A model generated the notes under the pieces. The model did not search any database. It was not told the origin of the DNA and saw only the letters and a program-made list of their open reading frames with translations. This document shows, piece after piece, positions 1 to 64,000 of a stretch of 64,000 nt of DNA (positions are counted from its first letter, which is position 1; each line of letters starts with the position of its first letter). The position numbers were made by a program, and so were the translations under genes. The DNA is from Halorussus salinus (GTDB lineage Archaea; Halobacteriota; Halobacteria; Halobacteriales; Haladaptataceae): assembly GCF_004765815.2 (NCBI RefSeq), contig NZ_SBIS02000007.1:1-64000 (forward strand), written 5' to 3'.

Positions 1-721
1 AGACATCGGAGAAACCGCCCTCATCACGGGCTGTGCCCTCAAGGATGGTTCTCCGACTGACCCGTTCGTGTGTAGCGGAAGCAGAGCGAAGCATCTCCGC
101 AAAGAGATGCACACAACCCTGAAACGACTCCAAGAGCGTGACGCATCCGAGTGGCGGATTGAAGACCGCTTCTCGCACTACCAGAACGCGCTCACCGACA
201 TCGTGGAGAAAGCGTCTCGGCACGCCGTCGAGTACGCCAAACGGTTCGATAACCCGGTGTTGGTGATGGAGGATTTGACGTACATCCGTGAACGGCTCGA
301 CTACGGGAAGTACATGAACCGTCGGCTTCACTCGTGGGCGTTCGCCCGACTGCAAGGACGCATCGAGGACAAGGCGGCGGAAGCAGGTATCCCGGTCGAG
401 TACGTGAATCCGGCGTACACGTCCCAGACGTGCCACTCGTGCCACCGTATCGGTCGGCGGGACTCGCAGGCCGAGTTCCGGTGTCCAAACGACGACTGCC
501 ACGTTTCGACGTTTCAGGCCGACATCAACGCTTCCGCGAACATCGCACGACGGATTGACCCGTGGGGAGAGAGCGTCCCGCTTGACAAGGCGGAACGCGA
601 TGACTCACCTCGGGATGGGAGCGGTTGTGACACCGCCACGACTCACCGTGAGAAGAGCGCACCCGCGCAGATGACGCTCACGGCCTACGAAGAGTCGAAA
701 CCCTCTGCCAGCGACGACTAA
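1..721 (+). CDS. tnpB: TnpB-type transposon nuclease (IS200/IS605, IS1341 group), 5' end outside window
   Basis: The frame is open from base 2 and stops at 719-721, so about 239 C-terminal residues are visible. The block DIGETAL at the very start carries the RuvC-I aspartate. VLVMEDL carries the RuvC-II glutamate and FQADINASANIA the RuvC-III aspartate. A zinc ribbon of two Cys-x2-Cys/Cys-x4-Cys knuckles (CHSC and CPNDDC) lies between the last two. TnpB proteins are RNA-guided nucleases that act at the donor site of IS200/IS605 elements. All catalytic residues in the visible part are intact, so it may be active. No tnpA is visible; it may lie upstream or be absent, as in IS1341-type elements. 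Confidence 0.93.
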   Translation, partial: DIGETALITGCALKDGSPTDPFVCSGSRAKHLRKEMHTTLKRLQERDASEWRIEDRFSHYQNALTDIVEKASRHAVEYAKRFDNPVLVMEDLTYIRERLDYGKYMNRRLHSWAFARLQGRIEDKAAEAGIPVEYVNPAYTSQTCHSCHRIGRRDSQAEFRCPNDDCHVSTFQADINASANIARRIDPWGESVPLDKAERDDSPRDGSGCDTATTHREKSAPAQMTLTAYEESKPSASDD

Positions 722-745
722 CTGGTATTCCCCATGCGTGGGAAG

Positions 746-765
746 CCTCGCCGTTTACGGCGAGG
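746..765 (+). repeat. Right-end hairpin of the IS element
   Basis: CCTCGCC and GGCGAGG form a perfect 7-bp stem around GTTTAC. In IS200/IS605 elements such subterminal hairpins are bound by the transposase, and transcripts running through the tnpB 3' end and this hairpin form the guide (omega/reRNA) RNA whose guide lies just beyond the right end. Confidence 0.75.
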
Positions 766-771
766 AGGATG

Positions 772-1080
772 TCACTCGCCGCGGCCGGATACGTCGCTGG
801 CCCTCGGCACGTCGTCGGTTCGATTCTCGTCGTCTCGCTTCCGTGGGTCCCGGCTATCGGTCGTCCGCGCGTCACGGCCATCTGTCGTTCGCCCGCGGCC
901 GTCGGTTTCCGGTGGGCCACCGTCGTCCGGCGTGCTACCGTTGTCCGGCGGGCCGTCGCCGCCGGACTCGAAGCGACCGTCGTATCGCTCCCGGCCGAAG
1001 AAGCCCCGGAGCGCCATCGTCGTGCCGACGTAGGAGGCCGCGACGAGGACGAGGAACCCGAACAGCAGTTCGAGGAGCAT
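772..1080 (-). CDS. Small membrane-anchored protein, 3' end at the IS junction
   Basis: This 102-residue protein starts with one hydrophobic segment (LLELLFGFLVLVAASYVGTT, residues 2-21). A basic turn and a long hydrophilic, Asp/Arg/Gly-rich disordered tail follow. No function is recognised. Its stop codon (772-774) lies inside or at the edge of the IS right end, so the natural C-terminus may have been lost or replaced when the element inserted. It is transcribed divergently from the next gene, with about 98 bases between them. The gene is supported by the well-formed N-terminal membrane segment; the tail has little conservation value. Confidence 0.55.
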   Translation of the reverse strand: MLLELLFGFLVLVAASYVGTTMALRGFFGRERYDGRFESGGDGPPDNGSTPDDGGPPETDGRGRTTDGRDARTTDSRDPRKRDDENRTDDVPRASDVSGRGE

Positions 1081-1178
1081 CGTCTCACCCCTCCACCTCC
1101 GCGAATGTAAATTCGACGGAGGGCGGCCGCGAGACGAACGCCGGAGCGCCTTTGGCGACGCGGGCCGTCGCCGTTCGC

Positions 1179-1952
1179 ATGGGGGAGACAGATTCGTTCG
1201 CCGACCGCATCGACCGCGTGCTGGTCGCTGGCGCGACCGGGGGTACCGGCCGGGAGATTCTGCGCGTGCTGAAAGCGACCGACCTCGAAGTCGTCGGCCT
1301 GACGCGCTCGCTGGACAGTCGCGGGGAACTCCTCGCTCGCGGGGCCGACGAGGCAGTCGTCGGCGACCTGCTGGAGGCCCGCGACGCCGCGCGCGCCGTG
1401 CGGAGCTGTGACGCCGTGCTGTGTGCGGTCGGGACCGGACCGTCGCTCGACCCGTTGTTGGGCAAACCGCTCGTGGACGGTGAAGGCGTCCGGAACCTCG
1501 TGAACGCGGCCGTCGCGGCCGACTGCGAGGAGTTCGTCTTCGAGAGTTCCATCGGCGTCGGCGACTCGGCGTCGGGGATGCCCGCGCCGTTCCGGTTCGC
1601 GATAGCGCCCATCCTGCGCGCGAAGAACGACGCCGAGGCCGCGCTCCGGTCGTCGGGCCTGCGATACACGATTCTACGACCCGGCGGGCTGACCGACGGA
1701 CCGGCGACCGGCGACGTGCTGGTCGGCGAGGGCGGCGCGACCGTCGGCGGGTCGATTCCTCGCGCCGACGTGGCCCGACTGATGGTCGCGGCGCTCTCGA
1801 CGCCCGACGCCGCGAACCGGACCTTCGAGGTCGTCGCGCGCTCGGGGGTCCGCGGGACTCCTCGTGGACTGGTCGAACTCGACTGGACGTATCCCGACGA
1901 CCTCGAACCCGTGGAGATAGACATCGACGACGAGGCCCGAGACGAAGCGTAG
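1179..1952 (+). CDS. NAD(P)-binding epimerase/SDR-like oxidoreductase
   Basis: The 257-residue protein begins VLVAGATGGTGREIL (residues 14-28), the glycine-rich NAD(P) loop of atypical short-chain dehydrogenases (NmrA/NAD(P)H-binding type). Later it has FVFESSIGVGDS and YTILRPGGLTDGP, which match the substrate-side loops of this family. The ATG at 1179 is chosen because the glycine loop should start within about 15 residues; upstream codons in the same frame are compositionally poor. The substrate is unknown; relatives act as NAD-dependent reductases, redox sensors or chaperone-like assembly factors. It is not in an obvious operon. Confidence 0.85.
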   Translation: MGETDSFADRIDRVLVAGATGGTGREILRVLKATDLEVVGLTRSLDSRGELLARGADEAVVGDLLEARDAARAVRSCDAVLCAVGTGPSLDPLLGKPLVDGEGVRNLVNAAVAADCEEFVFESSIGVGDSASGMPAPFRFAIAPILRAKNDAEAALRSSGLRYTILRPGGLTDGPATGDVLVGEGGATVGGSIPRADVARLMVAALSTPDAANRTFEVVARSGVRGTPRGLVELDWTYPDDLEPVEIDIDDEARDEA

Positions 1953-2013
1953 TAGCGTCTCAAGCGGTAGAAAACGGAGTGCAATCGAAGCCCGAGGAGC
2001 CGACCCGTCGGCC

Positions 2014-2886
2014 TCAGATGGCGTTCGAGGCGTGGAAGCGGTCGACCGACCAGCCGGTGACGCCATTGTCGTACTCTATCTTCCACCACGTGTAGCCGTC
2101 TTCCGTGATGTAGCCGTCCTGCACGTAGCCGACTTCGCCGACCGGGTTGGTGTGGACGACGTTGTCGCCGATGGCGGGGTCGCTCCGGACGTTGACGCTG
2201 GCAGTGGTGACGACGCCCTCGCCGATGCCGAAGCGCGTGCCGAGCGTGGTGCCCTGCACGTAGTTCATGTAGGTGCCCCAGTCCCACGTCGAACCGGGGT
2301 CGGTGTGGCTGTTCCAGCCGCAGTCGTTGGGGTCTGGCACCTGATGATGGCCGATGATGCCGCCGACGCCGTCGTAGGGGTCGCAGGGCGCGACGCCCGA
2401 CGGGCGAGTGAGGGGGATGTTGAACTTGTCCGCGAGGTAGCGCACCGTCTTCGCCGACGAGCGGTAGAGCGCGTCGGTGAACGTCGTCTGGTCGGTGTAC
2501 CCCTCGTGTTCGAAGCCCAGCGACGTGTCGTTGTACCCGCCGTTCCCGGCGTGCCAACCGATGTCGTCGCGGTTGAGCATCTTCGTAATCTCGCCCGTGC
2601 CGTCGTTCTCGATGACGTAGTGAGTACTCACGTTCGAGGCGGGGTCCTTGAACCAGCTGATGGTCCCCTCGTAACTGCCTTCGGTGACGTGGAGGATTAT
2701 CCAGCGTACGTCCGAGGGACCGCGGTTGGCCGCGCTGTAGTTGCTGGGGTCCGCGGCCTCCCACCGCATGTCGGGTTGGGGAGAGTACGCGCTCGCGGAG
2801 TTCGATGCGCCGAGGAGACCTCCCGTCGCCGCCGCGGAACCGGCGAGCTTCAGGAAGCGTCGTCGTGACGGTGCCATTGCGTTCAC
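2014..2886 (-). CDS. Tat-exported N-acetylmuramoyl-L-alanine amidase with C-terminal SH3 domain
   Basis: The protein has 290 residues. Residues 7-13 (SRRRFLK) plus the following Ala/Gly-rich stretch form a twin-arginine signal. Residues about 55-205 form an Amidase_2/PGRP-type zinc amidase: WIILHVTEG supplies H66, GHHQVP supplies H180 and TDPGSTWDW supplies D196 as probable zinc ligands. Residues 225-288 form a bacterial-type SH3 domain (ASVNVRSDP, WWKIEYDNGVTGW). The enzyme family cleaves the stem peptide from murein. Haloarchaea have no murein, so the target is probably foreign bacterial wall. Either ATG (codon 1 or 4) leaves the Tat motif intact. It is followed by 211 bases without a gene. 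Confidence 0.92.
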   Translation of the reverse strand: MNAMAPSRRRFLKLAGSAAATGGLLGASNSASAYSPQPDMRWEAADPSNYSAANRGPSDVRWIILHVTEGSYEGTISWFKDPASNVSTHYVIENDGTGEITKMLNRDDIGWHAGNGGYNDTSLGFEHEGYTDQTTFTDALYRSSAKTVRYLADKFNIPLTRPSGVAPCDPYDGVGGIIGHHQVPDPNDCGWNSHTDPGSTWDWGTYMNYVQGTTLGTRFGIGEGVVTTASVNVRSDPAIGDNVVHTNPVGEVGYVQDGYITEDGYTWWKIEYDNGVTGWSVDRFHASNAI

Positions 2887-3097
2887 GTATATTTACTACG
2901 AACAAAAATAATTTTTGGCTAGACGTAGTCGAAAAATACGGAGAGCTTCGTTCTTCGGCGACGCGTCGCCGAACGCCCGTGGCAGGCGACGCTACCCGGA
3001 GCCTATCGGTCGAGGAGTCGAGCGTCGAGAGAACGGCGGAAACGACGAGAATAGCACAAACGGCGAAAGCGATGGAACCGGCGGAGGCTCCCGAGCG
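2887..3097. other. Gene-free spacer between amidase and carA
   Basis: The AT-rich segment at 2890-2940 directly upstream of the amidase start (revcomp includes AAATTATTTTTGTTCG) is a likely promoter for the amidase. The rest shows nothing recognisable. Confidence 0.4.
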
Positions 3098-4177
3098 TCA
3101 GTCGGCCGCGACGGGGGTTCGACGCTCGTCGGTCGCCATCTCGACGACGTTATCGAAGAACCCGAGCGTGTCGTGCGGACCGGGGTTGGCCTCGGGGTGG
3201 TACTGGCGAGTCAGGACTTGCAGGTCGTCGCTCTCCAGTCCCTCGGCGGTGTCGTCGTTGACGTTGACCTGCGTCACGTCGAGTTCCGGGCCGGGGTCGG
3301 CGACGGTGTAGCCGTGGTTCTGGGTCGTCATGACCACCTTGTCCGAGCGCAGGTCCCGGACCGGTTGGTTGACCCCGCGGTGGCCGAACGCCATCTTCTC
3401 GGTGGTGCCGCCGAGCGCGCGGGCGACGATTTGCTGGCCGAGACAGATGCCAGCCAGCGGGACCTCGCCGACGAACTCCGAGACGAGCGACTGGGCGGCC
3501 TCGAAGTTCGCGGGGTCGCCCGGACCGTTCGACACGAAGAGTACGTCGGGTTCGAGGTCGGCGACCTCCTCGGGCGTCACGTCGTAAGGCAGAACGTGGA
3601 CCGTCGCGTCGCGTTCGAGCAGCGACTCCACGATGGAGCCTTTCGCGCCACAGTCCACCAGCGCCACGTCGGGACCGTCGCCCGCTCCGTCGGGAGAGTG
3701 GGTCTCGTGTTGGGTGACGCTGACCTGCGAGCCGATGTCCGTGTGGTCGCTCATGCCCGGACAGTCCGCGAGCGCCTCCTTGGCCTTCTCGGGGGAAGCG
3801 TCGGGACCCGCCGAGATGCCGCACTTCATCGCGCCGCCCTCTCGAATCTGGCCCACGAGGTCGCGGGTGTCGAGTTCGTCCACCGCGGGGACGCCCTCGC
3901 TTTCGAGCCATTGGGCCACGTCGTCGGTGAGTTCGCGCGCGACGACGGCGCGGGGGTGGACCCGCTCGTCCTCGAAGCGTTCCTCTCGGACGCCGTAGTT
4001 TCCGATGAGCGGGTACGAGAACGTGAGGACCTGCTCCTCGTAAGAGGGGTCGGTCAGGCTCTCCTCGTAGCCGGTGTACGCGGTCGTGAATACCAGTTCG
4101 CCGTGGGACGTGCCCGGAGCGCGACAGCGCGCCTCCACGACGCTGCCGCCTTCCAGTGCGACGTATGCGGCCGACAT
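3098..4177 (-). CDS. carA: Carbamoyl-phosphate synthase small (glutaminase) subunit
   Basis: With the ATG at 4177 the protein has 359 residues; an ATG four codons upstream (4189) is possible. I prefer 4177 because CarA proteins start close to the AYVALEGG strand. The N-terminal CPSase small-chain domain is followed by a class I glutamine amidotransferase with the nucleophile in LAGICLGQQIV, the QNHGYTV block and the catalytic His/Glu in RQYHPEA. It hydrolyses glutamine and passes ammonia to CarB for carbamoyl phosphate, used in pyrimidine and arginine synthesis. carB is not in the window. The gene is divergent from an Lrp regulator, with a palindrome between them. Confidence 0.97.
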   Translation of the reverse strand: MSAAYVALEGGSVVEARCRAPGTSHGELVFTTAYTGYEESLTDPSYEEQVLTFSYPLIGNYGVREERFEDERVHPRAVVARELTDDVAQWLESEGVPAVDELDTRDLVGQIREGGAMKCGISAGPDASPEKAKEALADCPGMSDHTDIGSQVSVTQHETHSPDGAGDGPDVALVDCGAKGSIVESLLERDATVHVLPYDVTPEEVADLEPDVLFVSNGPGDPANFEAAQSLVSEFVGEVPLAGICLGQQIVARALGGTTEKMAFGHRGVNQPVRDLRSDKVVMTTQNHGYTVADPGPELDVTQVNVNDDTAEGLESDDLQVLTRQYHPEANPGPHDTLGFFDNVVEMATDERRTPVAAD

Positions 4178-4202
4178 TACGAGATTCATACGGAATCCCC
4201 CG

Positions 4203-4212
4203 TGATAAACCT
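4203..4212 (-). promoter_or_regulatory. TATA-like element for carA
   Basis: On the minus strand the sequence GGTTTATCACG lies about 25-35 bases before the carA start. That is the right place for a haloarchaeal TATA box with a short or absent leader. The 23-bp palindrome lies immediately upstream, where the BRE would be. Confidence 0.5.
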
Positions 4213-4224
4213 TGCTTTCGTAGC

Positions 4225-4247
4225 GAGATTACGAATTTCGTAATCTC
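4225..4247. promoter_or_regulatory. 23-bp perfect palindrome, probable Lrp operator
   Basis: Arms GAGATTACGAA and TTCGTAATCTC are exact inverted repeats around a single T. The palindrome sits in the 102-bp divergent space between carA and the Lrp-family gene. Palindromes with TTACGAA-type half-sites fit dimeric Lrp/AsnC regulators, and the location predicts autoregulation and/or control of carA. Confidence 0.75.
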
Positions 4248-4279
4248 CAAGTGGGTCCCCCGTCTACCTTCGCATCTCT

Positions 4280-4693
4280 ATGGACGAACTCGACCGTGAA
4301 ATCCTCTCCATCCTGCGACGAGACGCCAGAAAACCGTACACGGAGATCGCCGAGGAGGTCGGTACCAGCGAGGGAACCGTCCGCAACCGCGTCGAGCGCA
4401 TGACCGACGAGGGCGTCATCGAGCGGTTCACCGTCGCCACCCGGACCGGAAACGTGAAGGCGATGATAGAACTCGACGTGGCGGTGGACGTGAACACCTC
4501 CGACCTCGGCGCGCGCGTCGCCGACTGGGAGCAGGTGGACTTCGTGTGGCAGGTCTCGGGCGAGGAGGACATCGTGCTGGTCGTGGACGCGGCCGACACC
4601 CAGAGCGTCAACCAACTCATCACGAAGGCCCGCGAGTTGGAGGAGGTCGTCAACACGAAGACGCGCCTGATTCTGGACGAGAAACTGGGATAA
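4280..4693 (+). CDS. Lrp/AsnC-family transcriptional regulator
   Basis: The protein has 137 residues. Residues 1-60 are an AsnC-type winged helix (MDELDREILSIL, then YTEIAEEVGTSEGTVRNRV as the helix-turn-helix). Residues about 65-137 are the RAM ligand-binding domain, whose VSGEEDIVLVVD strand is typical. These proteins bind amino acids and oligomerise as dimers to octamers. The gene is divergent from carA and starts 32 bases after the palindrome, so it probably regulates itself and possibly carbamoyl-phosphate supply. The ATG at 4280 matches the family's usual MDELDR start. Confidence 0.93.
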   Translation: MDELDREILSILRRDARKPYTEIAEEVGTSEGTVRNRVERMTDEGVIERFTVATRTGNVKAMIELDVAVDVNTSDLGARVADWEQVDFVWQVSGEEDIVLVVDAADTQSVNQLITKARELEEVVNTKTRLILDEKLG

Positions 4694-4854
4694 TCGAAAG
4701 AGCGGCCTCGTTGAAATCCGCTGCTGCGGAGAGGATGGAATGCCGATGCGCAATTTAGAGCGTGTATTGGGCAACACAGTGAATCGACCTACTGCTTTCG
4801 TTGAGACGGACAAACGACCGAATTGTTTTGCAGACAAACGACGAAGCGACTGAT

Positions 4855-4983
4855 ATGAACGACCCGACCCCACCCGTCCCCGAACGATTCGACGATATGC
4901 ACTGGAGTATGATGATATTCTGCCTCCTCCTCTTCGCCGTACTCGTGGTATTTTGGGCATCTGTTCTTCTCGCAATGATTTAA
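4855..4983 (+). CDS. Very small single-span membrane protein
   Basis: A 42-residue reading frame starts MNDPTPPVPERFDDMHWSM and ends in a 20-residue hydrophobic segment (IFCLLLFAVLVVFWASVLLA). A proline-rich acidic head followed by one membrane span is a common layout for small haloarchaeal membrane proteins. No family is recognised and no partner is evident. The 160 bases upstream (4694-4854) hold no gene and may include mobile-element debris. Confidence 0.4.
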   Translation: MNDPTPPVPERFDDMHWSMMIFCLLLFAVLVVFWASVLLAMI

Positions 4984-5143
4984 TGGCGACTGACCCTCTC
5001 CCCCTAAGTTCGCACCACGAATTGCGCTCGCCATCTCCTAACAGAACTAAACGGCTTCAACAGAGCCGAACGAGTACAAACCGGGTTCGACGGTCGAATC
5101 GCCCCGTTACGAAAATCGGATTCGGGAACGCGCCAGCGGTCGG

Positions 5144-5938
5144 TCACTTCGGCGGCTTACCGACGCCCGGCGTCTCCAGCCATTCGGGACTCTGGAGATA
5201 CCCCTTCTCCTCGTGAACTCGCCGATAGAGCGACCGGAGCGCGCGATTGAACGGTCCGCGGTGGACCTTCGGGCTGACCCGGCCGTCGCGGATGGCCGCG
5301 GCGACCGATTCGGGCGTTAGGTCCTCGGCCTCGATTTCGGTGTAGGCCCGACCGACCTCGACGGGGTAGTGGGCGTCGCTCCCGCCGACCAGCGGCAGGT
5401 CGTGGCGGTCGGCGAGTTTCCGGACCCACTCCTCGGTTCGGGGGTGCTTGCCGTTGACCTCGATGGCGTCGAAGTCGGCATCGACCTCCCGGACGGTGCT
5501 GTTGCGATACGGGTGGGCGACGATGGCCGCACACCCCCTGTCGTGGGCGAGTTCGACGGCCTCCTCGGGCGAGAGGTCGCCCGGTTCGGTCCGAGCTGGC
5601 GGGTCGGGACCGACCACGAGGACGTGGCCGTGGGTCGTCGTCACCTCGATGCCGGGTATCGTCGCGGCGAACAGTCCGCCCTCGCCTCGTCGCCCTTCGT
5701 CCGGTTCGCTCCGTCCCGGTTTACCTCCGCGCGGTCCGGCCTTTCCCGGTTCACCCCCGTCGAAGTCGAACGCCCGGTAGTAGTCGTGGTTGGTCGTCGC
5801 TACCCCGTCCAAGCCTCGCAACGCGGCGGCCCCCGACAACAGTCTGACCCCCACCGGGTCGTAGTAGTCGGCGAGCCGCTCGTGCCCGTGGAAGAACCGC
5901 GTGTGGGCGTGTAAATCGACTTCGTACACGACGGTCAT
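5144..5938 (-). CDS. PHP-domain metal-dependent phosphoesterase
   Basis: The 264-residue protein carries the full set of PHP metal-binding motifs: VDLHAHTRF near residue 8, GVATTNHDY, PGIEVTTTHGH, AIVAHPYRNS and GGSDAHYPVEVGRA. PHP proteins hydrolyse phosphoesters, for example histidinol phosphate or nucleoside phosphates; the substrate is not evident here. A Gly/Arg/Pro/Glu-rich insertion (roughly residues 63-85) interrupts the domain. The start at 5938 places the first metal motif eight residues in, as usual for the family. The gene is divergent from the lipid-kinase-like gene, 46 bases away. Confidence 0.9.
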   Translation of the reverse strand: MTVVYEVDLHAHTRFFHGHERLADYYDPVGVRLLSGAAALRGLDGVATTNHDYYRAFDFDGGEPGKAGPRGGKPGRSEPDEGRRGEGGLFAATIPGIEVTTTHGHVLVVGPDPPARTEPGDLSPEEAVELAHDRGCAAIVAHPYRNSTVREVDADFDAIEVNGKHPRTEEWVRKLADRHDLPLVGGSDAHYPVEVGRAYTEIEAEDLTPESVAAAIRDGRVSPKVHRGPFNRALRSLYRRVHEEKGYLQSPEWLETPGVGKPPK

Positions 5939-5984
5939 TAATAGCCGGTAGACCTTTGACTTTCTGCCCCCAATAACGTGTCGT

Positions 5985-7064
5985 ATGGCCGAGATTTGGG
6001 GGGTACTCGCAGGCCGAGACGCCAGTTCCGACACCCGTCGAGGAGGGCGCGTCGTCGCCGACGACCGAGCGGAGCGGGGCCGACTCCTCGCGGACGGCGG
6101 CATCCGGGGCGACCGGATACTCGTACTCAACCCCGTCAGCGGGAACGGCGACCACCGCGAGGAGGTCCGGCGGTTGGCCGACCGGGCGGGGTTCACCGTG
6201 CTGGAGACCCACGCGAGCGGCGAGGCCGTCGCCTTCGGCCGACTCGCGGCGGCGGCCGGGGCCGAGTTCGTGGTCGCGGCGGGCGGCGACGGGACCGTCA
6301 ACGAGGTGGCCCGCGGACTCGACGCCGCCGACGCGCTGGGCGAGGTGACGTTCGGCGTCGTCCCGACCGGTACGGGCAACAACTTCGCCGGGAACCTCGG
6401 CATCGAGAGCGTCGAACACGCCTTCGAACTCCTCGCGGACGGCGAACGGCGGCGCATCGACGTGGCGACCGCGACGGAGGGTGAGACGGGACCAGAAAAC
6501 GAGACCGAACCCGAGGACGAGGAGGCCGCGGAACTCTTTTTGAACTCCTGCATCGCGGGGCTAACCGCCGAGGCCAGCGCCTCGACCTCGCCGGAACTCA
6601 AGGACAGACTCGGCGTGCTGGCCTACGTCGTCACCGGACTCCGGACGGTCCGGGAGTTCGACGCGCTTCCGCTCGCGGTCGAGGCGGACTGTCCCGGCAC
6701 CGAGAAGACGTGGACCGGCGACGCAGTGATGGTCCTCGTCGGTAACGCCCGCCGGTTCCCCACCGAAGGCCGCTCGCAGGCCAACTGCGAGGACGGCCTG
6801 CTGGAGGTGACCATCATCGAGCGGATGCCGCCCGCCGACCTGCTACAGGAGGCCGCGGTCCACCGCCTGTTCGGCGACGAGACCGAACACGTCACTACCT
6901 TGCTCGCGTCGGAACTGCGGGTGGACGTGCGCCGGGACGACCCGGTCGGGTTCAGTTTCGACGGCGAGACCGCCGAGTACGACTCGTTGACGATGGAGAC
7001 CCGTGAGCGGGCGGTCGAGATTCCGGTCGGCGAGGGCTACGAACCCGACCCGGAACCGAAGTGA
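5985..7064 (+). CDS. Diacylglycerol-kinase/NAD-kinase fold lipid kinase
   Basis: The protein has 359 residues. It has the nucleotide loop ILVLNPVSGNGDH, the signature VVAAGGDGTVNEVARGL and VPTGTGNNFAGNLGI, then the C-terminal beta domain ending in FSFDGE. This matches the YegS/DAGK family that phosphorylates lipid head groups using ATP; in archaea the likely substrates are archaeol-type lipids. Before the core there is an unusual N-terminal block MAEIWGVLAGRD and a linker. An acidic insertion (residues about 164-182) is a haloarchaeal decoration. Its stop codon lies inside the first copy of a tandem repeat. Confidence 0.88.
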   Translation: MAEIWGVLAGRDASSDTRRGGRVVADDRAERGRLLADGGIRGDRILVLNPVSGNGDHREEVRRLADRAGFTVLETHASGEAVAFGRLAAAAGAEFVVAAGGDGTVNEVARGLDAADALGEVTFGVVPTGTGNNFAGNLGIESVEHAFELLADGERRRIDVATATEGETGPENETEPEDEEAAELFLNSCIAGLTAEASASTSPELKDRLGVLAYVVTGLRTVREFDALPLAVEADCPGTEKTWTGDAVMVLVGNARRFPTEGRSQANCEDGLLEVTIIERMPPADLLQEAAVHRLFGDETEHVTTLLASELRVDVRRDDPVGFSFDGETAEYDSLTMETRERAVEIPVGEGYEPDPEPK

Positions 7065-7155
7065 CGCGTGGCGGCCGAAGTGACGCGTGGCGGCCGAAGT
7101 GACGCGTGGCGGCCGAAGTGACGCGTGGCGGCCGAAGTGACGCGTGGCGGCCGAA
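7061..7155 (+). repeat. 19-bp tandem repeat, five copies
   Basis: The unit GTGACGCGTGGCGGCCGAA is repeated five times without change (starts 7061, 7080, 7099, 7118, 7137); a sixth begins but diverges after GTGACG. The first copy contains the stop codon of the lipid-kinase gene. The array separates it from a convergent small gene. Confidence 0.98.
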
Positions 7156-7173
7156 GTGACGGGGTCGTCGGAG

Positions 7174-7395
7174 TCAGGCGTCGAGTCGATACCGATACGG
7201 CGACGACTCGACGACGGTCACGTCGCCGCGCCGGGCGCGTCGCCCGAGGACGGTGGCGACGCGGTGGGCGCTCTCGAACGATTCGCCGCGGGCGTCGAGC
7301 AACTGGAGGATTTCGCGCGCCGTCAACGGCTCGTCGGTGTCGGTCTCGGCGAGGACGGTCCGAATCCGGTCGTACTCCCTCGCGGACTGGGCCAT
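7174..7395 (-). CDS. Small winged-helix-like haloarchaeal protein
   Basis: With the ATG at 7395 the protein has 73 residues, beginning MAQSAREYDRIRTVLAE. LTAREILQLLDARGESFES and HRVATVLGRRARRGDVTVV look like the helices and wing of a small winged-helix fold, ending in a YRYRL strand. An upstream ATG (7422) would add nine poorly convincing residues. It could be a DNA-binding accessory protein, but no function is known to me. It converges on the lipid-kinase gene across the tandem repeat. Confidence 0.65.
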   Translation of the reverse strand: MAQSAREYDRIRTVLAETDTDEPLTAREILQLLDARGESFESAHRVATVLGRRARRGDVTVVESSPYRYRLDA

Positions 7396-7532
7396 GTGTC
7401 TGTCCGTTCGTGGGGGAGACACGCACTTAACGCTCAGTCAGACGAGCGTCCGACGATTGGGCGTCCGATGAATGGATATCGGCTAAGTAGGCGTCTGCCG
7501 ATTTGCGAGTCGGGGTCCGGGCGAACGCCTAG

Positions 7533-8066
7533 TCAGGCCGCCGTGTCGTGCGGGCCGGAGAAGTCGCGTTCGCGGCGGTACTGCTCGACGAACTCCGACA
7601 CGTCGAAATCGAGCATGTCGTCTTCGAACTGGGCCATCGCCGAGTCGTCGTCGGCGTGGCTGACGGCGTGTTCCATCAGTTCCACGACGAGTTCCACGAC
7701 GATTTCGTGGAGTCGCCGGGAGTCGAAGTCGGTCACCCAGACCAGTGCGTAGCCCACGTCTTGGTCGTCCTCGACGTTCTCGCTGACGACCTCGCCGGGG
7801 AACTCCTCCAACACGACGCCCATCACGTGGGCGGTGCCGAACTCGCCGAGGTCGTCGTCGGTGTCGATGGTCGCCCGGAGAACGTCAACGAGGAACTCGG
7901 GGACGAACCGGGAGGGCGGATGCACGTCGGTCACGACGGCGTGACTCGCCCCGCAGTCACAGTCGTACTCCCGCATCCCCATGTCGAGGTCGTGGACGTA
8001 GACCGACTCGCCGCACGGGAGGTCGAGTTCCGCTCCGCGACCGCCCGGAACGCGCGGTTCTGCCAT
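7533..8066 (-). CDS. Conserved haloarchaeal protein (DUF5815-like)
   Basis: The 177-residue acidic protein starts MAEPRVPGGRG. It has a CDCG motif (residues 35-38) preceding a PPSRFVPEFLVDVLRATI helix and long C-terminal helices. I recall this layout as a conserved haloarchaeal family of unknown function, probably DUF5815; the label is from memory. The start at 8066 is chosen over the upstream ATG at 8156 because the extra 30 residues are basic and unlike the rest. The CDCG pair alone is insufficient for a zinc ribbon. Confidence 0.75.
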   Translation of the reverse strand: MAEPRVPGGRGAELDLPCGESVYVHDLDMGMREYDCDCGASHAVVTDVHPPSRFVPEFLVDVLRATIDTDDDLGEFGTAHVMGVVLEEFPGEVVSENVEDDQDVGYALVWVTDFDSRRLHEIVVELVVELMEHAVSHADDDSAMAQFEDDMLDFDVSEFVEQYRRERDFSGPHDTAA

Positions 8067-8191
8067 GCGATTGCGTTGGAGTTTCGCGCGTTTAAACGCC
8101 GCGACTCGGCGCTCGCTCCGTTTCGCGACCGCGATTCGTGTCCGGCAAAGATTCAAGTACGAGTCCGGGACAACCTCGGCCCGACAACAGC

Positions 8192-8299
8192 ATGGCGAAA
8201 CGAATCTGCATCTCCCGGAAAGCCCACGAACGACTAAAGGCGTACAGGGACGACGGCGAGACGTTCTCGGAGGCGATTCTCCGGGTTACGACGGACTAA
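8192..8299 (+). CDS. Truncated VapB-like antitoxin (35 aa)
   Basis: The ATG at 8192 opens a 35-residue frame, MAKRICISRKAHERLKAYRD followed by DGETFSEAILRVTTD. It resembles the N-terminal half of haloarchaeal VapB antitoxins and the start of the complete VapB 117 bases downstream. It lacks the C-terminal toxin-binding half and has no cognate toxin directly after it. It may be a degraded antitoxin or a short stand-alone DNA-binding peptide. Confidence 0.5.
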   Translation: MAKRICISRKAHERLKAYRDDGETFSEAILRVTTD

Positions 8300-8416
8300 C
8301 CGAAGGTTGAAATACAAACGGGCGACCAACTCGGCCTGCGATGAACGGAGCCGATACACGCCGATGGCATTCGAACCGGGAAAAGACTGAAAGTTCGCGC
8401 ACACGACTCTTCAGCC

Positions 8417-8668
8417 GTGTCTAAGAGCGTCCGTCTCTCCGAGGAGGCCTACGAGCGGTTAGAGACACTGCGACGGGAGGACGAAACGGTCTCGGATGTC
8501 GTCCTCCGCCTCGCTGGCGAACAGTCGCTCCTCGAACTCGCGGGTATCCTATCCGACGAACAAGCCGACGCGCTCGAAACCGCCGTCGAAGAGCGCCGAC
8601 GCCGACGACGCGGCGAGCTCGAATCCATCACCGACGAGATGCGGACCGACGAGACGAGGACGCGATAG
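8417..8668 (+). CDS. vapB: VapB-type antitoxin
   Basis: The 83-residue protein uses a GTG start. It begins MSKSVRLSEEAYERLETLRR and has the conserved ETVSDVVLRL helix, as in archaeal antitoxins of the DUF217/VapB type. The C-terminal half is a charged helix (ALETAVEERRRRRRGELE) likely to wrap the toxin. It is followed after one base by the PIN-domain toxin, a classic antitoxin-first operon. Antitoxin-toxin complexes of this type usually repress their own promoter. Confidence 0.88.
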   Translation: MSKSVRLSEEAYERLETLRREDETVSDVVLRLAGEQSLLELAGILSDEQADALETAVEERRRRRRGELESITDEMRTDETRTR

Positions 8669-8669
8669 C

Positions 8670-9062
8670 GTGCTGTTCGATACCGCGTTTCTCATCGACC
8701 TCATGCGGGGCGACGAGGCCGCCGTCGAACGAATGTGTGAACTGGAATCGCAGTTCGTTCGCCAGCGTATCTCGGCGATGACGCTGTTCGAGTTGTACTA
8801 CGGCGTCGCACGCTCGAACCAACCCGACGACGAGCGCGAGACGGTCGAGAAGGTCCTCGAAACGAAACCGGTACAGCCAGCCGACACCGCCGTCATGCGG
8901 CGCGCGGGTCGCGTCTCCGGCGAACTAGAAAACGACGGGACACCGGTCGCGGACGGAGACGTAATCATCGGTGCGACCGCACTGACGGTAGACGAAGCCG
9001 TGTTGACGAGAAATCTCGCCGATTTCGAGCGAATGCCCGGAGTGACCGTCGAGACGTACTGA
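8670..9062 (+). CDS. vapC: VapC-type PIN-domain toxin ribonuclease
   Basis: The 130-residue protein starts at GTG 8670, one base after the vapB stop. PIN-domain acidic residues are in place: D4 in LFDTAFLIDL, E41 in TLFELYYG, D95/D97 in PVADGDVIIGATAL and D118 near the end. VapC toxins cleave tRNA or rRNA when released from VapB. The active site appears intact, so the pair is probably functional. The coding frame continues upstream, but those codons lie in the vapB gene and are not used. Confidence 0.9.
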   Translation: MLFDTAFLIDLMRGDEAAVERMCELESQFVRQRISAMTLFELYYGVARSNQPDDERETVEKVLETKPVQPADTAVMRRAGRVSGELENDGTPVADGDVIIGATALTVDEAVLTRNLADFERMPGVTVETY

Positions 9063-9063
9063 C

Positions 9064-9477
9064 TCAGGGCCAGTCGTCGCGCTGGTCCTCGTCGGGTTCG
9101 TCGTCCTCCTCGTCCGCCTCGCTGGCCAGTTGCCACTCGGCGGCCTCGGCGGCGTCGCCGATGTCGAGGAACTCCCACTCGTGGTCGTCGGCGAGGTCGC
9201 GGTCCTCGTCGGTCGTGCCGACGAAGACGTGGCGGTCGGTGTCGAACTGCTCGCGGACGCTCTCTAAGCTCTCGCCTTTCCCCTTCGGGCCGGAGAAGAA
9301 GTCCTGTCGGATGCGGTTCTTCCGGGTGAAGTTGGTGACGACGTAGGTCGGCTTGTCCGAGACCACGCCGACGTACTTGCTCCACCTGCGCGCGTCGTCG
9401 AACACCGCGCCGGGTTCGGCCAGTCGCTCCAGCGCCGAGAGTTCGAAGGCGAGGGTCATCTCGCCGCTTCCGTTCAT
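9064..9477 (-). CDS. Conserved haloarchaeal protein (DUF7124-like)
   Basis: The protein has 137 residues from the ATG at 9477, or 131 from 9459 (MTLAFELSAL). Its core YVGVVSDKPTYVVTNFTRKN and IRQDFFSGPKGK is distinctive and recalls a haloarchaeal family (DUF7124, from memory). The C-terminus is a very acidic tail rich in Glu/Asp. The 3' end converges on vapC with one base between stops. Function unknown. Confidence 0.7.
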   Translation of the reverse strand: MNGSGEMTLAFELSALERLAEPGAVFDDARRWSKYVGVVSDKPTYVVTNFTRKNRIRQDFFSGPKGKGESLESVREQFDTDRHVFVGTTDEDRDLADDHEWEFLDIGDAAEAAEWQLASEADEEDDEPDEDQRDDWP

Positions 9478-9550
9478 ATCTCCTACTCGGCCGGTGGCGG
9501 GCAAAACGGCTTCGGTACGGAGTCGCGCACTGCCATCCGAAAGAATCAGC

Positions 9551-9793
9551 TCACGCGAGTTCGATTCGCAGGTATTCCGAGAACACGACGACCGGTTCGT
9601 CGGCGAGTTCGGTCGCGACTTCGGGCGTGACGGCGGCCGAGCCACTCCTGTCGTGTTCGGCGAGCAACTGCTGGACCTCCTCGGAGAGTTCGTCGAAGTG
9701 CCGGACAGGGGCACCCGCCGGGAGCGTCGTCGCGGGGCGAACGCGGACGGTCCGCCCGTCGCTGTCGGTTCCGGAAATCGTGTTCGAGGACAT
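9551..9793 (-). CDS. Small hypothetical protein
   Basis: An 80-residue frame begins MSSNTISGTDSDGRTVRVRP at the ATG 9793. It contains LPAGAPVRHFDELSEEVQQL and a C-terminal FSEYLRIELA strand. The composition is acidic and gene-like, and it lies between two genes of the same strand. No family is recognised. Confidence 0.6.
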   Translation of the reverse strand: MSSNTISGTDSDGRTVRVRPATTLPAGAPVRHFDELSEEVQQLLAEHDRSGSAAVTPEVATELADEPVVVFSEYLRIELA

Positions 9794-9940
9794 TGTGTTA
9801 CACGATACCAAATGCCGTGGAGTATGTTAAACCTTCTGGTGGTCGGAACTTACAGGTCCGACGGGTAGATATTCCACGTGCGGAGCAGATACGAAGGCAG
9901 CTCGAAAAATACGGCGCGCTCGACGGCCGACGGCGGGGTT

Positions 9941-10177
9941 TCAGAAGCGGTAGCCTTCGTCTTCGTCGCCGAGCGAGCGCTCGGTGGTCTCCATCATCTC
10001 GTCGGCGAACTCCATCTCGTCGCGGGTGTCGCTCTCCATCGTGGTCTGGTACTCCTTGATGCCGAGCGAGAGTACCTCTTCGAGGGCCTCTTGGCGGTCC
10101 ACGAACTCGTCTTGGGTGACGAGCTGGTCGATCTGCATGTCCACGTCGTCCGACAGAGAGATTTCGAGTTGGGGCAT
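9941..10177 (-). CDS. Ribbon-helix-helix-like small regulator (DUF7120-like)
   Basis: The 78-residue protein starts MPQLEISLSDDVDMQIDQLV followed by EFVDRQEALEEVLSLGI. That gives a short beta strand and two helices typical of CopG/ribbon-helix-helix DNA-binding proteins that dimerise. The tail is acidic. Haloarchaeal genomes carry many such proteins (I recall DUF7120); the regulated target is not evident. Confidence 0.72.
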   Translation of the reverse strand: MPQLEISLSDDVDMQIDQLVTQDEFVDRQEALEEVLSLGIKEYQTTMESDTRDEMEFADEMMETTERSLGDEDEGYRF

Positions 10178-10360
10178 GTACGTCCGGTAGCGGTTCCAGC
10201 CACTACAACGTTTGGTTGCCCCGACGTTCGGCCGCGAACTGCCGCGAACGGGGCGACGAGGCCGTCTCGGTCAACGAGAATCGGTACACTCGACCGACGA
10301 GGAGCGACGCGCTCGACGGACGGCGACCAAGGCTTTGGGCGTCCGGAGCCTGTTTCGTGT

Positions 10361-10645
10361 ATGGCCAGCGTTGACGCGCATCTCCGGGACCTCGCGTCGC
10401 TCGCAGACGAACGACTCGACGAACGGACCGGTTCCGCGCCCGAGGAACACGAGTATCGCGAGGCGTTCGAGGAGCTACGCGCGCTCGGCGGCGAGTCGGC
10501 GGTGGACCGACTCGCCGACGACCTGAAGCGGTCGCTCCGGAAGTCAGAAACCCTACCACAGGAGCAGTCGGTGCGGTCGCTGGGCCGGGATATCTGCGAG
10601 GAGAACGGTATCGAAATTCCCGACGACTCGTGGTTCGCGCGGTGA
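10361..10645 (+). CDS. Small helical hypothetical protein
   Basis: A 94-residue all-helical protein starts MASVDAHLRDLASLADERLD at the ATG 10361. The C-terminus (SLGRDICEENGIEIPDDSWF) is well defined, suggesting a real conserved haloarchaeal gene. No motif identifies a function. It lies convergent to the flavoprotein gene downstream. Confidence 0.65.
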   Translation: MASVDAHLRDLASLADERLDERTGSAPEEHEYREAFEELRALGGESAVDRLADDLKRSLRKSETLPQEQSVRSLGRDICEENGIEIPDDSWFAR

Positions 10646-10720
10646 GCGAACTCGTCCGGCCGGGGCGAGTCGGGGAAGCGACGAGACGAGCGGTGTCGAG
10701 TCCGAGTGTGGCGAAGCGCG

Positions 10721-11962
10721 CTACTGTTCCTGCGGAATCGCCAGCTCTTCGGGGTCGAAGTCCTTCTCCAGCAGGGTCTCCTTCTGGTCGGCGACTTCGG
10801 CCTCTTGGCGGATGAGGTCCTTGTACTTGCCCTGCGGGGCGATGTCGCCGATGAGGACGCCGCCCACGAGCTTGCCGTCCTTGAACGCGAGGCGACGCCA
10901 CTCGGTGTCGCTGTACTTGCGTTCGCACTCGTCGTCGCCCAGCGTCGGGAAGCCGAAGCTGAGGAACGGGAAGTCGAAGTGGGTGATGGAGTACGACGAC
11001 ACCCAGCGGAACGACTCGGTTTCGTCGTCGGCGACCATGTTCTTCGCGGCGATCTGGCCCTGCTCTTTCGCACTGCCCCACGAGCCGTTCTGGGCGTACT
11101 CGTCGAGGATGGTGTCGTAGTAGCGGGTGATGTCACCGGCCGCGTAGATGTCCTCGACGTTGGTCTGCATGTACTCGTCCACGACGATGCCGCTGTCCTC
11201 CTCGATGCCGGTGCCTTGGAGGTACTCGGTGTTGAAGTTCAGGCCGATGGCGACGCCGACGAACTCGCTGTCGTACTCCTCGCCGTTGGCGTCCACCGTC
11301 GAGACGACCTGTCCGTCGTCGTCGGTCCGGAACTCCTCGACGCCGCTTTCGAGGACGGGTTCGACGCCCTTCTCTTCGAGCGCGTCGTGGATGATTTCCG
11401 CGCCGTCGAGGCTCAGGCCGTAGCGCCACCAGCGGTTGCCCCGCATGATGTACTTGGCGTCCACGTCTTGGGCGGCACAGACCGCCGCGAGGTCGATACC
11501 GAGGAGACCCGCACCGACGACGACGCCGGTGTCGGCCGCGTCGGCGTTCTCCTGAATCTTCCGGGCGTCTTGGAACGTCCAGAAGTGGTGGACGCCCTCG
11601 GCGTCGCTGTTCTCGACCGGAAGCTGGGTCGGCGTCCCGCCCGTGGCGACCAGCAACTTGTCGTACTCGAACGTGCCGCTGTCGTGGGTGTGGACCTCGT
11701 GTGCGTCGGGGTCCACGTCGGTCACGAACGTGTTGAGTTCGAGGTCGATGTCCCGCTCGGCGTACCAGTCTTCCTCGTGGATGGAGATGGGCGCTTCGGG
11801 CAGCTTTCCTTTGGCGAACTCTTTGATGAGGATGCGGTTGTACAGCGCCTCACCTTCGTCTGTGATTACGGATACGTCGGCGTCGGGGGCCTCCTCGCGG
11901 ATGGTCTCGGCCGCGGAACTGCCCGCGATACCGTCACCGATTATCACGTACGACTCGCTCAT
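10721..11962 (-). CDS. FAD-dependent NAD(P)H oxidoreductase (nitrite/rubredoxin reductase-like)
   Basis: The 413-residue protein begins SYVIIGDGIAGSSAAETI, an FAD-binding Rossmann loop. A second nucleotide loop (TGVVVGAGLLGIDLAAV, about residues 140-156) and the flavin-site motif IYAAGDITRYY follow. The layout is that of pyridine-nucleotide disulfide oxidoreductases such as NirB N-terminal domains and NADH-rubredoxin reductases, but no redox CxxxxC is visible near the first motif. The electron acceptor is unknown. ATG 11962 is chosen because the FAD loop must be N-terminal. An ACTTTAACC element about 30 bases upstream is a plausible TATA box. Confidence 0.88.
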   Translation of the reverse strand: MSESYVIIGDGIAGSSAAETIREEAPDADVSVITDEGEALYNRILIKEFAKGKLPEAPISIHEEDWYAERDIDLELNTFVTDVDPDAHEVHTHDSGTFEYDKLLVATGGTPTQLPVENSDAEGVHHFWTFQDARKIQENADAADTGVVVGAGLLGIDLAAVCAAQDVDAKYIMRGNRWWRYGLSLDGAEIIHDALEEKGVEPVLESGVEEFRTDDDGQVVSTVDANGEEYDSEFVGVAIGLNFNTEYLQGTGIEEDSGIVVDEYMQTNVEDIYAAGDITRYYDTILDEYAQNGSWGSAKEQGQIAAKNMVADDETESFRWVSSYSITHFDFPFLSFGFPTLGDDECERKYSDTEWRRLAFKDGKLVGGVLIGDIAPQGKYKDLIRQEAEVADQKETLLEKDFDPEELAIPQEQ

Positions 11963-12093
11963 AGCCGAATCTTCATCTTCGGGGTTAAAGTCGGTTGCTA
12001 TCTCGGTATTGTGCCAGACATTCACGAACAACGTCTGTGGGAGTCACTAGCAGACAGACGAGCTTTTGAACGAGGCGTCCTAACCACCGTTCG

Positions 12094-12684
12094 ATGAAGA
12101 TAAACCAGAACGTCCGCCATTTCGCCTCGCGGAAGGCGCTGGAGTTGCCGGTCGTCTCCGACATCGTGAAGGAGAAGCTCGTGGACCTGCACACGCGCAT
12201 CTTCCTCGAAAAAGCCGACGAGGCCCACCGCGAGGAGCGCCGGGAGCGACTCGACGCCTTCTTCGACGCGACGATGGACACCTATCTCGCCGCGCTCCAG
12301 CAGGGCGCACCCGAGGCCGAGGCCCGCGAGATAACCCACATCCAAGCCAACTTCGATTTCTACAACCACGGCTGGACCGAGATGATGGAGTTCCCCAGCG
12401 ACGAGTTGGACGACCACTACGACCGCTACCGGGAGTTCTTCGATCGCCACGGCATCGCCATCGAGGACCCGCTCGGCGAGTTCCTACCCGCGGGCGGCAT
12501 CCCGGACGCGCCCTCAACGCCCGAGAAGTTGGACGAACCGGAACACCCCTACGCCGAGGGCGGCTTCGCCGACGACGTGTACGTGCAGGGTCCCGACGGA
12601 GAGATTCAAGTCGGCGGACAGGACGAACCCGCCGACGTAGACGTGACGGACGCGCCCGGCGTGGACGAGGACGCCGAAGCGTAG
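12094..12684 (+). CDS. Conserved haloarchaeal protein (DUF6149-like)
   Basis: The 196-residue protein starts MKINQNVRHFASRKALELPV. A helical core (DIVKEKLVDLHTRIFLEKAD, YHDR-like acidic helices) is followed by an acidic C-terminal tail. I recall this start from a conserved haloarchaeal family of unknown function (DUF6149). It is divergent from the flavoprotein gene, with about 130 bases between them carrying promoters for both. Confidence 0.8.
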   Translation: MKINQNVRHFASRKALELPVVSDIVKEKLVDLHTRIFLEKADEAHREERRERLDAFFDATMDTYLAALQQGAPEAEAREITHIQANFDFYNHGWTEMMEFPSDELDDHYDRYREFFDRHGIAIEDPLGEFLPAGGIPDAPSTPEKLDEPEHPYAEGGFADDVYVQGPDGEIQVGGQDEPADVDVTDAPGVDEDAEA

Positions 12685-12840
12685 TCCGACCGACTGCCGA
12701 CGGAGATTCCCGATTTTTGTTCACCCCACCGATATTGAAAGAACGCTACATTTCACGTCCTTTAGATTTTGTTTCGTCTTCTCGGAGAAGATGTAGAGAA
12801 ACGATTATAACAGGTGAGTAAATTGTGGGAATCGAACCCG

Positions 12841-13209
12841 ATGGCTGGATTCGAAATCGAAGCCGACCGAACGGAGAACCGACTGCACATGGAGCTACGC
12901 GGGTCGCTGGACCAAGCGCAGGCCGAGGAGGCCGTCGAAACCGTCGAACGGGAGGCCGCCAAACTCTCGCCGGGGTTCGACGTTGTGAACGACATCTCGG
13001 AGTTCAAGCCCCTCTCCCAAGACGTGGCCGACACTATCGCGGACGGTAAGGAGATTCTGGCGGCCAACGACGCCGCGGCGCTCGTGCGCGTCACGGGCGA
13101 TTCCGCGCTGGGCGACATGCAGTTCAGTCGCGTCGGCGGCGACGAGGGTTACGAAGTCACGAAGGCCGAGACCGTCGAGGAAGCGGAAGCGAAGCTCGGC
13201 GACCGGTAA
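12841..13209 (+). CDS. STAS/SpoIIAA-like protein
   Basis: The 122-residue protein begins MAGFEIEADRTENRLHMELR, then ends its second strand in GSLDQAQAEEAVETVEREA. KLSPGFDVVNDISEFKPLSQ and a later LVRVTGDS strand give the alternating beta/alpha pattern of SpoIIAA/STAS-like domains. Such domains mediate regulatory protein-protein contacts; no anti-sigma partner exists in archaea, so the role is unclear. The ATG at 12841 is preferred to the GTG at 12814, which would add nine residues unlike the domain. Confidence 0.65.
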   Translation: MAGFEIEADRTENRLHMELRGSLDQAQAEEAVETVEREAAKLSPGFDVVNDISEFKPLSQDVADTIADGKEILAANDAAALVRVTGDSALGDMQFSRVGGDEGYEVTKAETVEEAEAKLGDR

Positions 13210-13310
13210 GTTGCCGCTCGAACCGACGATACTTTTTGCTCGACCGTCTGCACGTCACTACCGACTACTTCCACGAAAATTCGGCGGGTCGGACTTCCTT
13301 CGAGAAGGCC

Positions 13311-14147
13311 TCACGCTTCGCTTTCTTCGTCGTCTTCCCCCTCGCCCGTCGCCTCGTCGGCCGCATCTCTGGCGGTCGATTCGGCCTCCTCGACTCTCTC
13401 CTCTGCCTCGTCCGCGGTGTCGGCGGCCTGCTGCATGTCGTCGGAGACTTCCTGCCCGCTCTCCTGTACGCGGTCGGCGGCCGTCTCGCCGCGCTCTCGG
13501 ACCTGCTCCGCGGCGGCTTCGCCGCCTTCCTGCACGCGGTCGGCGGCCGTCTCGCTCCCCTCCTCGATTCGGTCCGCGGCCTCTCCGGCGGCGGCCTCGG
13601 TTCGCTGGGCGGCCTCGCCCGAGCGGACGGCCGTCCGGTCGGCGACCTCCCGGACCCGGTCGGTCGCGCGGCCCACGGTTTCGCCGACCGACCCGGACTG
13701 TCTTCGCACCGCGTAGCCGACTCCGAGGGCGATACCGAGCAGGAACAGTTTCGAGAGGGTGCCCCGACCGTCGCTCTCGCCCGCGCGCTCTGTGCGGTCG
13801 CCGGTCGTCAGTCGCTCGCCGTCGCGGTCTCCCCGCTCTCGGGCCTCTCGGTCGGTGGTCGCCCGGAGCGTCGCGCCGACCAGACTGCCGACGGCTTCCG
13901 TCGCTCGCCCGCGAGTCTCGGACCCACCGACTCCGTTCCCACGCGCCCCGCCGAGATAGTCGAGTACGGCACTCAGATCGACGAGAAGGAACGGTCGGAC
14001 GGCCGGGCGGCCGTCCGAGGAGGTTCCGTCGGACTCCTCGGTCGCTTCCAGCAGGACTTCTACGACACGCACCAGCGGGTCGCGCACGCTGTCGTCGGTC
14101 GATTCCGTTCGCGCCGCTTCGGTCACGTCTGATAATCTGTTGCTCAT
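13311..14147 (-). CDS. Membrane protein with amphipathic helical (11-residue-like) repeats
   Basis: The 278-residue protein has a helical N-terminal region, a hydrophobic segment (KLFLLGIALGVGYAV, about residues 132-146) and then a long Ala/Glu/Arg helical tail. The tail repeats the theme AADRVQEGGEAAAEQVRERG with a period near 11 residues, like apolipoprotein/LEA-type helices. It ends in a Glu/Asp tail. The tail probably forms an amphipathic coiled rod at the membrane. No enzyme motif is seen. ATG 14147 is supported by the clean MSNRLSDVTEAAR start after a spacer. Confidence 0.75.
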   Translation of the reverse strand: MSNRLSDVTEAARTESTDDSVRDPLVRVVEVLLEATEESDGTSSDGRPAVRPFLLVDLSAVLDYLGGARGNGVGGSETRGRATEAVGSLVGATLRATTDREARERGDRDGERLTTGDRTERAGESDGRGTLSKLFLLGIALGVGYAVRRQSGSVGETVGRATDRVREVADRTAVRSGEAAQRTEAAAGEAADRIEEGSETAADRVQEGGEAAAEQVRERGETAADRVQESGQEVSDDMQQAADTADEAEERVEEAESTARDAADEATGEGEDDEESEA

Positions 14148-14262
14148 CCTTGTCCCCTCCCGTTGGTAGGCGAAAATCGCTGAAAAGTATTCTGGGCGCT
14201 TTCCGGCCGCTGGGGCGCTTATCGGGCGATTTCGTCCCTCAGAGCGCCCTCCGATGCGGCAA

Positions 14263-15645
14263 CTACTCCGGGCTGACGACTTCTTTGCGACCCGCGATTC
14301 TGTCGGCACACTCGTAGCCCGCGACGATGCCACCGTTCAGACTCCGCTCGGGGTACTGCGCTCTGCTGGCCATCCCGGCGTAGTAGAGTCCGTCGGCGAC
14401 TTCTGCCGAGAGGTCGTAGGGGATGACCATGTCGAGGTAGCCCCGCTCGTAGATGGGCGCGGCGCGGGGGTTCTTCGCGAGGCGGAACTCCTCGACGTGC
14501 GAGCGGTCCCAGTCGGGGAACATCTCCTCGACGTGGCCGAGCCAGAGGTCCTCGACTTCCTCCTCGTCCATCTGCCAGAGGTCCTCGTCGTAGTCTTGGA
14601 TGTAGCTGGCGACGTACAGCAGGTGGTCGCCGCCGTAGTTCTCGGGCGGCATGTAGTTGGTGTGTTCGATGAGCGCGCCGAAGGGCGCGTCGTGGGCGAC
14701 GTTCAGCCAGTACGTGTCGGTTAGCTCCTCGTCCATCGTCACGAGCGCACAGACCGCGCCTTGGAAGTCGATGTCGCACTGGTAGCCACAGAGGTCTTCG
14801 AGGACGTTGGGCATCGCCGCGACGACCACGTCGTCTACCGCGTGGGTCTCGGTGGTCGCGCCACCGTCGGCCTCGGCGGCCTGAGTGTCGCCGGTCGCCT
14901 CCGGAGTATCCTCGACGGCCACGGTCATCTCGCTCACTCGGTCGTCTTCGAGGTCCAGACCCGTGACGCGGGCGTTGGTAGTGATGTTCTCCCGGCCCAC
15001 CGCATCTACCAAGGCGTCGAGCAACTGGCCGAACCCGCCTTCGAGGTAGCCCAGCGGTTCGCCCCGCAACAGGTCGCGCTCGCCGCGGAACTTGATGCGT
15101 CCGAGGAGCCACGCCGCGCTCACGTCGTCTTTCCGGTCGCCGAACTTGGCGTCCAGCAGTGGCTCGAAGAATCCCTCGTAGACGCCGTGGGAGGTGTGTT
15201 CGCGCAGGAACTGCTCGATGGGCACGTCCTCGAAGTCCTCCAAGTTCTCGTACGTGTCGAACTTCGGAACCCCGCCGCGCACGTCTATCTCTTGGGTGAG
15301 CATCGTCAGCCGGAACTTGTCGTAGACGCTCATGTGGGGGTAGGCCAGAATCTCCCACGGCTTGTCCATCGGGTAGACGGTGCCGTCCCAGTAGTAAGCG
15401 TTCTTGCCGATGGGCCACTCCAACTGCTCGCCGAGTCCCAACTCGTCGATGAGGTCGATGATGGTCTCCTCGGAGGCCGAGAGGTGGTGGTAGAACTTCT
15501 CGACGGGGTCGCCCGCGGTCTCGTAGACCGCGGCGAGGCCGCCGATCTGGTCGCTCGCTTCGAATACCTGCACGTCGTGTCCGTGCTGCTGGAGGCGGTA
15601 GGCGGCCGCGAGACCCGCGATTCCCCCACCGACGACACCTTTCAT
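14263..15645 (-). CDS. FAD-dependent amine-oxidase/protoporphyrinogen-oxidase-like protein
   Basis: The 460-residue protein starts at the ATG 15645 with VVGGGIAGLAAAYRLQQHGH followed by FEASDQIGG, the FAD-binding signature of the amine oxidase/phytoene desaturase/PPOX superfamily. The C-terminal FAD block is ADGLYYAGMASRAQYPERSL plus NGGIVAGYECADRI. The middle (HLSASEETIIDLIDELGL) fits the subgroup often found with glycan genes (COG1232). Substrate unknown; candidates are isoprenoid, porphyrin or sugar intermediates. Longer upstream starts would precede the FAD loop and are not used. Confidence 0.87.
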   Translation of the reverse strand: MKGVVGGGIAGLAAAYRLQQHGHDVQVFEASDQIGGLAAVYETAGDPVEKFYHHLSASEETIIDLIDELGLGEQLEWPIGKNAYYWDGTVYPMDKPWEILAYPHMSVYDKFRLTMLTQEIDVRGGVPKFDTYENLEDFEDVPIEQFLREHTSHGVYEGFFEPLLDAKFGDRKDDVSAAWLLGRIKFRGERDLLRGEPLGYLEGGFGQLLDALVDAVGRENITTNARVTGLDLEDDRVSEMTVAVEDTPEATGDTQAAEADGGATTETHAVDDVVVAAMPNVLEDLCGYQCDIDFQGAVCALVTMDEELTDTYWLNVAHDAPFGALIEHTNYMPPENYGGDHLLYVASYIQDYDEDLWQMDEEEVEDLWLGHVEEMFPDWDRSHVEEFRLAKNPRAAPIYERGYLDMVIPYDLSAEVADGLYYAGMASRAQYPERSLNGGIVAGYECADRIAGRKEVVSPE

Positions 15646-15786
15646 ACCTCCTCGTTCGCCGTGGCCGGGCAAAGGTCTTGTTGAAGCCGACGGGGTGTCG
15701 GTCGCCGGATAGCTCTCGAACGCGGTGAACTTCTCGCCTAGTCGCGTTCTGGCACCCTTTTTCAGCCCCGACCGCGTACCCCCGGT

Positions 15787-16230
15787 ATGACCCGATTCGA
15801 CGCCGCGACGCCCGAGGAGCGCCAGAAACTGTTCGCGGAGGGCGTCGTCGCCCACCGCGAGCGCGCGAGTCCCTTCGTCACGTTCGAGGCTCACGTCGGC
15901 GCGAGCGACGCCAGCGACGACGGCGAGACCCCCGAGTCGGACGCCGAGAGCGACGAGGACCCCGACGAGGCTCCGCCGTGGGTGCAGTTCGGCGACGGCA
16001 CGCTCAACTTGGACTGCACCGACGCGGAGTTGGACGACCTCAAATCGCTCCTCGGCGAGTTCCCGGCGTTCAAGATAGACGACCTGACGCGCCCCGAGGA
16101 GGCCGAGGGCGTCAACGTTCGGGTGTCCGCGCTGGCGGACTCCAACCGAGTCGCCCAGTGCGTCGAGCGAATCTTCCGCGAGGTGTACGACCGACCCGAC
16201 GAGTACCGGGTCTGGGTCGCTGCGGTCTGA
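15787..16230 (+). CDS. Conserved acidic haloarchaeal protein
   Basis: The 147-residue protein starts MTRFDAATPEERQKLFAEGV, has a low-complexity Asp/Glu/Ser stretch at residues about 39-60, and ends with NRVAQCVERIFREVYDRPDE. The folded ends resemble a small alpha/beta domain. It is divergent from the FAD protein gene and followed closely by another small gene. Function unknown. Confidence 0.7.
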   Translation: MTRFDAATPEERQKLFAEGVVAHRERASPFVTFEAHVGASDASDDGETPESDAESDEDPDEAPPWVQFGDGTLNLDCTDAELDDLKSLLGEFPAFKIDDLTRPEEAEGVNVRVSALADSNRVAQCVERIFREVYDRPDEYRVWVAAV

Positions 16231-16276
16231 GAGTTCTCCAGTACTTTTATTCTACGTGGCAAATTTTCGTAAACCA

Positions 16277-16678
16277 ATGACCGTCGCCGATGACATGTGT
16301 TCGATTACGGTGGACCACGCAGACGAAAAACTCCGATACTTCGTCCGCGCGGACCCCGACGACGGCGACCCCGGTGAGGTCGATGTCCTGCATCTCCGCG
16401 AGGACCTCGATTGGACCGACCGCCGCCAGCGCGAGGTCGAGTCCGAACTCCTCGAACTCGTGGCCAGCGAGAGCTACGAGGAGTTGATGGGTGCCGAGAA
16501 CGTCAACCAGATAATCAAGGTCGCCGACACGAAGATTCTGTTCACGGGGTTCGTGGACGACGAGGTGGTCATCGCCGCCTTCGAGCGGGGCATCCTCCCC
16601 GTCCTGCCGACGGTCGTGGCCGACTTCCGGGAGTACATGCGAAACAACGACGTGTCGTTCATCGCGCTGGACGCCTGA
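16277..16678 (+). CDS. Conserved haloarchaeal small protein
   Basis: The 133-residue protein starts at ATG 16277 (MTVADDMCSITVDHADEKLR); an in-frame GTG at 16256 would add seven residues. The TATA-like run TACTTTTATTC at 16241-16251 lies about 30 bases upstream, favouring leaderless transcription from the ATG. The C-terminal half (NVNQIIKVADTKILFTGFVD, then DEVVIAAFERGILPVLPTVV) is conserved-looking and acidic. No function recognised. Confidence 0.7.
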   Translation: MTVADDMCSITVDHADEKLRYFVRADPDDGDPGEVDVLHLREDLDWTDRRQREVESELLELVASESYEELMGAENVNQIIKVADTKILFTGFVDDEVVIAAFERGILPVLPTVVADFREYMRNNDVSFIALDA

Positions 16679-16772
16679 GGAGCCGGTAATCGTCACCGTC
16701 GGTCGAGGGTCGCCCAAATGCCCGCCGTCGGGACTCGCGCGGGATGGTACTCAGCTCATCGGGATGGAATTT

Positions 16773-16845
16773 CTATCCGGATGGAGCTTCGAGTGTAATC
16801 CGTCTGGATGTGCGTTCGATTTCAATCCATCTGGATGTACGTCCG
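16773..16845 (+). repeat. Imperfect repeats of an ATCCRTCTGGATG motif
   Basis: Three degenerate copies of ATCCGGATGGA/ATCCRTCTGGATGTRCG occur (near 16775, 16798 and 16825). The last one overlaps the stop codon of the following minus-strand gene, so the others look like decayed duplications of that gene's 3' end. Confidence 0.6.
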
Positions 16846-17052
16846 CGTCGTCCCCACGTCTTCGATTTCGTGGACGCCAGCGGTAACGACTCTCTGGAGG
16901 TCGCGGACCGTCTCGCCCTCGATTTCGGCGATTACGTCGAAGTCTCCGGCGACGACGTGGGCCTCCGTGACGCCCGACAACTCGCGGAGGGCCGCGGTCA
17001 CGTCTTCCGATGCTCCCGTCCCCGTGATGATAGCTACGTACGCACGGACCAT
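16822..17052 (-). CDS. Stand-alone Lrp/AsnC ligand-binding (RAM) domain protein
   Basis: The 76-residue protein starts MVRAYVAIITGTGASEDVTA and includes VTEAHVVAGDFDVIAEIEGE, the typical RAM fold of Lrp/AsnC proteins. It has no DNA-binding domain. Stand-alone RAM proteins bind amino acids and may form mixed oligomers with full Lrp proteins. The ATG at 17052 is preferred over a GTG two codons upstream. Degenerate repeats of its 3' end lie just beyond the stop. Confidence 0.88.
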   Translation of the reverse strand: MVRAYVAIITGTGASEDVTAALRELSGVTEAHVVAGDFDVIAEIEGETVRDLQRVVTAGVHEIEDVGTTRTYIQMD

Positions 17053-17171
17053 GACCACCCGATACGACGACTGCCCTCAAAGCGTTGTCCCCGAGTCGAG
17101 CGACGAACCCGCCCGCCGTGTCCGATAATATCTGCCACACGAGGTTTCCGTGCGGAGGTCCAACCGGTCAC

Positions 17172-17822
17172 ATGAGCCTCGTCGCGGAGTTCTCGGTGCC
17201 GACGGACGACTTCGCACTCGACAGTGCGCTCGACGCCGTGCCCGAGATGCGAGTCGAAGTCGAGCGACTCGCGACTCACAGCAGGGAGTGGGTGATGCCG
17301 TTCGTCTGGGCGACGGGCGGCGACGTAGACGCCTTCGAGGAGGCGCTGGCCGACGACGAGACGGTCGCCGACGCGAGGACGCTCGACCGATTCGACGACG
17401 GGTCGCTCCTCGCCGTTCGGTGGGCCGAGACGGTCGAGTCGCTCGTGGACGCGATGACGGACCAGCACGCCGCAATCCAAGAGGCGATGGCCGACGACGA
17501 GTGGTTCCTCAGACTCCGGTTCGCCGAGGCGCGACACCTCTCGTCGTTCCGCGACCACTTCGGGTCGGACTTCGAACTCCACCGGAAGTACCGGACCAGC
17601 GAACCCAGAAGCGACGAGTTCGGCCTGACGACCCGACAGCGCGAGGTGCTGGTGGTCGCGTCCCAACTGGGCTACTTCGCGGTTCCGCGCTCGGCGACCG
17701 TCGAGGACATCGCCGACCGACTCGACATCTCGGCGAACTCCGTCTCCCAGCGACTCCGGCGCGCACACGACGCGTTGGTCCGCAACACGCTCCTCATCGA
17801 CGGCCGAAAACGCCCCGACTGA
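17172..17822 (+). CDS. HTH-10 (bacterio-opsin-activator type) transcriptional regulator
   Basis: The 216-residue protein has an N-terminal sensory-like beta domain (MSLVAEFSVPTDDFALDSAL). Its C-terminal HTH-10 domain reads LTTRQREVLVVASQLGYFAV, then ATVEDIADRLDISANSVSQR. This architecture is typical of the Bat-like regulators abundant in haloarchaea. The target is unknown. A second paralogue of the same layout follows on the same strand, 137 bases after the stop. Confidence 0.9.
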   Translation: MSLVAEFSVPTDDFALDSALDAVPEMRVEVERLATHSREWVMPFVWATGGDVDAFEEALADDETVADARTLDRFDDGSLLAVRWAETVESLVDAMTDQHAAIQEAMADDEWFLRLRFAEARHLSSFRDHFGSDFELHRKYRTSEPRSDEFGLTTRQREVLVVASQLGYFAVPRSATVEDIADRLDISANSVSQRLRRAHDALVRNTLLIDGRKRPD

Positions 17823-17959
17823 TACGTGGCATTAATATTAAAGCCGTGGTCTTACCTTGACGTTCTGTCAATCAACGAGACGATGACAGCGCTGTCACAG
17901 GCACGACGCGTAGGGACGACGAGGAGTCGCACGACACGGCGGGACAGCGGTTCGGGATT

Positions 17960-18625
17960 ATGGGGGTAGTTACCGCGTTCGAGATAGCGGTCCCGGCGTC
18001 GGCGCTCGCGCTCGGCAGGACGTTCGAGCGCGCGCCCGACGCCACGGTCCGGTTGGAGCAGACGGTCGGCGGCCCCGACGACCGGGCCGCCACCTCGGCG
18101 TGGGTCTCCGGCGTCGAGGAGGACTCGCCCGCCGACCTCCTCGACGCCGACCCGACCGTCGCCGAGGTCCACCGCCTCGGAGCGGACGGCGACGCCGAAC
18201 TCCTCGAACTCCGGTTCGAGGGTCCCATCTGCCGGTTCGCCGAGACCGTCTTCGACCGGGGCGGGGTGATACTCCGCGCGACCGCCGAGGGCGGCGTCTG
18301 GCAGATGCAGTTGCGGTTCGCCGACAGCGACGACGTGGCCGAGGTGTTCGACGACGAGTTCACCCGCGAGTTCGACGCGACCGTCACGCGACTGTACGGC
18401 TCGAACGACGCCCCGGCGGCGGATACCGGCCTGACCGAAAAGCAGGAGCAGGCGCTCGACGCGGCGTTCGACATGGGGTACTACAACATCCCGCGGACGG
18501 TGGACCTCCGGGGCGTCGGCGACCGACTCGGTATCTCCCGGCAGGCGGTCTCCGAGCGTCTGCGCCGGGGCCACGAGCTACTGGTCGCGGACCTCCTCGG
18601 TGAGAACGACGACGAGAGACAGTAA
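17960..18625 (+). CDS. HTH-10 (bacterio-opsin-activator type) transcriptional regulator
   Basis: The 221-residue protein has an N-terminal domain beginning MGVVTAFEIAVPASALALGR. Its HTH-10 domain is LTEKQEQALDAAFDMGYYNI then VGDRLGISRQAVSERLRRGH. It is a diverged paralogue of the preceding regulator. It runs convergently into trkH with about 30 bases between the stops. Whether it controls the neighbouring potassium genes is open. Confidence 0.9.
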   Translation: MGVVTAFEIAVPASALALGRTFERAPDATVRLEQTVGGPDDRAATSAWVSGVEEDSPADLLDADPTVAEVHRLGADGDAELLELRFEGPICRFAETVFDRGGVILRATAEGGVWQMQLRFADSDDVAEVFDDEFTREFDATVTRLYGSNDAPAADTGLTEKQEQALDAAFDMGYYNIPRTVDLRGVGDRLGISRQAVSERLRRGHELLVADLLGENDDERQ

Positions 18626-18655
18626 GCGGACGCGACGCTCGGACGGACTTCTATT

Positions 18656-20182
18656 TTACGACCGCCAGTACGCTGGCGTCAGCAAGACCAGCACGGGTAG
18701 GATTTCCAGACGGCCGATCCACATCAGGAACACCATGAACAGCTTCGAGGTCGCCGGGAACGGGATGTAGTTGTTCATCGGGCCGACGATACCGAAGCCC
18801 GGCCCGACGTTGCCGAGGGTGGCTGCGACCGCGCTCATCGCGTCGAGGGCCACCAAGTCCATCCCGGTGCGGGCCGCGTCGAAGTAGACGACCGCCCCCG
18901 CGACGAAGAAGATAAGCAGGTACAGCAGGGTGAACGCGTAGATACCGCGGACCGCGCGCTCGTCCAACGACCGGCCGCCGAGTCGGACCGGCCGGACCGC
19001 CTCGGGGTGGACCGTGGTGAACAACTCGCGCTTGATGGACTTGAGGATGACCAGCCAGCGCACGATTTTGACCGCGCCGCCGGTCGAACCCGCCGACCCG
19101 CCGACGAACAGCGCGACGAACAGGACGTACTGGGCGGGTTGGCCCCACGTGTTGAAGTCCATGCTGGCGTACCCCGTCGTCGTCACGAGCGAGACGACCT
19201 GAAACATCGCGTGGCGGGCCGACCGCTCCACCTCTCCGGCGACGGGACCGACGACGGCCTGCTCGGCGAGTCCGTCCGCGAACAGCAGGACCGCCACGAC
19301 CGCCGAGAACACCGCCAGCACGCCGACGTAGAACCGGAACTCGTTGTCCTCGGCGAACATCTCGGCCTCGCCGTTGAGCGCGTGCCAGAACAGCGCGAAG
19401 TTGGTCCCGGCCGCGACCATGAACGGGATTATCAGCCACTGGACCGCCGCCGAGAAGAACTCGATGCTCCTCGCGGCGGGCGAGAACCCGCCGGTCGCCA
19501 TCGTCGTGAACCCGTGGGCGACCGACTGATAGAGGGTCATGTTCGGCGCGAACCCGAGGAGGTGGAGGCCGAACAGGAGGCTCATCTCAAGCGCCGTGAT
19601 GCCCAGATACGCCCGCCAGAGCGCCCGCGCGGTCTCGGCGATGCGCGGCGTGAGCTTCGTGATGCCGGGACCCGGAGCCTCGGCGTCCATCAGTTGCGCG
19701 CCACCGACCGACAACTCGGGCAGGATGGCCACCGCCAGCACGACGATGCCCATGCCGCCGAGCCACTGGGTCTGTTGTCGCCACATCATCAGCGCCCGCG
19801 AGTGGTCCTCGAAGCCGATGTTGCGCATCACAGTCGCTCCCGTGGTCGTGAAGCCGCTCATCGACTCGAAGAGAGCGTTGACCGGGTGGGCGACCGTTCC
19901 TTGTCCCGCGATGACGTACGGTGAGGCCCCGATAATCGACACCGCGAGCCACGTCAGCGCGACCATCAGGAAGCCCTCGCGCGCCCCGAGGTCGGGGTCG
20001 TCGTCTAACTGTTCGAGGCTCCACCCGACGCCGACCGCCAGCGCCATCGACGCGGCGAACGTCGTCACGCCCTCACCGTAGAAGACGGCCAGCGCGAGCG
20101 GGAACGCCATCGCCACCGCCAGCCACTTGACGACGGTGCCGACGAGGCTCGTACTCGCTCGCCAGTCTACCCGGACGTTCAT
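18656..20182 (-). CDS. trkH: TrkH-family potassium transporter subunit (copy 1)
   Basis: The 508-residue multi-span membrane protein has the four selectivity-filter loops of TrkH/KtrB: SMSGFTTTGATVM, MATGGFSPAAR, TTTGYASMDFNTW and GNVGPGFGIVGP. It forms the ion-conducting pore and needs a TrkA/RCK regulator, here encoded 71 bases upstream on the same strand. The pair probably forms a transcription unit, trkA then trkH. Potassium uptake is central to the salt-in strategy of haloarchaea. Confidence 0.95.
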   Translation of the reverse strand: MNVRVDWRASTSLVGTVVKWLAVAMAFPLALAVFYGEGVTTFAASMALAVGVGWSLEQLDDDPDLGAREGFLMVALTWLAVSIIGASPYVIAGQGTVAHPVNALFESMSGFTTTGATVMRNIGFEDHSRALMMWRQQTQWLGGMGIVVLAVAILPELSVGGAQLMDAEAPGPGITKLTPRIAETARALWRAYLGITALEMSLLFGLHLLGFAPNMTLYQSVAHGFTTMATGGFSPAARSIEFFSAAVQWLIIPFMVAAGTNFALFWHALNGEAEMFAEDNEFRFYVGVLAVFSAVVAVLLFADGLAEQAVVGPVAGEVERSARHAMFQVVSLVTTTGYASMDFNTWGQPAQYVLFVALFVGGSAGSTGGAVKIVRWLVILKSIKRELFTTVHPEAVRPVRLGGRSLDERAVRGIYAFTLLYLLIFFVAGAVVYFDAARTGMDLVALDAMSAVAATLGNVGPGFGIVGPMNNYIPFPATSKLFMVFLMWIGRLEILPVLVLLTPAYWRS

Positions 20183-20253
20183 CGCCGACTCACCCGTCGT
20201 GACATGGCTACGTTCTCGCTCCCGTCATGGCTATCTCGGTCGTCGTCTCCCCG

Positions 20254-21597
20254 TCATAATTTCTCCGATACCGCTTCGAGCGCCTCTCGGCCGACGAACG
20301 CGACGACGTGGTCGCCGGGTTCGATGACGGTGTCGCCTCGCGGGACGACGAACTGCTCGTCGCGCGTGATGGCACCGACGACGAACCCCTCGGGCAGGTC
20401 GGCGACCGCCTCGCTGATGGGTCGGCCGACGAGAATCGACTCGGCGTCCACCTCGACTTCGAGGACTTCCGCCTTGTCGTTCTCGATGAGCGCGACGTTC
20501 TCGGTGTGGAGTTCCCGCGTGAACCGCGTAATCTCCTCGGCGGTCACTTCGCGGGGGTTGACGCCCACGTCCACGCCGACCGTCTCGAAGACATCGACGT
20601 AGTCGCCACTCTCGACCACCGCGACGGTCCGGCGCGCGCCCAACTGCTTGGCCAGCACCGAGACCAACAGATTCTGCTCGTCGCTGTCGAGGGCCGCGAC
20701 CACGGCGTCGGCCTCGTCCACGTGTTCGCGCGCGAGGAACTCGGCGTCGGTCGGGTCGTTCTCCATGACGACCGTGTCGGGCAACTCCTCGGCGAGTTGC
20801 CGGGCGCGGTCGGGGTCCTGCTCGATGAGCCGCGGGTGGAGTCCGCGCTCCTCGAGCAGTCTGGCGGTGTGGTAGCCGATTTCGCTCCCGCCGATGATGA
20901 CCAAGTCCTCGTTTCCGGAGGGCGTCTCGCTCGGTGCGATTTCGCGGGCGAATCCTTGGACGCTCTCGGGACTCCCGATGACGACCACCCGGTCGTCTGC
21001 ACGGATGAGCGTCTCTCCTCGGGGTATCTCCACGTCGCCGTTACGCAGGAGCGCGGCGAACGTCAGCGAGTCGAAGCGGTCGGCCTCCCGGACGGTCTGG
21101 TCGGCGACCGGACTGTCGGGACCGACCTCGAACTCCGCCATCTGGACGCGCCCGCCAGCGAACGGGTCCACGTCGCGGGCCGCCGGGAGTCCGATGACCC
21201 GGACGATGTCTTGGGCGGTCAGCAGGTTCGTACAGACCATGAAATCCACGCCGAAAGCCCGCCGGTCCTCGGCGTGTTGCCACGTTTCGAGGTAGTCTAC
21301 GTTCTTGACCCGCGCGATGGTGAACGGGTCGTCTACGGTCTTGGCCGTCCCGCAGGCGACCAGATTCGTCTCGTCGCGGTCCGTACTCGCGATTATCATG
21401 TCGGTCCGCTCGACGCCCGCCTCTTCGAGCGTGTCGAGCGAGGTGCCGTCGCCCTCGATGGCCAGAACGTCGTGGGAGTAAGTCAGGGCGTCCACTCGTT
21501 CGCCGTCCACGTCCACCACGACGACTTCGTGGGCGTCCGCTAGACTCGCCGCGATGGACGAGCCGACCTCACCCGCTCCGATGATGATAACGTGCAT
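20254..21597 (-). CDS. trkA: Trk potassium transporter peripheral NAD-binding subunit
   Basis: The 447-residue cytoplasmic protein has two RCK units. The first opens MHVIIIGAGEVGSSIAASLA and the second DLVIIGGSEIGYHTARLLEE; each has a Rossmann nucleotide loop followed by a TrkA-C domain. It gates the TrkH pore in response to nucleotides. It is upstream of trkH copy 1 on the same strand, so the two are likely co-transcribed. An AT-rich 217-base region upstream holds its promoter. Confidence 0.95.
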   Translation of the reverse strand: MHVIIIGAGEVGSSIAASLADAHEVVVVDVDGERVDALTYSHDVLAIEGDGTSLDTLEEAGVERTDMIIASTDRDETNLVACGTAKTVDDPFTIARVKNVDYLETWQHAEDRRAFGVDFMVCTNLLTAQDIVRVIGLPAARDVDPFAGGRVQMAEFEVGPDSPVADQTVREADRFDSLTFAALLRNGDVEIPRGETLIRADDRVVVIGSPESVQGFAREIAPSETPSGNEDLVIIGGSEIGYHTARLLEERGLHPRLIEQDPDRARQLAEELPDTVVMENDPTDAEFLAREHVDEADAVVAALDSDEQNLLVSVLAKQLGARRTVAVVESGDYVDVFETVGVDVGVNPREVTAEEITRFTRELHTENVALIENDKAEVLEVEVDAESILVGRPISEAVADLPEGFVVGAITRDEQFVVPRGDTVIEPGDHVVAFVGREALEAVSEKL

Positions 21598-21814
21598 CAG
21601 TAGCCTCCCTCATTCTTGCCGGTTTTTGCGAGGCCCACCGTATCACTATTTCCATTCAGTGACGAGCGCGGTCGGGTCACGGCCGAGTCGCGGCCGGTCG
21701 CGTGACCACCGAGAAATCTAGAAAAACGTTTCACAACGATATGTGATTCTTTTAGGGAGATATAGATACGGAAGAGCCGTCGGTCGTCCCGGTGCGGTCC
21801 GCGGGCGGGCCGCC

Positions 21815-22609
21815 CTACGCGACTCGCTCGACCACCGAGGTCGGAAGCCGAAGCGACTGACCGTCCACGACGAGGTTGTCGTAGTACAGGTCCAGCGTCG
21901 CCGGGTTCACCGCGTCGCCGTGGCCGACGCCGACCAGCACGAGGAGTGCGCCCTCCCCGAAGCGCCCGACCACGTCCCGGAAACTCCGGCCGTCGTAGCC
22001 CGATTCGAGGTCGGTGTACTCGAACCAGTCGCCGCCGGTGAGCCGAGCGCCCACGTCGAAGGTCCGCCACGACTCGCTCGGCGGGTCGCTCCCGTCGTCG
22101 CTGGTCAGGTACATCCCGTGTCGCCCGTCGTCGTTCTCGACCACCAGAAACGTCTCGTCGGGGGCGAGGCCGCCGCCGTCGTCCGGGTTGACGTTGTTCG
22201 CGCCCTCGTAGTAGTCGTAGCGGAGGTCGCCGACGCTCCCGAGGGTCGGCTCGCCGCTCGGCGCGGCTATCGACGCCGCGTAATCGACCGTCGAGTTCCC
22301 GTTCGACGTGACGTGAATCGGATTCTGATGGGACCCGTCCCGTACCTCGGACCCGCTCTCGACGGTCGCGGTGTACGACCCGTCGCCGTTCAGGTCGAAC
22401 AGCGTGACCCCCGGCCGTAGCTCCGTATCGACCTGTTGAAGCGCCGCCGCCGCTCTCGACGGTCGCGCCACGGAGTTCGCGCCGTTCGCGTCCCGAACGT
22501 CTGCGTCGCCGCGCTTCGCCGCCCCGCTCCCGACGACCGCCCCGCCTCCGACCGCACCCACCGTCGCGGCGGCCGTCCAGCGGAGGACCGCCCGTCGCTC
22601 CCGGTTCAT
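21815..22609 (-). CDS. Exported protein with Tat-like signal, unknown function
   Basis: The 264-residue protein starts MNRERRAVLRWTAAATVGAV; RRAVLRW and the Ala/Gly stretch after it look like a twin-arginine signal, though the consensus is loose. The mature part is beta-rich and acidic (LFDLNGDGSYTATVESGSEV, TFLVVENDDGRHGMYLTSDD). No enzyme motif is visible. The ATG at 22609 is chosen because it places the arginines at residues 5-6. It lies between trkA and another exported protein. Confidence 0.7.
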   Translation of the reverse strand: MNRERRAVLRWTAAATVGAVGGGAVVGSGAAKRGDADVRDANGANSVARPSRAAAALQQVDTELRPGVTLFDLNGDGSYTATVESGSEVRDGSHQNPIHVTSNGNSTVDYAASIAAPSGEPTLGSVGDLRYDYYEGANNVNPDDGGGLAPDETFLVVENDDGRHGMYLTSDDGSDPPSESWRTFDVGARLTGGDWFEYTDLESGYDGRSFRDVVGRFGEGALLVLVGVGHGDAVNPATLDLYYDNLVVDGQSLRLPTSVVERVA

Positions 22610-22724
22610 GACGATTGACACGACTCCCATCCGTTTATGTCTACTTCCCGATTCTCCCCGCGTCTCGACGCCGACGAGCGCGATACCGACGAGTGCGACG
22701 CCGAGGAGCGACGGGGAGTCACGG

Positions 22725-23360
22725 TTACTCCCCGTCCAGTCGGAGCGTCACTTCGAGCGGCCCGTCCGACCGGTCGAACGCGAGCGACCCGGAGTACCGG
22801 AAGTCGTCGCGCGCCTCGCCACCGGCCGCTCCTCGGACCGTGTTGCCGTCGATGTCGTCGCCGTCGTCCGCGAAGTCGCCCTTCTCGACGTGGCCGCTCA
22901 CGCGGAACTTGTAGCGGACCGTCTCGCCCCTCGCTCGAATCGTGATGGTGTTGGGGAGGTCCCGGTCGTCGTTCGTCGTCTCCTCGAACAGGTCCCCGTC
23001 CACGAACACCTTCCCCGGCCCGTCGAGTCGCAGGTCGGTCGGGTCGCCGGTGAACAGCCAGCTGTCGCAACGCTCGTCGCTGACCGCGCCGCGCGCGGTG
23101 TTCTCGTCCACGATTTCGTCCCCGTCGTCGCTCTCGTAGGTCCCGCCGCGCTTCACCCGGCCGCTGACGCTGACCTCGTAGGAGAAGGTCTTCTCGCCCG
23201 CCGCACAGAAGGTAATCTCGCGCCAGCCGGTCGCGCCCGCGGTCCCGGCGACCCCGCCGCCCGCGAGACCCGCGGCCGCCGTCCCCTTCAACAGCGTCCG
23301 GCGGTCGAGACCGCCGGTCGAACTCGTCCGTCGGTTTTGCTCCTCGGATTGCTTGGTCAT
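22725..23360 (-). CDS. Tat-exported protein with two repeated beta domains
   Basis: The 211-residue protein has a Tat signal (LDRRTLLKGTAAAGLAGG, residues about 18-35). Two copies of a roughly 65-residue domain follow. Copy 1 contains YEVSVSGRVKRGGTYESDDG and DENTARGAVSDERCDSWLFT; copy 2 contains FRVSGHVEKGDFADDGDDID and GNTVRGAAGGEARDDFRYSG. It looks like a secreted or surface beta-sandwich protein arising from an internal duplication. Function unknown. Confidence 0.75.
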   Translation of the reverse strand: MTKQSEEQNRRTSSTGGLDRRTLLKGTAAAGLAGGGVAGTAGATGWREITFCAAGEKTFSYEVSVSGRVKRGGTYESDDGDEIVDENTARGAVSDERCDSWLFTGDPTDLRLDGPGKVFVDGDLFEETTNDDRDLPNTITIRARGETVRYKFRVSGHVEKGDFADDGDDIDGNTVRGAAGGEARDDFRYSGSLAFDRSDGPLEVTLRLDGE

Positions 23361-23581
23361 TGCTCGCACACCCCAGTCAATTCTCTGGAGCGCGACCCGT
23401 ATCAACCCGGTCGCTCGTCAAGTCGGATTCGGTCGCCTTGCGGACGAGTTAACGGGGATTCACCGCGATTCGCGCGAGAAACGCGGTGTTTCTGAAATCA
23501 AGTCCGGGTGGACCGCGCGACACGCCCGATTTCTCGGAGCGGGGCGGTCGGGACGAGCGCCGCAGAGTCAACGTCGTCGAA

Positions 23582-25162
23582 TCAGCGCCGCCAGTACGCG
23601 GGCGAGAGGACGACGAGGACCGAGAGAATCTCCAACCGGCCGATCCACATCAGAAACACCATGTAGAGTTTCGCGGCCGACGAGAACTTGAGGAAGCTGT
23701 TCATCGGGCCGACGATGCCCACGCCCGGTCCGACGTTGCCCAGCGTCGCGATGGACGCGCTCACCGCCTCGATAGCCGAGATGTCGAGCCCGATTCGGAG
23801 ACTGTCGAGGTACAACAGCACTGCCGAGGCCGCGAAGATGGAGATGAATATCATCACGAACACCAAGACGCTGCTCACCAAGTCGTCGTCGGCCACGTCG
23901 TCGGCCACCCTGATGGGACGGACCGCTTCGGGGTGAACCGACGTGAAGACCTCGCGGGACATCGCCTTCCGAATCAGGTACCAGCGGATTATCTTGACCG
24001 ACCCGGCCGCCGACCCGGCCGACCCGCCGAGGAACATCGCGAACAGGAGCGCGAGCTGGGTCGATTCGCCCCACGTGTTGAAGTCCATGCTGGCGTACCC
24101 GGTGGTCGTGACGATGGCCGCGGTCTGGAACGCCGCCTGCCGGAGCGCGTTCTCGAAGTCGCCCGCGAGCGGCGCGATTGCGGTCGGCACCTCCGCGAGT
24201 CCGGCACCGGTGAACAGCAACACCGTGAACAGCGCGGTGATAGCGCCCATCACGGCGAGATACGTTCGGAACTCCGCGTTGTGAGTCAGTCGCCGCGGCT
24301 CCCCCTCCGAGACGTACCAGAACAGTGCGAAGTTCGTCCCGGCGACGACCATGAAGAACGTAATCGCCCACTGGACGGCTGGCGAGAACGCTTCGGCGCT
24401 CCTCGCCTCGGGGGAGAATCCCCCGGTCGGGAGCGTGGTCAGCCCGTGAGCGACGGCGTTGTACAGGTCCATGTTCGGTGCCACTCCGGCGAGGTAGAGC
24501 CCGTAGTACACGCCCACTGCGGCAAGCGTGAACCACGCGTAGATGCCCCACAGCGCGCGGGCCGTGTCCTGAATCCGCGGCGTGAGCTTGTCGATGGACA
24601 GGCCGGGGGACTCCTCTCTGATGATTTGGGCACCGCCGACCGACAGCTCCGGGAGAATCGCCACCATCAGCACCAGTATCCCCATCCCGCCGAGCCACTG
24701 GGTCAACTGCCGCCACATGAGTATCGACCGCGAGTGGCGCTCGAACGATATCTCCCCGAGGACGGTCGAACCCGTGGTCGTGAACCCGCTCATGCTCTCG
24801 AACAGCGCGTTCACCGGGTGGGCGACCGTTCCCTGCCCCGCGATGAGGTACGGGAGCGTTCCGACGAGCGGGACGACGAACCACGTGAGACTCACGAACA
24901 GAAACGCCTCTCGGTGGCCGAGGTCCGGTTCCGAGTGCAACCCTTCGAGGGCCGCCCCCAGTCCGACCATCACGGCGGACGTTACCAGAAAGGGAACCGG
25001 ACTCTCGCCGTAGTAGAGCGCGACGGCGGTCGGCAAGAGGGGCGTCACCGCGAGATACTTCAGTACCCGTCCGAGGAGCGCCAGACTAGACAGGTACCCG
25101 ACAACATCGTCCAAATTCGATGTCCGGGTACCACCTACTGTCTCTAGAAGGTCGCGACTCAT
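23582..25162 (-). CDS. trkH: TrkH-family potassium transporter subunit (copy 2)
   Basis: The 526-residue paralogue of the TrkH at 18.7 kb keeps all four filter loops: SMSGFTTTGSTVL, LPTGGFSPEAR, TTTGYASMDFNTW and GNVGPGVGIVGP. Its N-terminus is extended and differs from copy 1. There is no dedicated TrkA next to it, so it may share the trkA at 20-21.6 kb. A TrmB-type regulator lies directly upstream on the same strand. Confidence 0.95.
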   Translation of the reverse strand: MSRDLLETVGGTRTSNLDDVVGYLSSLALLGRVLKYLAVTPLLPTAVALYYGESPVPFLVTSAVMVGLGAALEGLHSEPDLGHREAFLFVSLTWFVVPLVGTLPYLIAGQGTVAHPVNALFESMSGFTTTGSTVLGEISFERHSRSILMWRQLTQWLGGMGILVLMVAILPELSVGGAQIIREESPGLSIDKLTPRIQDTARALWGIYAWFTLAAVGVYYGLYLAGVAPNMDLYNAVAHGLTTLPTGGFSPEARSAEAFSPAVQWAITFFMVVAGTNFALFWYVSEGEPRRLTHNAEFRTYLAVMGAITALFTVLLFTGAGLAEVPTAIAPLAGDFENALRQAAFQTAAIVTTTGYASMDFNTWGESTQLALLFAMFLGGSAGSAAGSVKIIRWYLIRKAMSREVFTSVHPEAVRPIRVADDVADDDLVSSVLVFVMIFISIFAASAVLLYLDSLRIGLDISAIEAVSASIATLGNVGPGVGIVGPMNSFLKFSSAAKLYMVFLMWIGRLEILSVLVVLSPAYWRR

Positions 25163-25300
25163 CTACGCGAAACCTCCGTTGGCTCGGTAATAAGAAGTTT
25201 GGCTTCCGAACGCGGTACTCGTCGCGGCGAGACCCGCTGACACGCCCCGAGGAGACCGTTCGCCGAACAGTCGCGCCGCGAGAAATCGACCCGCGAGTCG

Positions 25301-26113
25301 TCACGACCCGTCGAACGAGAGCGGTTCGGCGGCCTCCCAGCGGGGCGCGAACGTCTCGCGGACGCCCGCCGCGAACTCGGGGTCTTTCATGTCTATCATC
25401 GCGAACGCCTCGCCCGGATTCAGGGGATTCGCGACCTCGATGCAGACTTCCACGTCGTCGATGAGGTTGAACGTGCCCTGCAACTCCTCGGCGGTCCGGA
25501 CCGCGAACTTCGGATGGTCCGAGAGCGTCTCGGTGTACCGCTGGCCGACGCTCGGGGGCAGGGTCTCCACCAGACTGGGCGTCATCAACAGCGAAATCTC
25601 GACGCCGCGGTCGAGCGCCGATTCGAGGTGCTGGGAGACGAGTTCGCCCACGTCGCCGATGTCGAACTGCGCCGACGAGTCGCCCGCGACCATCACGATT
25701 TGGTCGTCGGCCGCGTCGAGGCGTTCGACCAGCAGGTCGGTGGACTCCTCGGGACCGACCGCCGCGGTCCAGAAGCCCTCCTCGACCGGCTCGCCCGCGT
25801 CGAGTTCCTCGGTTAGCTCCTCGACTATCTCCTCGTACTGGTTGGCCTGCTCTTCGAGTTCTTCGAGTTTGTCGTCCAGCAAGCGATTGAGCGCGGTCTC
25901 GGGTTCGACCGCGACGTACTTCTTGGGACGACTCGCGCTCTGAGAGCGCGCGAGGTTGTGGGTCTCCAGACTGCTCAGTACGTCGTAGATGCGACCCATC
26001 GGTACCTCGCTCGCGCGCGATAGCTCCTTCGCGGTGGTCGGTCCCGCGTCCAACAGTGCCCGGTACGCCCGCGCCTCGTACTCCGAGAGTCCGAGGTCTC
26101 GTAGACTCGCCAT
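25301..26113 (-). CDS. TrmB-family transcriptional regulator
   Basis: The 270-residue protein starts MASLRDLGLSEYEARAYRAL, the typical TrmB winged helix, with PTTAKELSRASEVPMGRIYD as recognition region. A coiled-coil dimerisation stretch (LLDDKLEELEEQANQYEEIV) and a C-terminal ligand-binding domain (LLVERLDAADDQIVMVAGDS) follow. TrmB proteins usually sense sugars or other small molecules. Because trkH copy 2 lies 138 bases downstream on the same strand, control of that gene is possible but unproven. ATG 26113 gives the family's normal start. Confidence 0.92.
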   Translation of the reverse strand: MASLRDLGLSEYEARAYRALLDAGPTTAKELSRASEVPMGRIYDVLSSLETHNLARSQSASRPKKYVAVEPETALNRLLDDKLEELEEQANQYEEIVEELTEELDAGEPVEEGFWTAAVGPEESTDLLVERLDAADDQIVMVAGDSSAQFDIGDVGELVSQHLESALDRGVEISLLMTPSLVETLPPSVGQRYTETLSDHPKFAVRTAEELQGTFNLIDDVEVCIEVANPLNPGEAFAMIDMKDPEFAAGVRETFAPRWEAAEPLSFDGS

Positions 26114-26269
26114 GTAGGGGTTCAGACGCTCTGCCCTAATAAACTCTCGGACCGTTTTCAGTTGAAAGGGTGGAATCTCTCGCGATAGTCGGAGTCTCTC
26201 CTCCCGATTCGGGAAGCGGTTACCTACTCGCGTGGCGGGTCCTCCTCGGGAGAGACTCACGACCGAAGG

Positions 26270-26282
26270 TGTTAATATTATG
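26270..26282 (+). promoter_or_regulatory. TATA-like element for the methyltransferase gene
   Basis: GTTAATATTATGG lies 18-30 bases before the ATG at 26300, in the position of a haloarchaeal TATA box for a leaderless transcript. Confidence 0.5.
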
Positions 26283-26299
26283 GAATATCACGTCGCTTT

Positions 26300-27061
26300 A
26301 TGAACGGTACGGGAGATTTTTACGACCCAATCGCGCCGGCGTACGATCCGCCCACGATAGTGACCGGCGAGGAGGAAATAGCCGAGGATGTCCGCTTCTA
26401 CCGGGCGTTGGCTCGGGAAATCGACGGACCGACGTTAGAAGTCGGCGTCGGGACCGGACGTATCTACCTCGAACTGCTGGCCGACGGAATCGACATCGAC
26501 GGCATCGACGTTTCGTCGGCGATGATAGACCAACTTCGTGAGTACGCCGCGTCCTGCGACCTCGACCCGTCGGTGTGGGTCGACGATTTGCTCACGTTCG
26601 CCCCCGAACGGGAGTACGACCTCGTGTACGCACCCGAGGAGATACTCAACTTCTTCCCGTCGATGGCAGACCAGCGGACGGCTCTCGAACGGGTCCACGA
26701 CGCGCTCGCGCCGGACGGTCGGTTCGCCACCAACATGGGCGTCCCGCAGTTCGAGACCATCGCCGAGAACGACGGTCGAACCCTCGAACAGCACATCGAG
26801 GCGGACAGCGGCCACTACCGCATCGAGCGGACGGCACACTTGGAAGACGAGATAGAGCAGTTGGCTCGCATCGAACGCGAAGTCTACTGCGACGGGGAAC
26901 TGGTGGGGGAGCGCGAGACGATGATGTCGCTCATCTCGAAGCGACAGTGCGAGTTACTGTTCGAACTCGCCGGGTTTAGCGACTGGCAGGTGTACGGCGG
27001 GTTCGAGCGCGACCCGCTGTCGTCGTCCGACCAAGAGATGGTGTGGGTAGTCGAGGCGTAG
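26300..27061 (+). CDS. Class I SAM-dependent methyltransferase
   Basis: The 253-residue protein has the SAM-binding motif LEVGVGTGRIYLELL (about residues 48-62), the acidic strand end DGIDVSSAMI, and an APEEILNFFP motif IV region. It fits the small-molecule methyltransferase superfamily (Methyltransf_25-like). The substrate is unknown. It opens the accessory region that contains the lanthipeptide genes, but it is on the opposite strand and converges on the next gene, so involvement in that pathway is only a possibility. Confidence 0.87.
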   Translation: MNGTGDFYDPIAPAYDPPTIVTGEEEIAEDVRFYRALAREIDGPTLEVGVGTGRIYLELLADGIDIDGIDVSSAMIDQLREYAASCDLDPSVWVDDLLTFAPEREYDLVYAPEEILNFFPSMADQRTALERVHDALAPDGRFATNMGVPQFETIAENDGRTLEQHIEADSGHYRIERTAHLEDEIEQLARIEREVYCDGELVGERETMMSLISKRQCELLFELAGFSDWQVYGGFERDPLSSSDQEMVWVVEA

Positions 27062-27111
27062 CGCACTGGCGGGGACGACCGACCGTCGGGGTGGCCGGTC
27101 GGACTCGTCGG

Positions 27112-28767
27112 TCACTCGTCGTCGCCGAGGAGCGCCCGGCCACCGACCACGGCCAACGCGGCGGCGACCAGCAGACCGGCGGCGATTAGCACCCCTGTCG
27201 TGCCCTCGGGCGGTCGAAGACTATTTGAGCCTCCGGACTTCGGGGCCGCACCGGCGCGTATCTCCGAGAGTTCCGCGACGCCGGGGGCGTTCACGAGAAC
27301 GACGGTGCGCCCGGTCCGGTTGACGTAGTAGGCGTCGCCGAACGAATCCCGTTCCGGAATCCGGTAGGTGTTCGTCCGGTCCTCGACCGCGGAGGCATTG
27401 TAGTAGGTGAGAAGCTCCCTGTAGCCGCTAACGAACTCCTCGCTGTCGTTCGCCGTCTCGAACGACAGCTTCCAGACGTACCCCGTCTCACCGGTCTCGG
27501 TCGCGTACGGGTAGAGCCTGTCGTCCTCCCACCCCGAGGCGTAGGGGTTGTCGCCGTACCGGTACGGGTCGAGGCGGTCGAGACCGTCGCCAGCGGAGTT
27601 GTAGAAGGTGCGAACCGGAAGTACCGCGGGGTGCTGGCGGTTCGTGTCGAAGACCGTGTAGACGAACATCGTCGTGATTCCCGGCATCCCGACCGAGGCG
27701 TACTTCGGCTGGCCGGTTTCGACCTCGGGTATTCGCCAGTTTTCGTCGCTCGTGTCGGTGAAATCGACGGTCGTCGGCTTTTCTGCGGGATACGCCTCGG
27801 GGTTCATCACCTGTTTCGTACTCGTCGGCGGCTGGTCGTAGAGTTGGTTGACGGCGTTCCAGCCGCCCGTCTCCTCGACCGCGTGGACGAAGTTGGGACC
27901 GTCGTAGTACGGATAGCTGTTCAGGAGCGCCATCCCAACGTGAGGGTCGGCCGACCCGTCGTCCCGTTCGGGAGCGGTCACGCAGTCCCACTTCGACTCA
28001 CACCGGTCGGCGTACTGCATCTGGACGTACTCGCTGTCGCCTTCTATGAGGCTGTTTATCGCGTTCTGAGACTCCGTGGTCCTGCGCAACTCGAAGGTCG
28101 CTAGCTCGAACCGGTCGGGGGCGTCGAACTGCTGGTTCTGAAGCACGTGGACGAGTTCGTGAGCCAGCAGTGGTTCGTTCAGCCTCGGACTTTCGGGGTC
28201 CTCGACGACGAACACCATCTCCTCGTCGGTCGGGCTGTAGTACCCTCGTGACCCGCCCGCGTTCGACTGAAGCACTTCGACGGCGTCGGTGTCTTCCCCG
28301 ACCATCAGCAGCGCCTCCCACTTCGCGTTCTTGCGGAGGGTCTCCGCCTCTGTCGCGACGAACCGCTCGTCGATGCGCTGCTCGAACGCCTGCGGCGAGA
28401 GGAACTCGATGCTCGGCTCTCCTTCGAACTCCAGACCGCGGACGGTTTCGACCCGAGCCATGGACCGGGCCACGACGGCCTCCAATTCGGTCGCGTTCAG
28501 CCCGTCGGTACCGTCCACGGCGATGGGTTCGTCGTACCAGCACCCGTTCTCCCAGCCGAGTTCGTCGCTCTCGGGGTCGGGGCGTCTCGACCCGTCTGAC
28601 GCGGGATTGCAGGCGTCCGCGTCGTCGATACGGGGCGCGCCGCCGACCGCCTCCGTCGCATCGACCTTCGGTGACGGACCCGACGCTTGGGTCGCCGCGA
28701 CGCCGGGGGCGACGGCGAGGCCGACCGTCAGAACGACGAAGGCGAGGAGCGGAAAGATTCGACGCAT
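27112..28767 (-). CDS. Hvo_1808-like surface protein with HELVH metalloprotease motif
   Basis: The 551-residue protein has an N-terminal signal peptide (FPLLAFVVLTVGLAVAPGVA) and a C-terminal membrane anchor (TTGVLIAAGLLVAAALAVVG) followed by a short acidic tail. The sequence LLAHELVHVLQNQQF contains HELVH at residues 203-207, a zincin-type motif. It resembles the haloarchaeal Hvo_1808 surface-protein family, named from memory. It probably sits outside the membrane and could be a metallopeptidase. It is downstream of, and co-directional with, the lanthipeptide genes, 111 bases from the esterase-like gene. Confidence 0.85.
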   Translation of the reverse strand: MRRIFPLLAFVVLTVGLAVAPGVAATQASGPSPKVDATEAVGGAPRIDDADACNPASDGSRRPDPESDELGWENGCWYDEPIAVDGTDGLNATELEAVVARSMARVETVRGLEFEGEPSIEFLSPQAFEQRIDERFVATEAETLRKNAKWEALLMVGEDTDAVEVLQSNAGGSRGYYSPTDEEMVFVVEDPESPRLNEPLLAHELVHVLQNQQFDAPDRFELATFELRRTTESQNAINSLIEGDSEYVQMQYADRCESKWDCVTAPERDDGSADPHVGMALLNSYPYYDGPNFVHAVEETGGWNAVNQLYDQPPTSTKQVMNPEAYPAEKPTTVDFTDTSDENWRIPEVETGQPKYASVGMPGITTMFVYTVFDTNRQHPAVLPVRTFYNSAGDGLDRLDPYRYGDNPYASGWEDDRLYPYATETGETGYVWKLSFETANDSEEFVSGYRELLTYYNASAVEDRTNTYRIPERDSFGDAYYVNRTGRTVVLVNAPGVAELSEIRAGAAPKSGGSNSLRPPEGTTGVLIAAGLLVAAALAVVGGRALLGDDE

Positions 28768-28878
28768 TATCTGTTCGAGTATCTACCATTGTTATATAAA
28801 ACATTTTATGTCCCGAAACCGCGGTGTTCCGGCGGGCGAGTCGGCCGATAGGTCCGGCCGTCTTCGGCGCTGGCGGCG

Positions 28879-30237
28879 TCACCCCCCGCCAACGGGATTC
28901 GAAGGAGTCGTCTCGGCGACGAATATTAGTCCGTCGAAGGCTCGCCGAGGAGCGACCGACGCGTAATTCTTCTCGGAGTCGCTGTGGTAGACCGCGCCGA
29001 CGTTGTGCAGGCACGACTCGCGGTCGACCCACGCACTGACGGTCGGGTCTTCCGGAGGAGACGACAGGTCGAGAAAACAGACGCGCTCGTCGGTCGCGTC
29101 CAGAACTGCCGGGAGCGAGCCGTCTGGACCCGTCTCCATCGAGTGCGGACGAATCACCGGGTCGTCGTCCGACGTTGGGTCCGAGACGGCCACGAATGAC
29201 CCCCGCCCGAACTCGAATCCGAGCGCGTAGTACTCGTCTCCGTACTCCCGGCGCAGGTGGTCGCCCATGGTCGTCGGCGACGTTGCCGTCCCGCCTTCGT
29301 CCCCGTGTCCGAACATCCCAGTTCCCGTCGTGACGTGGCCGTTGTGTGCCCAGAGTGCGAGACGCTCGCCGGGCGCGTGGTCGAGAATCCAGCGAACGTT
29401 CTCGGCCATGGCGGCGTCTCGCACGGCGTCGGGTGACGGATGGTCGTCGAGGAGTGCCGCCGTCGCGAACTCGTGGGCTTGTTCGATGAGTCTCCGGCGT
29501 CGTCGAGCCAGCCGCCACTCTCGGTCGCCGACCGCCGACCGGTAGGCCTCCTCGCGGCGCTCGAATCGCTCCGACAACTTCTCCCCGAGAGTCTTGGCGG
29601 CGAGTACTTGGTCGGGCGTACTCTCGCGGCCCTGTCCGAGCCAGTCGGCGTCCAACTCCGCGAAGTGAGGCCGGACCTCGTCGAGATAGTCGGGGTCGAC
29701 CCGTTCGAGGAACGACCGCAGAGCCCGTGCCGGTCCCCGCGTCGACCGCAGGTCGAAACCGTACACCCGCACGCGCTCGGACCGGGGACGTTCCTCGTTG
29801 TACTCGCGGAGCCATTCGACGAGTTCGCACATCTCCTCGGTCGCACAGGTCCAGTAGGACAGCGCCTCGACGGCCGCCTCCGGACTCCCCTCACCGTCGA
29901 CGACGTAGCGGTCGACCCGACGGGCCGCCCCGAAGTTCGCCTCCAGTCCGAGCGCCCGAAGGTCTCGTTCGGTCACCAAAAACTGGACGAGTCGGCGTTT
30001 CAAATCGAAGAACTCCTTCGTCCCGTGGGTCGCCTCACCGAGGGCGACGACGCGTCTCGTTGCGAGGGTCTCCCCGATCGACCGCAGGTCGTCGAGGGTA
30101 TCGGCGTCCGGGCGCTCTAAGGGAACCACACACTCGCCGAGCCGCCCGGCGAGGTCGGCGATGTCCGTCACCGTCTCGGCCCTCGCGAGCCGTCGGCGCG
30201 ACGGTGACGCCGGGTGTAGTGGCGGTGATTGGAGCAA
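28879..30237 (-). CDS. Erythromycin-esterase-family protein in the lanthipeptide operon
   Basis: The 452-residue protein has the family's VVALGEATHGTKEFFDLKRR block (E68 and H71) and LALWAHNGHVTTG, matching the EreA/EreB-like hydrolase fold that uses a Glu/His pair. The only suitable start is TTG at 30237; the nearby ATG at 30248 is in another frame. It begins 13 bases after the permease stop, so it is probably the last gene of the lanM-ABC operon. It may tailor or hydrolyse the peptide product or confer resistance; it could also be an unrelated esterase. Confidence 0.85.
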   Translation of the reverse strand: MLQSPPLHPASPSRRRLARAETVTDIADLAGRLGECVVPLERPDADTLDDLRSIGETLATRRVVALGEATHGTKEFFDLKRRLVQFLVTERDLRALGLEANFGAARRVDRYVVDGEGSPEAAVEALSYWTCATEEMCELVEWLREYNEERPRSERVRVYGFDLRSTRGPARALRSFLERVDPDYLDEVRPHFAELDADWLGQGRESTPDQVLAAKTLGEKLSERFERREEAYRSAVGDREWRLARRRRRLIEQAHEFATAALLDDHPSPDAVRDAAMAENVRWILDHAPGERLALWAHNGHVTTGTGMFGHGDEGGTATSPTTMGDHLRREYGDEYYALGFEFGRGSFVAVSDPTSDDDPVIRPHSMETGPDGSLPAVLDATDERVCFLDLSSPPEDPTVSAWVDRESCLHNVGAVYHSDSEKNYASVAPRRAFDGLIFVAETTPSNPVGGG

Positions 30238-30250
30238 CGAGTTGTCATGG

Positions 30251-31024
30251 TCAGTAGTCGTCTAAGAGACCCCTCCTCCGTGCGTGGTGCTGTGCGAGGT
30301 GGAACGAGAGGTAGCCGATGAGTACGTAGACGACCGTGGTTGACGCCAAGATGGCGTGGTCCAGTAGGGAAAACTCGAGGAGACCCCGTCCGTTGGCCAT
30401 CGCTTCGTGGAGCATCGCCGCGCCCTGTCCGACCGGGAGGAGTCGGGGCCAGAACTCGTCGGTCAGCGCCATCGAGATGATTCCGATGAACGCGAACTGT
30501 AGCATGGAGAACATCCCTCGAATCCGCTTGTAGACGAGCGCCACGCCCCCCAGAAGGAAACCGACGCCGATGGCGTGGAGGATAGTCAGCCCGAGGACCG
30601 GCACTATCGTGACCAAGTCGATAGTGAGGCTCTCGCCAGTCATCACGAGGATGAATCCGAGGGTGACGACGCTAATCACGATGCTGACGACCAGATTCGC
30701 CAAGACGGATGCCAGCATGACGACCGGGAAGGGGAACGGAGCGACGTACAACTGCTGGAGCGTGCCGTACTTGGCTTCGGTGTTTATCAGCCCCGAGAGG
30801 GTGTAGAAGGTGGCGAGTACGGTCGTCAGGAGAAAGTACCCGACGATGATGGCGTCGACGTTGCTCTCGAACCCCTCCGGTGCAATCGTTCGTCCGCCGA
30901 CGAACACTAAGCCGAACACCATCAGGTACGTCGCCAGCGTTCCCAAGAAGTTCAAGGGGTAGCGACGGAGTTCGATGAGGGTTCGACTCGCGAAGCCGTA
31001 CAAAAGGATAGGGTACTTATACAT
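30251..31024 (-). CDS. ABC-2 type transporter permease (lanthipeptide locus)
   Basis: The 257-residue protein has six predicted membrane segments. Examples are LNFLGTLATYLMVFGLVFVG near residue 30, IIVGYFLLTTVLATFYTLSG near 70 and VVYVLIGYLSFHLA near the C-terminus. ABC-2 permeases with this size pair with a soluble ATPase. Its start overlaps the ATPase stop by eight bases, so the two are translationally coupled. The pair probably exports the peptide product or gives self-protection. It has no peptidase domain, unlike bacterial LanT exporters. Confidence 0.92.
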   Translation of the reverse strand: MYKYPILLYGFASRTLIELRRYPLNFLGTLATYLMVFGLVFVGGRTIAPEGFESNVDAIIVGYFLLTTVLATFYTLSGLINTEAKYGTLQQLYVAPFPFPVVMLASVLANLVVSIVISVVTLGFILVMTGESLTIDLVTIVPVLGLTILHAIGVGFLLGGVALVYKRIRGMFSMLQFAFIGIISMALTDEFWPRLLPVGQGAAMLHEAMANGRGLLEFSLLDHAILASTTVVYVLIGYLSFHLAQHHARRRGLLDDY

Positions 31025-32048
31025 CGGTCGTGTCGTCGGTCGTCATTTCGAGGAACACGTCGCCGAGGTCGGGACGAATCGTCTCGAAGGTCCGGACGGT
31101 ACAGTCTATCTCGCGGAGTTCGTCCGACAGCGAGTGAACGTCCTCGTCGTACGTTATCTCGAACTCGTGGACCTCGCCGTACTGGTCGTGGTCGGTAACG
31201 TCGAACCGGGACCGGAGGGTCTCGACGGTCGAGGAGGGGACGGGCGCGTCCAGTCTGATCCGATAGGCGGTGGTCCTGAAGAAGTCGAGCAGGTCGGCGA
31301 CGGAGTCGTCGGCGATAACCCGTCCCTCTGAGAGAACGATTACCCTGTCGCAGATGTTCTGGATGACATCCATGTCGTGGCTGGTGAGAACGACCGTCAA
31401 ATCCTGATCCGCGACGAGCGACCGGATTTCGTCTTGGAGTTTGAGCGATGTCTCGACATCCAGCCCGAGCGTCGGCTCGTCGAGCAGCGCGACCTCCGCG
31501 GCCCGAGAGAGCGTACTGGCGATTGCCACCTTCTGTTTCTGCCCGCGAGAGAGTTTCCGAACCGGCACGTTGGCCTTCTCCGCGAGGTCGAGTCGCTGGA
31601 GGAGGGCGTCGTGGCGGTCGCGGCGGTCGGAGGCCCGAACGCCGTTCAGCCGGGCGAAAAACTCCAAGTTCTCCCGGACGGTCAGCCGCCAGTAGGCGTC
31701 CCGAGACCCCTCGAACATCGCACCGACCCTCTCGTGGGTCCACGCGAGGTTCTCGTGGACTTCCCGGCCGCCGAGCGTGACGGTTCCGGAGTCGGGAACC
31801 AGCGTCCCTAGCATCGTCTTGAGAGTCGTCGTCTTTCCTGCTCCGTTCGGCCCGAGTACTCCGACGACGGAGCCGGGTTCGATCTCGAACGAGACGCCGT
31901 CGACGGCCGTCACGTCGCCGCCGCCGAAGGTCATCGTGAGGTCATCTACCGCGAACGCGGGGCCTTCGGCGGCCACCTCCTCGCGCTCGGCGGTCTCGGC
32001 CGAAGACTCGGAGTTCGATCGACGTTGCGTTTCCATAACGCTATCCAT
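31017..32048 (-). CDS. ABC transporter ATP-binding protein (lanthipeptide locus)
   Basis: The 343-residue protein carries Walker A (GPNGAGKTT, about residue 70), the signature KLSRGQKQKVA and Walker B (VALLDEPTLGLD). A C-terminal extension of about 90 residues of the DrrA/CcmA kind follows. It starts 115 bases after the lanM stop on the same strand and overlaps the permease start. It energises the ABC-2 permease for export or immunity. Confidence 0.94.
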   Translation of the reverse strand: MDSVMETQRRSNSESSAETAEREEVAAEGPAFAVDDLTMTFGGGDVTAVDGVSFEIEPGSVVGVLGPNGAGKTTTLKTMLGTLVPDSGTVTLGGREVHENLAWTHERVGAMFEGSRDAYWRLTVRENLEFFARLNGVRASDRRDRHDALLQRLDLAEKANVPVRKLSRGQKQKVAIASTLSRAAEVALLDEPTLGLDVETSLKLQDEIRSLVADQDLTVVLTSHDMDVIQNICDRVIVLSEGRVIADDSVADLLDFFRTTAYRIRLDAPVPSSTVETLRSRFDVTDHDQYGEVHEFEITYDEDVHSLSDELREIDCTVRTFETIRPDLGDVFLEMTTDDTTDV

Positions 32049-32162
32049 CGTTCAACGGGTACTTTCACCCACCCAGTAATAAATTGTTAACATGATGCGA
32101 ACGTTTTCATCTGGCATCGTTCGCTGAGGGCGAGGGTCGCCCGCCGCTGGCCCCGACCCGAG

Positions 32163-35100
32163 TCACTCCAACAGCAGGACGCAGGGAAGCGACGGGTCCA
32201 CCGTCCTGAGAAGGGAGTAACCGATTCCCGCCTCACCGCCGAAGAATCCGGGGTCGTACCAGTGTTCGGTACCCCACTGCGTCGAGAACCCGCCAGCATC
32301 GTCGGCCCGCCGGACGCAGGCCCCCGCGAGTCGCTCGGCGTCGCGGCGAAGCGTCGGTTCGTCCAAGGACCGGGCGGCCCGCAGGAGGAGTTCGACCCGG
32401 CCGAAGTTGCCACAACAGACGTGGTCGGCGGCGAACGCCGTCGTCGGGTCGATGCCCCGGAGCGCACGCCGGGCGTCCGCGAGACGTGCGTCGGTCGTGT
32501 CCACTGCGTCGGTTCCCAGTCTGGCGAGACCGATTCCGGTCCGGCCGTGACACCAAGCGTCCATCGAGTCCGTCTCGCTCGTCGGTCGGAGGTCCGGCCA
32601 GTTCGTGGTCTCCTCGTCGAAGCGACGGCGCTCGAACGCGAGGCTTTCGGCGGCGACGGTTCCGAACCGCGAGTCGCCGGTCGCCGATTCGAGTCGAGTC
32701 AACGCGTACGCGATGCCAGCGGTTCCGTGAGAGAACCCACAGACGGGGCGTCCGACCGACGCCGGTGCCCACGTCGGCACCCCGTCGCGGTGGGTCGCAC
32801 TCTCCAACAGGTGGTCGCCAGCACGCCTCGCTCGGTCCAAGACCTCGTCGTCTCCGGTCGCTTCGTACAGCGAGACGAGTCCGAGTACGGCTCCGGCGCT
32901 TCCCTGTAGAACGTCGTACTGCTGGTCGGCGGCGATTCGCTCGTCGCCCAAGACGCCAGCGACCTGCTTCGCCCCGCGGAAATACTGCGAGTCGTCGAGC
33001 AGTTGTCCGACCTTCGTAAGCCCGTAGGCAATCGAGCCGAGACCCACGACCCCACCGACCGGACGCGGCGGGTAACGGGCGGATGTCGAGTCGTTCTCGA
33101 AGGTGTCGCTATCGAGGGCGTCGAGAATCGGGGCCACCGTCTCCCTCGCCAGACGCTCGTACCGCTCGTCGTCGAAGACTCGGGCGAGACCGGCGAGGAA
33201 GATGCCGATTCCGACTCGTCCGTCGTATAGCGCGTCGTCTATCGGAGCAACGTCGATTCCGCCGTCGGCCCCGACCCGCCGGAGGACCCAGACCGGGTCG
33301 CCGTCGTCACGTCGTGCGGTCGCCTCGATTCGGTCGAAGATACCCTCGGCGGTCTCCTCGACGAGCGTTTCGAAGTCCTCCCGACCGTCTCGTTCCGCTC
33401 GACCGTCTCGCCCGTGGTCGATTCGCGTCGTCTTCCCCGACCCGTGGGTCTCCACGTGGTCTCGGTACCCCCACCGGAGGTAGTCGCACTGTTCGTCGAG
33501 GTCGGTCCCGTCGAACGCCTCGATTCGGTCGCGTATCTGCTCCACCGGTGGCTGAACGAAGAAGTCGTCGAGAACGTGGTCGTCACCGTCGAGGAGGTCG
33601 GTACTCCGAAGTTCGGCGGTAAACCGAGGAGTACCGTACTCCCGAAGCGCGTCTCGCTCGGCCTCGTAGAGCGACCACACCGCCGGGTCTACGTCGTGGG
33701 CGACCACGAGTTTCGCCAGCACCTCCACTCGGGTCCCGAAGTTCAGTCCGTTTCGGAGGTGGTCGGCCGACCGCATCGCCGTGCGTATCCGGCCGTAGGC
33801 GACCGTCGGTCGGTACACGACTCGTACCCGTGCCTCTCTGTCGGTAAGCCGGTCTATCGGACCGCCCTCCGCCAGCATCGCGGCCTTGTTGTCGAGGACG
33901 AACCGGTACATCTCCTCGAACCCCCGAACGATGTCGTCAACGTGGGTCCGCGGCCCGACCACGGAACCGTCGTACACCGGCAGGTTCTCCCCCTCGCGGT
34001 CGGGGGTCGGCACGTTCTCCAAGTCCATCCGGTCGGTGTTGACGTTCGTGAACTGCTGGGTCTCGGCGTCGATACTGGCCTGATTCGTCGAGAAGCCAGC
34101 CATGTCGCCGACATCGCCGTCCGGAACGTGTCGGGGAACGACGCCGGTCCGAACCACGGTGTCCGCGACGACCTGAACGGCCTCGTTGATACGGCGCATC
34201 TCCGGCTTCGCGACGGGTTCCGTGACCGTCTCCAAGTCGATAGCCACGGGCTGGGACCCTACCGCGACGATGTTCTCCAAGTGCATGTCGGTCGCCGCGA
34301 ACGCGTAGAACAGACACATCAACATCCCCGCCCGGCGGTAGTACTCGGCGGGACCCTCGGGGTCGGTACACGCCGCCGGACGGACCCACTCCATCCACGC
34401 GTACTCCTCTCGATAGAGTACTTCGAGCGTCTGCAGAGGTGGCAGGTCGCCCCGTTCGTTTATCCACTCGACCAACTCGTAGAAGCCGACGACGATGCCC
34501 GCGTTCCGGGGTTTGTACCCGACGGTCGTCCCCGACTCGAAGGCGACCCGGAAGACCGCCCGTCCGCCGTTGTGGTGGTCGCCGAGGACCTCGATACCGG
34601 TCACCGCTCCCACGTCCTCCCCGTCGGCGAAGGTCCGACCGAGTTGCGACGAGTCGCTGGCCACGCGAGCGGTGAACTCCTCGACTCTGGCGCGCCACTG
34701 CCGGAGGACCGTCACCAGCAACCGACCGAGAAACGAGTACTCCGAGAAGAACGACCGCAGACGCTCCGCGGTCGCCATCTCCTCGACGAACTCGTCGTAG
34801 TATCGGGTCGCGCCCGGCTCGGGCATCTCGTCGCCGAGCACTAAATCCGGGTTCTCGTTCGCCACGTGGGTCTTGAAGTCGATGAACAGTGCCCGCGACC
34901 AGAGTCCCGTTACCCGAGTCGCCAGCCACCCGAACAGGTCGGCTACCGCCGACGACGAGAGCGGACCGGCCGAGTCGAGGTCTACTCGTGTCCGGGCGTA
35001 GCCCACGACCGGCTCCACCAAGTCCCGAAAGGGTAGCTCACGGTCGGCCGCTATCTCGACCTCCGGCGACGGGTTCTCGACGACGAACGCGACCAACTCG

Positions 35101-35384
35101 TCGAGTTCCTCGACCCAGCCCGGAAGCGGTTCGTCGTCCGGCCACCCGGCGACGGCCATCCGGCGACGACACTCTTGCTCGTCCAGTCCGTCACGTTCGA
35201 GGCGGTCACCGAACGCCTCGCGGTCGCCGTTGGCGACGCGCTCGCGCCACTCATCGAGTTGCTCGTCCAACGACGCTGTGATATCTTCGTCGCGGTCGGT
35301 CGCGTCGGGGTCGCATCCGAGTCGCTCCTGAAGCGTCCGCGCGTCCCCGGCAATCGACTTCTTTTCTTCCGTAGAAAATACCAT
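32163..35384 (-). CDS. lanM: Class II lanthipeptide synthetase LanM
   Basis: The 1073-residue bifunctional enzyme has an N-terminal dehydratase (DUF4135-like) with VGYKPRN (K291), TDMHLENI (D366, H368, E370, N371) and AIDLETV (D383, E385), the phosphotransfer/elimination residues that dehydrate Ser/Thr. The C-terminal LanC-like cyclase (about residues 720-1073) has DAWCHGRTGIG (C945) and HVCCGNFG (C990, C991) as zinc ligands. The third ligand is Cys instead of the usual His, the CCG type known from ProcM-like synthetases. Length is normal for LanM. The ABC exporter and esterase genes follow on the same strand, and a peptide candidate lies divergently upstream. Confidence 0.95.
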   Translation of the reverse strand: MVFSTEEKKSIAGDARTLQERLGCDPDATDRDEDITASLDEQLDEWRERVANGDREAFGDRLERDGLDEQECRRRMAVAGWPDDEPLPGWVEELDELVAFVVENPSPEVEIAADRELPFRDLVEPVVGYARTRVDLDSAGPLSSSAVADLFGWLATRVTGLWSRALFIDFKTHVANENPDLVLGDEMPEPGATRYYDEFVEEMATAERLRSFFSEYSFLGRLLVTVLRQWRARVEEFTARVASDSSQLGRTFADGEDVGAVTGIEVLGDHHNGGRAVFRVAFESGTTVGYKPRNAGIVVGFYELVEWINERGDLPPLQTLEVLYREEYAWMEWVRPAACTDPEGPAEYYRRAGMLMCLFYAFAATDMHLENIVAVGSQPVAIDLETVTEPVAKPEMRRINEAVQVVADTVVRTGVVPRHVPDGDVGDMAGFSTNQASIDAETQQFTNVNTDRMDLENVPTPDREGENLPVYDGSVVGPRTHVDDIVRGFEEMYRFVLDNKAAMLAEGGPIDRLTDREARVRVVYRPTVAYGRIRTAMRSADHLRNGLNFGTRVEVLAKLVVAHDVDPAVWSLYEAERDALREYGTPRFTAELRSTDLLDGDDHVLDDFFVQPPVEQIRDRIEAFDGTDLDEQCDYLRWGYRDHVETHGSGKTTRIDHGRDGRAERDGREDFETLVEETAEGIFDRIEATARRDDGDPVWVLRRVGADGGIDVAPIDDALYDGRVGIGIFLAGLARVFDDERYERLARETVAPILDALDSDTFENDSTSARYPPRPVGGVVGLGSIAYGLTKVGQLLDDSQYFRGAKQVAGVLGDERIAADQQYDVLQGSAGAVLGLVSLYEATGDDEVLDRARRAGDHLLESATHRDGVPTWAPASVGRPVCGFSHGTAGIAYALTRLESATGDSRFGTVAAESLAFERRRFDEETTNWPDLRPTSETDSMDAWCHGRTGIGLARLGTDAVDTTDARLADARRALRGIDPTTAFAADHVCCGNFGRVELLLRAARSLDEPTLRRDAERLAGACVRRADDAGGFSTQWGTEHWYDPGFFGGEAGIGYSLLRTVDPSLPCVLLLE

Positions 35385-35692
35385 AACGAATCTTAGTGTA
35401 TCTCGAAAAAGGCATACTGTAAAACAGTTTCGTTGTGATACAATTCGGGGTGACGCCGCGCCGCGACGAACGGGCCGTCGGCTACTACCACGTCGGCGTC
35501 GGCAATCGTGTCCGAAATCGGTCGGCTACGAATTTCAGCGTGGGGTTCTCATCTGCGGTGCTGTCGGTCCCGTCTTACTTTGCGCTACTATCTCTAGTCG
35601 TCCATCGAACAAACATGTGTGATTACATCAGTATAATCATAAATATAATTATAGAAAAATGTAAGTAATGCTCGGTATTTTACCTAAGTTGC
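35385..35692. other. AT-rich divergent promoter region between lanM and the precursor gene
   Basis: The 308-base space is much richer in A and T than its surroundings. A 13-bp palindrome (ACTGT-AAA-ACAGT, 35416-35428) lies 32 bases upstream of the lanM start. ATAAATATAATTATAG near 35639-35654 is a strong TATA-like stretch for the plus-strand precursor. A 77-codon frame at 35435-35668 exists but looks accidental. Confidence 0.5.
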
Positions 35693-35827
35693 ATGTCGTC
35701 AGATAGCCTAAAAGATCAGATCGAAGCGGCATACGAACAGGACGAGCGACCCGTCGAAGCGGGAACCGAACAGGCTGGCCAGATGACCGTCGCCTTCTGT
35801 GGCGGTCACTACACCAACCTCGAATAG
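35693..35827 (+). CDS. lanA: Candidate lanthipeptide precursor peptide (44 aa)
   Basis: The short frame encodes an acidic leader-like helix (SLKDQIEAAYEQDERPVEAG, residues 5-24), an AGQ segment at 28-30 and a C-terminal core QMTVAFCGGHYTNLE. The core has T32, a single Cys at 36 and T41. A methyllanthionine ring between T32 and C36, with T41 available for dehydration, would fit LanM chemistry. It lies 308 bases from lanM, divergently, behind an AT-rich promoter. The acidic leader is typical of class II precursors. No classic double-glycine site is present; cleavage near AG (28-29) is a guess. It is too short for routine gene finders. Confidence 0.7.
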   Translation: MSSDSLKDQIEAAYEQDERPVEAGTEQAGQMTVAFCGGHYTNLE

Positions 35828-36020
35828 TTCCCCGACCGCGAAGACGATGAACTGCGGGCCTCCGGCCTCGACCAGCGGACTGCGACAGTAGGGGTCGGAG
35901 GTCGGATATAGCGATGGAACCCCGAGCGATTCTGACGTGCTTGCGACGCGCTATCGCCTTCTGACTCGATGTATCGGATTCGATAGGCTTTTGTACCTCT
36001 ACGCTCGGCTTGGTTTAAGT

Positions 36021-37448
36021 ATGGTAAGCAGAGCAGATAGGGTCGCCGTGACGGTACTTGCCGCCAGCGTCCTCCTCGGTCTCGTCGCGGGAGCGGGAGG
36101 TGTGGCGGGCGACCGACCCAACTCGTCGGGGACCGCCGAACCGCCCACGACATCCACGCTGGTGGTTGCCGAGAACGGGAGCGGCAGTTACGAGTCGATT
36201 CAAGCAGCAATCGACGCGGCGTCACCCGGCGCGACGGTCGAGGTCCGACCGGGAACGTACGACGAACGACTCGTGATAGACTCGTCGATTACGGTGGTGG
36301 CTCCCGACGGCGCGACGCTAAACGGGGAGGTCCTGCCGGGTGAGGCGACGGCGCTCACGATTTCTTCGGGGAGCGGAGCCGAACCGGTAATCGACGGACT
36401 GACCATCACCAACTACTACGACGCCGTCTCGGCCAACGATACTGCTGGCGGGTGGACGCTCCGCAACGTCACTATCCGGAACAATCGGAACGACGGCGTC
36501 ATCGCCAACCGTGCGAGCGGCGAGTGGTCCATCCGCAACTCCACGATTCGGGAAAACGCCGACGAGGGGCTAGAGGCCGAGAACACCACCGGCGCGTGGA
36601 CGATACGCGGGACGAGTATCGCGAAAAACGAGGACGACGGCATCGACGTGGATGGCGCGGACACCACCGGTGCGTGGACGATTCGGAACTCGACTATTCG
36701 CCGGAGCGGGGACGACGCCATCGACGCCGACGAGGCGCAGGGTGCGTGGATGGTCCGAAACACGGTCATCAGCAACAACCGGAACGGTATCCAGATAATC
36801 GACGGTTCCGGGGACTGGACAGTCGCCGACAGCATTATTCGTAACAATACCGGATACGGCGTCTACGCGGGGAGCGGCACAGGAGACTGGACGATTCGCC
36901 ACACTCACTTCCTGTACAACGTGGTAACGAGCGTCCACGCCGCCGGAACCAGCGGCGACTGGGGGATTCGAAACACGACTATCCGCGATTCCAACGTCGG
37001 AGTCAACGCGAACTCCTCGACGGGCAACTGGACTATCAGTCGCTCCAGCATCCAGAACACGTCGGTTCCCAAGTTCGACTTGACCGGCGAGGGAACCGGC
37101 ATCTACGCTCCCAACTCAACGGGGGCGTGGACGGTCCGGCGGTCGAACATCGACGACAACGCCGAACACGCCATCGACGCGACCGGTTCGGCTACCCGAG
37201 GAGACGCGACTCGCAACTGGTGGGGCGCAGCGGACGGGCCGAGCGAGGGCGACTGCGTCGGGAGCGTGGACTGTAGCGCCTCGCTCTCGTCGTCCGCTCG
37301 CGTCCCGGACCCGCCGACGATAGGTTCGGACGCCGACGCCGATGCCGTGTCCAGCGACGGCGGCATCGGACTACTCTCGTTCGTCGTAGTCGGCGCACTT
37401 GCGGCCGTCCTGATTACGCTGACCGTGCTGACTCGACGGTACACCTAA
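36021..37448 (+). CDS. Surface-anchored right-handed parallel beta-helix protein
   Basis: The 475-residue protein has a signal peptide (VAVTVLAASVLLGLVAGAGG), about ten coils of the pattern GxWTIRNSTIRxNxxDGI across residues 70-420, and a C-terminal membrane segment (LLSFVVVGALAAVLITLTVL) ending RRYT. The repeats resemble pectate-lyase/NosD-type beta helices, but no catalytic site is evident, so binding or structural roles are likely. ATG 36021 is supported by the signal peptide directly after it and a TATA-like CTTTTGTA about 26 bases upstream. It lies 193 bases downstream of the precursor gene. Confidence 0.87.
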   Translation: MVSRADRVAVTVLAASVLLGLVAGAGGVAGDRPNSSGTAEPPTTSTLVVAENGSGSYESIQAAIDAASPGATVEVRPGTYDERLVIDSSITVVAPDGATLNGEVLPGEATALTISSGSGAEPVIDGLTITNYYDAVSANDTAGGWTLRNVTIRNNRNDGVIANRASGEWSIRNSTIRENADEGLEAENTTGAWTIRGTSIAKNEDDGIDVDGADTTGAWTIRNSTIRRSGDDAIDADEAQGAWMVRNTVISNNRNGIQIIDGSGDWTVADSIIRNNTGYGVYAGSGTGDWTIRHTHFLYNVVTSVHAAGTSGDWGIRNTTIRDSNVGVNANSSTGNWTISRSSIQNTSVPKFDLTGEGTGIYAPNSTGAWTVRRSNIDDNAEHAIDATGSATRGDATRNWWGAADGPSEGDCVGSVDCSASLSSSARVPDPPTIGSDADADAVSSDGGIGLLSFVVVGALAAVLITLTVLTRRYT

Positions 37449-37505
37449 GTGCCCCGGAACTCCGACAACGAACACCGATTGTTCTCTCTGCTGGCACGTC
37501 GAACG

Positions 37506-37721
37506 TCACCCGCCCTCGCCGACCCCGTTGAGTTCCGGGTCGAACAAGTCCTCGATGCGGCAGTCGAAGTGGTCGGCCAACTTGAAGGCGAGTTCGATGG
37601 AGGGGTCGTACCGCTCGCGTTCGATGGCGTTTATCGTCTGGCGCGTCACGCCGACCGCCGCCGCGAGGTCGGCCTGACTGATGCCTTCGGCGTCCCGGCG
37701 CGCTCGAATTTCGTTCTTCAT
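37506..37721 (-). CDS. XRE-family helix-turn-helix regulator
   Basis: The 71-residue protein is a single Cro/CI-type domain. MKNEIRARRDAEGISQADLA then VTRQTINAIERERYDPSIEL is the classic helix-turn-helix, and FKLADHFDCRIEDLF the last helices. It overlaps the preceding gene by four bases (ATGA), so it is co-translated with the DUF2178-like membrane protein. Such pairs are common and autoregulated; a striking operator array lies upstream of the operon. Confidence 0.94.
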   Translation of the reverse strand: MKNEIRARRDAEGISQADLAAAVGVTRQTINAIERERYDPSIELAFKLADHFDCRIEDLFDPELNGVGEGG

Positions 37722-38137
37722 GAGCGAACGCGAAGGACGCCGTAGACGACCGCGAACAGTACGTAGACGCCGATGAAGCCGTAGAGGACGGGCCAGACCG
37801 CTTCGGGGAGCGCGTAGTCGCTGACCCGCGGGAGGAGTCGGCCCACCGACGCGGTAATCGCCAGTATCGGTGCGAGTAGCGTGAGCGTCCACCTGCTCGC
37901 GCGCTCTTCGAGCGCCTTGTCCCGTTCGTCGAACAGCGTCACCGAGGAGCCGTACAGGACGGCGAAGAACCCGACGACTGCGACCCAGTAGACGGCTTCG
38001 CTGACCAGCGGGTAGCCGAGTACCTCCCGGAGGAGCAGGGCGATGGCTACGCCCCCGAGGAGGATGCTGAACATCAGGCGACGGTACTTGCGTTGCTTCG
38101 CGAGGGGACTCCGGTCGGAGGTTCGTGTCTGTGTCAT
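37718..38137 (-). CDS. DUF2178-like membrane protein
   Basis: The 139-residue protein has four membrane segments in two pairs (MFSILLGGVAIALLLREVLG, AVYWVAVVGFFAVLYGSSVT, LTLLAPILAITASVG, VLYGFIGVYVLFAVVYGVL). ERDKALEERASRWTL lies between the pairs. This matches the small DUF2178 family that accompanies XRE-type regulators. Start ATG 38137; an upstream ATG (38185) would lie inside the operator repeats. First gene of a two-gene operon with the XRE regulator. Confidence 0.87.
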   Translation of the reverse strand: MTQTRTSDRSPLAKQRKYRRLMFSILLGGVAIALLLREVLGYPLVSEAVYWVAVVGFFAVLYGSSVTLFDERDKALEERASRWTLTLLAPILAITASVGRLLPRVSDYALPEAVWPVLYGFIGVYVLFAVVYGVLRVRS

Positions 38138-38144
38138 CGGTGGT

Positions 38145-38209
38145 GTAAAGCTCGCGTGGTGTAAAGCTCGCGTGTCGTAAAGCACGCTTTACAGTAAAGT
38201 AGACTTTAC
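38145..38209. promoter_or_regulatory. Operator array of four GTAAAG-anchored sites
   Basis: GTAAAG occurs at 38145, 38161, 38177 and 38194, that is every 16-17 bases. The first two belong to exact copies of GTAAAGCTCGCGTG. The last two are full 16-bp palindromes, GTAAAGC-AC-GCTTTAC and GTAAAGT-AG-ACTTTAC, separated by one base. The array lies directly upstream of the DUF2178/XRE operon and is very probably bound by its XRE regulator. Confidence 0.85.
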
Positions 38210-38314
38210 ACTCGTACTTAAATCTATCGCTGGCCGAAAGTCCGGGATTTCGAGTCCTCTGTCGTGTGAAATACAGGGAAAATTGGGTCAGGAACTGCTA
38301 TTCCGCCCGGTCGT

Positions 38315-40144
38315 CTACTCGGTCAGGTCCGCCACGCGCTCGCTTAGCTCCTCGGGCGTCGTCACCGGCTCGGAACGCTCGCCGTCCACGACGACCACGG
38401 CGCTTCCCTCCCCGACCTCATCGCGTACCGCAGCAGCGCCCGGAATCACGACCTTCTCGTGGTCGGCGACCCGCATCGCGGCACGGTGGAGGTCCGACCC
38501 GGCCTCGTCGGCGACTTCGACGACGAGCGGGTCCCGGCAGAGTCGCGCCGCCGCGGTGGCGTAGGCCGCGACCTGCACACCGAGGCGGTCGGCCGCGTCG
38601 GCGAACGCCGCGATGGCCTCCTCGGCGGCCTCCCGATAGCGGTTCTCGCCGGTGAGAATCGCGAGGTCGGTCAGCGCGTCGGCGAGTTCGGCGTTGTGGT
38701 CCAGCGGGCGCAGGGGTCGGTCCAGCAGGCCCGGTCCCTCGCGGGGGCCGTCCACGAACGCGCCGGACGGCGACGAGTCGCCGTCCGCGTCGGTCTCGCC
38801 TGCATCGGTCTCGCGCAACTCGGCCAGCGCGTAGTCGGCCACCTCCCGCGCCGCGTCGAGGTATCGCTCGTCGCCCGTGACCTGCCGGGCGGTCGTGAGT
38901 GCGGTCAGGAGGTGGCTCTGGTCCGCGAGGAGTCCGGTCTCGCTCTCCTCGGCGTCGCCCGCCGCCGCGGCGTCGAAGTGCGTGACCGCGCCCTCCTCGA
39001 CCAGTTCGGTCAGCACGTAGTCGAGCGCGCGCTCGGCGTAGGTTCGGGCGCGCTCGTCGTCGGTGTAAGCGTAGTAGGTCAGGAGCGCGTCGGCCGCCAT
39101 CGCGTTCCAGTCGGCGAAGGCGGTCGGGTCCACCGGGGGCGCGTCGGCGGCCTCGCGGTCGCTCGGCGCGAGGTCGTAGTAGTCGGGTTCGGTGTCGTCC
39201 GATTCCGGCGACTCGTCCGCGTCGGCCTCGTTCGCGTCGGCCTCGTTCGCGTCGGCCTCGTTCGCGTCGGCCTCGCCCTCGTCTCCGCTCTCCGGCACGT
39301 CCGGCGAGTCGCCGGGGGCCTGACTCCCCGCGAAGGCGTCGATGTCGCCGTTCCAAAGCGTCGTCGTCAGGTACTCGATGGCGCGCTCGGCCGGGGCGCG
39401 GTAGTCGTCGTCGCCGGTGTAGAGGTAGGCGTTGGCGAACGCCCGGACCAGCGCGGCGTTGGTCGAGAGCAGTTTCTCGTGGTGGACCTCCGACCAGTCG
39501 CGGCCCTCCGCGAACCGGAAGAAGCCGCCGTCGTAGTCGTCGGCGAGGTACTGGCTCACGGCTTGTAGCGTCCCGAGCGCCTGCTCGCGCTCGCGCTTCA
39601 GCGCGAACTCGACGGTCCGGGGGAGCGGGAACTTCTCGCTGTCGCCCCACCCGCCCCACTGCTCGTCGAACTTCTCGCCCAACTGCCCGGCGACCAACTG
39701 CTCGATTTCGGGGGATAGTTCGCCCGCGGGCGGGTCCTCCCGGAGGCTCCGCGGGATGCGCGCGGCCTCCTCGCCCTTGTGGCTCCAGAGGTCCCGGACG
39801 CGCTGGACGACCTGTCGCATCCCGTCGATGCCGAGGTAGGTCGCGCCCGTCAACAGGTCGCCGTCGGGCGTGCAGAAGACCGTCGAGGGGAACCCGCCCA
39901 CGTTGTACCGCTCGCGGACCCGCGGCTGGCGGTCGATGTCCACCCGAACCGGCACGAACGAGTCGTTGACGTTCGCGGCGACCATCGGGTTGCTGTACGC
40001 CTCGCGGTCCATCTCGTGACACCACGAACACCACGTCGCCGACAGCGAGACGAGGACCGGCTTGTCTTCGTCGCGGGCCTCCTCGAAGGCGGCCGCGCCC
40101 CACTCGCGCCACTCGACTTTGGTCTCCTCGGCGCTTTCGTTCAT
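38315..40144 (-). CDS. Thioredoxin-domain protein of the DUF255/YyaL family
   Basis: The 609-residue protein starts MNESAEETKVEWREWGAAAF. The N-terminal thioredoxin-like domain has the redox motif in SATWCSWCHEMDREAYSN, followed by an alpha/alpha-barrel-like glucosaminidase fold. A low-complexity insertion rich in EADAN (about residues 288-310) interrupts the second half. The family (spermatogenesis-associated protein 20-like) has no firmly known function. The ATG at 40144 is selected over an upstream one (40276) whose extra residues are unrelated to the family start. Confidence 0.93.
   Translation of the reverse strand: MNESAEETKVEWREWGAAAFEEARDEDKPVLVSLSATWCSWCHEMDREAYSNPMVAANVNDSFVPVRVDIDRQPRVRERYNVGGFPSTVFCTPDGDLLTGATYLGIDGMRQVVQRVRDLWSHKGEEAARIPRSLREDPPAGELSPEIEQLVAGQLGEKFDEQWGGWGDSEKFPLPRTVEFALKREREQALGTLQAVSQYLADDYDGGFFRFAEGRDWSEVHHEKLLSTNAALVRAFANAYLYTGDDDYRAPAERAIEYLTTTLWNGDIDAFAGSQAPGDSPDVPESGDEGEADANEADANEADANEADADESPESDDTEPDYYDLAPSDREAADAPPVDPTAFADWNAMAADALLTYYAYTDDERARTYAERALDYVLTELVEEGAVTHFDAAAAGDAEESETGLLADQSHLLTALTTARQVTGDERYLDAAREVADYALAELRETDAGETDADGDSSPSGAFVDGPREGPGLLDRPLRPLDHNAELADALTDLAILTGENRYREAAEEAIAAFADAADRLGVQVAAYATAAARLCRDPLVVEVADEAGSDLHRAAMRVADHEKVVIPGAAAVRDEVGEGSAVVVVDGERSEPVTTPEELSERVADLTE
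39227..39285. repeat. 15-bp in-frame repeat encoding EADAN
   Basis: Four near-identical copies of GCGTCGGCCTCGTTC (plus strand) encode the acidic EADAN repeat on the minus strand. As a multiple of three, the repeat can expand or contract without frameshift. Confidence 0.85.
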
Positions 40145-40547
40145 TCTACGTCGGAGTTGGGAGCGGGTCGGGATGGGTCTTGCTATGTCGGCGTTTCGCG
40201 GTGACTTTGCGGTTGGTTCGGAGTTCGGTTCGTGATTTGGGGTGTCTCTTGGGCGATGCGAGTCGGTCAAGTTCACCTGTCGAGAGACAGGAAGAAGTTC
40301 CGAAAGAAGCTAGCTTCAGGCTTGAACATGGGAGTCTCCCGCCACCGCACAGCACCGCACCTCGTCCTCCCCAACCTCCTCACTCCCTCGTTTCACTCGG
40401 TCGTTCGTCCCTCGCGCGGTTGGCGCGTCGCCCACGGCGACGCGTCCGCACGCGCCGAGTCGGAATAGACATCCGAAACCCGACTAACCCCGCGAGCGAA
40501 TCGCGCCGAGCGAGACGCTTACGGTCCCCCGCCACGAAGGGCGAGGC
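40145..40547. other. 403-base gene-free region with a foldable segment
   Basis: No convincing coding frame is seen. Bases 40271-40327 can fold: GTTCA and TGAAC as closing stem, CCTGTC-GAGA-GACAGG (40276-40291) as a hairpin with a GNRA loop, and GAAGCTAGCTTC (40306-40317) as a palindrome. The rest is C-rich without obvious structure. It could be a small RNA or part of a decayed mobile element. Confidence 0.4.
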
Positions 40548-41117
40548 GTGCAGCAAGAGCGGCTCCTGTTCGGGTTGGCGGCGGTCCTCGCGGGCATCGC
40601 CACGCTCGAATTCGTGCTGGCGTTCGTCTACACGCCCGCGCTCCTCGCAATCGCGGTCCCCTTCGGGGTCGCCGCCTACCTCGTCTGGTACCACGCGAGC
40701 GGTCGGCTCCGCGAGCGCGTCGCGAGCGGGCGGGCCGGGAGCTACCGGCGCGCCGACTCCGAGACCGGCGGGTTCGGTGCCGGGCCGCGCGACTCTTTCT
40801 CGGGTCGCCGGGGGTTCGACGCCGACGGCGGCTTCGACGGCCGGGAGGCCCGTGGCCGACGCGCTCGCGGCGCGGCAGGTGGACGCGGCGAGCGAGGAGG
40901 CCGCGGGAGACGGCGCGCCCAAACCGTCGGCGACACCGGACCGACCCCTGCGGAGGCGTACCGCGTCCTCGACCTCGACAGGGACGCCGACGCCGACGAC
41001 GTGCGACGAGCCTACCGCCGGAAGGTCAAGTCGGTCCACCCCGACCGCGAGACCGGCGACGAGGAGCAGTTCAAGCGTGTGAAGGAAGCCTACGAAGTGC
41101 TGAACGACCGGAACTGA
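40548..41117 (+). CDS. Membrane-anchored J-domain (DnaJ-like) protein
   Basis: The 189-residue protein starts at GTG 40548. Two hydrophobic segments (LLFGLAAVLAGIATLEFVLA and TPALLAIAVPFGVAAYLVW) form an N-terminal hairpin in the membrane. An Arg/Gly-rich linker follows, then a C-terminal J domain (AEAYRVLDLDRDADADDVRR) with the HPD tripeptide in SVHPDRETG. It probably recruits DnaK to the membrane. No dnaK is nearby. Confidence 0.92.
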   Translation: MQQERLLFGLAAVLAGIATLEFVLAFVYTPALLAIAVPFGVAAYLVWYHASGRLRERVASGRAGSYRRADSETGGFGAGPRDSFSGRRGFDADGGFDGREARGRRARGAAGGRGERGGRGRRRAQTVGDTGPTPAEAYRVLDLDRDADADDVRRAYRRKVKSVHPDRETGDEEQFKRVKEAYEVLNDRN

Positions 41118-41236
41118 GCCTCGGCGGTCCGAAATCTGCCTCGTCGGGGCGAAACTCCGCGACGGAACCGCCACGGCGCTTACCAATCGGATTTATTACG
41201 GATGGGTCACAACACGTCGCTAACTTTCGCTCCGCC

Positions 41237-42730
41237 ATGTCAGCGAACTCCCCGTCCCGCGTCGTCGCCCTCGTCGCAGTCCTCCTCGTCGCCAGCGTCG
41301 TCCCGGCCCTCGCCACGAGCGGGACCGGGAACGCTACCGCGGCGAGCGTGTCGTTCACGCCGAGCGTCGTCTACGAGGAGCGCGGCGACGTGGCCAACAT
41401 CACGGTCCAGACCAACGGCGGCGGCTACCTCAACATCGGGTCGCCCTCGGACGCGTTCTGGTTGCGAATAAAGGTTGGCGGCGGGAAGAAAAAGGTCAGG
41501 TTGGATACGTATCGCGCGGGAATGGCGAAGAGTCGTGAAGAAATGGAGAAAGCCATCTCCGGCGGTACGCTGATCGAGTTCGGTCTCTCGGACCTGAACA
41601 AACCGCTCGGTGCCGCCAAGTACACGATGAACGTCACGAGGAACGGCAACGAACTCGGCATCGGCGCGCTCGTCCTCGAAGAGCGCGGGACGTTCGGCGT
41701 CTCCACCCGAATCGCGCCCGACGGGGTCGGCGCGAAGGAGGTCTCCTCGAAGCAGGGCATGGAGAAACACGGAGTCGCACCCGGCGGCAAAGTCGCCTAC
41801 GACGACTGGCTACTCGTCCACATCAACGCGACCGGTGTCAAGGGGGCGCTCGATGCGGCCATCCTGAGCGAGAACGACGACGTAATGCAGGTAAACTTCG
41901 TGCAGACGAGCACGCAACCGAACGCTGACCCTAACCGGTTCTACGGTGCAGAAGCCTCGCGCGTCTTCACCGTCGGCGACCGGGAGGGATTCTACCTCGC
42001 GGTGGACACGAGTAGCCACGGCATCGAACCCGGCGACGCGTACCGCGTCGAGTTCGTCGTTCCGAAGGAGAGTCCGCTGACGAAGAAGCGCGAGAACGTT
42101 TCGGCCAATATCAAAGTCGTGGACCGCCAAGTGGACCTGAATCGCAACGGACCGGGCGAGAAAATCGTCGTAGACGGGAAGACCACGATTCGCGGGAGTA
42201 CGTCGCTGACGCCCGGTTCGACCATCAACATCTCGGCGCGCGACGACGACATCCCGCCGTTCCACATGGGTCGGACCGTCACGGTCACGAACGAGCGGAC
42301 GTTCGAGACGACGTTCGACTTCTCGGACATCGAACCCGGCCGGGAGTTCGACATTCGGCTAGCGGACCAGAAGCGCACCGTTCCGGGAATCGTCGCCATC
42401 GAGGCGACGCCGACCGCGACGACGGCCGCACCCGACCCGACGACGACGGCGACACCGGACCCGACGACCACCGAGACCGCGACGCGGACGACCGCGCCGC
42501 CGGATACTGCGACCCAAACGACGAAGACAACCGCGGCGGGCCTGACGCAGGCCCCCGTAGACGCCACCTCGAAACCGCTGACCCAACGGGCGGTCGAGAA
42601 CGCGAGCGACGCTGACGGCGCGAGCGACGGTGGCGGTGGCGGCGGTCTCGTCCCGGTCCCCGGATTCGGCCCGCTCGTCGGACTCGTCGCACTGCTGGCG
42701 GGTGGCCTCGTTGCCGCCCGCCGGAGGTAG
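41237..42730 (+). CDS. PGF-CTERM surface protein
   Basis: The 497-residue protein has a signal peptide (VVALVAVLLVASVVPALATS), a large beta-rich extracellular part, a Thr/Pro/Ala-rich stalk (residues about 395-440, likely O-glycosylated) and a C-terminal VPVPGFGPLVGLVALLAGGL plus Arg tail. That is the PGF-CTERM sorting signal processed and lipid-anchored by archaeosortase A. NxS/T sites (NATAAS, NITVQT, NVTRNG) suggest N-glycosylation. Repeated blocks (IVVDGKTTIRGSTSLTPGST) resemble haloarchaeal BGTF surface domains. Function unknown. Confidence 0.92.
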   Translation: MSANSPSRVVALVAVLLVASVVPALATSGTGNATAASVSFTPSVVYEERGDVANITVQTNGGGYLNIGSPSDAFWLRIKVGGGKKKVRLDTYRAGMAKSREEMEKAISGGTLIEFGLSDLNKPLGAAKYTMNVTRNGNELGIGALVLEERGTFGVSTRIAPDGVGAKEVSSKQGMEKHGVAPGGKVAYDDWLLVHINATGVKGALDAAILSENDDVMQVNFVQTSTQPNADPNRFYGAEASRVFTVGDREGFYLAVDTSSHGIEPGDAYRVEFVVPKESPLTKKRENVSANIKVVDRQVDLNRNGPGEKIVVDGKTTIRGSTSLTPGSTINISARDDDIPPFHMGRTVTVTNERTFETTFDFSDIEPGREFDIRLADQKRTVPGIVAIEATPTATTAAPDPTTTATPDPTTTETATRTTAPPDTATQTTKTTAAGLTQAPVDATSKPLTQRAVENASDADGASDGGGGGGLVPVPGFGPLVGLVALLAGGLVAARRR

Positions 42731-42793
42731 GCGATGTTTTTTATACGGGGGCTGAGGATATGAAGGCGAACACGGTTCCCCCGCGGTGAAATC

Positions 42794-43822
42794 ATGTTGC
42801 AGGGAATGGACCAATCGGAGTTCGGGCAGTTCGTTGCGGCCCTCTGGGAGCGTCAAGGCTGGCAGACGCAGGTCAAGAACGACGACGGGAAGACGTTCGT
42901 CGCGGTCCAACGACCGAACACGGGCGAGGAGGGCCTGTTGTGGGCGATTCCCGACGGCGAGGTTGGGGGCCAACAGGTCCAGCAGTTCGCCAAGGTGTGC
43001 CAGCAGTACGAGGTCTCCGAGTCGGCCATCGTCACCGCCGGGACCGTCTCGGACCACGCTGAGAAGGTCTCGCAGGGGTCGGGCGTCGAACTCCTCGACG
43101 GCGAGGGCGTCGCCCGCATCCTGAAACAGAAGGAGTGGACCGACCTCGCCGACGAGTACGGCGGCGGGGACGCCGGAAGAGAGGCCAGCAGTGGGTCCGA
43201 CGACGCCGACTCCCCGCTCGACCAGTTGCGGGCGGTCGGCGACCGGATAGGGGCGAACCTCTCGGGCGCGCTCGGGGACACGTCCGTCCCGGTGAAACCC
43301 GCCCTCGCGGTCGTGGTCGTGGTCGCGCTACTGGCCGCGGGCCTCCTCTCGGGCGTCTCGATACCCTTCCTCGGCGGCGGTGGCGACGGCCCGGTCTCCG
43401 CCGAGTCGGTCTCGCCCGACAACAGCGCGACGACGCTCAGCGTCACGTGGAACGCCCGCGTCACCGACACCATCGACCCGAACGAGAGCGACGGGCAGGC
43501 GTATCCCGCACCGCGGGGCAAGCAGTTCGTCCTCGTCCGAATGGCCATCAACAACACCGGCGAGGAGAAGACCCAACTGACGAAGTCGGCGTTCAAGTTC
43601 CGGACCGACAACCGGACCTACGGCCAGCAACCGCTGGCCGACCACGAGGGGTTCATCGACTTCGCCATCTCGCCGAGGCAACGCTACACCGGGTGGTTGG
43701 TGTTCGCGGTGCCGGAGGGGTCGTCCGGAACCCTCGTCTACGACCAGAACGCGACCGGAACCCCCGTCACGGTCGAGTTTACGCGCGATTCGGACCTCGC
43801 GGTCACCGTCGCCCGACGGTAA
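42794..43822 (+). CDS. Membrane protein with Mrr-like N-terminus and DUF4352-like C-terminus
   Basis: The 342-residue protein starts with an Mrr/restriction-endonuclease-like domain (QSEFGQFVAALWERQGWQTQ, ESAIVTAGTVSDHAEKVSQG, GVELLDGEGVARIL). The usual catalytic QxK appears as VQRPN, so nuclease activity is doubtful. One membrane span (ALAVVVVVALLAAGLLSGVS) is followed by an extracellular DUF4352-like beta domain (GKQFVLVRMAINNTGEEKTQ, RYTGWLVFAVPEG). The fusion suggests a cytoplasmic sensor linked to an external domain. The start may be either ATG 42794 or 42806. Confidence 0.85.
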   Translation: MLQGMDQSEFGQFVAALWERQGWQTQVKNDDGKTFVAVQRPNTGEEGLLWAIPDGEVGGQQVQQFAKVCQQYEVSESAIVTAGTVSDHAEKVSQGSGVELLDGEGVARILKQKEWTDLADEYGGGDAGREASSGSDDADSPLDQLRAVGDRIGANLSGALGDTSVPVKPALAVVVVVALLAAGLLSGVSIPFLGGGGDGPVSAESVSPDNSATTLSVTWNARVTDTIDPNESDGQAYPAPRGKQFVLVRMAINNTGEEKTQLTKSAFKFRTDNRTYGQQPLADHEGFIDFAISPRQRYTGWLVFAVPEGSSGTLVYDQNATGTPVTVEFTRDSDLAVTVARR

Positions 43823-43946
43823 CATTCTTCCGCCTTCCCCCGATAACGAACTAATCCTGAGAGGCGTGTATTCGACGGATAACGTGGGTAACGTAGTCGT
43901 ACGGACGCGGGCAAGGCTTTTGACGACTCCGCCCTAATTCCGTCAC

Positions 43947-45617
43947 ATGTGCCCGAACAGGGCCGCGTTGCAGCAGGCCCTCGACCGCGGCGAACAGGAG
44001 GGCGGCAGCGTCGAGTTCAAAGAACGACTTACTCGGGAACTGCACCTCGCGGACGGCCGGATGGAGAGTCTCGCGGCCCAACTCCGCCACCGCGTACTGT
44101 CCGGCGACGGCGAAGCGACCTACGTCGTCGGCGTGACCGACGACGGCGGCATCGCCGGAATCAGCCACGACGACTTCTCGGAGTCGATGGACGTGCTGAG
44201 TCTCCTCGCCGAGGAGGCCGGTGCCCACATCGAGGACGTACAGACGTGGGGCATCACCGACGGGACCGTCACAACCGAAGGCGAAGCCGAGGGTCTCGTC
44301 GGCGTCGCCACGGTTCGGGAGGGCGCGATGCTCGACACCGACAGCGAACACATCGTGGTCGGGACCGCGGGCCACGTCGACCACGGCAAGTCCACGCTGG
44401 TCGGGTCGCTCGTGACCGGACAGGCCGACGACGGCGAGGGCGGCACGCGCGGGTTCCTCGACGTGCAACCCCACGAGGTCGAGCGGGGCCTCTCGGCGGA
44501 CCTCTCGTACGCCGTCTACGGTTTCGACGGCGAGGGGCCGGTCCGGATGGACAACCCCCACCGGAAGACCGACCGAGCGCGCGTGGTCGAGGAGTCCGAC
44601 AAACTGGTCTCGTTCGTGGACACCGTGGGCCACGAGCCGTGGCTCCGGACCACGATTCGGGGGCTGGTCGGCCAGAAACTCGACTACGGCCTGCTGACCG
44701 TGGCCGCCGACGACGGGCCGACGAAGACCACCCGCGAGCATCTTGGCGTCCTGCTGGCGACCGAACTCCCGACCGTCGTCGCCATCACGAAGGCCGACGC
44801 CGTGGCACCCGAGCGCGTCGCCGAGGTCGAGCGCGAGGTCGAGCGCCTGCTCCGAGACGTTGACAAGACTCCTCTGCTGGTGGACCGCCACGGCGTGGAC
44901 GCCGCAGTCGAGGAGATAAGCGAGAACGTCGTCCCGGTGCTGACGACCAGCGCGGTCACGATGGACGGACTGGACACGCTGGACGAGTTGTTCGAGCGCC
45001 TGCCCAAGACGACCGCCCAGTCGGGACCCTTCCGGATGTACATCGACCGGACCTACTCGGTGACGGGCGTCGGCGCGGTCGCCTCCGGCACCATCATGTC
45101 CGGCGAGGTCGAGGCGGGCGACGAGTTGCTGTTGGGACCGATGGCCGACGGCGCGTTCCGCGAGGTCGAAGTCCGGTCCATCGAGATGCACTACCACCGC
45201 GTGGACGAGGCGAAGGCGGGCCGCATCGTCGGCATCGCGCTGAAGGGCGTCCGCGAGGAGGACATCGAGCGCGGCATGGTTCTCCTCCCGGCGGACGCCG
45301 ACCCCGAACCGGTCCGGGAGTTCGAGGCCGAGGTCGTCGTCCTCAACCACCCGACCAGAATCGACGACGGCTACGAGCCGGTCGTCCACCTCGAAACCGT
45401 CAGCGAGGCCGCGACGTTCCACCCCGAAGGCGGCCAACTCCTGCCGGGCGACTCGGGCAACACGACGGTCCGGTTCAAGTTCCGGCCCTACCTCGTCGAG
45501 GAGGGCCAACGCTTCGTCTTCCGCGAGGGGCAGAGCAAGGGCGTCGGCACGGTGAAAGCCGTGAACCCCGGCGAGGAGTCGGACTCGGACGCGGGCGACC
45601 GCAGTGAGGGCCAGTAG
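43947..45617 (+). CDS. GTPBP1-like translational GTPase
   Basis: The 556-residue protein has an N-terminal region of about 130 residues before the G domain. That domain carries GTAGHVDHGKSTLVGSLV (G1), DTVGHEPW (G3) and ITKADAV (G4); EF-Tu-like domains 2 and 3 follow (MYIDRTYSVTGVGAVASGTI). It matches the archaeal/eukaryal GTPBP1/GTPBP2 family, EF-Tu relatives implicated in ribosome rescue. The C-terminus overlaps the possible start of the next gene. Confidence 0.93.
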   Translation: MCPNRAALQQALDRGEQEGGSVEFKERLTRELHLADGRMESLAAQLRHRVLSGDGEATYVVGVTDDGGIAGISHDDFSESMDVLSLLAEEAGAHIEDVQTWGITDGTVTTEGEAEGLVGVATVREGAMLDTDSEHIVVGTAGHVDHGKSTLVGSLVTGQADDGEGGTRGFLDVQPHEVERGLSADLSYAVYGFDGEGPVRMDNPHRKTDRARVVEESDKLVSFVDTVGHEPWLRTTIRGLVGQKLDYGLLTVAADDGPTKTTREHLGVLLATELPTVVAITKADAVAPERVAEVEREVERLLRDVDKTPLLVDRHGVDAAVEEISENVVPVLTTSAVTMDGLDTLDELFERLPKTTAQSGPFRMYIDRTYSVTGVGAVASGTIMSGEVEAGDELLLGPMADGAFREVEVRSIEMHYHRVDEAKAGRIVGIALKGVREEDIERGMVLLPADADPEPVREFEAEVVVLNHPTRIDDGYEPVVHLETVSEAATFHPEGGQLLPGDSGNTTVRFKFRPYLVEEGQRFVFREGQSKGVGTVKAVNPGEESDSDAGDRSEGQ

Positions 45618-45621
45618 GAAC

Positions 45622-45942
45622 GTGGACCGGAACCGACTCGTCACCACCGCCACGAAGGCGTTCGCGGCCGTCCTGTTCCTCCTCAGTGTCGCGGGACTCG
45701 TCGTCGCGGTCCGGACCGGCGAGGGAATCGTCTCGGCGCTGTTCGGGGTCTACCTGACCGGGCTTCTCGTCGGGGGAATCTTCCGGAACGCGATGGACAC
45801 GCGCAACTGGCAGGTGGCCTTCTTCGCCGGGGTCGCTCTGTGGGGCGGTTACGAGTACGCCACGGCGGGCGACCTGTTCTCGCTGTTGCTCGCCGTATTG
45901 GGCGTCGTGATGGTCGCCGCGAACCTACTGGACCTCCGATGA
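45622..45942 (+). CDS. Small membrane protein (paralogue A)
   Basis: With the GTG at 45622 the protein has 106 residues; a GTG at 45604 would overlap the upstream stop. It has three to four hydrophobic segments (TKAFAAVLFLLSVAGLVVAV, ALFGVYLTGLLVGGIFRN, FFAGVALWGGYEYATAGDLF, LLAVLGVVMVAANLL). It is clearly paralogous to the protein at 46439-46789 (shared RNAMDTRNWQVAFFAG versus RDATDTRRWRVAFFGG). Function unknown. Follows the GTPase gene by four bases. Confidence 0.82.
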   Translation: MDRNRLVTTATKAFAAVLFLLSVAGLVVAVRTGEGIVSALFGVYLTGLLVGGIFRNAMDTRNWQVAFFAGVALWGGYEYATAGDLFSLLLAVLGVVMVAANLLDLR

Positions 45943-46323
45943 TCAGTCTTCTCGGTCGTCTCGGTCCGCGTCCGGATGTGACTCGTCTGGAGCGTGGACG
46001 GCCCACTCGTCGGGGTCCTCCTCGCCGAGGCGGTCGTTGAGTGCCGAAGTCGTCTGGAAGTAGTTACTGAAGGACGCGAGGCGCTGTTCGTCGTCGGTGA
46101 TGGCCCAGTACGGACCCTTGTGACGAACGAGGGCACGGTCTTCCAGTCTCCCGAGAACGTTGCCGATGGAGTTCTTACTCACGCCGGTTTGTTCCGCGAT
46201 TTCGGCGGGCTTGAACGCTCGGCTGTCGTTGTGAGCGAGAAATCGGAGGACGCGCTCGCCGTTCGTCAGGTCGGCGAGTTCGGTCTCGCTCTTCTCTTCG
46301 AACTCATCGATGTCGATGGACAC
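45943..46323 (-). CDS. Winged-helix regulator with HTH of the MarR/HTH-type
   Basis: The 126-residue protein starts at GTG 46323 (MSIDIDEFEEKSETELADLT). A compact winged helix, GERVLRFLAHNDSRAFKPAE then IAEQTGVSKNSIGNVLGRLE, is followed by a wing ALVRHKGPYWAI and an acidic tail. The gene is sandwiched convergently behind paralogue A and divergently from paralogue B, so it may control B. Inverted GTAAC/GTTAC repeats (46341-46359) lie just upstream of its start. Confidence 0.86.
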   Translation of the reverse strand: MSIDIDEFEEKSETELADLTNGERVLRFLAHNDSRAFKPAEIAEQTGVSKNSIGNVLGRLEDRALVRHKGPYWAITDDEQRLASFSNYFQTTSALNDRLGEEDPDEWAVHAPDESHPDADRDDRED

Positions 46324-46340
46324 GAACGTACGTACTGCAC

Positions 46341-46359
46341 GTAACGTAATTACTGTTAC
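46341..46359. promoter_or_regulatory. GTAAC-N9-GTTAC inverted repeat, possible operator
   Basis: Five-base arms with a 9-base AT-rich centre lie 18 bases before the regulator's start and within the space shared with the divergent membrane gene. Confidence 0.35.
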
Positions 46360-46438
46360 TCCGTAACTATCGTACTCGGGGTACACACCGAACAGCGACC
46401 CACCGACGTTTTTCAGTCCGGCGTCCGCAGTCCCGGAT

Positions 46439-46789
46439 GTGACCCGACGCTCGCCCTCCCGAGCGCAGTTCGACGTGACCCTCGTCGCCAAGGTGTTCGC
46501 CTCGCTCCTCTTCGCGGTCGCGCTGGCGGCCGCCGCGCTGTCGGTCCGCGAAGGCGGCATCGACGCGCTGGCGACCAGCGCGAGCAGTCTCTACATCACC
46601 GGCGTCCTCGCGGTCGGCGTCCTTCGCGACGCGACCGACACGCGCCGCTGGCGAGTGGCCTTCTTCGGTGGGATGGTCGGCTTCGGACTGGTCGAGTACG
46701 CGGCCTCCTCGGAGTGGTACAGCCTGCTGATGGTCGCGGCGGGCGCGGGGATGCTCGTGGCGGACGCGTTCGACCGGTTCTCCGAGTGA
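46439..46789 (+). CDS. Small membrane protein (paralogue B)
   Basis: The 116-residue protein starts at GTG 46439 and has four hydrophobic segments (VFASLLFAVALAAAALSV, SLYITGVLAVGVLRD, VAFFGGMVGFGLVEYAASSE, SLLMVAAGAGMLVADAF). It aligns along its length with paralogue A at 45622-45942. The winged-helix regulator gene lies between them on the other strand. Function unknown. Confidence 0.8.
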   Translation: MTRRSPSRAQFDVTLVAKVFASLLFAVALAAAALSVREGGIDALATSASSLYITGVLAVGVLRDATDTRRWRVAFFGGMVGFGLVEYAASSEWYSLLMVAAGAGMLVADAFDRFSE

Positions 46790-46827
46790 CCCTCCTCCTG
46801 CGGTCGAAACCGGCGACCCCGAAGGCG

Positions 46828-47571
46828 TCAGTCTCCCGAGTACGCCCACTCCGTCAGCGACGACACCGAGGAGTCCGGCACCGGGTCCGGGTTCGCGGTC
46901 CGGTTCTCCTCGGCGGACACCCAGACCGAGCGCAGACCCGCCGCGTGAGCGCCCGCCACGTCCGACGACAGCGAGTCGCCGACGTGGACCGCGCGGTCCG
47001 GTTCGATGCCCAACTCCGAGAGGGCGACTTCGAAGGGTTCGGGGTCGGGCTTGGCGGCCGCGTCGTGGCCCGCGAACACGACCGTCTCGAAGCGGTGGGC
47101 CAGACCGGCCGCCTCCAACTTCGTGGCCTGCATCTCGGGCGGGCCGTTGGTCACGACGCCGAGGGCGTGGTCGGCCGCGAGCGCGTCCAGCGCCGCGGTC
47201 GCACCGGGAAGGCACTCGACGCGGGACTGGTCGCGCTCCTCGCGGAAGGCCTCGGCGACCGCCCGACCGCGTTCGGGGTCCAAACCGCTGTCGTCGGCGA
47301 TTGCGGCGAAGCAGTTCGCCCGGCCCTCGGCGATGGAGACGCCGGGCGCGAGGTGGTCCTCGAACCGGTCGAAGTACTCGCTCACGTCGAAAAACGGGGC
47401 GACGCCCGCCGACTCGAAGGCGAGACCGAGGAGCCGTCCGGGCGACCGTTCGTACTCCACGAGTGTCCCGTCGAGGTCGAAGAGAACGGCGTCCGCGTCG
47501 GCGAGCGCGGGGCGGTCGGCGAGTGCGGAGTCGGCGGATGCGGGGTCGGCGAGCGGCGGGTCGTCGGCCAT
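46828..47571 (-). CDS. HAD-superfamily hydrolase
   Basis: The 247-residue protein has motif I in AVLFDLDGTLVEYE (about residues 28-41), motif II in LGVVTNGPPEMQ, the lysine in AAAKPDPEPFEV and motif IV in AVHVGDSLSSDVAGA. These are the phosphatase residues of subfamily IA HADs such as phosphoglycolate phosphatases. An Asp/Ala-rich lead (MADDPPLADPASADSALADR) precedes the domain. Upstream in-frame codons are not gene-like, so ATG 47571 is used. Confidence 0.92.
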   Translation of the reverse strand: MADDPPLADPASADSALADRPALADADAVLFDLDGTLVEYERSPGRLLGLAFESAGVAPFFDVSEYFDRFEDHLAPGVSIAEGRANCFAAIADDSGLDPERGRAVAEAFREERDQSRVECLPGATAALDALAADHALGVVTNGPPEMQATKLEAAGLAHRFETVVFAGHDAAAKPDPEPFEVALSELGIEPDRAVHVGDSLSSDVAGAHAAGLRSVWVSAEENRTANPDPVPDSSVSSLTEWAYSGD

Positions 47572-47741
47572 GCTCTCGGTAGCGACGAGAACCGCGGACC
47601 GAAAAACCGTGTCGGTCGCGGCCGACCGGGGTCGAGCCGCCTCGATTCGACCGACTGAACCTCGGCGACGAGTGTCAGCGACGGGACCGTTGTCGCTTCG
47701 GAGGCCAACCATTAAGTCGAGGCTGTGAGAATTCCGACCGA

Positions 47742-48659
47742 ATGGCAGGCGAAGATGTCGGCGAGCCGTCGGGGGCGGACGACTCGCTGGAGGGGTGGCT
47801 CGACGCGAAGGCCGAGGAGCTAGGCGTGAGCCGCGAGGAACTCCTCGCTCGCCTCCGGAACGGCGACGCGCCCGAGGCCGTAGACGGCGAGGCGTTCGCG
47901 GCGCTCCAGCGGGAGTTCGGTGAGCGACTGTCGGCGACCCGCGAGGAGTTCGAGACCCAACTCGCGGAGGTCGAGGCCGACCTCGCCGACGCCGAGCAGG
48001 AGTTCGACGAGAAGATTCAGGACGTGCGCGAGCGGGTGGTACAGGTCAAACGCGAGACGGACGGGAAGGCCCCCGCCGACCACGACCACCCCGACCTGCG
48101 CGAGGAGACCGAAAGCGTGGCCGACCGCGCCGACCGACTGGCCGACGAACTCGACGCGCTCTCGGCGAGCGTCGAGGAACTGGACGAGCAGGTCCAGACC
48201 GGCTTCGACAACTACGAGGACGTACTCGAATACCTGACCGACGCGACCGACGACCTCGAAGCCAGACTGACCACGCTCGCGGAGGTCACCGTCGAGTTGC
48301 GCGACCAGACACGGACGCTGACCGCGCGCCACGCCGCCCGCGCGGCGGCCGACGAACTCGCCCATCTGGCCAACCGCCGGGGCGTCGAATCGGCCAAGTG
48401 CGGCCACTGCGGCGAGACGGTCCACGTCGGCCTGCTGGCCGAACCGAAGTGCCCCCACTGTGCCAGCACGTTCAGCGACGTGGAACCCAAGCAGGGGCTG
48501 TTCGGGTCGGCGAAACTCGTCGTCGGCGACCCGCCCGCGCTGGAGGGCGAGCGCGCCGACTGGGACCTCGGGGACGTGACCGAGACCGAGAATCGCGATG
48601 TCGAACGCCGCGATGTCGAGAGCGCCCTCGACGACGTTCTCGGCGAGGAGGACGGATGA
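47742..48659 (+). CDS. Coiled-coil protein with C-terminal zinc ribbon
   Basis: The 305-residue protein has long coiled coils from about residue 45 to 210 (REEFETQLAEVEADLADAEQ, ADRLADELDALSASVEELDE). A zinc ribbon with CGHCGE and CPHCAS (two CxxC pairs) and an acidic tail follow. It looks like a structural or adaptor protein; no enzymatic motif. Its stop overlaps the next gene's start by four bases, so the two are co-translated. Confidence 0.83.
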   Translation: MAGEDVGEPSGADDSLEGWLDAKAEELGVSREELLARLRNGDAPEAVDGEAFAALQREFGERLSATREEFETQLAEVEADLADAEQEFDEKIQDVRERVVQVKRETDGKAPADHDHPDLREETESVADRADRLADELDALSASVEELDEQVQTGFDNYEDVLEYLTDATDDLEARLTTLAEVTVELRDQTRTLTARHAARAAADELAHLANRRGVESAKCGHCGETVHVGLLAEPKCPHCASTFSDVEPKQGLFGSAKLVVGDPPALEGERADWDLGDVTETENRDVERRDVESALDDVLGEEDG

Positions 48660-49432
48660 GCGACGAGCGCGACGACCGAGACGGGTCGGAACGCGACGAC
48701 CGAGCGCGACCGCCGGAGCGGGGCGACCGCGACCCCGACGAACCGCTCGGGGACCTCGCCGAGGAGGTCCGCCAGCGGACGGGAAGGCGGTCCCGGCGCG
48801 ACGAGGCGTCCCCCGGACGCGACGGCGAGCGCCCCGACGGACGTGACGGCCGGGACCGCTCGGAGCGCGAGGGGCCGCTGGCCGACGTGGCCGCGGCGGT
48901 GGACGAGCGCCGTACCCGCAAGCGCGACGACGCCGACGCCTTCGAGTCGGTCGAGGTGGGCGAAGTGGACGGCGAGCGACTCTGGGAGGAGTTGGCCGCT
49001 GGCGGCGAGGGGGAGACGGCGTCGGCCCCGGCCGACCGGTCCGGCGACGCGGCAGTCTCGTCGGGGAGTACGTCCGATCCTTCGACAGACGCGGCGAACG
49101 CGACCGCGGCGGGCGCGACCACGGCGGACGCGACGAACGCGACCGCGGCGGAGTCGGCGGCGACGGACTCGCCTGCCGACTGGGTCGCGGACGAAGCCGA
49201 CCGCGCCGCCGACCCCGCGGGCCGCGACGTGCGGACGATTCCGAAGACGACCTGTCACGGCTGTCCGCACTTCGGCGAGCCGCCGGAGTTGGCTTGCACG
49301 CACGAGGGCACCGACATTCTGGCGATGGTAGACTCCGACCACTTCCGGGTCGCCGACTGTCCGATGGTGGTAGACGGCGAGGAGGACATCGGAACCATCA
49401 CCGACACGGACGGCGAGTCGGACGACTCGTGA
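48656..49432 (+). CDS. Disordered protein with C-terminal cysteine/histidine cluster
   Basis: The 258-residue protein starts at ATG 48656. Residues 1-190 are extremely rich in Asp, Arg, Glu and Ala with little predicted structure. The final 60 residues contain TTCHGCPHFGEPPELACTHE and VADCPMVVDGE: four Cys plus two nearby His, a possible zinc or Fe-S site. The ATGA overlap ties it to the coiled-coil/zinc-ribbon gene, suggesting a functional pair. The ordered tail is the only reliable domain. Confidence 0.8.
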   Translation: MSDERDDRDGSERDDRARPPERGDRDPDEPLGDLAEEVRQRTGRRSRRDEASPGRDGERPDGRDGRDRSEREGPLADVAAAVDERRTRKRDDADAFESVEVGEVDGERLWEELAAGGEGETASAPADRSGDAAVSSGSTSDPSTDAANATAAGATTADATNATAAESAATDSPADWVADEADRAADPAGRDVRTIPKTTCHGCPHFGEPPELACTHEGTDILAMVDSDHFRVADCPMVVDGEEDIGTITDTDGESDDS

Positions 49433-49484
49433 CTCGGGCAACTCCGGCCGACCGGGTTATCCGACCGGAGCGCGAACGCCGAGC

Positions 49485-50000
49485 GTGTTCGAGCATCTCG
49501 GAGAGACGGCGCTCCGACTGGTCGAGCAGTACGGCTACCTCGCGCTCGCCGTGTTCACGTTTCTAGAGGCGTCGATGCTCTTTCCGCTCCTGCCGAGCGA
49601 AGTGGTCGTGCCCGGCGCGGCGGCGCTCCTCGTCGCCGGTCCCGTCACGTTCGCGCTGTTCGCCGCCGCGGTGGTCGTCGGAACGACGGTCGGGAGCCTG
49701 TTCGCGTACCACGTCTTCGGCGAGCGCGGGCGCTCGGCGCTCTCGTCGCGCGGCGGGTCGCTCCGGGTCTCGGAGGAGCGAATCGAGCGCGCGACGGGAT
49801 GGTTCCGGCGCTGGGGCGAGCATTCGGTCCTCTGGGGGCGGCTTCTGCCGGTCCTGCGCTCGGTGGTCTCGATTCCGGCGGGGCTGGCGGGGATGGCCCG
49901 CTGGAAGTTCACGCTCTACTCGGCGGTCGGCGCGCTCGCGTTCGCGGCGGTCGTGGCGGCGGCAGTCGAGACGGGCCTGAACCTGCTCGGTCTCGGGTGA
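49485..50000 (+). CDS. DedA/SNARE-associated family membrane protein
   Basis: The 171-residue protein starts at GTG 49485. It has an N-terminal FLEASMLFPLLPSEVVVPGA (the family's FxE...P motif), a hydrophobic core and the conserved GRLLPVLRSVVSIPAGLAGM segment, then a last membrane span. DedA proteins act in lipid transport or membrane homeostasis. ATG-like alternatives are absent, so GTG is used. Confidence 0.91.
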   Translation: MFEHLGETALRLVEQYGYLALAVFTFLEASMLFPLLPSEVVVPGAAALLVAGPVTFALFAAAVVVGTTVGSLFAYHVFGERGRSALSSRGGSLRVSEERIERATGWFRRWGEHSVLWGRLLPVLRSVVSIPAGLAGMARWKFTLYSAVGALAFAAVVAAAVETGLNLLGLG

Positions 50001-50081
50001 AGAAATACTCGAATCGACGCGATTCGAAGACGGAGAAAATCGAACGTGGCCCTTATCAGTACCCGCGAGTTACCTCCGAGC

Positions 50082-50411
50082 ATGCAATTCTGCGACGAAT
50101 GCGGCTCCATGATGAAGTCGATGGGGTCGAAGATGGTCTGTACGAACGACGACTGTCAGGACACCACCGACAAGGACGAGGAGGTCGCCGCGGAGTTCGT
50201 CTCGACCGAGGAGCAGAGCGGCGACGAGGTCATCGAGACCTCCGAGGACGCCAACTTCGAGGGCAAGCCGACCGCCGACGACGTGACCTGCGACGAGTGC
50301 GGCCACGGCAAGGCGTGGTACACCATCAAGCAGACCGGCGCGGCCGACGAACCGCCGACGCGTTTCTTCAAGTGTCAAGAGTGTGGCCACCGCTGGCGGG
50401 AGTACAGCTAA
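50082..50411 (+). CDS. tfs: Transcription factor S (RNA cleavage factor)
   Basis: The 109-residue protein has an N-terminal zinc ribbon (CDECGSMM and CTNDDC) and a C-terminal TFIIS-type ribbon (CDECGHGKAWY and CQECGHRW). The latter carries the ADEPPTRFFKC loop with the catalytic Asp-Glu pair. It stimulates cleavage of backtracked RNA by archaeal RNA polymerase. ATG 50082 is the natural start; a TATA-like ATGGCCCTTATC stretch lies about 30 bases upstream. Confidence 0.96.
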   Translation: MQFCDECGSMMKSMGSKMVCTNDDCQDTTDKDEEVAAEFVSTEEQSGDEVIETSEDANFEGKPTADDVTCDECGHGKAWYTIKQTGAADEPPTRFFKCQECGHRWREYS

Positions 50412-50447
50412 CCGCGGTCTCGCCGACGGTGGGCGGCGAGGGGGAAC

Positions 50448-50834
50448 TCAGTACTCGCGGTCGTCGCGTCTCGCGGGCGGCGTCTTCGAGACCACGAATC
50501 CGAGTTCGCTCCGGTGGTCGGCGACCGTCCGATACGCCGATTCCCGGAACTCCTCGTAGTCCTCGAAGTTGCGGAGGAACCCGACCAGCGGCCCGAGACC
50601 GTCGCCGACGTTCGACCGGACCAGCGCCTGTTCCAGCGACTCGCCACAGGAGTAGACCTCGCCATCGGTCAGGAGGTGGGAACACTCCTCGTAGTCGTCG
50701 GGCAGGCGCGCGCGCTGGTCGTCGGTCAGGTTCGAGAACCCGACGATTTCGAAGTCCGACCGGCGCTCGAAGAAGTCGGCCCACCACGTACAGAAGCCAC
50801 AGTCGTCGTCGTAGACGAGCGTCACGTCGCTCAT
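50448..50834 (-). CDS. DUF393/DCC1-like thiol-disulfide oxidoreductase
   Basis: The 128-residue protein has the DDCGFCTWWADFFERR motif (redox cysteines C12 and C15) at its N-terminus, as in the DCC family. The thioredoxin-like core includes YSCGESLEQALVRS. It may act as a small redox protein; the partner is unknown. It is convergent to transcription factor S. Confidence 0.9.
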   Translation of the reverse strand: MSDVTLVYDDDCGFCTWWADFFERRSDFEIVGFSNLTDDQRARLPDDYEECSHLLTDGEVYSCGESLEQALVRSNVGDGLGPLVGFLRNFEDYEEFRESAYRTVADHRSELGFVVSKTPPARRDDREY

Positions 50835-51007
50835 ACCGTGATAGACGAGCGTCGGGCAACTAATTCCTACTGGATTCGACCACTCCGAGCGTCGGTAACG
50901 CCGCGAGCAGAAGCGCCGAGCGTCCCGGCACGAGGCGACGATAGGTCGCGCTTTCCCCGCCTCTGCCGTCGAATAGAAACCTGATGTATGATTGTAGCGA
51001 ACACCAA

Positions 51008-51020
51008 ACTATAAATATCG
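51008..51020 (+). promoter_or_regulatory. TATA-like element for the terpene-synthase-like gene
   Basis: ACTATAAATATCG lies 27-39 bases before the ATG at 51047, consistent with a leaderless or near-leaderless transcript. Confidence 0.55.
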
Positions 51021-51046
51021 CCGCTGGCTGTCTGACAGTGGATACA

Positions 51047-52048
51047 ATGGGTGCGGACGTGACGGAACTCGTCGAGGCAGTGAAATCAGGTGACAGCACT
51101 GCCGACGTGGAGGCCATCGCGGACCACGAACTCCCGCCGGAGGTCACGGAACTCGTCGAGGAGTACGAGCGGTTCGACGGCACACGCGACCCCTTCCTCT
51201 GGAAGTGGTTTCACTGGCTGACCCCGCAGTTCACGTTCTCGTTCGTGCCCGACGAACACGTCGCCGACGCCCGGACGGCGAAGATGCTCGCTGGCGTCTT
51301 CATCACCATCGTCGACGACTTCTTGGAGAAAGACCACGACCGCGAGACGTTCGACGAGGCGGTGAAAATTCCCCACGCCGAGTACGAGGCCGACACCGAC
51401 CGCGAGGAGGTCCAGACACGCCAACTCGAACTCGTCCGCGAGGTCTGGGCGACGCTGTGTGACGTACTGAAACGCGCCCCGCGGTCCGAGGAGTACTTCC
51501 CCCTACTGCGGTTCGACGCCGAGCAGGCGACCAACGCGGTCCACTACTCCTACCTGCTGGACAGATACCCCGAACTCGCAAACACCAGAGAGCTGACGGT
51601 CCACGAGTCGCACAACATCATGATGTTCGCGTACGCGGACATCGACCTGATGTTCGGGCCGACGTTCCCCCGGTCGGACCTCGCGACGCTCCGCCAGATG
51701 GTGTGGCAGGCCCAGATGATGGCCCGCATCGGCAACTGGATCGCCACGTGGGAACGCGAGGTCCACGAAATCGACTTCAGTTCCGGCCCGGTCGTCCACG
51801 CGCTGGAATCGGGGCTGCTGGACTACGACGAACTCGAACGGCTCCGGACCGACGCGGCGTTCCGCGAGACGGTCATCGAGGAGCTTCGGGACGCTGGCGT
51901 CGAAGCCGTCTTCTTCGAGCAGTGGCAGCGCCACTACGAGGAGTTGGAACGACTCGCCGCGGACCTCTCGGCCATCGACGCCACCTCGTACGTCGAGGGG
52001 ATGGAGACGGTCCTCCAGTACTTCCTCCGGGCGAAGGGCAGAATCTGA
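51047..52048 (+). CDS. Divergent class I terpene-synthase-like protein
   Basis: The 333-residue all-helical protein carries an aspartate-rich motif ITIVDDFLEKDHD (D90, D91, E94, D96) and a later GNWIATWEREVHE (N230, T234, E238). Those positions match the DDxxD/E and NxxxS/TxxxE magnesium-binding motifs of class I terpene cyclases. WFHWLTPQFTF upstream and the helical pattern also fit. No close family is recognised, so the call rests on motifs alone. ATG 51047 is preferred over 50984, since the TATA box lies within the longer frame. Its stop abuts the stop of the convergent KaiC-like gene. Confidence 0.55.
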   Translation: MGADVTELVEAVKSGDSTADVEAIADHELPPEVTELVEEYERFDGTRDPFLWKWFHWLTPQFTFSFVPDEHVADARTAKMLAGVFITIVDDFLEKDHDRETFDEAVKIPHAEYEADTDREEVQTRQLELVREVWATLCDVLKRAPRSEEYFPLLRFDAEQATNAVHYSYLLDRYPELANTRELTVHESHNIMMFAYADIDLMFGPTFPRSDLATLRQMVWQAQMMARIGNWIATWEREVHEIDFSSGPVVHALESGLLDYDELERLRTDAAFRETVIEELRDAGVEAVFFEQWQRHYEELERLAADLSAIDATSYVEGMETVLQYFLRAKGRI

Positions 52049-53572
52049 CTACTTGGTGGACTGGACGACCCGAACGAAGGGGGCCTCCTCGACGTGGTCC
52101 ACGATGCCCATCGACTTGGTGGTCTCGGAGATGGACTTCTCGACCTGCACGTACTGGATGCCGTTCTCGTGTTTCCACGTCCGGAACATGTGCTGGGCGT
52201 CGTAGACGAAGAACTCCGCGAGGTTGGTCCCCATCGTGTCGGGGTTGTGGACGTACATCGCGGTGTCGTCGTCGAAGGCGATGTCCTCGCGCGCCCAGTA
52301 GTAGATTTCCCGGACCTGCGACGGCTCGAACCACCGGAGCAGGGCCTCGGTGTAGACCAGCGCCATCACGGGCAGGTCGCGTCGGTCGGTGATGTCGGCC
52401 AGCACGCGCTTGACGAAGTTCATCGAGAGCGTCTTGCTCTTGGCGACCAGTCGGCTGAGGAGGCCGCTCGACGAGACGGTGTAGACGTTCCGGTGGTCGC
52501 CGTAGGCGTTCCACGCGTTGAACGAGTCGAGGACGAACAGCGCGTTCGAGTCCAGCAGGTCGCCGATGTCCGCGTCGAGGGGAAGCATCGACTCGAAGCG
52601 GTCGGGCGTCAGCGACGGCGAGGGGACGAGCCAGATGCCCATCCCCGATTCGAGCGCGCTGGCGGCCGCGCCGACCACCAGTCCGTCTACGAACGCTCGC
52701 CCGTCGTGTTCGAAGAGGACGCCGCTCCCCTTGGTGATGCCGCCGCTGATTCGGTCCAGTCCCTCGAAGCCCGTCGAGATAACGTCGTCGCGGTCGGCCC
52801 CGGTTTCGTGGGTCCGGTTCTGGGGCGTCAGGAACACGCCGCTCTCGTCGATTCCGAGTTCGTACTCGCGGGTGTCGTGGTCGATGCCCCGCATCTTGAG
52901 GACCCGGAGGAACCGCCGGGAGTTACCCTCGACCTCGTTGCGGCGGAGTCGGACGACGCCGTGAGTCGAGAACTCCAACACCGTCTCGGGCGAGAGTCGG
53001 TCGCCCGACTCGTCGCCCGAGTCGCCCGCGGTCGATTCGGCGGTCAACAGCGAGGTCGCCCCGAAGTCGTCGGTGAACAGGCGCACGAGGTCGAGAATCG
53101 CCCGCTGGAAGAAATGGGAGTCGCTCTCGATGCCCGCGAGACTCGCGGTGCTGTCGAACACCACGCGGTCGCAGGGACCGAACCGCGAGAGGTACTCCTC
53201 GACGTACTGCATCTCGAAGGGGGCCGAGTACCCCTCGCCCAACACCTCCTCGTCGGTCGAGGTCTGCATCGTCAAGTTCTGCTCGCCCTCTTCGAGCGTG
53301 CGACCGGTGCGGGCGTGGAGGTGGACCAGCGTCAGGTTCGGGTGGTCCAACTCGAAGTCGAACTCCTCGAACGCCGAGCGCAACTCGTCGGCAGTCTGCT
53401 CGGTCGAGACGTAGAGACACTCCTCGCCGTCGTCCAGTCCCTGCTGGAGGAACTGCATGGCGAGCGTACTCTTGCCGACTCCCGGCCCACCGGACGCTAG
53501 AATCGACCGGTTCTCCGGAAACCCACCGTCGAGGATTCGGTCCAACACGTCGCTCCCCGTAGAGACTGGCAT
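52049..53572 (-). CDS. KaiC-like double-domain RecA-superfamily ATPase
   Basis: The 507-residue protein from ATG 53572 has a first KaiC-type domain with LASGGPGVGKSTLAMQFL (Walker A) and CDRVVFDSTASLAGI (Walker B region). A second, similar domain (about residues 230-460) has GGITKGSGVLFEHDGRAFVD, so its Walker A is degraded. Haloarchaeal KaiC-like proteins regulate transducers and motility. Alternative start 53611 would add 13 residues. It converges on the terpene-synthase-like gene with no gap. Confidence 0.88.
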   Translation of the reverse strand: MPVSTGSDVLDRILDGGFPENRSILASGGPGVGKSTLAMQFLQQGLDDGEECLYVSTEQTADELRSAFEEFDFELDHPNLTLVHLHARTGRTLEEGEQNLTMQTSTDEEVLGEGYSAPFEMQYVEEYLSRFGPCDRVVFDSTASLAGIESDSHFFQRAILDLVRLFTDDFGATSLLTAESTAGDSGDESGDRLSPETVLEFSTHGVVRLRRNEVEGNSRRFLRVLKMRGIDHDTREYELGIDESGVFLTPQNRTHETGADRDDVISTGFEGLDRISGGITKGSGVLFEHDGRAFVDGLVVGAAASALESGMGIWLVPSPSLTPDRFESMLPLDADIGDLLDSNALFVLDSFNAWNAYGDHRNVYTVSSSGLLSRLVAKSKTLSMNFVKRVLADITDRRDLPVMALVYTEALLRWFEPSQVREIYYWAREDIAFDDDTAMYVHNPDTMGTNLAEFFVYDAQHMFRTWKHENGIQYVQVEKSISETTKSMGIVDHVEEAPFVRVVQSTK

Positions 53573-53789
53573 TTGTCGTGCGTTCTCGTCCTCCCGACTT
53601 GAACTTAACACTTTACTTCGCTCGATTCACCGGGAAACTTCGGTGAAATTGAAACGACGACGACGACTTTTCGATGGAAGACCGACGACACGTCGTCGGC
53701 TCCCGGCGGTGAGCAGAGTTTACTCGTCTTCGAGTGGCAATTTTCACGCCTTCCCGACGTTTTAGCCCCCGTAGCGCGTACCACGTGGT

Positions 53790-56483
53790 ATGCAACTCCA
53801 CGCCAGAGACGTGCGCCGGGACGTGCGGGAACTCGGCGCGCTCCTCGGAGACGTACTCGAAGCCCAGACCTCGGCGGAGGCGTTCGAGATAGTCGAATCC
53901 GTCCGGACCGAGGCCATCGACTACCGGCGCGGCGACGCCGAGAGTCGCGACGACTTGCGCGCGAACCTCGCGGACCTGCCGCCCGAGCGCGCCGGGGTCG
54001 TGGCGCGCGCGTTCGCCACTTACTTCGAACTCATCAACCTCGCCGAGGAGCGCGAACGCGTCCGGGCCGTCCGCGAGGGGTCCGAGGAGGGACCGCTCGC
54101 CGACAGCGTGGCCGAGGCCGCCCGACTCCTCGCCGAGAACGGGGCCGACGCAGAGGAGGTCCAGCGGGTCTTGGACGACGTGCTGGTCGAACCCACCTTC
54201 ACCGCCCACCCGACCGAGGCCCGCCGGAAGACGGTGAAGGCGAAACTCCGGGCGGTCGCGGAGGCCATCGAGACGTTAGACGAGCGCAGGCTGACCGACC
54301 GCGAGGAGGAACTGGTCGAGCGCGATTTGGAGGCCGAAGTGACGAGCCTCTGGCAGACGCCGCAGGTCCGCCAGCGCAGGCCCGAAGTCACCGACGAGGC
54401 GCTGAACGTCCAGTGGTACCTCGAAAACACGCTGTTCGACGTGGTGGGTGACGCCTACGACGAACTGGAGCGCGCGCTCGGCGACGAGTTCGAGGACGTG
54501 GAGGTGCCCAAGCTCTTCGAGTTCCGGTCGTGGGCCGGGAGCGACCGGGACGGCAACCCCTACGTCACGCCCGACGTGACCGCCGAGACGCTGGAACGCC
54601 AGCGCGAGGTCGTCGTCTCGCGCTACCGCGAGGAGTGCAAGCGCCTCTCGGGGGTCCTGAGCCAAGACGACCGGAGCGTCGCGGTCGGCGACGACTTGCG
54701 AGAGCGACTGGAGGCCGACCGCGAGCGACTGCCGGGCGTCGCCGACGAGGCCCGAGAGCGGTACCCCGACGAACCGTACCGTCAGAAGCTGAAGCTGATG
54801 CGCGAACGCCTCGACCGCGTGGGCGACGTGCGTCCCGGCGGCTACGACGACGCCGACGAACTGCTGGCCGACGTGGACGCCTTGGCCGACAGCCTGCGCG
54901 AGAACGGCGCGGAGACGGTCGCGGAGGCCCGCGTGGACCCGCTCCGGCGGCGCGTCGCTACCTTCGGTCTCTCGCTGGCGAGCCTCGACCTGCGCGACCA
55001 CCAGAAGAACCACACCGAGGCCGTCACCGAGGCGCTGGCCCGCGAAGGCATCGACTACGGCGAGATGGACGAAGACGAGCGCGTCGAGACGCTGACCGAC
55101 GCCATCCTACAGGACGAACCCATCATCGACCTCGACGGGGGCGACGACCTCTCGGAGACGACCGAGCGCGTCCTCACGCTGTTCGACCGCACCGCCGACT
55201 GGCAGGTCGAGTACGGCGTCGAGGCCATCGACACCTACTGCATCAGCATGACCGAGGAGCCGAGTCACGTCCTCGAAGTCCTCTTCCTCGCGGACCAAGC
55301 CGGAGTCGTGGACCTGCCGGGCTACTCGGGGCTGGACGTGGTGCCCCTGCTGGAGACCGAGTCGGCGCTCTCGGGTGCCCGGCGCATCATGGGCACGCTG
55401 TTCGAGAACGAAGCCTACTCGGCCGCGGTGGAGGCCCGCGGCGGCACGCAGGAAATCATGCTGGGCTACTCGGATTCGAACAAGGAGAACGGCTTCCTCG
55501 CGGCCAACTGGAGCCTCTACCGCAACCAGAAGCGACTCGCGGACATCTGCGACGACCACGACGTGCGCCTGCGACTGTTCCACGGTCGGGGCGGCTCAAT
55601 CTCGCGGGGCGGCGGCCCGATGAACGACGCCCTGCTGGCGCTCCCGAACGAGACGGTGACGGGCGAGGTCAAATTCACCGAGCAGGGCGAGGCCATCGCC
55701 GAGAAGTACGCCAACCCCAAAATCGCCGAGCGGAACCTCGAACAGATGCTCAACGCCCAGATCCGGGCGCGCCACGAGGCGGTCCGCGAACCGGTCGAGG
55801 AGGTCCCCGACGAGTGGGACGAAGCGATGGAGACGGCCGCGGACGCCGCCCGCGAGGCCTATCGCAATCTGCTGGAGACCGACGGCTTCGTCTCGTACTT
55901 CGAGGACGCGACGCCAATCGAGGTCATCGAGGAGTTGAACCTCGGCTCGCGCCCGGCCTCGCGGTCGGGCGAGCGCACGGTCGAGGACCTGCGGGCGATT
56001 CCGTGGGTGTTCTCGTGGACCCAAGCCCGGTGTATCCTGCCGGGGTGGTACTCGCTGGCCTCCGGGTTGGACGCCTACCTCGACTCCGAGGGTGACGTAG
56101 AAACCCTGCGCGAGATGTACGACGAGTGGCCGTTCTTCCGGACGATGGTGGACAACGCCGCCCTCGCGCTGGCCCGGACCGACCTCGACATCGCCGCGGA
56201 GTACGCCGACCTCGCGCCAAGCGACCGGCGCGAGCAGTTCTTCCCGGTCATCGAGTCGGAGTACGACCGCGCGGTCGAACTCGTGACCGACATCGCCGAA
56301 CGCGACGGCCTGCTGACCCGCGAGTGGTTGGAGGAGAGTCTGGAGCGCCGCAACCCCTACGTGGACCCGCTGAACCTCCTCCAGACGAAACTCCTCTCCC
56401 AGTCGCACCTGACTCCCGAGGAGGAACGCACCCTGCGCCTGACGGTAAAGGGCATCGCGGCCGGGATGAAGAACACGGGGTAG
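53790..56483 (+). CDS. ppc: Phosphoenolpyruvate carboxylase
   Basis: The 897-residue enzyme has the bacterial-type PEPC motifs FTAHPTEARRKTV (catalytic His), WAGSDRDGNPYVT, EIMLGYSDSNKENGF and FHGRGGSISRGGGP, and ends with the conserved MKNTG C-terminus. It carboxylates PEP to oxaloacetate, feeding the TCA cycle. Length is normal for the family. A 40-bp tandem repeat starts a few bases after the stop. Confidence 0.97.
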   Translation: MQLHARDVRRDVRELGALLGDVLEAQTSAEAFEIVESVRTEAIDYRRGDAESRDDLRANLADLPPERAGVVARAFATYFELINLAEERERVRAVREGSEEGPLADSVAEAARLLAENGADAEEVQRVLDDVLVEPTFTAHPTEARRKTVKAKLRAVAEAIETLDERRLTDREEELVERDLEAEVTSLWQTPQVRQRRPEVTDEALNVQWYLENTLFDVVGDAYDELERALGDEFEDVEVPKLFEFRSWAGSDRDGNPYVTPDVTAETLERQREVVVSRYREECKRLSGVLSQDDRSVAVGDDLRERLEADRERLPGVADEARERYPDEPYRQKLKLMRERLDRVGDVRPGGYDDADELLADVDALADSLRENGAETVAEARVDPLRRRVATFGLSLASLDLRDHQKNHTEAVTEALAREGIDYGEMDEDERVETLTDAILQDEPIIDLDGGDDLSETTERVLTLFDRTADWQVEYGVEAIDTYCISMTEEPSHVLEVLFLADQAGVVDLPGYSGLDVVPLLETESALSGARRIMGTLFENEAYSAAVEARGGTQEIMLGYSDSNKENGFLAANWSLYRNQKRLADICDDHDVRLRLFHGRGGSISRGGGPMNDALLALPNETVTGEVKFTEQGEAIAEKYANPKIAERNLEQMLNAQIRARHEAVREPVEEVPDEWDEAMETAADAAREAYRNLLETDGFVSYFEDATPIEVIEELNLGSRPASRSGERTVEDLRAIPWVFSWTQARCILPGWYSLASGLDAYLDSEGDVETLREMYDEWPFFRTMVDNAALALARTDLDIAAEYADLAPSDRREQFFPVIESEYDRAVELVTDIAERDGLLTREWLEESLERRNPYVDPLNLLQTKLLSQSHLTPEEERTLRLTVKGIAAGMKNTG

Positions 56484-56490
56484 TCGCGGT

Positions 56491-56660
56491 CGCAGTCGCG
56501 GTTGTGGTTGCTGGCGTTGCAGTTTGCGGTTGCAGTCGCGGTTGTGGTTGCTGGCGTTGCAGTTTGCGGTTGCAGTCGCGGTTGTGGTTGCTGGCGTTGC
56601 AGTTTGCGGTTGCAGTCGCGGTTGTGGTTGCTGGCGTTGCGGTCGCGGTTGCGGTTTTCA
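56491..56660 (+). repeat. 40-bp tandem repeat, about three and a half copies
   Basis: The unit beginning GTTGTGGTTGCTGGCGTTGC recurs at 56501, 56541, 56581 and 56621; the last copy diverges after 20 bases. The array starts within ten bases of the ppc stop and fills the gap to the convergent transducer gene. The repeat can be read as hydrophobic Val/Ala-rich codons on the plus strand, but no initiation signal is seen. Confidence 0.97.
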
Positions 56661-56778
56661 GCGGCTCAAGAATAGTGGTCGTCGCAGTTGCCGGTGCGGT
56701 CGAGACTTTTCAGATGATAGCCGTACTCGCAAAATAGGACGAAGCAGACGGAGAAAGCTCTCCCGCCGATAGATTGCC

Positions 56779-58371
56779 CTACAGTTTCGACACCGTGTCG
56801 TCGAGGTCGGTTATCATCATCACCTGCTCTTCGGTCGCGGCGGCGATGTTGTCCACCTCCTCGGAGACGCGGTCGGCCTTCTCGGCGGCGTCGTCTATCA
56901 TGCTGGCGACCTCTTCCGTACTGGCGGCCTGCTGGTCGGTCGCGTCGGTAATCTCGCCCATCCCGGTCGCGGTTTCGGTCGCGGCGTCCACGATGCGCTC
57001 TAGCTTGTCGCCGGTCTGCTCGACCGCGTCAACCGTCTCGGAGATGGACCGCTCGCTCTCGCCGAGACTGTCGAGGGTACTCTGGGCGCGGTCCTCGATG
57101 CGTTCGACCATCGACTCGATTTCGGAGGCGCGGGTCTGGGACTCCTCGGCGAGGTTCTTGACCTCCTCGGCGACGACCGCGAAGCCGTCTCCGGCCTCGC
57201 CAGCGCGGGCCGCCTCGATGGAGGCGTTGAGCGCCAGCAGGTTGGTCTGGTCGGCCACGTCGTTTATCATGTCCACCGCGTCGCCGATTTCCTCCACGGC
57301 GTCCTGCAAGGCTTGGGCGTCCTCCACGATGCTCTCGCGGGCCTCGTCGGTGTCCTTGGTCGCCTCGATGGCGCGCTCGCCGAGTTCCTTGCCCTCCTCG
57401 GCGAGTTGCTGGGCCTCGCGGCTCTGCTCGCCGACCTCCTCGGCGCTGGCGGCTATCTCCTCGATGGTGGCGCTCTGCTTGGAGACCTCGGTGGCGATCT
57501 GGTTCATCCGGTCGGACTGCTCGTCGGTGAGTTGGCTGATTTCTTGGGCGCTCTGGTTCACGTCCTCCGACGAAGCGTCCAAGTCGGTCACGGTCGCCTG
57601 CGTCTTCTCGCCGATGGCCTCCGCGCGGTCGAGTCGCTGTTCCAGTCGCTCGTTCTCCTCGCGCAACTGCTCGACCTCCTCGCGGAGGTCCTCGTCCGCA
57701 CCGCCGACCCCGTAGGCGTCGAGACCGACGCCCGCGTCGAGCGCCGACAGGCGCGCGAGCGACGCGACTTCCTCGAACGCCTCGCCGACGTGGGCCTCGA
57801 CCTGCTCGACTACCACGTCGAGGTCGTCTCCGGCCGAGTCGTCGGCGACGACCGCTCCGCCGTCAGTCCGCTCCGCTCCCTGACGAGGGTCGCGGTCGTT
57901 CGACCGCTCGCCGCCGTCGGTGGCCGCCTCGCCGGACTCGTCGCCGTCGGCGGTCGGCGCGAGTTCCCGGACGGTCTCCTCGATGTCGGCCTCCAGTCGC
58001 TCCCGGAGCGCGGGCAGGACCGCCTCGACCCAGCGAGCGTGACTGGCGAGGTACGCCGACGGCGATAGCCCGAGGGCGTCGTGGGCCGCCCCGAAGCGCC
58101 CGCGCTCGGCGAACGCGTCGGCGTCGAACTCCGCCGCGGTCAGCGCCGTACCGAAGTCCGCGAGCGTCGCGGCCTGTTCGTCGTCCACGTCGTCGCGACT
58201 CTCGTACCCCGCGAGGAGCCTATCGACGATGGCTCCCTCGCGGTCGGCCAGCGAGAGGTTCGCGAGCGTCTCGGCGTCCGTCTGGTCGAACCCGACGAGC
58301 GCCTTCCGAGCGTCGAGTTCGTCCGGGGCGAGCGCGACCGAAGTGTCGTCCTCGGCGAATATTTCAGTCAT
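56779..58371 (-). CDS. HemAT-type globin-coupled methyl-accepting transducer
   Basis: The 530-residue soluble protein starts at ATG 58371 (MTEIFAEDDT). Residues about 25-170 form a protoglobin-like domain (KALVGFDQTDAETLANLS) with the probable heme-ligating His97 in GAAHDALGLSPSAYL. The C-terminal signalling domain has the conserved hairpin AEEVKNLAEESQTRASEIES and long coiled coils. An acidic linker (residues about 165-190) separates them. It likely senses oxygen for aerotaxis. No membrane span. A TTG at 58380 would add three residues. Confidence 0.92.
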   Translation of the reverse strand: MTEIFAEDDTSVALAPDELDARKALVGFDQTDAETLANLSLADREGAIVDRLLAGYESRDDVDDEQAATLADFGTALTAAEFDADAFAERGRFGAAHDALGLSPSAYLASHARWVEAVLPALRERLEADIEETVRELAPTADGDESGEAATDGGERSNDRDPRQGAERTDGGAVVADDSAGDDLDVVVEQVEAHVGEAFEEVASLARLSALDAGVGLDAYGVGGADEDLREEVEQLREENERLEQRLDRAEAIGEKTQATVTDLDASSEDVNQSAQEISQLTDEQSDRMNQIATEVSKQSATIEEIAASAEEVGEQSREAQQLAEEGKELGERAIEATKDTDEARESIVEDAQALQDAVEEIGDAVDMINDVADQTNLLALNASIEAARAGEAGDGFAVVAEEVKNLAEESQTRASEIESMVERIEDRAQSTLDSLGESERSISETVDAVEQTGDKLERIVDAATETATGMGEITDATDQQAASTEEVASMIDDAAEKADRVSEEVDNIAAATEEQVMMITDLDDTVSKL

Positions 58372-58608
58372 TTTAGTCAATCACAAAATATATATCGAGG
58401 GACTTAAATCAATGCGATTTCCGGCGACGGGACGCCGAAGTTCGCGGCCCGAAGCGTGACAGACAGCGACGAGGCGGTCGTCCGAGGGCGACGCTCAGTC
58501 CCGCCGCTACAGATTTTGCCCGAAGCCGGGTACTCGAACCGACACGGGGCCGAGTGACGGCAACAACCGTTACAGGTGTCGGCGGCGTGTTTCGAAGCAG
58601 GTGGGGAG

Positions 58609-59229
58609 ATGACCGAGAAACGACCATTTGACTTCGATAGACGGAGCTTTCTCAAGCAGAGTGTCGTCGGCGCGTTCGGCGTCGGCGGAGCGACGAGCAG
58701 TCTCACTGGTGGCGTGCGCGCCCAAGACGGAGGCGGCCAAGGGGGCGACACCGACGAGGAGGACCAAGACGGTTCTTTCTACGGTCGGCGGATGGTGCTT
58801 CAGTATCCCGACCGCCTCGGTGGAAACGTCCGCCAGAAGCTGATCATCATGACCGACCGGAAAGACCGAACTCCCGACCAGATTCAAGGAATAAACGAGG
58901 AGGCGGTCGCCCAGTGTAACTTCGGCGACGAGTGGCCCCCCGAGAACCTCAATATCTGGGAGGGCATCCTCGTCGATTGGAAGAACGCGGGTCGGACGGT
59001 CGGATTCTACGGCCGGAATCCGACGGTGAGAGCGACCCAACTGGTCGAGCGCGACACCATCTTCGTAGACGCACAGCCCTCCGACATCCCGCTCGGTACG
59101 CCGTTCGTTATCTCCCGGACCAACCGGTGTCCCGACGGGCTGTTGGGCGTCGAAGCCATCAAAGTGCCGGGAATCGACGTGAAGACCGGGCCGGGCGTGA
59201 GTACCGACGACGGGGCGGGAGATAACTGA
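58609..59229 (+). CDS. Tat-exported protein of unknown function
   Basis: The 206-residue protein has the Tat motif FDRRSFLKQSVVGAFGVGG (residues 9-27). The mature part includes RLGGNVRQKLIIMTDRKDRT and WPPENLNIWEGILVDWKNAG, with no known domain. An acidic linker (GGDTDEEDQDG) follows the signal. It is separated from the HemAT gene by 237 bases of divergent spacer. Function unknown. Confidence 0.82.
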   Translation: MTEKRPFDFDRRSFLKQSVVGAFGVGGATSSLTGGVRAQDGGGQGGDTDEEDQDGSFYGRRMVLQYPDRLGGNVRQKLIIMTDRKDRTPDQIQGINEEAVAQCNFGDEWPPENLNIWEGILVDWKNAGRTVGFYGRNPTVRATQLVERDTIFVDAQPSDIPLGTPFVISRTNRCPDGLLGVEAIKVPGIDVKTGPGVSTDDGAGDN

Positions 59230-59354
59230 ACGCCAGACCGACGTGCCGACGCCGGTAGCCGCATCAGCTTCGTTCGGGCACCCCTTCGTGACCGTTCAAG
59301 GGGAAGTTGGCTCGTTCGAACGACGCGATACTCCGGGCGAACGAGGAGACCGAG

Positions 59355-59813
59355 TCACTCGACGGCCTCCTCGTCCTCGATTTGGCCGTGGACCACGTAG
59401 AACCCCACGAGTAGCGCCGCGAGGAGCAACGCGTAGACGCCCGCGATGGTGATGGCCTCGGTCGGAGAGTACTCGTCGGGCTTGAAGATGATAATCTGAC
59501 GGACGACCGCGATGAGGCCCGCGTGGATGACCGCGATGACGACGCTCTGGGCCTCGACGTACGCCACGACGGTTTTGTAGAGTTCCACGACGACGAACAG
59601 ATAGAGGACGATGTCGATGGCCGACCGAATCAGCGAGACGATGTCCGTGGGTTCGGTCGCGCCGAAGGTCGTCAGCGACGCGACGATGGTGATGCCGAGA
59701 TTGACCACGCCCAACAGGAGCAAGACGACCAGAAACGCGGCGATGACCGTCTGGAGGAACGTCACCGACCCCTCCAGCCAGTCGGTGACGCGCGTTGCTT
59801 GCAACCGGTCCAT
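59355..59813 (-). CDS. PsiE-family membrane protein
   Basis: The 152-residue protein has four membrane segments (TVIAAFLVVLLLLGVVNLGI, AIDIVLYLFVVVELYKTVVA, VIAVIHAGLIAVVRQIIIFK, AITIAGVYALLLAALLVGFY), with the conserved IDIVLYLFVVVELY motif of phosphate-starvation-inducible PsiE proteins. Their role is unclear. ATG 59813 gives MDRLQATRVTDWL, the usual kind of short cytoplasmic start. Confidence 0.86.
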   Translation of the reverse strand: MDRLQATRVTDWLEGSVTFLQTVIAAFLVVLLLLGVVNLGITIVASLTTFGATEPTDIVSLIRSAIDIVLYLFVVVELYKTVVAYVEAQSVVIAVIHAGLIAVVRQIIIFKPDEYSPTEAITIAGVYALLLAALLVGFYVVHGQIEDEEAVE

Positions 59814-60565
59814 TAGCGTACAACTCGTCCGCCCGCCGGAAGTGCGTTCTGCCCCCGAACCGCGGTTCACATCGGGAGACGCTCGCCAGCGCCGGTCTCG
59901 GCGTCAGTGATAAGGACATATTTAGGATTTCGTTCACTCTCTATACATTTGTTTACTAGTTGTAAGTATTGCTCCACACGAGGAGACCGCCGTTCTCGCC
60001 AAGGTTCAAGTACGAGAGCGCGACGACCCTCGCCCGGACGTTTCGTGCGGTCGGCCGGAGTCGGGGCCGGGGACCGCCAGTCCGACTAACCTGAGAGAGG
60101 GCTGAGCCAAGCGTCGCGGAGTCGCCTCCTCGGTAATCGAATTCAACCAGTTGCGAGCGGAATATCACGGTGCGAGGAGGACCCCACCGTTCGAGGGAGG
60201 ACCCCCGTGCGAGCAGGAGCGACGCGTCCGGAGAGACCGTATCGCTCGTGCCGAAACGGTAACTGACGGCGACTGGCCGCACTGCACGGCGTCCGACCGC
60301 ACTGCACGGCGTCCGACCGCACTGCACGGCGTCCGACCGCACCGTACAGTGACGGCGAGGTAGCCGACGCCACGGACCCCACCGCCCCGCGGGGCACCGC
60401 GCCGTGACCGCGAGCCTCACGCCTCCCCAGCCTCGCGGCCGCCTGAACGCGGCCGCTCCCTCGCGCGGCCGGGCGCGGCACGAGGCCGCGCCCCCACGCG
60501 CCGGTCGGACGAGTCGAGGGTGCGCGCTACGGAGCGGCCGCGTGAAAGCGGGCGACGCCGACCGG
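59814..60565. other. 752-base region with no clear gene, containing a 20-bp repeat
   Basis: No frame shows haloarchaeal coding character. An AT-rich patch (59912-59975) may hold a promoter for the PsiE gene or for an unrecognised transcript. The only clear structure is the 20-bp tandem repeat at 60281-60340. Confidence 0.4.
60281..60340 (+). repeat. 20-bp tandem repeat, three copies
   Basis: ACTGCACGGCGTCCGACCGC occurs three times without change, followed by a diverged partial copy (ACCGTACAGT). The array lies in a region without recognisable genes. Confidence 0.97.
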
Positions 60566-60883
60566 TCAGGACGGGAGCGGACAGAGGCTCGCGGTCAGCA
60601 CCGCGCGCTCGTCGGTGTCGTTGCGCGCGCCGTGGACCTCGCCCCGCTCGTGGAGGACGACGCCGGGAGCCTCGACGGCCTCCTCGGTGTCGCCCTGAAT
60701 CACCGTCACCGTTCCTTCGAGGACGTGGAAGACGTTGGTCGCGTCGGCGTGGTCGTGCGGAGAGAGTTCCGCGTCGGGGCCGAGCGCGAACGCCTTCACG
60801 AGTACGTCGTCTGTCACGGCCAGTTCTGCGTCGACGACCTGTCCCTCGTCGGGGTCGAGGTCCGGATAGCGGTCGAGTCCCAT
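60566..60883 (-). CDS. Cupin-domain protein
   Basis: The 105-residue protein starts at ATG 60883 (MGLDRYPDLDPDEGQVVDAE). It is a single small cupin barrel with SPHDHADATNVFHVLEGTVT (metal-binding His cluster), VIQGDTEEAVEAPGVVLHER and GEVHGARN near the second motif. Such cupins bind a metal and small ligands; the role here is not evident. Longer upstream frames are Arg-rich and non-coding in character. Confidence 0.85.
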   Translation of the reverse strand: MGLDRYPDLDPDEGQVVDAELAVTDDVLVKAFALGPDAELSPHDHADATNVFHVLEGTVTVIQGDTEEAVEAPGVVLHERGEVHGARNDTDERAVLTASLCPLPS

Positions 60884-61486
60884 GCCACGGAGGACGGCGG
60901 GACAGGTCTTAAAACTCGGTCGAATCGACCGTCGGTCGTGGCCTCGGTCTCCGAGAAGCGGGGCGGGCGGGCGAGTCCGGTGGCGCAGTCGTGCCGGGTG
61001 TCGCCGAGTCGCGATTCGGCCGGTTACGGCCGAGTGCTGTCGCGGCCGGGTGGCGGAGCGCGGCCGCGCGGAGGGCGAATCGGAGAGTGCGGCGGTCGAT
61101 GGGTGCGGATTCGTGTGCCTCTGAAACGAGCAGCGGCGAAGCGGTCGGCCGTCGCGCTGGCGGAAAACCGGGCCGGTGGGCGGGTCGGCCCGGCCGGGTG
61201 TGTTCGTCGCCGCTCGTCGTGCCGGGATGTGCGGTTGCGGTCGTCGTCGCACTGCCGGGAGCGGGACGGCAGTGCGCCGGTCGCAATGACCGCAATCGTC
61301 TCTATGCGGGCCTCCCACTTCAACCGCGATGACCGTCCAGATGGTTCAGACCCGTTCAGCGGCGCAGTGAACGGTCGTGAACTGTTCAACGGTGGCGTAG
61401 GGCACTCGAACGACTGTCGAGTGGCGTCGTAATTCGGCATTCGAGGAGTAGCGCGACCGCGGCGACGCGGGAACCGAGTCCGGCGA
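60884..61486. other. 603-base gene-free region with two inverted repeats
   Basis: Two structured spots are visible: a hairpin with 9-bp perfect arms GCACTGCCG/CGGCAGTGC (61249-61275) and a TGAAC-T-GTTCA palindrome (61378-61388) within a cluster of GTTCA-like words. No convincing coding frame was found. The region may hold promoters for the cupin gene or a small RNA. Confidence 0.4.
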
Positions 61487-61705
61487 CTACGTGCGATGGT
61501 CGCCGACGAAGCCGGTCGAGAACGCGATCCACGCCAGCACGCTCACGAACAGGATGGGCGGCAGGATAGCGAACCCCCAGAGCGGGTCGATGCCCCACGC
61601 CAGCAGGAGGATTACGTCCAACAGGCCCAACGCTAGAAACGGCAGGACGGCCAGTGCCGCCCGCTTGCGGTCTACTGACCCGGACGACGGGAAGCGGTTC
61701 TCCAT
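61487..61705 (-). CDS. Small two-span membrane protein
   Basis: The 72-residue protein starts MENRFPSSGSVDRKRAALAV. It has two hydrophobic segments (LAVLPFLALGLLDVILLLAW and FAILPPILFVSVLAWIAFST) joined by GIDPLW, then a short basic tail. It resembles small haloarchaeal integral membrane proteins of unknown function. It is divergent from the MBL-fold gene, about 118 bases away. Confidence 0.7.
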   Translation of the reverse strand: MENRFPSSGSVDRKRAALAVLPFLALGLLDVILLLAWGIDPLWGFAILPPILFVSVLAWIAFSTGFVGDHRT

Positions 61706-61822
61706 GTCCGAACGAGAGGTCCCCACGGACAAAAAGCGTCCGCTCGGCGGCGGCACGGCGTCCGGTCGAGCGAACACGTCTGCGGGGACAGGGCTTTGAG
61801 GTATGCTGTCGTAGCACTCGCT

Positions 61823-62518
61823 ATGGCGACTGCGACCCAACTCGAAGCCGAACCCGGCACCGAAGCGGGCGTCTGGTGGCTCGACCTCGGCGGCGTCAAC
61901 GCCTACCTCGCCGACGACGACGGCGACCTCGTGTTGGTGGACGCCGGAACGCCGCGGGACGCCGCCGCCGTGCGCGACGGCATCCGCGAGGCGGGGTATC
62001 GGGTCTCGGACGTGGCCCGCGTCCTCGTCACCCACTACGACGTGGACCACGTCGGCGCGCTCTCGAAACTCGGTCTCGACGCGCCCGTCTACGTCGGTCG
62101 GGCCGACGCCGAGATACTGGCGGGCCAGCGCAAGCCGGACGCGCGCAATCACAAGGGTCTCCTGCAGCGCGTGACGAATCCCCTCGTCTCGGTCCCGGAC
62201 CTCCCCATCCGGCCGGTCGAGGAGGGCGACGAAATCGGCGGGTTCACCGCCTACCACACGCCGGGTCACTCGCCGGGCCACGTGGTTTACGTCGCCGAGT
62301 CGCCGAGCGTGGCGTTTCTCGGCGATTTGGTCCGCGAAGAGGGCGGGCAATTAGAGGCGTCGCCGTGGGTCATCAGCTACGACACCGACGAAGTGGCCCG
62401 GAGCGTCCGGCGGTTGGCCGACGACGCGCCCGACTTCGAGGTGGCCGCGATGGGCCACGGCACGCCCATCATGCGCCGCGGGAGCGAGCGCCTGCGGGAG
62501 TTGGCCGAGCGGTTGTAG
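61823..62518 (+). CDS. MBL-fold metallohydrolase
   Basis: The 231-residue protein has the metallo-beta-lactamase metal motif in LVTHYDVDHVGALSKLGL (about residues 70-84), YHTPGHSPGHVVYVAE and later VAFLGD and AAMGHGTPI, so both metal sites look intact. It belongs to the glyoxalase-II-like hydrolases; the substrate is unknown. ATG 61823 is chosen over an upstream in-frame ATG (61796) to give a normal N-terminus close to the first strand. Confidence 0.91.
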   Translation: MATATQLEAEPGTEAGVWWLDLGGVNAYLADDDGDLVLVDAGTPRDAAAVRDGIREAGYRVSDVARVLVTHYDVDHVGALSKLGLDAPVYVGRADAEILAGQRKPDARNHKGLLQRVTNPLVSVPDLPIRPVEEGDEIGGFTAYHTPGHSPGHVVYVAESPSVAFLGDLVREEGGQLEASPWVISYDTDEVARSVRRLADDAPDFEVAAMGHGTPIMRRGSERLRELAERL

Positions 62519-62626
62519 AGCGTCGGCCGAGCGGATGACGGTCGTCTGTAGGTCGGCCGTCGCCGACTGTCACTCGGACCCACACCGCCGCGAAACTTAC
62601 GTGGTATCGACCAATCTGTCGAAGCG

Positions 62627-63250
62627 ATGAGCGACAGAGACGCCGTTCGTCGGGCTTACGACGAGATGGCCGAGACCTACGCCGCCGAGCGGTCCGCGGA
62701 GGGTCGTGGGACCGAGATTCTGACCGAGTTCCTCGACGCGCTCCCGGAGCGCCCGCGACTCCTCGACGCCGGGTGCGGACAGGGAACGCCGGTCCTCGCT
62801 CGAATCGCGGAGTCGGGCGACCCGGTGGGGCTGGACTTCTCGCGCGAACAGTTGCGACTCGCTCGCGGGAACGTCCCCGACGCGCCGCTCGTCCGGGGCG
62901 ACATGACCGCGCTCCCGTTCGAGAGCGACGCCTTCGACGCCGTGACCGCGTTCCACTCGCTGATTCACGTCCCCTCGGGCGACCACGAGGCGGTCCTCGC
63001 GGAGTTCGCGCGCGTCCTCCGGCCCGGCGGGCGCGTCCTCCTGACGGAGGGCGTCGAGGAGTGGTCCGGCCAGAACCCCGACTGGCTCGACAGCGGCGTC
63101 GAGATGCGGTGGGACATCGCGGGAGCCGAGGCCACGAAATCCCAACTGGCCGACGCTGGGTTCGCGGTCGAAGACGAGTGGCTGGTCGTGGACGAACTGG
63201 CCGACGACGAAGTGCGGAAGCCGTTCCTCGAAGCGCGATTAGAAGAGTGA
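62627..63250 (+). CDS. Class I SAM-dependent methyltransferase
   Basis: The 207-residue protein has the SAM motif RLLDAGCGQGTPVLARIAES (about residues 44-63), motif II VGLDFSREQ, and LPFESDAFDAVTAFHSLIHV as motif IV, the Methyltransf_11/25 type. It could methylate a small molecule or lipid. It lies 108 bases after the MBL-fold gene on the same strand, and convergent to the next pair of genes. Confidence 0.92.
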   Translation: MSDRDAVRRAYDEMAETYAAERSAEGRGTEILTEFLDALPERPRLLDAGCGQGTPVLARIAESGDPVGLDFSREQLRLARGNVPDAPLVRGDMTALPFESDAFDAVTAFHSLIHVPSGDHEAVLAEFARVLRPGGRVLLTEGVEEWSGQNPDWLDSGVEMRWDIAGAEATKSQLADAGFAVEDEWLVVDELADDEVRKPFLEARLEE

Positions 63251-63258
63251 GACTGCCT

Positions 63259-63579
63259 TCAGGCGGCCAATTCCTCGGCCACCGCCTCGGCCGAGAGGAG
63301 TTCCGGGTCCACGATGAGGTCGGCCTGCCCGCGGGCGAAGTCCGGCAGGTCGTCGGCGGTGTAGACGACGACGTGCAGGTCGTCGTTGAGGTCCTTGGCG
63401 ACCGGGATGCCGGTCGCGCTCTCGGTCTCGGTTAGGACGAGCGCGTCGGCCTCGACGACCCCCGCGTCTTCGAGTGCGGGGCGGTTCGCAACGTCTTCGA
63501 TGCGCGTCAGTTCGACGCCCTCGGCTTCGAGGGCGTCGCCCAGTCCGTCTCGGTCGGGTCCGACGAGGAGTACCTTCAT
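63259..63579 (-). CDS. Small Rossmann-like haloarchaeal protein (DUF7126-like) next to GMP synthase
   Basis: The 106-residue protein starts MKVLLVGPDRDGLGDALEAE and has alternating strands and helices (ADALVLTETESATGIPVAKD, LHVVVYTADDLPDFARGQAD), like a response-regulator-type Rossmann fold without its Asp motif. It is immediately downstream of the GMP synthase gene on the same strand, one base apart, so it is co-transcribed. Relatives are sometimes mislabelled as CTP synthetase; I recall DUF7126. Role unknown. Confidence 0.75.
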   Translation of the reverse strand: MKVLLVGPDRDGLGDALEAEGVELTRIEDVANRPALEDAGVVEADALVLTETESATGIPVAKDLNDDLHVVVYTADDLPDFARGQADLIVDPELLSAEAVAEELAA

Positions 63580-63580
63580 C

Positions 63581-64000
63581 TTACTCGTACTCGATGGTCG
63601 CGGGCGGCTTGTGGGTCACGTCGTAGACCACCCGCGAGACGTTGTCGTTCTGTCCGGTGATGCGGCTCTGGATGCGCTGGAGCGTCTCCCAGTCGATTTC
63701 TTGGGCGCGGGCGGTCATCCCGTCGCGGCTCTCGACCGAGCGGACCGAGACCACGTAGCCGTGGACGCGGTTGTCGCCCTTGACGCCCGTGGCCTTCCCG
63801 AGGACCGCGGCGAACGCCTGCCACGGGTCGTACTCCTCCAGTTCCTCCTCGACCACGTGGGTCGCCTCGCGGGCGACTTCCAGCTTCTCGTCGGTGACTT
63901 CCCCGAGGATGCGGACCGCCAGTCCCGGACCGGGGAACGGCATGCGCTCGGCGATTATCTCTTCGAGGTCGAGCGCGCGGGCGACCTCCCGAACCTCGTC
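63581..64000 (-). CDS. guaA: GMP synthase (glutamine-hydrolysing), C-terminal part
   Basis: The frame is open to the window edge; 139 C-terminal residues are visible. [20 protein letters not shown] carries the conserved PFPGPGLxxR motif of the GuaA dimerisation domain, and the end [15 protein letters not shown] is the family's highly conserved C-terminus. GMP synthase makes GMP from XMP with ATP and ammonia. In archaea it is often split; this is the ATP-pyrophosphatase part. It is followed by a small partner gene one base later. Confidence 0.96.

Follow-up and report, generated by a model that had tools for sequence, protein, structure and literature searches.

What removes the leader of an archaeal lanthipeptide when its exporter carries no protease? 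The question is raised by a window of 64,000 nucleotides (the whole stretch of DNA that was analysed), whose sequence supports a class II lanthipeptide biosynthetic locus in a species of Halorussus that is effectively H. salinus YJ-37-H. An earlier note had confined this locus to 28879-35827; these limits are too narrow and omit two flanking genes, the conserved locus being 27112-37448. Taken as one whole, it is best explained by a LanA precursor on which LanM forms one ring, an ABC-2 pair that exports the product, and locus-encoded hydrolases that trim it, a reading to which we give a probability of about 0.7.

The strain is reported to hold six lanthipeptide clusters. Since the genome carries four of its published precursors (archalans alpha, beta and gamma, and sallan), reported as lanthipeptides proven by experiment (PMC10105419, PMC12144867), the class is already known in silico and the locus in the window probably is as well. 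The new element is a conserved cassette with two hydrolases that may act in maturation.

The synthetase and its precursor

The gene lanM (32163..35384, - strand) encodes a full-length class II lanthipeptide synthetase of 1073 aa with dehydratase and cyclase domains. TIGR03897 scores 727.5 bits against a cut-off of 304, and one chain holds PF13575 (DUF4135, residues 216-590) followed by PF05147 (LANC_like, 714-1068), the domain order of this class. Together with a precursor supported by a leader model, this bears out the class named by the earlier note. The motifs DMHLEN...DLE, RVVYRPTVAY, WCHG and VCCGNFG are intact, the zinc motif being of the CCG type, and the protein could be matched by sequence to the LicM2 and CylM structures; the roles of the motif residues are taken to be those in CylM. 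The CCG motif in Halorussus LanM has been noted before (PMC10027976). Within the sampled genus no LanM exceeded 41% identity over the full length, and a LanM search of genome contigs returned two remote bacterial loci and nothing else.

The precursor gene, lanA (35693..35827, + strand), encodes the 44-aa peptide MSSDSLKDQIEAAYEQDERPVEAGTEQAGQMTVAFCGGHYTNLE, a leader-core peptide near lanM with Ser/Thr and Cys in its core. A leader HMM built from 13 further archaeal LanAs, the window peptide and its homologue being excluded, ranks it first of 368 small ORFs in the window (E=3e-6; runner-up 0.05). The homologue (L061:4422-4559, - strand) lies beside an orthologous LanM in G134, a genome from another Halobacteriales family (tblastn 1e-7; z=17.6 over shuffles). 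Both the leader block K..IE..YE and the core motif MT[VI]AFC are conserved, including the spacing Thr32-x3-Cys36, whereas the tail after the Cys is not kept. On this sequence evidence the 44-aa ORF is not a chance one, and the precursor-like peptide of the earlier note is upheld. Among 392 order-level and 125 family-level genomes searched with a LanA profile, G134 alone has the same core; matches in G176 cover only the leader half. For C-terminal fragments after loss of water, the calculated [M+2H]2+ values are 890.893 (AGQMTVAFCGGHYTNLE), 855.374 (GQMTVAFCGGHYTNLE, beginning GQMTV...), 826.863 (QMTV...) and 762.834 (MTV...).

The peptide is divergently encoded in an AT-rich gap, as had been described: GC falls to 50-52%, versus about 62-67% in the flanks. 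The AT-rich intergenic region (35385..35692) is presumed to hold the lanA and lanM promoters, and reading the sequence reveals a TATA-like ATAAATATAAT, presumably an element of the lanA promoter. The promoter scan of the region used bacterial-type models and is no test for archaea.

The exporter and two candidate hydrolases

The genes for LanM, the DrrA/B-like ABC-2 pair and the esterase-like protein all lie on the - strand, in agreement with the set first described. The ABC ATPase (31017..32048, -; PF00005) is DrrA-like, drrA being its best NCBIfam match, below that model's cut-off. The ABC-2 type permease (30251..31024, -; PF01061, 28.4 bits versus a cut-off of 26.9) is the presumed peptide exporter, and the two genes overlap by 8 bp. 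Of 26 other archaeal LanM loci, 11 have an ATPase homologue nearby, and the ABC pair recurs near other LanMs. A LanT with an N-terminal C39 peptidase is usual in bacteria and is not required in archaea. A Pfam scan of the window pair found neither a C39 domain nor any other peptidase family, so the absence of a LanT peptidase domain stands. The further claim, that another protease must remove the leader, is consistent with these data, because neither the window pair (Pfam) nor the G134 exporter showed a peptidase domain; two candidate hydrolases can now be named, and cleavage by them is predicted.

One candidate is the esterase-like gene (28879..30237, -; PF05139, E=4e-73), whose start may be a TTG 13 bp after the permease or, equally likely, a later GTG near 30171. 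The protein is presumed to be cytoplasmic, no signal peptide being evident by eye. E68, H71, E99 and H298 are invariant across 19 homologues, and the AlphaFold model (pLDDT 87) matches Bcr135 (E=6e-31, TM 0.78) and EreC, with Foldseek matches to 3b55, 2rad and 6xcq. The modelled fold and 2His/2Glu active site place the protein in the erythromycin esterase/TIKI superfamily, whose enzymes are reported to cleave both esters and peptide bonds through such a site (PMC6254334). As a macrolide esterase the protein falls far short of the curated equivalog thresholds (EreD 55 bits versus 800, EreB 53 versus 750, EreA 37.7 versus 750), and these NCBIfam cut-offs give a role in macrolide resistance no support.

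The Ere-family gene, present in no more than 60 of the 392 Halobacteriales genomes, is adjacent to LanM at L061 (in G134) and at L088 (in G162, where the LanM is a different one). Three such pairs were counted against 0.05 expected (P about 2e-5), or two against 0.026 when the window is omitted (P about 3e-4). Finding it next to LanM in two genomes besides that of the window supports its inclusion in the locus, as originally proposed.

The other candidate is a 551-aa Hvo_1808-family surface protein (27112..28767, -; NF038145, 516 bits), a possible surface protease. It holds HELVH (H203-H207) and an invariant E242, that is, the gluzincin motif of HExxH with a distal Glu, and ends in a hydrophobic anchor; the HExxH is retained in the LanM-linked copies. 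Residues 92-329 of a moderately confident model (pLDDT 72) align with 3cmn at Z 11.3 and weakly with the peptidase domains of collagenase H (Z 7.5) and thermolysin (Z 6.2), the best alignments to known zincins being at Z about 6-7.5, and Foldseek returned no match at E<=0.001. Each of the 36 LanM genomes checked has about two members of the family, whose association with LanM is modest: 3 of 27 loci have one nearby (P=2e-3).

On the far side of lanA lies a gene for a right-handed beta-helix (NosD-like) surface protein (36024..37448, +; PF13229, PF05048). Its homologue beside the G134 lanA is 38% identical over the full length (246 bits), with all other hits in five genomes below 80. A TrmB-like regulator (25301-26260), a methyltransferase (26300-27061) and a DUF255 protein (38315-40276) were set aside as members because their homologues lie near no other LanM examined.

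The proposed route and its rivals

Gene content, precursor homology, the conserved cassette and intact catalytic motifs are established here; from sequence and models we infer the chemistry, the order of steps, the division of cuts between the hydrolases and any biological activity of the product. LanM would bind the LanA leader through its K..IE..Y block, dehydrate Thr32 to Dhb and then join Cys36 to the Dhb, so that a single methyllanthionine ring forms in a core close to GQMTVAFCGGHYTNLE; LanA has a single Cys, so at most one ring can form. The ABC-2 pair would export the modified peptide. With no C39 protease in the exporter, trimming would fall to hydrolases of the locus: in the cytoplasm the TIKI/erythromycin-esterase-family enzyme and/or, at the cell surface, the zincin-like Hvo_1808-family protein with its membrane anchor. 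The beta-helix protein would be a conserved partner.

That these two are dedicated leader (or ring) peptidases of an archaeal lanthipeptide group is our tentative and rather doubtful proposal. The Ere-family gene may instead confer immunity or detoxify, leaving the leader to general haloarchaeal proteases, which we find quite conceivable, if short of an even chance. The named Ere enzymes are resistance hydrolases, and a graspetide survey finds Ere homologues in RiPP loci, with modification or resistance both possible (PMC8939145). The literature searched links neither Ere-family nor Hvo_1808 proteins to lanthipeptides. Most archaeal LanM loci examined lack the gene, yet proven archaeal lanthipeptides are trimmed. 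Leader loss has been ascribed to unidentified proteases encoded outside the clusters, and host proteases can suffice, since Haloferax volcanii is reported to have produced sallans and others with no dedicated protease known to take part (PMC12144867). An immunity role would nevertheless require amide hydrolysis, because the lanthipeptide thioether is no ester. The gene also adjoins LanAs with unrelated cores, MTVAFC in the window and G134 and SCVLPC..CC in G162; a leader-directed enzyme would be just as indifferent to the core.

It is somewhat unlikely that the Hvo_1808-family and beta-helix proteins are mere neighbours, for example hitchhikers on one transferred island. Hvo_1808 copies occur in every genome checked, the full cassette is known from two genomes only, proximity to LanM is weak once the window is omitted (2 of 26 loci, P=0.02), and the tree grouping of the window and G134 copies unites long branches. 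Yet the gene content is kept although the order differs, in a third LanM locus (L070 in G016) about 1.2 kb separate LanM from an Hvo_1808 gene, and a search of five genomes turned up nothing else comparable to the beta-helix protein. A ring running the other way, from Cys36 onto Thr41 (CGGHYT), we consider unlikely: Cys-first rings have reported proof for archalan alpha (Cys2-Thr5) and for sallan (Cys1-Ser5; PMC10105419, PMC12144867), but the homologue keeps the Thr32-Cys36 arrangement rather than the tail. A silent or decayed locus is improbable. The main text of two papers on the strain reports no product for it, against four for its siblings; all its genes are open, however, with catalytic motifs intact, and some sibling products are reported as missing in wild-type cultures and seen only upon heterologous expression (PMC12144867).

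Should the dedicated-peptidase proposal hold, it would be a maturation route undescribed for lanthipeptides in the literature searched, possibly relevant to archaeal DADC lanthipeptides, whose trimming lacks an explanation. The locus supplies two specific candidate hydrolases that travel with LanM. It also offers a minimal substrate with one ring, and the strain is cultured and has proven sibling products.

Comparison with known systems

The esterase-like protein shares its fold and 2His/2Glu residues with Bcr135 and EreC, at 20-25% identity to the superfamily, which includes endopeptidases. LanM resembles the ProcM-like synthetases in that its zinc site reads Cys-Cys-Gly where Cys-His-Gly would otherwise stand; those serve dozens of precursors, whereas one precursor gene lies near the window LanM.

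The archalan and sallan loci of the same genome have LanMs of the same class with the CCG motif, and their precursors likewise have short, acidic leaders of the pattern K/R..[IVF][DE]..[YF]. ABC pairs homologous to that of the window are also present in the sal and aln-gamma loci. The sibling LanMs are, however, only 31-40% identical, the single-Cys core MTVAFC... is unlike theirs, and the Ere-family and Hvo_1808-family partners of the window were not detected in their loci. The product may be bacteriocin-like (an archaeocin), as the earlier note proposed: archalan alpha, from the same species, is reported to inhibit haloarchaea (PMC10105419), but other archaeal lanthipeptides are reported to affect motility (PMC12144867).

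The closest counterpart is the G134 locus, the one other genome with all five genes, where the conservation check proposed in the earlier note finds LanM, a homologous precursor and the esterase-like gene together. LanM (50% identity), a LanA with MTIAFC, the Ere-family (42-44%), Hvo_1808-family (43%) and beta-helix genes are clustered there, each being closer to its window counterpart than any other copy in the comparison. The order differs, the Hvo_1808 homologue sitting between lanA and lanM, and a 635-aa single-polypeptide ABC exporter replaces the ABC-2 pair. The recurrence of five genes in a distant archaeon suggests a maturation route without the usual protease, and when archaeal clusters are compared, the whole neighbourhood of the synthetase matters, beyond LanM and LanA.

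Synthetase operon and precursor

The class II lanthipeptide synthetase gene lanM (32163-35384) shares the minus strand with three further genes, one for an ABC ATPase (31017-32048), one for an ABC-2 permease (30251-31024) and one for a protein of the erythromycin-esterase family (Ere family; 28879-30237), so the strand-consistent operon described in the earlier note is borne out. LanM carries both the DUF4135 and LANC_like domains and matches TIGR03897 with 727.5 bits (cut-off 304); its dehydratase and cyclase motifs are intact, its zinc motif is CCG-type, as remarked earlier for Halorussus LanMs (PMC10027976), and in sequence comparison the nearest solved structures are LicM2 and CylM. A domain search of both transporter genes found no peptidase domain, in agreement with the same note, and its observation of the locus stands.

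The 44-aa ORF (35693-35827, plus strand), divergent and inside an AT-rich gap, had been proposed as the precursor, which is supported by a leader profile built from 13 LanA precursors adjoining other archaeal LanMs, from which the ORF and its closest homologue were left out. It ranks first of the 368 small ORFs in the window (E=3e-6; second-ranked, E=0.05), and its leader, LKDQIEAAYEQDERPVE, matches, among others, LRTEVEAEYKHADHDVP of archalan beta and LKAQFEDKYARDEPTI adjoining another LanM. Elsewhere, three adjacent LanA genes stand beside one LanM in genome G176 (L067:9457-10049, minus strand), two with nearly identical cores (PKDSCWSSSC).

Conservation and boundaries of the locus

LanM is present in 36 of 392 Halobacteriales genomes (E<=1e-60), but at about 50% identity to the window copy in only one, G134, from another family. 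There, LanA (MARNSQAKKRIESMYEREEPTVEGGNDRAGHMTIAFCYDTSPDLH) is likewise divergent from LanM, an Ere-family gene directly follows LanM, an Hvo_1808-family surface protein sits between lanA and lanM, and a beta-helix surface protein adjoins lanA; counterparts of these two surface proteins flank the window operon (27112-28767 and 36024-37448, respectively). Among the copies compared, those of LanM, Ere and Hvo_1808 are reciprocal best matches, and the G134 beta-helix protein is the only strong match in five genomes (246 vs <80 bits). As to the conservation raised in the earlier note, LanM, LanA and Ere are kept together in G134, with a different gene order and a one-chain ABC exporter in place of the ABC-2 pair; the shared content is therefore not simply an unbroken recent copy. 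Other window genes include those for TrkA- and TrkH-type potassium uptake (20254-25162, minus strand) and a protein with Mrr-type restriction endonuclease and DUF4352 domains (42794-43822, plus strand).

Candidate maturation hydrolases

Ere-family genes occur in 60 of the 392 genomes and 8 of the 36 with LanM, and lie <2 kb from a LanM in three of these 8: the window genome, G134 and G162, where the gene sits between an ABC pair and a LanA/LanM of another precursor type. Under a simple uniform-placement model, three pairs within 3 kb compare with 0.05 expected (P about 2e-5), or two with 0.026 when the window genome is excluded (P about 3e-4). The predicted structure (pLDDT 87) matches Bcr135 and EreC, and the 2His/2Glu residues reported in Ere/TIKI enzymes (PMC6254334), assigned by alignment to Bcr135 as E68, H71, E99 and H298, are invariant in 19 homologues. 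Since the superfamily has endopeptidase members (PMC6254334), a peptide substrate would be reasonable. Identity as a macrolide esterase is not supported, with scores far under the relevant cut-offs. A second Ere-family gene (39%) of the window genome lies away from any LanM (L107, G000:C5:469806-471125).

The Hvo_1808-family protein has a hydrophobic N-terminus, a C-terminal hydrophobic anchor, and HELVH plus a distal invariant Glu. HExxH is kept in all three LanM-linked copies (window, L061 of G134, L070 of G016), and QExxH occurs in 8 of 20 aligned paralogues (about half); these form one group (L089, L092, L093, L096, L097, L098, L099, L102), in which the replacement suggests loss of protease activity. 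Foldseek found no significant match to the moderate-confidence model (pLDDT 72); with an in-house structural aligner, its residues about 90-330 align to 3cmn at Z 11.3, to the peptidase domains of clostridial collagenases at Z about 7 and to thermolysin at Z 6.2, consistent with a zincin fold. Proximity to LanM (3/27 loci, P=2e-3; P=0.02 with the window excluded) is weaker evidence because the 36 LanM genomes carry 76 copies of this multi-copy family. In a tree flagged for long branches, the copies from the window and from G134 group together (95/88).

Proposed product and published siblings

Most likely, LanM would install one methyllanthionine, Thr32 to Cys36, since the Thr-Cys spacing is conserved and LanA has one Cys; the ABC-2 pair would then export the modified peptide, and the Ere-family and/or Hvo_1808-family hydrolase may trim it.

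The window genome (4.75 Mb; six LanM genes, pieces of some listed separately) encodes, each in one LanM locus, the precursors of sallan (CTRYSF) and archalans beta (GLPSASMYSFEHCC), alpha (GCGFTCSPFSSW) and gamma (CSCYTRICCDIDS), published products of Halorussus salinus YJ-37-H, which is reported to have six lanthipeptide clusters (PMC10105419, PMC12144867). From these four exact matches, we infer that the genome is that of YJ-37-H. In the main-text parts of the two papers that were covered, no product was found for the window locus, nor for a candidate LanA, MARDISQSLESQYEPSHTETDDRAVIGETNCYLSTDPICGSSGEDDEMEF, in another LanM locus of this genome (L013:7977-8129, minus strand; G000:C1:481000-493000); on that basis, the window locus would be one of the two clusters, out of six, for which none was found there. 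Antagonism of the archalan alpha kind is one possibility for its product, and a different function is another. Archaeal class II lanthipeptide systems are already known, and this locus has probably been listed in silico for YJ-37-H; the present analysis adds an independent precursor test, widens the locus and points to two hydrolases, conserved as a pair, as candidates for maturation.

Follow-up and report, generated by a model that had tools for sequence, protein, structure and literature searches.

The window, by which we mean the whole 64,000-nucleotide stretch of Halorussus salinus DNA analysed here, carries the gene of a class II lanthipeptide synthetase (LanM) and, divergently oriented from it, a short ORF that is very probably the substrate gene (lanA) of this enzyme (probability about 0.92). 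The features of the locus are listed below, with their basis in brackets.

27112 to 28767, minus strand: Hvo_1808-family surface protein with an HELVH (HExxH) motif (NF038145, 516 bits)
28879 to 30237, minus strand: erythromycin-esterase-like protein, candidate accessory enzyme (PF05139, E = 3.7e-73)
30251 to 31024, minus strand: ABC-2 type permease (PF01061)
31017 to 32048, minus strand: ABC transporter ATPase, probably for export or self-protection (PF00005)
32163 to 35384, minus strand: lanM, class II lanthipeptide synthetase (TIGR03897, DUF4135, LANC_like, LicM2/CylM, motif alignment)
35630 to 35665, plus strand: putative lanA promoter region, AT-rich and TATA-like (sequence; similar DNA upstream of the counterpart in genome G064)
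35693 to 35827, plus strand: predicted lanA, encoding a class II precursor peptide of 44 residues (match in the locus of the closest LanM relative; leader profile built without the ORF)
36021 to 37448, plus strand: beta-helix surface protein directly downstream of lanA (PF13229)

The window LanM is full length (TIGR03897, 727 bits versus a cut-off of 304), consists of a DUF4135 dehydratase and a LANC_like cyclase domain, and shows similarity to the structures of LicM2 and CylM. The roles of the LanM motifs are established from CylM and ProcM, and all of them are present (KPR, DxHxEN, D-x-ET, R-x-T, WCHG, and CCG). Both domains, intact dehydratase and cyclase motifs, and the zinc ligands expected of a class II enzyme were found. 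ProcM-type synthetases have a Cys in CCG as the third zinc ligand and act on many scattered substrates. The window LanM has the same zinc site, which is the usual form in a comparison of 39 haloarchaeal LanMs, but in contrast to ProcM it would serve one local substrate. A scan of contigs with the window LanM gave distant bacterial relatives only; whole-genome searches were then used for its relatives. There is no LanT peptidase-transporter at the cluster, the transporter being a plain ABC-2 pair, and no GG-type leader site precedes the core of the 44-aa peptide. The double-Gly/LanT feature of bacterial systems does not define the archaeal ones, since the known archalan and sallan clusters also have ABC-2 pairs.

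The ORF at 35693-35827 starts with ATG and translates to MSSDSLKDQIEAAYEQDERPVEAGTEQAGQMTVAFCGGHYTNLE, 44 residues with a single Cys. T32, C36, and T41 are where an earlier note on this DNA had placed them, and its distance of 308 bases to lanM is exact when measured to the LanM start codon at 35384. The TATA-like stretch that it described upstream corresponds to AAATATAATTATAG within the strongly AT-rich segment 35630-35665. A consensus scan gave sigma-70-like matches in this segment slightly above those of shuffled sequences, although such a scan does not test for archaeal promoters; the DNA upstream of the G064 peptide gene is likewise AT-rich with TATATA stretches. The usual cut-off of Prodigal is 90 nt, which the ORF exceeds with 135 nt. 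Neither Pfam nor NCBIfam holds a model matching the peptide.

A translated search with the 44-aa peptide across 382 haloarchaeal genomes gave one convincing match outside its own genome (E = 3.7e-6), and this is the only close counterpart found. It lies in G064, which belongs to another family than the window host, and encodes MARNSQAKKRIESMYEREEPTVEGGNDRAGHMTIAFCYDTSPDLH, a 45-aa peptide in the locus of the G064 LanM, 1.86 kb from lanM with one gene between. The G064 LanM is the closest relative found of the window LanM (50-51% identity), and the two are paired with 100/100 support. Global alignment of the two peptides scored 86, versus a mean of -0.3 (sd 7.0, maximum 30) in 2000 shuffles. 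Between the two peptide genes pN is 0.33 and pS 0.66 (pN/pS about 0.5, with high synonymous differences), which suggests purifying selection between families.

The peptides of the window and G064 have AGxMT(V/I)AFC in common. Within it T32 is the sole dehydratable core residue conserved in place and C36 is the sole Cys, whereas T41 is shifted or replaced in G064. A further comparison came from genome G172, whose LanM is also a near relative:

L042 10345-10464 and 10016-10135, minus strand: tandem single-Cys precursors before one LanM in G172, one with Thr-x3-Cys

These two precursors, MSANNNVKAQFENQYSRDDPDEQTAEYIPPTLTMGCGSY and MPTNTDNVKAQFEKEYAREEPTVKKGDEIPPPTLYNCGH, share the leader type, and the latter has the Thr-x3-Cys spacing of the window peptide. 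Because T32 and C36 are conserved in G064 and this spacing recurs in G172, T32-C36 is the best prediction for a single ring, which lends support to the ring proposed in the earlier note. The same LanM might instead close the ring in the opposite direction, from Cys36 to Thr41, leaving Thr32 unmodified or as Dhb; T41 does lie five residues past C36, and sallan of the same genome has its Cys N-terminal to Ser (CTRYSF; PMC12144867). We consider this unlikely, given that T41 is replaced or shifted, in contrast to T32-x3-C36, which recurs in the G064 peptide and one precursor of G172. Two further ideas of the earlier note fared less well. The product would not be unusually small, as one-ring lanthipeptides do not stand out by small size among those of archaea, sallan A2 being the six-residue CTRYSF (PMC12144867). 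Metal binding by the GGH segment was rejected and the idea dropped because the residues following the Cys are not conserved, GGH being YDT in G064 (CYDTSPDLH).

The core of archalan beta is GLPSASMYSFEHCC, starting at the G of KA|GLP (PMC10105419). By alignment with it we place the window core GQMTVAFCGGHYTNLE at G29-E44, with a leader of about residues 1-28. In the proposed pathway, the acidic, helix-like leader SLKDQIEAAYEQDERPVE would be bound by LanM, which would dehydrate Thr32 and possibly also Thr41 to Dhb. The CCG-type cyclase would then add Cys36 to give one methyllanthionine ring, T32-V-A-F-C36. Cleavage of the leader near A28/G29, as expected from homology with archalan beta, would leave roughly GQMTVAFCGGHYTNLE, lighter by one or two waters, for export as the mature product by the neighbouring ABC transporter. 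The calculated [M+2H]2+ of this core is 864.379 unmodified, 855.374 after one water loss, and 846.369 after two, with trimming at either terminus likely. The ORF, its conservation, the intact LanM, and the cassette are read from the sequence itself, and expression, ring, cleavage site, export, and activity of the lanA product are what we infer for this locus; the activity is probably directed against other haloarchaea or is a signalling one, by analogy with the archaeal lanthipeptides already known.

The host genome encodes SalA (CTRYSF) and the published archalan alpha (GCGFTCSPFSSW), beta (GLPSASMYSFEHCC), and gamma (CSCYTRICCDIDS) cores, which is why we take the host to be H. salinus YJ-37-H or a near-identical strain. 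Six LanMs were found in it, and six lanthipeptide clusters are reported for YJ-37-H (PMC12144867). The published text describes products from four of the six (PMC10105419, PMC12144867); products of the window cluster and of a pellan-like cluster, L046, are not described in the text of these two papers. The pellan-like precursor of the same genome is MARDISQSLESQYEPSHTETDDRAVIGETNCYLSTDPICGSSGEDDEMEF (L046 10977-11129, minus strand, G000 C1). Several hundred precursors were predicted from small ORFs adjoining lanM (PMC12144867), and since small ORFs next to lanM were taken, ORF 35693-35827 may be among the 353 predicted LanAs in Supplementary Data 2 of that paper, in which case the ORF itself would already have been predicted. 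Elsewhere, G124 has five tandem short precursors with SCxSxxC-type cores upstream of one LanM (L115 4172-5351), and Cys-rich precursor arrays of about 60 aa, several copies almost identical, lie near LanM at L051 216-2154 and L053 3661-4548.

Archalan beta and gamma resemble the window peptide in stemming from the same genome and a class II LanM (PMC10105419, PMC12144867) and in the leader type (S)(L/V)(K/R)xxxExxY; the KA|G site before the archalan-beta core is also similar to QA|G of the window peptide. They differ in carrying two to four Cys and multiple rings, where the window peptide has a single Cys and a single MeLan ring is predicted. Sallan A1/A2 is likewise an archaeal class II product of this genome with a single thioether ring (PMC12144867), the ring of the window peptide being a prediction. 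The sallan ring runs Cys first (Cys1-Ser5) whereas the window ring is predicted to be Thr first; the sallan precursor has an unlike leader and core, and its LanM falls in another clade.

Leader profiles were built from the precursors of related LanMs without the window and G064 peptides. One such profile picked ORF 35693-35827 from 4496 short ORFs (E = 3.4e-5). A second one, run against all six frames of the whole genome, found it at E = 0.0026; the only other matches were the archalan beta and gamma precursors, which scored above the ORF and were themselves members of that profile, and no further precursor of the same leader type was found elsewhere in the genome. No other ORF in the neighbourhood of the window LanM passed the size, charge, and Cys filters for a precursor, and nothing else in the whole window scored in the leader profile. 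The earlier note had named a different Cys/Thr-rich peptide conserved with LanM as evidence against its reading; such a peptide was sought, and the nearest LanM, that of G064, is instead accompanied by the same peptide type with T32 and C36 conserved, in agreement with a lanthipeptide precursor. The ORF is short and near lanM, its leader is related to those of LanAs of related LanMs by profiles and alignments, its C-terminal core has Cys and Ser/Thr, and it is conserved together with LanM in another genome. A decayed or silent precursor, with a LanM that is vestigial or acts on another genome-encoded peptide, would fit the absence of this cluster from the four with products described in text (PMC10105419, PMC12144867). 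It is very unlikely in view of the intact ORF and LanM motifs, the purifying selection suggested between families, the AT-rich putative promoter region, and a genome without further precursors of the same leader type. A chance ORF in an intergenic region, which the shortness and the modest GC3 difference to the other codon positions might suggest, is refuted by the G064 counterpart, the leave-out profile matches, and the shuffle test. We concluded that sequence on its own could hardly make a stronger case for the ORF as the LanM substrate gene.

Homologues of the ABC ATPase/permease pair occur near many haloarchaeal LanMs. The erythromycin-esterase-like protein has a 43% counterpart directly after LanM in the G064 locus (L040) and one other copy in its own genome. 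Proteins of this type lie beside LanM in three haloarchaeal loci (the window, L040 10103-11371, and L111 3716-5101) and are related to the solved structures of a succinoglycan biosynthesis protein and EreC; on their occurrence in RiPP clusters, the literature yielded a single paper, on graspetides, which calls the role unclear. In L040 the Hvo_1808-family protein has a 43% counterpart immediately preceding LanM, and in L098 another, with HELVH invariant; its own genome has three other near-full-length copies. Such proteins with HELVH adjoin LanM in three loci (the window, L040 5225-6847, and L098 3109-4812). A PDB profile search with it gave nothing significant, the sub-threshold matches over the HExxH stretch being IrrE-type zincins; it is a possible candidate for a leader or maturation protease. 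Read by eye, the beta-helix protein seems to carry a signal at its N-terminus and a membrane anchor at its C-terminus; it has a 38% counterpart beside lanA in the G064 locus (L040 3208-4785), and no close full-length paralogue in its own genome.

The genes shared by the window and G064 are those of LanA, LanM, the esterase-like protein, the Hvo_1808-type HExxH protein, and the beta-helix protein; besides these, only generic ABC ATPases are shared. Order and orientation differ between the two loci, and because the same genes recur in shuffled order between families, the five-gene set points to a functional cassette, of which no earlier description was found. A more speculative extension, rather unlikely as a whole, is that one-ring Thr-x3-Cys lanthipeptides form a small group whose synthesis and maturation depend on a conserved cassette and whose leader is cut extracellularly by the Hvo_1808-family HExxH protein, with the beta-helix and esterase-like proteins as further maturation or immunity parts. 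If true, this would identify, for this group, the protease still lacking from the maturation of archaeal lanthipeptides.

The ORF is almost certainly a genuine precursor to be added to the known haloarchaeal class II lanthipeptides, although the surprise is moderate since single-ring products are already known from sallan. The lanA assignment would fill a gap in a known producer strain, where this cluster is one of those with no product described, and the cluster suggests proteases that may account for how archaea remove the leader, a step so far unexplained. With one Cys and one conserved Thr, the predicted substrate-enzyme pair is very simple and would provide a test of ring direction and spacing in haloarchaeal CCG-type LanMs.
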